Below are positions 1-23,297 of a stretch of 23,297 nucleotides of DNA, in pieces. Where the stretch lies: positions 1 to 23,297 of IMG/VR virus record IMGVR_UViG_3300044799_000193. One strand, written 5' to 3'. Numbering within the stretch: the first letter of the stretch is position 1; each line of letters opens with the position of its first letter. The notes under the pieces are model-generated. The model was not told the DNA's origin. It did no database searches and saw only the letters and a list, made by a program, of their open reading frames with translations. This DNA is from a virus. The position numbers and the translations under genes are program-made.

Positions 1-59
1 TCGGCGATCGCGCGGTTCTCCTCGTCAGCTTTCTGCATTAACTCTGTGAATGTGACCAT
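1..59 (-). CDS. 5' end of an unidentified gene (partial)
   Basis: Only the first 19 codons lie inside the window, reading MVTFTELMQKADEENRAIA. The ATG sits at 59-57, and an AGGAGG eight bases upstream, inside the end of the preceding gene, is a strong ribosome binding site. The preceding stop codon is one base away, so the gene continues the same operon. The visible part is polar and helical with no signal peptide. Too little is present to assign a family. Confidence 0.6.
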   Translation of the reverse strand, partial: MVTFTELMQKADEENRAIA

Positions 60-60
60 C

Positions 61-1314
61 TTAAGCCCCTCCTGTTTGCCTTAACATTGCCGCTATTGGA
101 TTATAGAATGAGGATCCCGGGGTAGTAACCAAGTTCTGATACGGCAAAGATAGATCGGTTGGCAAAGGCGTTGGTGATGCAGCCGGCAAAGAAGCCACCA
201 CACTCGCGCCTGGGAGATTATACTTTCTCTTTAACTGCTCCCAGACCGCATTATCCGATTGGATGTTCGCTCCGCTTGGGGATGTGTCAGCAAGTTCCTT
301 GAACGCCTTCGTGTATCTTGAAAGAAGGTCAACATCGGCGGCGCTTGGCGCGACATTAGGATCTGATTCCTGCGCGTCAAGTCTGGCCGCCAGCGAAGTA
401 AAAGCCGTAAAATCTTTTGCAGGATTGGATTGTTGGTGGATATGACTTCCGCCGATCAGCCTTGATACCACTTGATAGACCGGGCTATAATCCGACTTCG
501 CTTGTATCAGTTGCGGAGCCAGCGTTGCTTTCTGCGTTGATATTTCCGCTTGCTTTGCCGCTCCACCCGCCTTTGTATAAGGCAAAGTAAAATCAATCCC
601 GCCGGTTGGAGCCCCTTGCTGGCCCGGGACTGCGGCAGTCGTCGTTTCCGGCAACCCCAACTTCTTCCTCATCAGCCGGTTATACATAGCCTTGATCTCT
701 GGTGTCGCACTCCCGCTTTCAATAAGCGGTTGCAATGCGGCGATCTGCGTGTCCGGCGAGCCTGCTTCATATTCCGCCCCCTTGAGCTTGGCTTCCCGAA
801 CTGTTTTCTCGGCCTCGGTTTCAAACTCCCCAAGCCGCTGCGTTTGAGCAACATCAAAAGCCGAGCCCGATAAAATACCTTTGCCAGCCATCTCGCTCCG
901 CAAAGCTCTTGCCCTTTCCTGCTCCGCCGGTGATGTCGCTTCGCCTAAAACGCTTTCTCGAAGCGCTGAATAATACTCCGGTGAATACAATGCTGGTGTT
1001 GCTTCCTCTGCTTCTTCGGCGATAGGTGTAGCAACTGGAGTGGTTCCGACTGGAGCCGGAGCTGGAGTCGGCGCTTGTGCGGCTGCCCGAGCGGCTGCTG
1101 CCCCTGCCGTAGCCGCCGCACCATAACCAGGCGTGGGGGCGCTTACCTGTGGCGTTAAGGGAGCCATGATCGTATGCTCTGGGTAAGCAAGTTGCTGTCC
1201 TTGAACAATTAAAGGTATCCTACCCCTTGGTGGTGTTTGTCCCTGCCCATACTTTCTTGGATCATAATACTTGGACCAGTCAACGTTTTCTCCCTGCTTA
1301 ATAAGTGTTGGCAT
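61..1314 (-). CDS. Ala/Pro-rich protein of the phage tail region, function unknown
   Basis: A 417-residue protein without a signal peptide. Residues about 50-110 are a low-complexity Ala/Pro/Thr linker. Residues about 110-220 are charged and probably helical, and the remainder is Ser/Ala/Pro-rich with predicted loops. The ATG follows GGGAGG at a spacing of eight bases. It lies directly downstream of the tail hub-like gene, a place where short-tailed phages often encode internal or ejection proteins, and the helical, linker-rich composition would fit that. No catalytic motif is visible, so this role is inferred from position only. It could equally be a host-interaction protein. Confidence 0.8.
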   Translation of the reverse strand: MPTLIKQGENVDWSKYYDPRKYGQGQTPPRGRIPLIVQGQQLAYPEHTIMAPLTPQVSAPTPGYGAAATAGAAAARAAAQAPTPAPAPVGTTPVATPIAEEAEEATPALYSPEYYSALRESVLGEATSPAEQERARALRSEMAGKGILSGSAFDVAQTQRLGEFETEAEKTVREAKLKGAEYEAGSPDTQIAALQPLIESGSATPEIKAMYNRLMRKKLGLPETTTAAVPGQQGAPTGGIDFTLPYTKAGGAAKQAEISTQKATLAPQLIQAKSDYSPVYQVVSRLIGGSHIHQQSNPAKDFTAFTSLAARLDAQESDPNVAPSAADVDLLSRYTKAFKELADTSPSGANIQSDNAVWEQLKRKYNLPGASVVASLPAASPTPLPTDLSLPYQNLVTTPGSSFYNPIAAMLRQTGGA

Positions 1315-1329
1315 TTTTTTTACCTCCCT

Positions 1330-3243
1330 TTACTGCGACAAAACATCATAATAAATGTTCCCGCCTATCAATGACAGAAAATCCCCGGTATCAATATCGC
1401 TCGAATATCCAACATCCCGCAGGCGCCACCTGAAGAAATTGCAATTTGCGTTCACCGCAAAAGGGACTTTAATATAATTATTATATCCCCCAGAGGTTAA
1501 GTTGCTGGCCTCAACCGTCGTCAATTTTGAAAGCACCCCGTCTTGGTAAAAAGAAACTTCAAGCGTTGTCGTCTGCTTGGTAATGAGCGGTGCCGGGATA
1601 TGGACGAACAGGTCCATCTGATAGATCTGCTTCTTGCGCTTCAGCTCATTAAACATAATATCAGCTGACTGGATCTCCCCGACGGTATTATCCTGGCCGT
1701 AAATGTTGAAGATGGAAAGCTGGTTAGATCGGGTGAACGGCATATAGACAAGCCGCTGACTGGCGGTTGAAGTCGTGCTGGAAACCGCAATTATATTCCC
1801 GACATTGTGAGCTTTATCCTGGCCGATCCATACCTTCTTTGTCGTGTCGTAAGCAAAATGCCTTGCAACTCCCGTTCCGTTATAATCCGGCAGATAGAGA
1901 TGATAAAATCTGGTCAACGGGTCATAAACAGAACACGGGAAACGATTGTCCTGTGCAGATAAATTGTAATAATATATCATGCTCCCTATGTTTATATTGT
2001 AAGCCAATTCTTTTTTGATGGAAGCGCCAATGGAAACATCCTGGAAGCCATTGGTCATTCGAACATCGTCACCACTAAAATAGATCAAGGTGTCCTCGAC
2101 TTTTTGGATCGTCCGGTTAAAGGGGCACCCATAATTCCAGCAGTTCACTTCTTCAATTGGCGGAAGAAATGAAGCGTTATACCGATAAACCGTATAATTC
2201 GTGTCCTTAAAAGCAAACAGATAATCGCCTAATTCAGCCAAAGCTGTTCCATAAACACCATTGCCAGGAACAAAAATATGACCAGTATCGCTTCCAGTCC
2301 AAGTTTCATACGCAGCTGGCGTTACGGAGGAAAGCGCGGCGGAGCAAAATAAAGTTCCATAATTTGACAAAAAAGAATCATAAGCCCATAACCTGTCTTT
2401 CCATTCTAAAACATACGCTCCAGTAATACCAGACAACCCGGCTTCTTGGGCTGTAGTAGAACTTCCCGCCGTAGGATAAGAACCAACAGACCTTAAGGCC
2501 AAACTTACATTGCTGTTTATATGGTCAACCTCATACCAACTGTCAGAAGAACTTTTTCTTATCCAGGCTCCTTTTCCCAATTCAGTTAAAAACAATGTTC
2601 CCCCGCCAGTCACGGTGGCACTCCCGTCAAAAGTCACCGAACCAGTTAAAGATTGCGGAGCCCCGGTATCATAAATAGGGGAAGTTTCATTTGATGTGGA
2701 ATTCGTAGAATTATAAAACCATTTCCTGCAATAACTATCCGGGGAATATAAATATAAGGTAGTCAGTCCTCTATGCGCGTCAACCTGTTTCGCAAACGAA
2801 TAATGATAAGGTGTGAAACTGAAGGCAGTTGTTGTGCTTTGGCTTGTTAAAGTGTGCCAAGCATTATTCGCAATGTCCAGGGCCAACATTCTGCCATCGC
2901 TATATTCCGGGGTGCAAACAACATTCATCAAAAAAGAACTGGCTGTATTTACTTCATCATAATAGAATTGGAACAATCCCCTTGGCCTTCCGCTTCTCGG
3001 CATACTTGCCCCGTAATTGGCAACTCCCGGGATCTTCGTTATCATTCCCAGCCGATCGCTTGAAGTCCTATTGACATCAAGATAGAAATTATCGAGCTTC
3101 ACGAAGTCGTTAGGGTCAGCTGATTGAGGTTGGGAATTAAGAGAAAGTTGGCCTGCTTGATAAATAATCGGCCAGTAGCTTGCGGCATAAGCCGCAGTTA
3201 AAAAGACGCTAAAAAAAAAGATTATTGCGATCAGCTTTTTCAT
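1330..3243 (-). CDS. Tail hub/stabilisation-like protein with Sec signal peptide
   Basis: A 637-residue protein. The mature part resembles the large beta-rich tail proteins of short-tailed phages that join the head adaptor to the tail tip (P22 gp10-like or T7 tail tubular B-like). This is recognised from an early stretch about keeping a list of values, then repeated aromatic beta-strand motifs such as LEWKDRLWAYDS and ELGDYLFAFKD. Unusually, residues 1-20 form a typical Sec signal peptide: MKKL, then a Phe/Ile-rich core, then AYA before the predicted cut. The mature chain also contains many Cys, including a CWNYGC pair, which would suit disulfide bonding outside the cytoplasm. The start is ATG overlapping the TGA of the upstream 34-aa gene. 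Family assignment is moderate; the signal peptide is clear. Confidence 0.82.
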   Translation of the reverse strand: MKKLIAIIFFFSVFLTAAYAASYWPIIYQAGQLSLNSQPQSADPNDFVKLDNFYLDVNRTSSDRLGMITKIPGVANYGASMPRSGRPRGLFQFYYDEVNTASSFLMNVVCTPEYSDGRMLALDIANNAWHTLTSQSTTTAFSFTPYHYSFAKQVDAHRGLTTLYLYSPDSYCRKWFYNSTNSTSNETSPIYDTGAPQSLTGSVTFDGSATVTGGGTLFLTELGKGAWIRKSSSDSWYEVDHINSNVSLALRSVGSYPTAGSSTTAQEAGLSGITGAYVLEWKDRLWAYDSFLSNYGTLFCSAALSSVTPAAYETWTGSDTGHIFVPGNGVYGTALAELGDYLFAFKDTNYTVYRYNASFLPPIEEVNCWNYGCPFNRTIQKVEDTLIYFSGDDVRMTNGFQDVSIGASIKKELAYNINIGSMIYYYNLSAQDNRFPCSVYDPLTRFYHLYLPDYNGTGVARHFAYDTTKKVWIGQDKAHNVGNIIAVSSTTSTASQRLVYMPFTRSNQLSIFNIYGQDNTVGEIQSADIMFNELKRKKQIYQMDLFVHIPAPLITKQTTTLEVSFYQDGVLSKLTTVEASNLTSGGYNNYIKVPFAVNANCNFFRWRLRDVGYSSDIDTGDFLSLIGGNIYYDVLSQ

Positions 3244-3344
3244 TTCAATAAATTCCCCAGGAACATCATAACCCCGGCTATCGAAAGTAACGAAACTATC
3301 AAGAACATGAACATCGTTTTCAGGTCGTTGAGCTTGTTAAGCAT
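3240..3344 (-). CDS. 34-aa single-helix membrane peptide (holin-like candidate)
   Basis: A short open frame, MLNKLNDLKTMFMFLIVSLL and 14 more residues, filling the gap between two exported-protein genes. Residues about 10-31 form one hydrophobic helix flanked by charged ends (Lys/Asp before, Lys at the C-terminus). The ATG follows immediately after the TAG of the upstream gene, and its TGA overlaps the ATG of the downstream gene (ATGA), so it fits exactly into the coupled operon. The independent ribosome binding site is weak, consistent with translational coupling. Size and topology would allow a holin or a small membrane adaptor, but there is no family evidence. A similar arrangement occurs at 16219-16311. 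Confidence 0.6.
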   Translation of the reverse strand: MLNKLNDLKTMFMFLIVSLLSIAGVMMFLGNLLK

Positions 3345-3746
3345 CTAAAAGCTGCAACCAAGTCGCAATGTATTCAAGCCTTCGACTGATGCGGGAATTC
3401 CATCATCATTCCCTTCAATAAAATACCTTGCCCCGATCGAATACGTCGCCCAGAACGGCCCCGACTGCACGCCGAAGCTCCATTCACCCTCCACGCTGTG
3501 ATGGTTCAGGGAAAACGGCGAGGAACGCGGAGCGGAATACACCAGCCCGCCCTCAAATTCAGAAAGATACCAGCAAGAATTTCCAAAAAACTTCCCCGCC
3601 CACTTTGCCTGGTTGAGCTCCAGCTTCGGCAGGCGGTAGGCGTAGGAGCCGTTGATCTGCTTGGTCTGCTCCAGGTAGAGATAGCTCTCCGCGCAGCACG
3701 CCGTAGCCGCCATCAAGACCGCCAGCCCTATCAGCAACTTTTTCAT
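3345..3746 (-). CDS. Exported beta-strand protein ending in Phe (outer-membrane barrel-like)
   Basis: A 133-residue protein from the second in-frame ATG, chosen because GGAGG lies five bases upstream; a start at 3758 would add four residues and destroy this spacing. Residues 1-19 are a signal peptide (MKKLLIG, hydrophobic core, CCA before the cut). The rest alternates polar and aromatic residues in short strands, for example FGVQSGPFWATYSIGARYF, and the chain ends LGCSF. A terminal Phe after alternating hydrophobics is the usual recognition signal for outer-membrane barrels. About six strands would fit, so it could be a very small or multimeric barrel. It lies between tail-fibre and tail-hub genes. 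The role is unknown; phage outer-membrane proteins can block receptors or help lysis, but this is speculation here. Confidence 0.8.
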   Translation of the reverse strand: MKKLLIGLAVLMAATACCAESYLYLEQTKQINGSYAYRLPKLELNQAKWAGKFFGNSCWYLSEFEGGLVYSAPRSSPFSLNHHSVEGEWSFGVQSGPFWATYSIGARYFIEGNDDGIPASVEGLNTLRLGCSF

Positions 3747-3763
3747 CTTATCCTCCATATTAG

Positions 3764-4975
3764 TTAGTTAAGGACATATTGGAAAATCCCAAGCCAACTT
3801 GAGTTACCAACATCGGTGGCACTATACGTAAGGGTGGCGGTTGTCGCCGCCGACATATAGATACCCCCTTGTTGAGCATAATCTATATCTGCCGCCGCCC
3901 CCCCACCCGTGGGCGTTGCCGCACAAGCAATAGGCAGGGTAAAGGTTAGGTTGGTAGCGGTGGGTGTCGCCGCCGTCGGGTCAATTGCCGCCCTAAAACT
4001 GCAAGTTACCACATTTCCCACCCTTAACCAGCACATAGCGTAAGCCGTGCTTGCCGCCACATTGGTCGTATTCGTCAGCGTCGGCGTATAAACCCCACTC
4101 GATACATTAAGTTCGGGGATAAACACATTGGTATTAGCGTCTTTCACCGCAAACTTCTTGGCTGAACGGGCGTAGATGCCCTTGACTACATCATCAAGGT
4201 TAGTTGGTAATACCCCTTTTTTGAAGGAGCATTCGTCGTAGCGAGTTCCGGCTTCGGGGAGATTATTTGCCCCGTTAGAACCACCTAACTGGAACTTACT
4301 CTGTGTGGTTCCCATAGTGCCATCCGCACCCGTCGCTGCTAAGGCACCATTCAAGTATAGTTTTGTGACTACACCAACCTCACGGGCAAATACTATGTGA
4401 TACCAGCCGACAGTAGAGAGAGTGACGGCTCCAGTATCTAAATCTGTAGCAAGGTCAAGAGAACCCTTCAATAACCCACCTGTAGAGAGGGTAACCCGCC
4501 AACCATGATTGGACGCGCCAGTATTCGAGAAAATGTCAACCTGTGCCGCAGGAGTCACATCGGGTATATATACCCACCCACCAACCAGGAAATCGTCAGT
4601 ATCTGCGGTATTTGCCACATCGAATACTATATCTGTGCTTTGGAGATAACCACCAGTTGCTATGGCGTTATACTTTGAGTTTCCCAGCACATCATTAGCC
4701 GCAGTCAACTTTTGAGCCATAATGGTCAGGTCTTTTGATGTGCCAAACTTTGTCCCGGCATAGGCGCTTTCGGATGCCGTATTGGTCACGCTGTCCATGT
4801 TCCAGCCGTAGAGCGTGGTGGCGTTAGGGAAATCCCCGGCCAAGAGTTGCAGGTTACTTAAATAAACCGTGCTGCCCTTTATGTATTCATCTTTCCCCTG
4901 GCCCAGATCAACCGAAGCAAGCGCCGACCCGACCAACAGACCAAGAACAAGAATCCCCAATAATAATCTTTTCAT
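3764..4975 (-). CDS. LamG-domain tail fibre/receptor-binding-like protein with signal peptide
   Basis: A 403-residue protein. Residues 1-20 are a Sec signal peptide (MKRLLLG, Leu/Val core, ALA before the cut). Residues about 115-265 look like a laminin-G/concanavalin jellyroll: strands such as FLVGGWVYIPD, GWYHIVFAREV and KLYLNGALAATG are typical. Residues about 290-403 resemble the beta-rich end domains of phage tail fibres (strand motif WLRVGNVVTCSF followed by a TNLTFTLP strand). The start follows AGGAGG at a spacing of eight bases. These domains usually bind glycans or surface proteins. Together with the neighbouring fibre gene this suggests host recognition, but the signal peptide means export from the producing cell is expected, which is atypical for a fibre. 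Confidence 0.85.
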   Translation of the reverse strand: MKRLLLGILVLGLLVGSALASVDLGQGKDEYIKGSTVYLSNLQLLAGDFPNATTLYGWNMDSVTNTASESAYAGTKFGTSKDLTIMAQKLTAANDVLGNSKYNAIATGGYLQSTDIVFDVANTADTDDFLVGGWVYIPDVTPAAQVDIFSNTGASNHGWRVTLSTGGLLKGSLDLATDLDTGAVTLSTVGWYHIVFAREVGVVTKLYLNGALAATGADGTMGTTQSKFQLGGSNGANNLPEAGTRYDECSFKKGVLPTNLDDVVKGIYARSAKKFAVKDANTNVFIPELNVSSGVYTPTLTNTTNVAASTAYAMCWLRVGNVVTCSFRAAIDPTAATPTATNLTFTLPIACAATPTGGGAAADIDYAQQGGIYMSAATTATLTYSATDVGNSSWLGIFQYVLN

Positions 4976-4988
4976 TTTCTGCTACCTC

Positions 4989-6101
4989 CTAATTTGATGA
5001 TCGCGCGAGTTCGACCCATTTGCTGCCGTTATATAACAATCCAATCGTGTCATTCTGTCCTAAAGTGAAATCCTGGTCCCCGGCCAAGACCAAACCAGAA
5101 TTTGCTATGCTTGCTTCGTCCCGGATTGTAAGGGTGTTCGCGTCGCTGGTCCCGATCAGCGTCACGATCTGCCCAGCTGTCCCAGCTACAATTTCAGGCG
5201 TCGAGTTCAATGTTATCGCTTGGCCATTCCCGCTAACCTGCATAATCCCTGCGGTAACTGTAATGGCGTCAGCCGTCACCAGAAATGTCGTAGCCGATGG
5301 GGTTAAACATAAAGTTTTACCTACGGTCAATTTACCGTTTGTTGTCAATGCCGGGACCAACAGGGAAGTTGCGTCAGTCGTTATTGTCGCTTGCCTCGCG
5401 TCATCAATATAAATATCGATTTGATTATTCCCTTCCGCCGCTTTGCGATGAACCGTGAACTTTTTGCCAGGGCTGGTGTCCCCGGTATTGGTCAAGCCAA
5501 AACACGCCACATCCCCCTTGATGTCGGCCTGCAGGTTGAGCTCCCCGGGCGCCGATCCGTTGGTCCTGATATATCCGTTCCCGCTCGAGTTGTAGATGTC
5601 CGTCGAATTGCCGTCTGTTTCGTCGTTGCATTTGAGTTGTCCATTCCCGGCTGTCACATCCGCCCCTTTGATGACAAGGATCCCCGAAGCGTTAGAAGCT
5701 GTATTCCAAAAGGTAAATGGCTGCAACGACTGATCGGTTGTAAATGTAATCCCGCCAGCAGCTTCAGGCGAGATTGTCATGGCCGGATCCCCCGCTTGTG
5801 TCCCCATCATAAACATTATTTTACCGGCATCGGCAGCCGCAGTTCCCAAGCTTATATTCGTTCCGCTAAAGGCCCCTGCCGTTGCCGTGTTTGTTATTGT
5901 CAAACTTTCGCCGGTAATCCTGCCGGTGCAATTCAAAACTGGCAAGTTAAGCGTTCCAGTCATCGTATCGCCAACCTTCTTGACATAGGCGGTAGTAAGC
6001 GTATTTATTGTTTGCCCACCCGTCTGCGCGGCATATACAAACCCGGCTATCGACGCTAAAACAGCCGAAACAATGAATAAAATAACTATTTTTTTGTTCA
6101 T
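4989..6101 (-). CDS. Phage tail fibre-like protein with signal peptide
   Basis: A 370-residue protein. Residues 1-24 form a signal peptide (MNKKIVI, hydrophobic core, VYA before the cut). Residues 39-54 read YVKKVGDTMTGTLNLP, the motif repeatedly found in tail-fibre shafts of tailed phages. The rest is a long Thr/Gly/Ala-rich beta-strand series, and the C-terminal part (TIGLLYNGSKWVELARSS) matches the usual tip of such beta-helical fibres. The ATG follows GGGAGG at a spacing of five bases. It lies between a small exported beta protein and the LamG fibre, so three adjacent surface-type genes share the same export signal. The fibre motif makes virion function likely; the signal peptide is the odd feature. 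Confidence 0.88.
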   Translation of the reverse strand: MNKKIVILFIVSAVLASIAGFVYAAQTGGQTINTLTTAYVKKVGDTMTGTLNLPVLNCTGRITGESLTITNTATAGAFSGTNISLGTAAADAGKIMFMMGTQAGDPAMTISPEAAGGITFTTDQSLQPFTFWNTASNASGILVIKGADVTAGNGQLKCNDETDGNSTDIYNSSGNGYIRTNGSAPGELNLQADIKGDVACFGLTNTGDTSPGKKFTVHRKAAEGNNQIDIYIDDARQATITTDATSLLVPALTTNGKLTVGKTLCLTPSATTFLVTADAITVTAGIMQVSGNGQAITLNSTPEIVAGTAGQIVTLIGTSDANTLTIRDEASIANSGLVLAGDQDFTLGQNDTIGLLYNGSKWVELARSSN

Positions 6102-6114
6102 TTAAGCCTCCCTA

Positions 6115-6483
6115 TTATCTGTGATTATGCAAAACTTCGACCGTTACCATATTCGTCTTGGAATAAAAATACAATATCTTGCTTGCAGGCATAGGCGTCG
6201 GCAGGTGATCCCAAAGACATTGATCTTGGCCGATCGTCCAAAATGCCTCGGTGGTCGTGCCATCCTTTACCATTCGAATATCTCCGCCTTTTGCCTGGAC
6301 ATTTATGGATACCGTCGGATCGGCAAGGGTCACGGTATAAACCGTTTCCGCTGTCCGCAAAGTTGTATTGTAAATCACCCAGTCCTTTGACAAAGGCCAC
6401 TCTCCACTCATCCTTTCGGCATCTGCCAAAACTCCCGTTGCCACCAAAGCCAAAACCATTAAACCGATCAATGCTTTTCTCAT
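6115..6483 (-). CDS. Small exported beta-sandwich-like protein, function unknown
   Basis: A 122-residue protein with a signal peptide at residues 1-20 (MRKALIG, hydrophobic core, VLA before the cut at Asp). The mature part is about 100 residues of likely beta strands, including ETVYTVTLADPTVSINVQAK and ILYFYSKTNMVTVEVLHNH. Similar compact beta proteins in phage tail clusters are often small decoration or spike-like parts, which would suit its position between the head-tail adaptor and the fibre gene. The start follows GGGAGG. No enzyme motif is seen. Function is inferred from context only. Confidence 0.8.
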   Translation of the reverse strand: MRKALIGLMVLALVATGVLADAERMSGEWPLSKDWVIYNTTLRTAETVYTVTLADPTVSINVQAKGGDIRMVKDGTTTEAFWTIGQDQCLWDHLPTPMPASKILYFYSKTNMVTVEVLHNHR

Positions 6484-6497
6484 CTTAATTCCTCCCT

Positions 6498-7655
6498 TTA
6501 TTCCCGATAACTTAATTTGTCGCCGTAAGCCATTATCCTTGGTATGTTGTCCCTCCCGCCGGTAAATCGGCTCCTGCTCGACTTCTCACTGCTGTTAAAG
6601 GCGGACAGTTCCGCCCAAAGTGCGCTGGCTTGACTTTCATAAATCGCCGCCCTCTTTTCATCCCGGGGCTTGTAAAACTCCGCCAGGGCTTGATAGACAA
6701 GCCCATCTTCATAGTCGGCGTCAATCTCTTGCTCGTAATCGGCATCGTTCACGAACAGTGAACTATCCCGCAAGCCAGTCACAAGGAAATTGTAATTAAC
6801 CAGCGGCGCCGGGCCAAAGGTGATCCGCAACTCCCGCTTGGTAAGATAGAAGGTATCGGTCGCCACCTGCCCGGTGATAGGTGTTTCCAGGGTAAGGGTT
6901 GTGCTGGGAGCGTCGTAAGACTTAACTTTACTGCTTGCCGATCTCGTTGTGTTATAAACATACCAGTCCTTGTAATAATCCTGTATGGCCGCGCTGGTCA
7001 AGGTTGATTCAATGATCGCCGTCGTGCTGGTCGAGGTATCAGCCGCATAGGTCGTCGAAACCGGCTCCCGCGTCAATAATTCATCAAACAACGCCCAGCA
7101 CCAAGGTTCCCCGCTTGCCATCAGCGGATCAGGATACCGGGAATTGATGAACGATAAAGATTTTCTATCAAGTTCGCGACTTGTTCCTGACCGCCGGATG
7201 TCCACGATCTCACCTATCGTTGGCGGGATGGCATAAATGTCCTGGTAAATCTTATAGGAAGCAGCTGATTGAGCCGTGCCCGTATATGGCCGGTCGATTT
7301 CAAGATGGGTCGTATCGGTGAACTTGATGATCTGGTAGCTGTTCGTATCGCTGCCAATTTGTATTTTGCGTCCAGCCATCGCCGCTGTAAAGGTTGTTCC
7401 CGAGCCGGTCACGGTCGTATCAGATACCGCGATTGTCACCGTTCCTGTTGCGTAAGAAGCCAACGTTTCGATGTTCTTTACAACGGTCAGTATCTCAAAG
7501 TTACACTTGCGCACCGCCGCCGCTTTCGCACGGTTGAGATAAGAAAGAAGCTGCGCCCGAAGGGTCGTATCCGAAAACGATGTTATACTGTAATCGGTGA
7601 TTACGCCAGCCTCAAACGCTATATCACGCAGCAGCTCAAAACATGTTCGCCTCAC
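6498..7655 (-). CDS. Head-tail adaptor/connector-like protein
   Basis: A 385-residue protein without a signal peptide. Residues about 70-140 form a beta domain with a pattern common in phage adaptor proteins (GTVTIAVSDTTVTGSGTTFT, then AMAGRKIQIG and RPYTGTAQSAASYKIYQD). The next part begins AIPPTIGEIVDIRRSG and leads to a conserved-looking stretch around SGEPWCWALFD. The C-terminal part is helical and acidic (YEQEIDADYEDGLVYQALAEFY). The domain order and place between capsid and tail genes point to the connector that joins the portal ring to the tail. It differs from its downstream neighbours in lacking an export signal. It begins one base after the HNH-gene stop (TGA). Confidence 0.78.
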   Translation of the reverse strand: MRRTCFELLRDIAFEAGVITDYSITSFSDTTLRAQLLSYLNRAKAAAVRKCNFEILTVVKNIETLASYATGTVTIAVSDTTVTGSGTTFTAAMAGRKIQIGSDTNSYQIIKFTDTTHLEIDRPYTGTAQSAASYKIYQDIYAIPPTIGEIVDIRRSGTSRELDRKSLSFINSRYPDPLMASGEPWCWALFDELLTREPVSTTYAADTSTSTTAIIESTLTSAAIQDYYKDWYVYNTTRSASSKVKSYDAPSTTLTLETPITGQVATDTFYLTKRELRITFGPAPLVNYNFLVTGLRDSSLFVNDADYEQEIDADYEDGLVYQALAEFYKPRDEKRAAIYESQASALWAELSAFNSSEKSSRSRFTGGRDNIPRIMAYGDKLSYRE

Positions 7656-8084
7656 CTAACTAATCCCCCTTTTTTCCTTGTGAAGCTCACAATGATGAAT
7701 ATGGCAAAGCCATCTAACCTCTAAAGCATTAAGATAATTATCATGATGGGCCTCTACCTTGTTATTACCACACACTTCGCAACGACCTCTCACTAATCTT
7801 CCAGTTGCAATTGCATAGTTCGCAAGATAATGTGCATGAGTCTTAATTTTATTTTGATTCCTGTATTTTTCGCAACTCTTTCTCATTTTGTCTTTATTAT
7901 CTTCCGCCCATTTCTTCCTGATATTTTTATGGGTTGTTGCATAATGCCTACTTTGTTCTCGTTTTTTATCTATGTCCCTGCGATACCGCATCCTTCCTGT
8001 CTTTTTCATTTTTTCACGGTTCTCGGCATAATAAGCGCGTTCATATTGGCGTTTATTCTCTCTTTCTTTTTGCGTCAACGTCAT
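7656..8084 (-). CDS. HNH-type homing endonuclease-like protein
   Basis: A 142-residue protein. The first 80 residues are highly basic and charged, with repeated R/K-Y pairs (RAYYAENREK, RMRYRRDIDK) that resemble DNA-binding modules. Residues about 98-135 carry a zinc-binding HNH-like core: C102-x2-C105, then H113-H114-D115, then C127, H130-H131 and H135. This matches the small phage HNH proteins in which GRLVRxxxCEVCG is followed by AHHDxY and RWLCxxHHxELH. Such genes are often mobile and interrupt morphogenesis operons. It is inserted between the adaptor and small charged genes. It could instead have a packaging role, since some phage HNH proteins work with terminase, but it is far from the terminase gene here. 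Confidence 0.85.
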   Translation of the reverse strand: MTLTQKERENKRQYERAYYAENREKMKKTGRMRYRRDIDKKREQSRHYATTHKNIRKKWAEDNKDKMRKSCEKYRNQNKIKTHAHYLANYAIATGRLVRGRCEVCGNNKVEAHHDNYLNALEVRWLCHIHHCELHKEKRGIS

Positions 8085-8087
8085 AAA

Positions 8088-8348
8088 TTATTTCCTCTTT
8101 TTATATTTCCTTTTGGGCTTGTCATTTTTCGGTTGTTCTTTCTTCGGTTCTTCGGCCACCAATGTTTCCACCTTCGGCTCCGCTTTTACCGGCACTTTCA
8201 TCTTTGCTTCCGTTTCTTTTATCTGTTTCCTGATAGGATCTAAATGCCGGGGCGAAAAACAACTGACGCCTGGATACAGCATCCGCGCCATCGCAATAAC
8301 CTTGTTCTCGAACTCGATCACTTTCGGGTCGGGATTTGTTTCGATCAT
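8088..8348 (-). CDS. Small protein with Lys-rich tail, function unknown
   Basis: An 86-residue protein. Residues 1-50 look folded, with the stretch MARMLYPGVSCFSPRHLDPIR; residues 50-86 are a disordered Pro/Lys/Glu-rich tail ending in KRKYKKRK, strongly basic. The ATG overlaps the upstream TGA by four bases (ATGA), so the two genes are co-translated. A basic tail could contact nucleic acid or an acidic partner. No family recognised. Confidence 0.7.
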   Translation of the reverse strand: MIETNPDPKVIEFENKVIAMARMLYPGVSCFSPRHLDPIRKQIKETEAKMKVPVKAEPKVETLVAEEPKKEQPKNDKPKRKYKKRK

Positions 8349-8596
8349 ATCTTTATTTTCCCCTCCTCTATCATTTTTTTTACGCGTTCCCGGATGGAGT
8401 TAAGATAATCAGATGTATAACAGCCGCCTCTATGCTTTTCGGTATTGGCGATCTGAAAAACAACTTTCTCAAATTTTAAGTTCGCAAAAGCTTCCGGGCT
8501 CATTACATCTTCTGGTTTAAGTTCCTTTTCCCCGTCGCCTTCCCCATCGCCGCGCAAGGACTTAACAAGCTCTGCCATGTTCTTCGGTCCGCCCAT
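8345..8596 (-). CDS. Small acidic/charged protein, function unknown
   Basis: An 83-residue protein. A Glu/Lys/Gly-rich N-terminal half (SLRGDGEGDGEKELKPEDV) is followed by a probable helix-rich end, including SIRERVKKMIEEGKIK. The start follows AGGAG at a five-base spacing and is the first gene after the stem-loop region downstream of the decoration-like gene. Its stop overlaps the next start. It shares the motif of a small Cys plus Tyr stretch (GGCYTSDYLNS) with the next gene (GVSCFSPRHLD), which hints at a common fold or duplication; this similarity is weak. No function assigned. Confidence 0.68.
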   Translation of the reverse strand: MGGPKNMAELVKSLRGDGEGDGEKELKPEDVMSPEAFANLKFEKVVFQIANTEKHRGGCYTSDYLNSIRERVKKMIEEGKIKI

Positions 8597-8629
8597 CTTA
8601 ACTCCTTTTTATAGTGAGCCAGTCGAAAT

Positions 8630-8666
8630 CCCCCGAAAGCGGGGGCGCAAGAAAGGCAACCCCCGC
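8630..8666 (-). promoter_or_regulatory. Alternative stem-loops between decoration gene and next gene
   Basis: In the minus-strand RNA, GCGGGGG (8645-8639 complement side at 8660-8666) can pair with CCCCCGC (at 8639-8645), a seven-pair stem with a 14-base loop. The same CCCCC can instead pair with the GGGGG complementary to 8630-8634, giving a six-pair hairpin with a CUUU loop. The two are mutually exclusive because they share one arm. There is no long U-run after either on this strand, so it is not a typical strong terminator. It sits 13 bases after the decoration-gene stop and could reduce read-through or protect the RNA of the capsid genes. Confidence 0.45.
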
Positions 8667-8678
8667 TCTCGTTTTTAC

Positions 8679-9278
8679 CTAATAACAGCCCCTCAAAAAA
8701 ACCTCGATCGTGCCTACGGCATTATCCGTAAATCCTTCCATAGCGATCGGCCCCGGAACGGTAGCAAGCGCTTCGCCGCTGGCATCATAAGTCAGCTTTG
8801 TCAAAGCAGCTCGCCCGTGAACCAAGGCTTTACCCCCGGCAGTATTTACGATCCCGGTCAGCAAGTCACCGATCACAATATCCGCGCCGGTGCCTTCGAC
8901 TGACGCGACACAAAGACCAGCCACCTGGATCCAACCGTATTCACCCACGGAAATAGCCGTATCGCCGTCAGAGTCGCAATACCAAATACCAGCGAAATTC
9001 TGAAGCCTTGAAGTCGCTTCATAACTTGACCTCACGTTATAACTCTCGGTGGACGAGTTAATATACCAGCAAGGATTTTTCGCTTCTGTGGTCACTGCGG
9101 CATTATAAACCCAGCGATAGATATTCCCATTGTTGTCAAATCCCAATTTCCCATACTGTTGAGTCTGGCTCCCTTGAGCCTTATACTGACAAGCCGGGAT
9201 CGGGCTGACCTTCGAGGCCGACGCCAGGGAAGCTACCAAGAAAACAACCATCAATGCAAAGAAAATTTTGTTTCTCAT
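8679..9278 (-). CDS. Capsid decoration-like protein with signal peptide
   Basis: A 199-residue protein directly downstream of the major capsid gene, the normal place of a decoration (head-stabilising) protein. Strands such as YGKLGFDNNGNIYRWVYN, EYGWIQVAGLCVASV and a C-terminal IEVFLRGCY fit the small beta-rich decoration proteins that ride on HK97-type capsids. Residues 1-21 are a clear signal peptide (MRNK, Phe/Val/Leu core, ASA before the cut). The mature part has five Cys (C30, C70, C101, C123, C198), high for a cytoplasmic phage protein and compatible with disulfides. The ATG follows AAGGAG. The decoration role is moderately supported by context and pattern; the signal peptide is clear. 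It could instead be a free exported protein made at capsid levels. Confidence 0.82.
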   Translation of the reverse strand: MRNKIFFALMVVFLVASLASASKVSPIPACQYKAQGSQTQQYGKLGFDNNGNIYRWVYNAAVTTEAKNPCWYINSSTESYNVRSSYEATSRLQNFAGIWYCDSDGDTAISVGEYGWIQVAGLCVASVEGTGADIVIGDLLTGIVNTAGGKALVHGRAALTKLTYDASGEALATVPGPIAMEGFTDNAVGTIEVFLRGCY

Positions 9279-9299
9279 TTTATTGTTCTCCTTTTTCCC

Positions 9300-10316
9300 T
9301 TACGCCGTTGTGAAGTTGGCAATGTGGTAATGCGTTCTGCGGTCAGAGAGCAACAGATTCCCCAGCTGTCGAATAAAGCTGGTCATCAAGTTGGTCCCCG
9401 GAACAAGCTGGAAGGGATCGACCTCCATGTTAGCCCCTTTCAGTATTCCATATTCGATGCCCTCATCGTTGATCCCGATGATGGTTCCGGCGGCGAGCGA
9501 TGATTCAAACATACAGGTCATGCCGCCATAGCGAAGTCCTGTAAAGCCTGCTTCCTCAACATCTGGCGCGGGAGCTCCGCCTGCCCTGGTGAGTTGCTGA
9601 ATTGCAACCATCTGGCTGTCGAGCACGCCATAGGTTGTTTCATCCATCAACGCCAGTTTCGGCCTTGAAACTCCAACCGTTGCCTTGACCCGATAGGTCG
9701 TTAGATAGGCTTTGAGATAAGTGGCGAGCGAATTACCGGAGGCGTTCTTATAAACATTCGCCCAGTTCGGATATGCAGCCGAGGAAATTCCGCCGATCGC
9801 ATCCGCTGTCGGAGCCAGCGCGATAAGCGTCAGCAGTGAGTTCCAGTCGTCAGCGCCTTCACTGCCGGCCGTTGCGAACATCTGGCTTGTGACCAGGTTC
9901 AAAACGCCGACATTGGCCTGCTTGAGAAACGACTGCGTGCAACCAATGAGGTTCGTCTTGCTTGAGCCTGAAACATCAATGTCGAAGCGGTCGATCGGGA
10001 TCGGCCCTCCGAGCTCCTTAATGTCGTAATACGCCCGATCGCCAATGTTATTGGTGGTCAGGTTGAAGGTCGCTCCTTTACCGAACGCCTTCAAATTTGG
10101 GTTGGTGATCAGCATCAAGGGAACCTCGAACCTTGAGCCGCCATCCAACTCGCGGGTAAACTTCTTGCCTTTCGGCTTCAGCCCACTGCCGGTGTCAACT
10201 TGCTTGCCAAGCAGCCACCACGGAAGCGTGGCTCTGGTAGCTATGACATCCTGAAACATTTTTTGCAGCACATTCGGATTGTTCAGAATGGCCGCAACCG
10301 TTGAATAGTTTGCCAT
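9300..10316 (-). CDS. Major capsid protein, HK97 fold
   Basis: A 338-residue protein with the typical plan of podovirus-type major capsid proteins: a helical N-arm (NPNVLQKMFQDVIATRATLP), a central strand and spine region, the segment GGISSAAYPNWANVYKN that often precedes the peripheral domain, RPKLALMDETTYGVL in the axial domain, and GFTGLRYGGMTCMFESSL before the C-terminal strands ending GNLLLSDRRTHYHIAN. It lacks a signal peptide. It lies directly between the scaffold and the decoration-like gene, and the ATG follows AAGGAGGAG. No protease gene is seen, and the N-arm is not preceded by a fused delta domain, in line with a separate scaffold. Confidence 0.9.
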   Translation of the reverse strand: MANYSTVAAILNNPNVLQKMFQDVIATRATLPWWLLGKQVDTGSGLKPKGKKFTRELDGGSRFEVPLMLITNPNLKAFGKGATFNLTTNNIGDRAYYDIKELGGPIPIDRFDIDVSGSSKTNLIGCTQSFLKQANVGVLNLVTSQMFATAGSEGADDWNSLLTLIALAPTADAIGGISSAAYPNWANVYKNASGNSLATYLKAYLTTYRVKATVGVSRPKLALMDETTYGVLDSQMVAIQQLTRAGGAPAPDVEEAGFTGLRYGGMTCMFESSLAAGTIIGINDEGIEYGILKGANMEVDPFQLVPGTNLMTSFIRQLGNLLLSDRRTHYHIANFTTA

Positions 10317-10326
10317 GTTCTCCTCC

Positions 10327-11349
10327 TTACAGATTAGCCGATTTTACAAGCGCTTCGGCCACAGCGCCTTCGTCGTGGAATTTGATCTCCGGGGGTATGG
10401 TCTTGCCAACCGTGCCGCTTTCCGATTTCTGCCCGGCCTTCTTTTGCAACCGCGCAATCGTTTCCTTCTCTGCCTGCTTCTTCAACATCGGTAAGCCGTG
10501 ATCGGCAAAATACGCTTTGACCGCATAGGTCAGCGTTACCTCATCCCGTTCGACCGTATCGAGGATCTCCTCAAGCTCCGGGGGAATGAAATCAACACCG
10601 TTCTTCTTCATTTCCCGGACTTGCTTGATCCAGCCGCCAAACAGCGGATACTTTTCGCAAAGGACTTTTTCCTCGTCGGAAACCTGCTTATCAACCTGCT
10701 CCTCAAGTTCGGCGCGCTTCTGCAAATCTGCCTTTTCGTCCTCAAGCTTTCGCCTCTGCTCAATGTTTGAAATGAACCCATTGAGCTTCTGCTCGATAGC
10801 AGCAAGCCTCTTGGCCTCGGGAGATAATTCTTCATCACCGGCAAAGTCATCACCTTCGCCTGTCACTTCCTTGAACTTCTTCCCTGCCCTTATCGCTTGG
10901 ATAAGCGGATGAGCCTCCATTTCCCGATGGTAACTTATCAGGTCTTTGGGGCTATATCCCTCCAACGCTTGCTCTAAAGCCTTGCGCGTTTCCACTTCCC
11001 GCTGGATCCTCTTTCCCGCCGTCAGGAACCGCTGGTAGATATAATCGTTGATCTCTTTGTCCGTCAGGTCGGTCTTATGCTTAAGCTCTTGTTTCGCTCG
11101 CTCGATCGCCTGCGCCATATGGTCAACGACTTGCTGATTCTGCTCTGCCGTTTCAGCGAACTTGGCCGGTCCTTCGCCTGGCTTTTCGCCTTCGGCTTTT
11201 TCTTCGGGTGGGGTTTCAGCTTTTTCCTCTACCAGCTTTTCCCCTTCCTCGAAGCTTAAGGACCCGCTTTTCTCCGCTTCGGCAATAAGCTTTTCAGCCG
11301 TTCCCAACTCATCACTCGATACGAAACCCTTTTCTTCTTTTAGATCCAT
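10327..11349 (-). CDS. Scaffolding protein
   Basis: A 340-residue, highly charged protein rich in Glu, Lys and Ala. A disordered acidic N-terminal part (residues 1-80) is followed by long helices; residues about 185-235 have coiled-coil spacing (RLAAIEQKLNGFISNIEQRR, then LEDEKADLQKRAELEEQ). The C-terminal part is short and basic-acidic mixed. Such a protein immediately upstream of the major capsid gene is the usual internal scaffold that templates procapsid assembly and then leaves. No protease motif is visible. The start follows GAGGAG at a ten-base spacing, overlapping the end of the Cys-rich gene region. Confidence 0.83.
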   Translation of the reverse strand: MDLKEEKGFVSSDELGTAEKLIAEAEKSGSLSFEEGEKLVEEKAETPPEEKAEGEKPGEGPAKFAETAEQNQQVVDHMAQAIERAKQELKHKTDLTDKEINDYIYQRFLTAGKRIQREVETRKALEQALEGYSPKDLISYHREMEAHPLIQAIRAGKKFKEVTGEGDDFAGDEELSPEAKRLAAIEQKLNGFISNIEQRRKLEDEKADLQKRAELEEQVDKQVSDEEKVLCEKYPLFGGWIKQVREMKKNGVDFIPPELEEILDTVERDEVTLTYAVKAYFADHGLPMLKKQAEKETIARLQKKAGQKSESGTVGKTIPPEIKFHDEGAVAEALVKSANL

Positions 11350-11356
11350 GATTACC

Positions 11357-11674
11357 TTACTCCTCTACCCCGCCTTCCGGCATAGGGCTTTCTTTTTCAC
11401 CCGGCGTTTCTGCCATAGGTGTTATTCTTTCTCCCCCAGCACTTTTAGAATATGAAATGCATGCGCCACCAGCGCTGATCTCCGCATCGGCTGTGCATTT
11501 CCCGCCTTCATTGTGATCGCAGTTGATAGCACCACAACCTGAAATTATCCCGCCGCTACCCGGTTCTTCATCGCCACCCAGTTCCGCCCGTGGCATATCA
11601 TCCTCAACATCAAGGGGATCCCCCCCGCGATACCGGCGCCGAAGCCCTGCTTTCATTTCCGAACTTATTACCAT
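11357..11674 (-). CDS. Small Cys-motif protein (DUF1540-like), function unknown
   Basis: A 105-residue protein. Residues 47-72 show C47-x4-C52-x2-HN-x3-C60-TAD-x3-I-x5-C72, the spacing of the short metal-binding DUF1540-type motif (C, CxHN, gxCxAxxI, C). The flanks are disordered and acidic (PLDVEDDMPRAELGGDEEPG and a Glu/Pro-rich tail). The ATG follows GGAGGTGATC, an almost complete complement of the 16S rRNA tail, suggesting strong translation. DUF1540 domains are usually found in small bacterial proteins of unknown role; occurrence between portal and scaffold genes is uncommon. Motif match is by eye and moderate. Confidence 0.72.
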   Translation of the reverse strand: MVISSEMKAGLRRRYRGGDPLDVEDDMPRAELGGDEEPGSGGIISGCGAINCDHNEGGKCTADAEISAGGACISYSKSAGGERITPMAETPGEKESPMPEGGVEE

Positions 11675-11679
11675 TCAGA

Positions 11680-11880
11680 TCACCTCCCGTATCTTTTCTT
11701 GACTGCTTTCTTGTATTCCGGCAAGTTCTTGCCTTTAGCTTCTTTCAAATGCCTCGAAAGTTCGGCTTCCGACATATCTGTTTCAGTCGCCTTGCTTGCC
11801 CTCAATCTACCAAGTTCTGCTCCGAAAAATCCTCGTTGCTTCTCTGAAACAATCGGCGTATGTTTTCGATGTTCCGGCAT
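11680..11880 (-). CDS. Small basic phage protein, function unknown
   Basis: A 66-residue, mostly helical protein rich in Lys/Arg. It has the pattern PIVSEKQRGFFGAELGRLRA and then ELSRHLKEAKGKNLPEY, a type of small protein seen in the head gene region of many metagenomic phages. Position between portal and scaffold genes, and net positive charge, suggest a DNA- or scaffold-associated head component. No enzymatic motif. The frame runs from 11880 to 11680 without an internal alternative start of comparable quality. Confidence 0.72.
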   Translation of the reverse strand: MPEHRKHTPIVSEKQRGFFGAELGRLRASKATETDMSEAELSRHLKEAKGKNLPEYKKAVKKRYGR

Positions 11881-11891
11881 GATTTACCTCC

Positions 11892-12017
11892 CTAATTCAA
11901 TCCCAGCGTCAATTCCAAAAAAATCGTTGGTCTATTGCCTATCATGTCAATCCCCATCAACTGCGGGAATTTCCCTTCGTTAAACGCCCTTATGTTTATA
12001 ATCAACCCCCAAAACAT
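11892..12017 (-). CDS. 41-aa protein, function unknown
   Basis: The open frame extends upstream to 12158, but that part overlaps the 147-aa gene in another frame. The start at 12017 (MFWGLII) is preferred because GGGAGG lies eight bases upstream and the overlap drops to 16 bases. The product of 41 residues has a hydrophobic start, MFWGLIINIRAF, and a polar middle with LMGIDMIG. No homology recognised. It may be a short accessory peptide or only a translational spacer; the ribosome binding site is the best argument that it is real. Confidence 0.5.
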   Translation of the reverse strand: MFWGLIINIRAFNEGKFPQLMGIDMIGNRPTIFLELTLGLN

Positions 12018-12445
12018 TCCCTTGCCCTCCCAAAACTCAACTGCTTGTAAAGCCCATCTGCATAAGCCTTTTCCTCTCGCGTCAATTTTGCCTCGGAGTG
12101 CAAGCATTCCTCTCCCTCGATGTCCGGCAACCGCGTGCCACGGTTCTGTTTTACCCACCGCTCAACCGATAAATGCGCCTTCTTCCAATTACGGAATCGC
12201 CGCTCGGCATTATTTCTTTCAATGGCACTGTTGATAATTTTTCCCGGATCATACATCACACAGACATCGATCGTATTGAACGCCCGGGCGAATGTCCGAT
12301 AACCGAACATCAAACGCAGTTTCAATACGATCCGTGGCAAGGTAAAAGTCCAAAAGATTTCCCATTCCTTGCGATAATAAGCTCCGGCCTTTCCCTCGAA
12401 CACCCAGATCAACCATTGCAGGAATAGGATTATCCGCTTACGCAT
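12002..12445 (-). CDS. 147-aa membrane-associated basic protein of head module
   Basis: A 147-residue, Arg-rich protein. Residues 1-15 (MRKRIILFLQWLIWV) form a short hydrophobic or amphipathic helix, too short and basic for a clear signal peptide. The middle is basic (TLPRIVLKLRLMFGYRTFA), and the C-terminal half is helical with many Arg/Lys. The start follows GGAGG at nine bases and overlaps the portal gene end by eight bases, so it is co-expressed with the portal. A protein in this position may be a small head or connector protein, but no family is recognised. Confidence 0.72.
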   Translation of the reverse strand: MRKRIILFLQWLIWVFEGKAGAYYRKEWEIFWTFTLPRIVLKLRLMFGYRTFARAFNTIDVCVMYDPGKIINSAIERNNAERRFRNWKKAHLSVERWVKQNRGTRLPDIEGEECLHSEAKLTREEKAYADGLYKQLSFGRARECFGG

Positions 12446-14375
12446 AGGTGCCGGCCTCCTGCGCTATTCGCGCTGCCGTCATCGGGGGTTTAACCGCTTG
12501 CGTAACTGCTTCCGTGGGAGTGACCGCCGCTGGGAGCCCGCCAGGTGGGGCAGGCGTAGGCGCTGGCGCACCCGGAGCAACCGGCGGAGCAACTGCGTTA
12601 GCCGTTGCCTCATATTGCGCAACTGCCGCCTTATTAAGCTTCTTTACAGGATCCTTGACCCCTTCCGCCTTCAGCACGTCCTTGGTGTTCTCAACTTGGT
12701 CAACAAGCGGGTTCTGCGAGAGCAAAGAGTATCTCTCCTTGGCCTCTTTCTTCTTAACTTCCACATTCTGTTGGGCCATATCTCCAATGTCCACCGAAAC
12801 CGCATACTTGCCCTGGATGGAACTCTTGTCCCAAGGAATGAATTGGCTGCCAGCGTCCCCAGATATCTTCTGGATCCGCTCGGTATCGGCATTATTCTGG
12901 AGTAGTTCGATGAACAGGTGCATATTGTCAATCGTCCAGTCAACGATGGCGTCTTTCTTGAACTCAATGCGGAGGTTCTGCGCGGTTTGAAGCCCAACAA
13001 TCTCCGAGGCAGTCCGCTTGGCTTGGGTAATCAGCCCGCGCTGGAAATCTGCCAACCCGGATTGACGTTGTAAGAGTTCGTCAATAATCCTGATAAATTC
13101 GTTATAGCTTTCGGAAAAAGCGAAATCATTCAGATTCTTGACGAATGAACTCAAGTCCTTGCCCTGCGGGTTGTCCACCCAGACGATCCCGGATTGGTCC
13201 ACATCCTCAAGCTTCTGCCGACTATCGGCGTCCTTTATGGCGGTTTTGTCAGCCAGGAAACTCCGGTTCAGCGTGATAAGCAGGTTCGTCAGCTTCTGCA
13301 CCAAGAGCGTCTTGGTCATAACCAAGCTCTCATAAGCACGAAAATCAGGCGTGGGATAGAACCCGGTCAGGCTCTCCCCTGCCGCCAAGATCTTGCAGGG
13401 ATAACTTTTAAGCCCCCAGAGCCAATCATCATATCGGATCGGATAATCCAGCCCATCAACGAACGCCACTACCTTGCGCTTCTTGATGTCCCAAATCTCG
13501 TAAAGGATGGACCGCTCAAGGTCCAGAAGTTCGCCCTGATAATCCTCAATGAATTTGGTGTCCTCTTTTGACCCTTCGTATTTCAGCTTGCTGGTTCCCT
13601 TGAGGTCCTTGACGCCCCTGTAAAGCCGGCTGGCCTTGAGCTCCTTCGTCGGCTTATAGAACCGGAAGATGATATACTTCGCATCCTTGAGATCAATTCT
13701 GGTTGCTTCAGGATCAGGCAGCAAGTTCAAAGGATTAAACCATTCGCAAGTCGCCTCGTCAGCCAACAACTGCAGGTTCATGCTCTCCCCGGCAAGCTCC
13801 GTATTCCAACCCCACTTACAAACAGCAAAATTCAGAGGTATCATTGTTGCCGTGCATTTCTTTGCTATCTGCTTCCAATTTATGCTGTCTGATTTCAACA
13901 GAGTGTTGATTACATTCTCCAAGAGTTCAGGATTGGGTTTTATCGGAACCTGCTCTATGATCGGTTTGCCATCCGGTCCGGTCATAGTCAACCCAGTCGT
14001 CGGGTCGATTTTTGGCTGGTCAATCATAACCTTTTCGATTAAGCTCTCAATGGAAATATGGGGGTTCTGGAAATACAAGTTCGGCTTGAGCGTTTCAGAG
14101 CTAACGAAAAACTCGTTGCAGAAGATCCGATACATCTTCTCGGGATCATATTCAGTATCTCCCGGCGGACTGAACTCCTTGCCGTTCAGCGAACCTTCGA
14201 GATACCCGAGATACCGCTTGGCATAAGCTTCAACGAATTTCTTCTTGTGATGGCGTTCGGCATTGGTGATCATGTTCCGGTATTCAGATACTTCCTCGGA
14301 AGGCATTTCTATCTTGTCGTCGGCTGGGCCTGTCATTGCATTAAATATCTTCTCAACGAATCCGGGTAATTCCAT
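12438..14375 (-). CDS. Portal protein
   Basis: A 645-residue protein immediately downstream of the large terminase. It has the layout of podovirus/P22-type portals: a helical N-terminal wing, the segment EWFNPLNLLPDPEATRID (residues about 211-228) that often marks the portal body, a long stem-crown part with TKTLLVQKLTNLLITLNRSF (354-373), then KRTASEIVGLQTAQNLRIEF (453-472), which matches the typical ATEI-type helix of such portals. Residues about 590-620 are an Ala/Pro-rich linker. The protein would form the dodecameric ring through which DNA is packaged. The ATG follows AGGAG. Identification rests on order, length and these motifs. Confidence 0.87.
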   Translation of the reverse strand: MELPGFVEKIFNAMTGPADDKIEMPSEEVSEYRNMITNAERHHKKKFVEAYAKRYLGYLEGSLNGKEFSPPGDTEYDPEKMYRIFCNEFFVSSETLKPNLYFQNPHISIESLIEKVMIDQPKIDPTTGLTMTGPDGKPIIEQVPIKPNPELLENVINTLLKSDSINWKQIAKKCTATMIPLNFAVCKWGWNTELAGESMNLQLLADEATCEWFNPLNLLPDPEATRIDLKDAKYIIFRFYKPTKELKASRLYRGVKDLKGTSKLKYEGSKEDTKFIEDYQGELLDLERSILYEIWDIKKRKVVAFVDGLDYPIRYDDWLWGLKSYPCKILAAGESLTGFYPTPDFRAYESLVMTKTLLVQKLTNLLITLNRSFLADKTAIKDADSRQKLEDVDQSGIVWVDNPQGKDLSSFVKNLNDFAFSESYNEFIRIIDELLQRQSGLADFQRGLITQAKRTASEIVGLQTAQNLRIEFKKDAIVDWTIDNMHLFIELLQNNADTERIQKISGDAGSQFIPWDKSSIQGKYAVSVDIGDMAQQNVEVKKKEAKERYSLLSQNPLVDQVENTKDVLKAEGVKDPVKKLNKAAVAQYEATANAVAPPVAPGAPAPTPAPPGGLPAAVTPTEAVTQAVKPPMTAARIAQEAGTYA

Positions 14376-14376
14376 T

Positions 14377-15783
14377 CTACACTCCTATCGGCTGCCGAGC
14401 CTTGAAGGGCCGGAGTTGCTTGAAATACTCGTATGAGTTTGGTTTCACTTCTTGTTTCGGAACAATCGAATTAACTGGCCTTGAGATAAGAAAATATCTT
14501 GAGCTCATTAAAGCGTGATCCTCACCGCCTTCCTTCACGATAAAGCTGTTGTAAGGGTCGAAAATCGCCGCTGGTATCTGCTGACGAAGGTTTTGGCATA
14601 TAGCTGTAATTTGCCAGTAAGGTTCTCCGTCAGGAGCCACAGCCATCCAATTCCTCATCGCTTGATAACCGTTCTTCTTGTCGTTATTCGCCCTGACAAA
14701 ATTTATGCCGTGATTGGAAAACTCGGCCAGAACGCTATCGCCTCCAGCTTCCTTGGCAGTCCAAAGCGGGTGCTTATTCCCAGCGCTCGGATCCGCATAC
14801 CGGGCAGATACCGTATAGTCCTTTTCAAGCAACTTTATATCGGTCGCCCACTCCTTCGGATATTTGCGGTTCCCATACAGCTCTGCGAAGGTAATGATCC
14901 GCTGGAAGTCCGCCTCTGGCGTGTGAATTCTACTGACCGCATGCAAGTGGTAGCAGAAAGCATCGGGGTCAAAGCCCCAATCCATCGAGCCGTAAATATC
15001 ATCGGCAGAGGTCGGCAAATAAGAAGCGAGGCCATGCCTGCCTTCGCGCCATTCGGAGAAGAATTGGCCTTTGAAGATATTCCAATCGCCGTCCCGATAA
15101 GCCTTCCGCATATCTTCCGGCAAACTATCAAGCGTGCGAAGATATGAGCTCGACAGGTAAGGATTATCAGCAGCGGTGGCCTGGATGAACCCAAACTGGT
15201 CTGCTTCCTGCTCGTTCTCATCAAAGAAGCGATCAAGGAAAAGCGACTTGACCCAGGCATGCCCAATATCCCCGGGATTAGTTGCGGCGATGAACTTGTT
15301 ATCATCAATGCCCGGCCATCGGAGCCGGGTCCGCAGGAAATCAAAAACTTCGCGCGGGTTTTTAGTCAGTTCATCAACACCTTCATCAGCAAATTCAGCC
15401 GATTGATATTTTGAAGGATTATCCAAGTTACGAAAGCAAAGAACGCCGGAGCCGTATTGCGGATGAAGCACAAATTCGTGATCTGTTTTATTGAGGATCC
15501 CAAGCCATTCTGGGAACTCAAACGCCACCTTGCTGATTTGTCTATCCTCAAGCGCCGGGTAATCCTCGCAGAAAAGCCCCGAGCGAACTCTCTTTAATCC
15601 CCGGGCCCAGAACTCAAGCAAACGAAATAACAACGTCCAGCGAAGCCATCTTGATTTTCCTCCACCCATTGCGCCGCCATAAAGCAGATACTTCAACTGG
15701 CGCATGAGCTTAAACGCTTCTGCTTGCTTCGGCGTAAAGTTCGCCAGTTCCTTAAAACTCACTTTCTCGTATTCTTTACTCAT
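14377..15783 (-). CDS. terL: Terminase large subunit (packaging ATPase-nuclease)
   Basis: A 468-residue protein. The N-terminal ATPase has Walker A GGAMGGGKS at 36-44 and a Walker B-like SAEFADEGVDEL at about 128-139, followed by the ATNPGDIGHAWVK coupling motif. The C-terminal RNase H-type nuclease shows acidic sites at D268 (GSMDWGFD), D331 (YADPSAGNK) and D422 (GGEDHALMSSRY). These are the hallmark residues of terminase large subunits, which pump DNA into the procapsid and cut it. It overlaps the small-subunit-like gene by ATGA and precedes the portal, the standard order. All key motifs are present, so the packaging enzyme appears intact. Confidence 0.95.
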   Translation of the reverse strand: MSKEYEKVSFKELANFTPKQAEAFKLMRQLKYLLYGGAMGGGKSRWLRWTLLFRLLEFWARGLKRVRSGLFCEDYPALEDRQISKVAFEFPEWLGILNKTDHEFVLHPQYGSGVLCFRNLDNPSKYQSAEFADEGVDELTKNPREVFDFLRTRLRWPGIDDNKFIAATNPGDIGHAWVKSLFLDRFFDENEQEADQFGFIQATAADNPYLSSSYLRTLDSLPEDMRKAYRDGDWNIFKGQFFSEWREGRHGLASYLPTSADDIYGSMDWGFDPDAFCYHLHAVSRIHTPEADFQRIITFAELYGNRKYPKEWATDIKLLEKDYTVSARYADPSAGNKHPLWTAKEAGGDSVLAEFSNHGINFVRANNDKKNGYQAMRNWMAVAPDGEPYWQITAICQNLRQQIPAAIFDPYNSFIVKEGGEDHALMSSRYFLISRPVNSIVPKQEVKPNSYEYFKQLRPFKARQPIGV

Positions 15784-16019
15784 AAGTCGAGGGCCACCAT
15801 TTTAGGAATGTTCAGATCAATTTGCTCCGGCAACATTTTTTTAAGCAAAGCGATCCTGATGGTAGAATCAGATTTAGCTTTTTCAAAAGTTTCTTTCCAA
15901 AATTTACCCTCTCCATATTCTTTAAGCGCCTTTTCCATCGCTTGCCGATGGCCTGAACCCGGAGGGCGCCCGTTTCCAACAGCAGCCTTATTCCCTCTTT
16001 CAAACAATTTTTTAGCCAT
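15780..16019 (-). CDS. Terminase small subunit-like protein
   Basis: About 79 residues from the ATG at 16019; a TTG at 16040 would give 86 residues and overlap the upstream gene. The motif GNGRPPGSGHRQ, then ALKEYGEGKFWKETFEKA and IRIALLKKMLPEQI, is typical of short proteins found before large terminase genes, where a basic DNA-binding start leads to a helical C-terminal part. The stop overlaps the terminase start by ATGA. Small terminase subunits recognise the packaging site and stimulate the large subunit. The assignment relies on pattern and position and is moderate, since small terminases are very diverse. Confidence 0.7.
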   Translation of the reverse strand: MAKKLFERGNKAAVGNGRPPGSGHRQAMEKALKEYGEGKFWKETFEKAKSDSTIRIALLKKMLPEQIDLNIPKMVALDL

Positions 16020-16026
16020 TCGTTTT

Positions 16027-16215
16027 TTATCCGTTTCCAAACGATATTTTCAAATTAAATGTTTCTCCAAATGGCAAGTCCATTAGCTTCTTCAATTTCT
16101 CCGTCTGCGAGGCGTCAACTTGGAATTTCACCGTTGCTTCTCCTTCGCCATCAACACTTAACAACACACCACGATTAGGCCGGCTTGCCTCCAAAACGAT
16201 CTCCTCTTTTTTCAC
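16027..16215 (-). CDS. 62-aa protein, function unknown
   Basis: A 62-residue protein beginning with GTG at 16215, four bases after the stop of the upstream membrane peptide. The chain is likely a small beta fold (LLSVDGEGEATVKFQVD) followed by a short helix (QTEKLKKLMDL) and a last strand (TFNLKISFG). No recognised family and no strong ribosome binding site, so translation would depend on coupling to the previous gene. Its place before the terminase genes suggests a head or packaging accessory role, not proven. Confidence 0.6.
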   Translation of the reverse strand: MKKEEIVLEASRPNRGVLLSVDGEGEATVKFQVDASQTEKLKKLMDLPFGETFNLKISFGNG

Positions 16216-16218
16216 TTG

Positions 16219-16311
16219 TCACCGATAAAACAACTTTTGGATATGGCTTTCAAGAAGCATTGCCACCACAAAACCGACAAGAAACCCAAGAATGAAAATC
16301 CAGAAACCCAT
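16219..16311 (-). CDS. 30-aa single-helix membrane peptide
   Basis: The sequence MGFWIFILGFLVGFVVAMLL and ten further residues ending KLFYR forms one long membrane helix with a basic, probably cytoplasmic, C-terminus. The same frame is open further upstream, but that part lies inside another gene. The ATG at 16311 shares its A with the TGA of the upstream exported-protein gene (TGATG), a coupled start. With the 34-aa peptide at 3240-3344 it shows the same plan: an exported beta protein followed at once by a tiny membrane peptide. It may be a holin-like or membrane-adaptor peptide; no family evidence. Confidence 0.58.
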   Translation of the reverse strand: MGFWIFILGFLVGFVVAMLLESHIQKLFYR

Positions 16312-16856
16312 CAGAAATACCAGCGTCCTTCCAAAAATGCTGTGCCAAGATTTGTAGAGGCACTCCCGGACATAATCGGGATAAGTGACGCGCCGATTGA
16401 AAGAGAAGGTGTCAAATATTGCTCGGCGTTTATAACAAAGCCGAACATGGAATTGGCATCGAGTAAGACCAGTCCGCCAATATTTAATTTTGTCCAGGCG
16501 TCTTTGCTTTGCCAAAGAAGCCCGTCAACCTTTAAAAGCGCGGATTGGTTCCCGGCAAGGGAGTTATAACCCACCTGGAGATTTATCCAATCATTGTTCC
16601 AACCAAGGGCGGAGTAGTTGCCAAGATAGCCGATATAAAAATTGCGCGCGGGGTTTTCTTTCGGTTTCTCAACCAACTTCTCGATCGTTTTCGTTTCGAC
16701 ATATCTCACAACTTCGGGAGCGGGTTTTTCTGAAACCACTTCAGGGGCTTTTACGGGGCGGAGTTTCTGCGGCCGGGTATCCTCATACCAAGCGGCACCG
16801 GCGAAACAAGGGAACGCGATCGACAGGACCAGCAAGAACACAAGCAGTTTTCTCAT
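16311..16856 (-). CDS. Exported beta-strand protein ending in Phe (outer-membrane barrel-like)
   Basis: A 181-residue protein from the ATG at 16856, chosen because AGGAGG lies eight bases upstream; three more residues could be added at 16865 at the cost of that site. Residues 1-19/21 form a signal peptide (MRKLLVF, hydrophobic core, CFAGA). Residues about 22-65 are a Pro/Lys/Glu-rich linker. Residues about 70-181 alternate hydrophobic and polar residues (FYIGYLGNYSALGW, WTKLNIGGLVLLD, SLSIGASLIPIM) and end LGTAFLEGRWYF, a terminal Phe typical of outer-membrane barrels. It is the first gene after the sigma-like regulator, ahead of the terminase genes. It could change the cell surface during infection, for example to exclude other phages; that is a guess. 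Confidence 0.82.
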   Translation of the reverse strand: MRKLLVFLLVLSIAFPCFAGAAWYEDTRPQKLRPVKAPEVVSEKPAPEVVRYVETKTIEKLVEKPKENPARNFYIGYLGNYSALGWNNDWINLQVGYNSLAGNQSALLKVDGLLWQSKDAWTKLNIGGLVLLDANSMFGFVINAEQYLTPSLSIGASLIPIMSGSASTNLGTAFLEGRWYF

Positions 16857-16864
16857 GTAGAACA

Positions 16865-16891
16865 CCTCCTACTAATACCGATACGAGGAGG
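16865..16891 (-). promoter_or_regulatory. Hairpin that could hide the ribosome binding site of the exported protein
   Basis: In the minus-strand RNA, CCUCCU (complement of 16886-16891) is followed after a 15-base loop by AGGAGG (complement of 16865-16870). The second arm is the ribosome binding site of the exported protein starting at 16856. Pairing of the two arms would block translation. The anti-ribosome-binding arm lies in the short leader after the sigma-like gene. Six base pairs with a 15-base loop are modest; the exact complementarity to the binding site makes it notable. Confidence 0.4.
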
Positions 16892-16904
16892 AAGTGGCCC
16901 ACTT
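16892..16904. promoter_or_regulatory. Palindrome downstream of sigma-like gene
   Basis: AAGTGG C CCACTT is a perfect two-fold repeat around one central base, located between the stop of the sigma-like gene and the hairpin that overlaps the next ribosome binding site. It could be a protein-binding operator or a small RNA stem. No convincing promoter hexamers accompany it. Confidence 0.35.
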
Positions 16905-16905
16905 T

Positions 16906-17157
16906 TTAGCTAAATTTATAAGAAGAAAGGATAATTATTTTAAGTTCTTTCAAAATAGCGCATAGGCGTCTTTGTAGCGTGGTTCGGGGGATTCCGAGGA
17001 GTTCTGATAGCTGGCGGACCGAGTGAGGCCGATAAGGAAAAATCCCGTAGTAACGTTGGACAACATCGGCTTTTTTGGGATCCAAGTGGCCCAATATATC
17101 TTCACCAATTTGTGAATAAGTTTCCCAAACCAATTCATCAAGAGTGAATCGTTTCAT
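16906..17157 (-). CDS. Sigma-70 region 4-like regulator
   Basis: An 83-residue protein. The stretch from residue about 22 onwards, ILGHLDPKKADVVQRYYGI and then SVRQLSELLGIPRTTLQRRL, followed by CAILKELK, matches region 4 of sigma factors (DPxxADVVxxxYG, LxELxxLLGIxxxTxQxR). That helix-turn-helix contacts the -35 element and the RNA polymerase flap. No region 2 is present, so alone it cannot melt promoters; phages use similar small proteins to redirect polymerase to late genes. It starts by ATGA overlap with the resolvase gene and ends just before the morphogenesis module, fitting a late-gene switch. Role inferred. Confidence 0.78.
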   Translation of the reverse strand: MKRFTLDELVWETYSQIGEDILGHLDPKKADVVQRYYGIFPYRPHSVRQLSELLGIPRTTLQRRLCAILKELKIIILSSYKFS

Positions 17158-17501
17158 AACTCATCAACTTGGATCACAACCCGAGGATTTCCCTTGTCAA
17201 TAAGACTTCCCCAAATGCCACCGATTACTTGTCTATCGTTTTTTATTATTTTAGCAAACTCAAGAGAATCAAAAATAACTGATAAACAATTGTGAGCATC
17301 TTTACGCATATCTTTCAGATAAAGCATTACTGACACACGAACCAATCCGCCAATTTCCCGCTTGAACTTTACTGGCACTTGGCGGGCAAAAGCCGCCTTG
17401 TAGCGTTTAATCTCATCATTGGCATAAAAAGCACGGCCCCGGGCAAAGCGCAAAACATTCTTCTGCGAAGGAATCTCGCCCTTAACCTCGAATTTAATCA
17501 T
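17154..17501 (-). CDS. RusA-like Holliday junction resolvase
   Basis: A 115-residue protein from the ATG at 17501; a start at 17570 would add 23 residues with no counterpart in the family. The pattern GEIPSQKNVLRFARGRAFY, then KDMRKDAHNCLSVIFDSL and IIKNDRQVIGG, matches RusA nucleases, which cut four-way DNA junctions before packaging. In the usual K-x-D-x-D-N motif the second Asp is His here (D68, H70, N71), while D78 and D89 remain, so one metal ligand is changed. A possible 14-residue reading frame (17498-17542) with an AGGAGG 13 bases upstream ends in ATGA over the chosen start, supporting it. Good match, activity uncertain. Confidence 0.82.
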   Translation of the reverse strand: MIKFEVKGEIPSQKNVLRFARGRAFYANDEIKRYKAAFARQVPVKFKREIGGLVRVSVMLYLKDMRKDAHNCLSVIFDSLEFAKIIKNDRQVIGGIWGSLIDKGNPRVVIQVDEL

Positions 17502-17550
17502 ATCTCCCCGCACATTGCCTCGATATTTTTCTTGCGTGTCATCCGTTTTT

Positions 17551-18753
17551 TTAATCCTCCTTTGTTTCATGCGAACTCACCAGCAAATAAAAGATCTTTT
17601 CCATCTGGTTGGCCGTCCTCTCCCAAGTGAACTGCTGGATACAATCGTGTCCGGCTCGGGCAATCCGTTCTCTTTTTTGCCGATCGTCGAGCAACTCTAG
17701 GCAGGCTTTAGCCAGCTTGTCCGGTTCGCGTGGCGGAACCAATATAACGGTTTGCCCTGGAACGGAATAATCAGCCAGAGCCCCCATCTGCGTGCTAACA
17801 CAAGCGGTGCCACAGGACATCGCCTCCATCGGCGGTGAGCACCAACCTTCCACCCAGCTGGGCAAAACGAACAAATCCGCGCGGCAATAAAGATCTCTTA
17901 AAGCTTCATCCGACAGATCGGCATGATACTCCGCCCAATCGGGCGCCTGGTGCCGGTGCAAACCGGATCCGAACAGTGCGACTTTAATGGTCGGTTTTAC
18001 TTGCCTAACTTGGACCAGGGCGGCTATTCCATCCTGGTCTCCCCGCCAGATTTCGCCTCGGAAAGGCATTAAAATCAAATCGCCTCGTTTCTCGACCGAC
18101 TGCTGGCAGGAGAAAAAGGCGGCATCGTTACCAATCTCGACGCGGCCTATCACTTTCTGCCCGAAGTTATTTTCGATCAGCTCGCGCAGCCAACTGGAAG
18201 TCGTGAATATCTTGAGCGGCAACCGGTAGGTCCGGTCCAGTCGCTGCTTATAGCTTTTAAGTTGCAGATCTGGTGGTTCCACCTGCGGCATCGCCTGGCT
18301 TGGGCGATCACCGAGAAGTTCCCAGCACTGCGGATCGTTCCAAATACCCCAGGTCTCATAATGCTGGACAAAATAGAGTTTCTGGCCGAACGACCCTTTA
18401 AGGTCTGCAACAAATCGCGCAGTTTCCGCAGCCGTGGCAATGATCACGTCGCTGGGTGGCAACCGTTTGGCAAAACGCGGCGAAAAGAACGGGATTCTGA
18501 TGATCTTGGCTTTCAGTTTGAACCAACGGACTTCCCGACCAAGCCGGAGCCGACGGACCATGATTAGGAACGATTCCAACCAAGTCCGCAATCCTCTCCT
18601 GACCCGGAATTTTTCGATTAGCAACGGATAGACGATATTAACTTCATGCCCTTTATCGATCAGACGGTTTGAACATTCATAAACGGTTCTGATCCCGCCA
18701 CTGAAACCGATCCCCGGTAAGACAAAGGTGATCCTCATCTTATGAGTTGTCAT
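17551..18753 (-). CDS. GT4-type glycosyltransferase
   Basis: A 400-residue protein with the two-domain GT-B fold. The N-terminal domain begins RITFVLPGIGFSGGIRTVYE, with the Gly-rich loop that binds the acceptor side. The C-terminal domain has LPSWVEGWCSPPMEAMSCGT, giving the E302-x7-E310 motif that binds the sugar nucleotide in family GT4. No membrane helix is visible. GT4 enzymes transfer sugars to lipids, proteins or other glycans. The start overlaps the radical SAM stop by ATGA, and the stop lies about 50 bases before the resolvase start, so the gene sits inside the phage operon. It may alter a surface glycan (to avoid superinfection) or glycosylate a product of the radical SAM gene; both are inferences. 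Confidence 0.9.
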   Translation of the reverse strand: MTTHKMRITFVLPGIGFSGGIRTVYECSNRLIDKGHEVNIVYPLLIEKFRVRRGLRTWLESFLIMVRRLRLGREVRWFKLKAKIIRIPFFSPRFAKRLPPSDVIIATAAETARFVADLKGSFGQKLYFVQHYETWGIWNDPQCWELLGDRPSQAMPQVEPPDLQLKSYKQRLDRTYRLPLKIFTTSSWLRELIENNFGQKVIGRVEIGNDAAFFSCQQSVEKRGDLILMPFRGEIWRGDQDGIAALVQVRQVKPTIKVALFGSGLHRHQAPDWAEYHADLSDEALRDLYCRADLFVLPSWVEGWCSPPMEAMSCGTACVSTQMGALADYSVPGQTVILVPPREPDKLAKACLELLDDRQKRERIARAGHDCIQQFTWERTANQMEKIFYLLVSSHETKED

Positions 18754-19910
18754 TTCAATAAAATCTCCTTAACAAAGATAAATATCGCGAAAAGCGACAT
18801 TACCAAAAAAAAGACCATTATCTTAAAGTCTGGTTTCGTTTCATCCCCTCCATTTACCGTCAACCTTTTTGTGATAAATTTTATCGCCAAGCCGACAAAA
18901 GGGAGCGCGTTGTTATTTACGCTCCAATCGGTCGCCCAAGTATTGACGCAACCCCGGCAAACCCTGGCTGTTTTCCTTCCTTCTTCGGCTTCTTTGTTCC
19001 CCCAGATCTCGGCCGGAGTTTCCTCTTTAACGTTACCGATCCTGACATCGCATAGCCGCAGGCAGGGCATGACATCCCCGTTCGACCGCAGGATGAAAAA
19101 GGACCGCATGGCGTAGCAATCAAAATCGATCATCTTCTCTTTCAATATCTTGGCGACCAGGTAGTTATGGAATGACGGCCGGAGGCGCTCGATGGCATCG
19201 AGCATTTTGGTCCGTTCGGACTCCATCCCTTCCCCCGCGCCTGTCTTGCCTACGTTATGGTAGTAAGGCGCCTCATCATAAAGCTGAACGATAAAATGCA
19301 CGCCCTTCTTATTGGCGTAATCCTCCGTTTCCCCGACATAATCAATAGTCAAGGGATGAAGTGTTAAGCCGGCCACCACAAACAAATTATCTTCATATTT
19401 TTCTTTAAGCTTTAAGAGTTCGTCGATTAGATGGTCTGCCTTATCGAAATTCCCCTTTACTCCGCGGATCCTGTCGTGGTGTTCCCCTACCCCATCCACA
19501 GACACCCCCACATCGATCTCCACCCCATTTTCGAGCGCTCCCAAAACGACCTTTAACACCTTTTCAGGCAGAGTTGCATTGGTGCTCAATGTGAACCGGA
19601 TCTTGGGCAGTTTCTGATGAATGAGCAAAATAATATCCAGCAGGTCATCACGCAAAGCCGGTTCACCGCCGGTAAGCAAAACGCATTCCAAATGCTTAAA
19701 GAGAGGGTCAGAAAATGCCTTCTTGATCTGCTCCAAGGTCAAAATGCCCGGGTCCGGCTTTTGCTTCCAGATGTCGCACAGCTGGCAGCGCGAATTGCAG
19801 GCGCTGGTGATCTCCCAGGTGATCCACCTGACCGGGATCTCCCGGCGAAACAACCTGGCAACAGCCGTGCTGATGTTACACCGGATTATATTAAGCGTTC
19901 TACCAAACAT
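18750..19910 (-). CDS. Radical SAM/SPASM protein with C-terminal membrane helix
   Basis: A 386-residue protein. C38-x3-C42-x2-C45 (ACNSRCQLC) binds the iron-sulfur cluster that cleaves S-adenosylmethionine, with GGEP at 81-84 as the SAM-binding motif. The C-terminal half has a SPASM-like Cys set (C265, C283, C287, C318, C321), typical of enzymes with extra clusters that modify peptides or sugars. Residues about 364-382 (IMVFFLVMSLFAIFIFV) form one membrane helix, uncommon for this family, probably holding the enzyme at the inner membrane. The start at 19910 overlaps a possible 38-aa frame, and the stop overlaps the glycosyltransferase start. A likely substrate is unknown; no precursor peptide is evident nearby, except the 38-aa frame at 19886-20002. 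Confidence 0.9.
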   Translation of the reverse strand: MFGRTLNIIRCNISTAVARLFRREIPVRWITWEITSACNSRCQLCDIWKQKPDPGILTLEQIKKAFSDPLFKHLECVLLTGGEPALRDDLLDIILLIHQKLPKIRFTLSTNATLPEKVLKVVLGALENGVEIDVGVSVDGVGEHHDRIRGVKGNFDKADHLIDELLKLKEKYEDNLFVVAGLTLHPLTIDYVGETEDYANKKGVHFIVQLYDEAPYYHNVGKTGAGEGMESERTKMLDAIERLRPSFHNYLVAKILKEKMIDFDCYAMRSFFILRSNGDVMPCLRLCDVRIGNVKEETPAEIWGNKEAEEGRKTARVCRGCVNTWATDWSVNNNALPFVGLAIKFITKRLTVNGGDETKPDFKIMVFFLVMSLFAIFIFVKEILLK

Positions 19911-20002
19911 CTTAAATATCTACTCCCTGATGATTCCCATTCAATTCTCCAATCCCGGCGCAACAATAATATTTTGCCTTCGTTGTATTCGGATTCGCTC
20001 AT
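19886..20002 (-). CDS. 38-aa peptide between helicase and radical SAM genes
   Basis: An open frame starting by ATGA overlap with the helicase stop, with AAGG four bases upstream. It begins MSESEYNEGKILLLRRDWRI and ends in a basic Arg-rich tail (YLRCLVERLI). It overlaps the start of the radical SAM gene by 25 bases in another frame. Acidic then basic, it has no membrane helix. As the small frame directly before a SPASM enzyme it could be a substrate peptide or only a coupling leader; its single Cys gives little support for a crosslinked peptide. Confidence 0.4.
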   Translation of the reverse strand: MSESEYNEGKILLLRRDWRIEWESSGSRYLRCLVERLI

Positions 20003-21246
20003 ATTACCTTCTCAACAAACTCCGAATATTCTGGATTAAACTGCATTCTTATATCCCCGATCGGGCCCATCTTGTTTTTAGCAACCCTCACCAGCGCCTC
20101 TTTGTCGTTCGCATCGCCGGAATAGATGGCCTCCCGGTGAATAAAAAGAACAATGTCTGCGTCTTGCTCGATCGCCCCACTATCCCGAAGATCCGACAAC
20201 ATAGGCCGTTTATCCGCCCGTTTCTCAAGTTCACGATTTGCTTGGTGCAAAAGCAGGACTGGAATTTTATATTGCTTTGCCATTTCCTTTATGGCGAATG
20301 TCTTATCCGCTATTTCCAAATCAAACCGATCACGCTTAACAGAGGGCTTGATCTTTGTTAGCTGGTCTATCACCATGAATTTATACTTGCCAGACTTTAA
20401 TAGATCAGCCAACTCAACTACATTCGCCGAACCCTTGTCATAAATCGTTAGGGGAAATCGACCCTCAACGATCGATTCCCCAAGGTGCATTATTTTTTTA
20501 ATATCATGTTCGCTCATTTCCCTTAACATCGAAGTTGTTGCGATCCGCGCATATTTAGCTATTATCTTTCTGATAACCATTTGATTGGTCATTTCAAGAT
20601 TGATGAACAAAACAGGAGCCAAGCATTCACGCGCTACATGACAAGCAATATTAAGGGAAAGGGTAGTCTTGCCAGACGAAGGCCGGCCAGAAAGCACGAT
20701 CATATCCCCCGCCCTCATTCCTCCAATCGTTTCGTCAAGATAATTAAAGCCGGTCTTATAGCCGGTTTCTTTCAGATATTCCCCGGATTGAAACTTGTCC
20801 ATTTCGCTGTTAAGCAAGAGTTTAAGCTCACTTAATTGGCCAGTCGTTGCCTCCATGCTGCGCAGATCATCCGCCATTCTTACAATGTCCTCCGGGGTCC
20901 TTTCTTCATCCGAATTTTTTATAGCCTCGCACTTTATCTCTTTGGCATAATCAACAATCGCGTTTTCGAGATAAGAAAATCCGACAACATGGTCTATCAA
21001 GGAAGCCAAATATTCACCCGGCGGGAATTGCCAGTCCTTCGTATTTTCCTTTAAAATCTCACCATAAAGCGTAGGCAAATTTATCGGCTTGCCGTTTTTA
21101 GCCAACTCCTTGATCTTGTCCCAAATAACCCGATGCTCAATGAAATAAAAATCCTCTTGGTTCAAAAAACCGACCTTTGCAACCAGGTAATCTCTCCAAA
21201 TCACCGCGCCAAGGACCCTACACTCAATCTCCTGCTGTCTATTCAT
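19999..21246 (-). CDS. dnaB: Replicative DNA helicase, DnaB family
   Basis: A 415-residue protein. The N-terminal domain is a compact helical DnaB-type domain (CRVLGAVIWRDY). The C-terminal RecA-type motor has Walker A GRPSSGKTT at 187-195, Walker B FMVIDQL at 290-296, LLLHQANRELEKR at 331-343 and LSDLRDSGAIEQDADIV at 350-366, the DnaB signature. It unwinds the phage DNA at the fork as a hexamer. Length is slightly short for DnaB (bacterial forms are about 450-470). It follows the initiator-like gene with an eight-base overlap, the usual order of initiator then helicase. Confidence 0.95.
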   Translation of the reverse strand: MNRQQEIECRVLGAVIWRDYLVAKVGFLNQEDFYFIEHRVIWDKIKELAKNGKPINLPTLYGEILKENTKDWQFPPGEYLASLIDHVVGFSYLENAIVDYAKEIKCEAIKNSDEERTPEDIVRMADDLRSMEATTGQLSELKLLLNSEMDKFQSGEYLKETGYKTGFNYLDETIGGMRAGDMIVLSGRPSSGKTTLSLNIACHVARECLAPVLFINLEMTNQMVIRKIIAKYARIATTSMLREMSEHDIKKIMHLGESIVEGRFPLTIYDKGSANVVELADLLKSGKYKFMVIDQLTKIKPSVKRDRFDLEIADKTFAIKEMAKQYKIPVLLLHQANRELEKRADKRPMLSDLRDSGAIEQDADIVLFIHREAIYSGDANDKEALVRVAKNKMGPIGDIRMQFNPEYSEFVEKVI

Positions 21247-21952
21247 TCTTGCCTCCTATCAACTGGAACTTCTGAACCGGCTCATTTTGTTTTTCTTTTG
21301 ATTGGCCAAATATTTCCCAGGGCTTAATCCCTTTGCCTGCAGTTTCAAAAATTTTTCTTTCCAATTCTTTCACATCTACTCCGGCCATAAGCGCGGCATT
21401 AAGACTTGACCGGGCCGATTTAACCAATCCTAAAACCGCCGCGTCAATCGGGTTCTTTGATCTCCAGCTATTTAGGAGAAAATCCAAAACTACCCCCCTG
21501 TTTCCTAGGGGTGGTGGGGTATTGTTTTTGGGGAGGGGAATAGGAGATGAAGATGGAGATGAAGATGGAGATGCATGTTTTGCATGGGGTTTTGCATTCC
21601 ATCTTGCATGTGCCGCCATGCTTCTTTTTTTTGATATTGCTTTTGCTTGATGGTATTCTCGGTGCATTTTTCGGCATAAAACATACTTATTTTCAACATA
21701 CTCACAAACCCCTTTATCAATCAATTCTTTTAGTGTTTTGTTAAATTCTTTTGCTGACTTTTTGCTGACATTTTGAATGGCCTTTGCTTCTACACATCCG
21801 CGAGCTGGGGCAAACCACATAAAACATAAAATATCTATCCACAGCCCCTTTGCAGCATAGCTACAGGCTTGCAACCCGAGATCTGACAACCAATCTTTTG
21901 GATAAAATTGGAAGGCTGGTCGTTCATCAAATTTAGTAGTTTCTCTTGTCAT
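21239..21952 (-). CDS. Replication initiator/helicase loader-like protein
   Basis: A 237-residue protein. Residues 12-110 resemble the N-terminal winged-helix part of phage replication proteins (AFQFYPKDWLSDLGLQAC, then AAKGLWIDILCFMW and KKRSMAAHARWN). Residues about 120-150 are a low-complexity linker (HAKHASPSSSPSSSPIPLPK). The C-terminal part is helical (SARSSLNAALMAGVDVKEL) and may touch the helicase encoded directly downstream. Phage proteins of this plan bind the origin and recruit DnaB. The start overlaps the upstream gene by ATGA. The linker DNA contains 12-base repeats that may be origin elements. Assignment is by pattern and neighbourhood. Confidence 0.8.
   Translation of the reverse strand: MTRETTKFDERPAFQFYPKDWLSDLGLQACSYAAKGLWIDILCFMWFAPARGCVEAKAIQNVSKKSAKEFNKTLKELIDKGVCEYVENKYVLCRKMHREYHQAKAISKKRSMAAHARWNAKPHAKHASPSSSPSSSPIPLPKNNTPPPLGNRGVVLDFLLNSWRSKNPIDAAVLGLVKSARSSLNAALMAGVDVKELERKIFETAGKGIKPWEIFGQSKEKQNEPVQKFQLIGGKNE
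21493..21610. other. Candidate replication origin inside the initiator-like gene
   Basis: A cluster of unusual DNA in the linker part of the initiator-like gene. On the plus strand: CCCCT/AGGGG (21495-21511) forms an inverted repeat; GGGG runs lie at 21508, 21516, 21530 and 21535; a 12-base unit GGAGATGAAGAT repeats 2.6 times (21543-21573); TGCAT occurs at 21572, 21581, 21593 and 21605, the last three at exact 12-base spacing, mostly as TTTTGCATG. A T-rich stretch follows near 21620-21660. Lambda-like phages have repeat origins inside their initiator gene at the same relative place. The repeats also encode a low-complexity protein linker, so coding drift is an alternative explanation. Confidence 0.4.
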
Positions 21953-22284
21953 CCTGTTCCTATTTTTGCATGATTGGGAAAAAGAGATTGTTGAATTATG
22001 GCCGGCTGTTTTCTGATGAGTTCCGGGGTATTGATCGGAGAGATTATTTTAGGGAAGCTGTCAGCATCAATTAGGTGCGAGTTTCTAGAAGATAAAAATA
22101 GTCCCTCAAGCCAAGGGTTCTCTTTGGCGCGGTTTAATATGAATTCCCAATTTTTGAAATTACGGAAACTTGGGTAAAGGCAGGTCTTTAAGTTTTCCCC
22201 CATTTCTGATTTGAAAAAAACATAAAAAAAGGTTCCACCCTGATTGGATCTGTATTCCTCAACCTTCAAAATCTTGGCCCTCAT
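21949..22284 (-). CDS. 111-aa protein of replication module, function unknown
   Basis: A 111-residue protein starting after GGAAAGGAAG. The N-terminal half is probably a beta fold (AKILKVEEYRSNQGGTFFYV, then a strand before KTCLYPSFRNF). The phrase HLIDADSFPKI near residue 75 resembles short phage proteins that precede replication genes, but I cannot name a family with confidence. Its position upstream of the initiator-like gene, with ATGA overlap, suggests a replication or DNA-binding accessory such as a single-strand binding protein. That is an inference. Confidence 0.7.
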   Translation of the reverse strand: MRAKILKVEEYRSNQGGTFFYVFFKSEMGENLKTCLYPSFRNFKNWEFILNRAKENPWLEGLFLSSRNSHLIDADSFPKIISPINTPELIRKQPAIIQQSLFPNHAKIGTG

Positions 22285-22300
22285 CCGGGAGCTTCCTTTC

Positions 22301-22314
22301 CGCGCTTTAGCGCG
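22301..22314 (-). promoter_or_regulatory. Short GC hairpin before the 111-aa gene
   Basis: CGCGCTTTAGCGCG is a perfect inverted repeat. In the minus-strand RNA it forms a five-pair CGCGC/GCGCG stem with a UAAA loop, just before the purine-rich ribosome binding site of the 111-aa gene. No U-run follows, so it is not a terminator. It may tune translation or RNA stability in the 33-base gap. Confidence 0.35.
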
Positions 22315-22317
22315 TGG

Positions 22318-22452
22318 TTATTTTAACTTACACTTGTCAATCAAATAAATTAAAATGCCTGCACTAACAACAATAAGAAACGTGAACACCCAAGTTGTCT
22401 GCCAACTATAAAGCGTCTTTAATCCTATTTCAGCTAAAAATTCGTTTGTCAT
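22318..22452 (-). CDS. 44-aa single-helix membrane protein
   Basis: An open frame with a strong ribosome binding site (AGGAG, seven bases before ATG). The product starts MTNEFLAEIGLKTLYSWQTT, then a hydrophobic segment (VFTFLIVVSAGILIYLI, residues about 22-38) and a basic end DKCKLK. One membrane helix, N-terminus probably outside by the charge rule. It overlaps the previous frame by 23 bases. Location in the replication module does not fit a typical holin place; it may tether a replication or surface component to the membrane. Function unknown. Confidence 0.62.
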   Translation of the reverse strand: MTNEFLAEIGLKTLYSWQTTWVFTFLIVVSAGILIYLIDKCKLK

Positions 22453-22570
22453 TTTCCTGCTCCTTTTCTTTTTCTCTCTCCATTTTCTTCCCCCTCAACC
22501 TCTCCAGCGCTGCCTTCTCCTCCCTCTCCATCTTCTCTACCGTTTCCGGGGGCCAGGTGGGGATGGTCAT
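22430..22570 (-). CDS. 46-aa highly charged coiled protein
   Basis: An open frame starting by ATGA overlap with the HerA-like gene. After MTIPTWPPETVEKMEREEKA it is nearly pure Glu/Lys/Arg helix (ALERLRGKKMEREKEKEQEN), compatible with a short single helix or coiled coil. The Pro-rich start and ATGA coupling argue for translation; the biased composition makes homology search weak. It could assist the HerA-like ATPase, from position only. Confidence 0.55.
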   Translation of the reverse strand: MTIPTWPPETVEKMEREEKAALERLRGKKMEREKEKEQENDKRIFS

Positions 22571-23297
22571 ATTTCAGGATTTATCCAAATTTCTCTACTC
22601 TGTTCGATAATAAGTTTTCTTCGTTTTAGGTTCGATATGTAGGTATTAAAGCTACCGGAACTTGGGGAAAGGCCAACGGCAAATCCAATCTGATCCCGGC
22701 TGAATTTATTCCCAGCTTTCTCCGATAAGAATTTCAATATCTTTCCTTCACCTCCCCGGCCTGCCTTTTCTATCCAGAAGGAAAGATTGCTGCTTATCGC
22801 AAGGGGAGATAAAGAAGCACCTTCAACCCCTACTAACTTTTTGATTGAATCAATGATGGATTGTAGTTTTCTGATTTTCTGGTCTTCGTCTAATAATTTG
22901 GACTCATATTCATTTCTTAAGTTAATAATCTCTATCTTTTCCTTTTGCGAGAATCCCTTTGCTCCTATATCTGTTTCTGTGTCTGCTTTTTTGTTCTTAC
23001 CCTTCGCTTCCGTTGTAGAAAATTTCTTAATAAAATCTTGGATGTCTGCCTTATCCAATTCCGCGAGTTGAAACTTATCCCCTATTTTTTCTCTGTCTGG
23101 GTGAAAGGTTTCTCTTTTCCTGATTTTTATCCGTTCAAATACCCCCATGAATTCGGGTGACCAAATCCAACCTTCTCCAGTCGGTAACGAAGGCAACGAC
23201 TTCATGAACTTTTCGAAATCCCCTTCCGCGGAATGATATTCAACCCATTCTTTTAGAGCTTTGCGGTCTTGGGGGCTCACATTCCGAAATGCCAATA
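22567..23297 (-). CDS. HerA-like ATPase, C-terminal part (partial)
   Basis: Only the last 240-odd residues are inside the window; the frame is open to its end, and the TTG near 23295 is probably an internal codon, not a start. The pattern RNVSPQDRKALKEWVEYHS, then LPTGEGWIWSPEFMGVFERI and KRETFHPDREKI, matches the end of the HerA/FtsK-type ATPase core in phage proteins. Residues about 115-160 are a charged helix, and the last 65 residues are a winged-helix domain (KILKFLSEKAG, FAVGLSPSSGSFNTYISNLK). Walker motifs lie outside the window. Such ATPases pump or process DNA. The match is good, but activity cannot be judged. Confidence 0.8.
   Translation of the reverse strand, partial: LAFRNVSPQDRKALKEWVEYHSAEGDFEKFMKSLPSLPTGEGWIWSPEFMGVFERIKIRKRETFHPDREKIGDKFQLAELDKADIQDFIKKFSTTEAKGKNKKADTETDIGAKGFSQKEKIEIINLRNEYESKLLDEDQKIRKLQSIIDSIKKLVGVEGASLSPLAISSNLSFWIEKAGRGGEGKILKFLSEKAGNKFSRDQIGFAVGLSPSSGSFNTYISNLKRRKLIIEQSREIWINPEI

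Follow-up and report, generated by a model that had tools for sequence, protein, structure and literature searches.

Predicted Sec signal peptides on cement-, fibre- and hub-like genes in a tailed-phage genome fragment

Introduction

The accepted view is that tailed phages finish their particles in the cytoplasm. The filamentous phages (Inoviridae, e.g. M13) possess virion proteins with Sec signals and assemble at the envelope; however, they are not tailed and lack the procapsid, terminase and portal, all of which are present in the DNA analyzed here. Phage lysis proteins (SAR or Sec endolysins and spanins) also pass through the Sec pathway before lysis, but their role is in lysis and not in the particle. 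Signal sequences are discussed in the open-access literature for lysis proteins and for filamentous phages. The first-pass annotation of this DNA knew of no described phage family with Sec leaders on a set of virion-like proteins, and we likewise found no description of such leaders on tailed-phage virion proteins in the open-access literature, which is weak evidence, as most subscription papers and preprints lie outside this scope.

The closest tailed systems are podovirus types with a phrog_9953 capsid, namely Bradyrhizobium phage ppBjS10J-1, the sequences L009 and L010, and prophages of Elusimicrobiota. They share the capsid family and, broadly, the gene order terminase, portal, scaffold, major capsid protein (MCP) and then adaptor, and L009 and L010 also have a cement-type gene after the MCP gene; however, none of the examined virion genes of this group carries a signal peptide. 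Podoviridae sp. ct8d5349 from Manatee Spring, which is not a close relative, resembles our locus in having a leadered fibre-like protein as its last structural gene, but it has this one leader alone and its tail genes are T7/epsilon15-like.

Results

Organization of the window

The window is the entire stretch of 23,297 bases of IMGVR_UViG_3300044799_000193 that was analyzed. It is open at both ends and contains 28 called genes, the major ones all on the minus strand, as are all the genes given below in the form 9300..10316. The large terminase, the portal and a phage capsid protein identify it as a tailed dsDNA phage, probably a short-tailed one of podovirus-like type. Membership in the Inoviridae, which would go with a Zot-like ATPase, small exported coat proteins and no terminase, was rejected, as the window has a terminase, a portal and an MCP. 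From the terminase on, the gene order is a packaging and head block, followed by a cement-type gene, small genes together with an HNH gene, an adaptor-like gene, five leadered genes and a leaderless protein of 417 residues.

The packaging and head block comprises the terminase large subunit (14377..15783; phrog_979, E 8e-22, and PF04466), the portal (12438..14375; phrog_12082, E 1e-9), a scaffold-like protein (10327..11349) assigned from position and composition, and the MCP (9300..10316; phrog_9953, E 4e-14). An MCP scan of 2.9 million viral contigs returned a single relative, L002, which is 43% identical in the MCP and 45% in the portal and the adaptor. The adaptor or tail protein (6498..7655), which starts with GTG, aligns with L002:9980-10708 over 238 residues, and its matches to tail PHROGs fall within residues 65-139. 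The 417-residue protein (61..1314), beyond which the contig ends, is by position a possible internal virion (ejection) protein; it resembles L010:8026-9222 by eye, and a family search gave no match. No tape measure or tube gene was seen in the window, the contig being open at both ends.

Several neighboring genes deserve mention in their own right. An HNH endonuclease (phrog_2340; 7656-8084), possibly a homing enzyme, lies in the interval from the cement gene to the adaptor, where L002 has none. At 17551-19910, a group-1 glycosyltransferase adjoins a radical-SAM/SPASM protein, flanked by replication genes and RusA; the radical-SAM protein shares just 21-24% identity with its nearest relatives in genomes. 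A small protein with a match to sigma-70 region 4 (16906-17157) is possibly a phage regulator.

Seven genes start with Sec-type leaders

Leaders were detected by a home-made Sec/SPI rule, which demands a positive n-region, a 10-residue core without charged residues and a small-x-small site. Exactly seven of the 28 genes pass it, with starts at 16856, 9278, 6483, 6101, 4975, 3746 and 3243, the same seven starts that the first-pass annotation had listed; as it had also noted, the terminase, portal, scaffold, MCP and adaptor have no leader under this rule, and neither does the 61-1314 protein. The range given at the head of the annotation, 1330-9278, does not cover the seventh gene (16311..16856), which lies upstream of the terminase. 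Each of the seven leaders has Lys or Arg in the n-region, a hydrophobic core of at least 10 residues with a mean Kyte-Doolittle (KD) value of 2.9-3.4 over 10-mers, and a small-x-small site. They match the design of Sec/SPI signal peptides and would, on that basis, direct export and be cleaved.

The rule is specific. None of 5139 internal segments from the window's own proteins passes (score at least 4.0), which rules out chance hydrophobic N-termini; taking 1/5139 as an upper bound of the false-positive rate, the probability of at least seven passing genes among 28 is ~1e-20. Similarly, none of 73 control virion and packaging proteins passes (from P22, epsilon15, T7, the Bradyrhizobium phage, L009 and L010), and in an E. 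coli benchmark the rule picks up 11 of 14 proteins known to be exported while rejecting all 33 others. The core KD values of 2.9-3.4 compare with 2.2-2.8 in the 11 recognized E. coli signal peptides.

A purine-rich motif resembling a Shine-Dalgarno (SD) sequence stands shortly upstream of every leader ATG, the weakest being GGGGAA of the hub candidate. In the cement, fibre, LamG and hub genes, no in-frame ATG, GTG or TTG with a good SD follows just past the leader, which makes misread starts unlikely. Given the specificity of the rule, the SD motifs at the leader ATGs and the lack of good later starts, it is most likely that these genes truly begin with the leaders. Lipoprotein signals (SPII), marked by a lipobox with Cys at +1, were rejected for six of the seven leaders, which have no L-[AS]-[GA]-C motif; the 3345 protein has ATAC-C, a poor lipobox. 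As the nucleotide likeness between leaders is weak (z up to 3.5, within reach of a shared signal design), there is no clear case that they were copied from one another.

The cement gene and its homologues

The first leadered gene after the head block encodes a 199-residue protein of the cement/decoration type (8679..9278) with the leader MRNKIFFALMVVFLVASLASA and a predicted cleavage before SK. It lies directly after the MCP gene, as do its counterparts in L002, L009 and L010. The L002 homologue (L002:9160-9756; 35% identity) keeps a leader of its own, MKKFFVGLFAFAIILGLSAAVMA, cleaved by prediction before E and preceded by AGGAGG; its letters have diverged from those of the window, and the n-h-c design is the same. 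L002 is a fragment that ends within the adaptor and covers this one leadered gene, and its MCP, portal, terminase, scaffold-like gene and adaptor have no leader under the rule. Its large terminase (L002:2829-4127) is seemingly unlike that of the window, in contrast to the ~45% identity of portal, MCP and adaptor; an exchange of the packaging motor may be the reason.

A profile scan added two leaderless homologues that begin at the mature domain, L009:5851-6357 (E 1e-10) and L010:3220-3693 (E 9e-9). The L010 member matches PF09956 (Phage_cement_2) above the cut-off, and also the head-decoration PHROGs phrog_29386 and phrog_122. The window protein itself has no direct match in Pfam or PHROG, and its family link runs via the L010 member; through this homology it is assigned to the phage cement/decoration lineage, and it is the best-supported virion-type protein with an added leader. 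Leaderless homologues with starts aligning downstream had been named in the first-pass annotation as evidence that would count against genuine leaders. Such homologues exist in L009 and L010; yet the SD at the leader ATG and the separate leader of L002 point to a leader gained in this lineage rather than to a misread start. The window protein has five cysteines and its L002 counterpart none, a pattern that does not point clearly to folding in the periplasm, and the AlphaFold model (pLDDT 38) is too low in confidence to use.

Fibre-type, hub-like and barrel-like proteins

Downstream of the adaptor, a small protein of 122 residues (6115..6483; leader MRKALIGLMVLALVATGVLA, then DA) precedes the fibre gene; it has no family match and no phage match by tblastn. 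The fibre-type protein (4989..6101; 370 residues; leader MNKKIVILFIVSAVLASIAGFVYA, then AQ) is 36% identical in its C-terminus to a tail fibre of a Manatee Spring podovirus, and has a weak Phage_depo_C match below the cut-off. The next protein (3764..4975; 403 residues; leader MKRLLLGILVLGLLVGSALA, then SV) is a LamG-like fibre whose C-terminus shares 56-64% identity over 47-68 residues with a minor tail protein of a Stenotrophomonas phage, and 42% over 116 residues with a podovirus protein that adjoins its stabilization gene. The LamG fold itself found no confirmation in Pfam.

The 637-residue protein at 1330..3243 (leader MKKLIAIIFFFSVFLTAAYA, then AS) is a candidate tail hub, a call made from its place ahead of the possible internal virion protein and from ..DFVKLDNFY, a short motif near the N-terminus. 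Comparison with the hub families (P22 gp10 and phrog_5107) by BLAST, HMM, hhalign and a PDB sequence search gave no significant match, and its AlphaFold model (pLDDT 33) is too poor to use. The proteins at the hub position of L010 (6165-7691) and L003 (17974-19554) match phrog_5107, which PHROGs names 'amidase' (lysis); as these proteins look like tail hubs by position, the name may be wrong.

The remaining two leadered proteins (3345..3746, leader MKKLLIGLAVLMAATACCA, then ES; and 16311..16856, leader MRKLLVFLLVLSIAFPCFA, then GA followed by a Pro-rich spacer) are small proteins with F as their last residue (..GRWYF in the latter), and have neither a family match nor a phage match. They are probably outer-membrane beta-barrels and not virion parts, and outer-membrane barrels normally carry a leader. 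The first-pass annotation had placed seven leadered genes in the morphogenesis region; since these two look like barrels, the virion parts number five at most. Its view that some of them are virion-like is upheld by the cement lineage and by the two proteins with phage-fibre C-terminal domains, but the tail hub gained no support from sequence comparison.

Distribution of leadered virion-type genes

Scans of viral contigs with the terminase, portal, adaptor, hub and fibre returned L002 alone or no match. The portal found no relative in a scan of genome contigs, and none in 297 genomes from the phylum of a Terriglobia genome (G003). MCP relatives occur in eight of 295 genomes of one phylum, to which an assembly titled Elusimicrobia belongs. 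In these eight Elusimicrobiota prophages, two of them on short contigs, no gene near the MCP carries a leader, and the genes that follow the MCP are arranged similarly to those of L010 and L003.

A single leadered fibre does occur elsewhere. In ct8d5349 (MW202898), a 900-residue fibre-like protein (35778-38486) has the leader MFNKILIAIVFIITCLNAFS, then DG, with its own SD; it is encoded by the last structural gene and has the only strong leader among the virion genes of this phage. The annotated start lies 15 codons upstream and hides the leader, so single leadered fibres may be commoner than annotation shows. A set of leadered virion-type genes including a cement gene was not found elsewhere in the contigs and genomes searched.

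Discussion

In the window, outer or late-added parts carry leaders and the core head and packaging genes do not, and the leader of the cement gene is conserved in the diverged L002. We regard it as an evenly balanced proposition that the leaders are working, cleavable Sec signals on otherwise normal phage genes and that the outer parts are added outside the cytoplasm. The fuller scheme, a tailed-phage lineage that would build and fill its heads in the cytoplasm, send cement, fibre and possibly hub through Sec, and complete the particle outside the cytoplasm, is proposed tentatively, at slightly under an even chance. Because the leader cores are very hydrophobic, export would probably be co-translational (the SRP route), taking the proteins through Sec before fibres and cement could fold or bind. 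Signal peptidase would then cut the leaders, and the mature proteins would wait in the periplasm. The leaderless MCP, scaffold, portal, terminase and adaptor would build, fill and close the heads in the cytoplasm; once lysis opens the inner membrane, the filled heads would encounter the stored fibres and cement, probably with the hub, and be completed there. The two barrel-like proteins would likewise pass through Sec on their way to the outer membrane and would be ordinary phage surface proteins. Late addition is feasible, since P22 tailspikes, lambda gpD and T4 Soc can join finished heads in vitro. If the 1330-3243 protein is a true head-closing hub, its export would leave closure to the adaptor alone, which counts against the scheme.

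That the leadered proteins are virion components is itself deduced from sequence, and the main rival, which we consider unlikely though still a serious contender, holds that they act at the cell surface or in the periplasm. The fibre and LamG proteins would then mask receptors or glue cells and debris together, the barrels would reside in the outer membrane, and the protein of the cement type would have been re-used. Two of the seven leadered proteins indeed look like outer-membrane proteins, a leadered fibre-type protein is also the last structural gene of podovirus ct8d5349, and surface-altering genes such as the gtr genes of P22 are frequent in phages. However, the cement gene belongs by homology to a capsid-cement lineage and keeps its place directly after the MCP in four sequences, and the 23-kb contig contains no second, leaderless cement or fibre gene.

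Other readings of the leaders fare worse. Uncut leaders might anchor the parts on the inner membrane, with particles maturing there; the cores do exceed recognized E. coli signal peptides in hydrophobicity, but the positive n-region would place the protein body across the membrane from the cytoplasmic heads, and a small-x-small site follows every core, so we judge this improbable. Equally poor are the prospects of the leaders being hydrophobic N-termini that remain part of the particle (for trimerization, packing or membrane activity, for example) or are trimmed by a protease of phage or host. P22 gp7, annotated with a 20-residue N-terminus removed by the host OpdA, offers a precedent; however, seven unrelated bodies share the Sec n-h-c order, and leaderless cement homologues exist. 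An artefact of start choice or a chimeric contig is very improbable: the downstream-aligning starts of the leaderless homologues would fit a wrong start, but this explanation is already contradicted by the SD sites at the leader ATGs with no good later starts, by the continuous operon-like order of genes on one strand, and by the leader on the same gene in the independent contig L002.

Should the cement and fibres be exported first, as the export-and-completion scheme has it, both the order and the place of assembly would differ from those of tailed phages as currently held. Virion parts with disulphide bonds or glycosylation would become possible, and the exported fibres could, in addition, block receptors of the dying cell. 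Should the exported proteins be no part of virions, the conversion of a capsid-cement gene to an exported product in two diverged phages would still represent a notable change of use.
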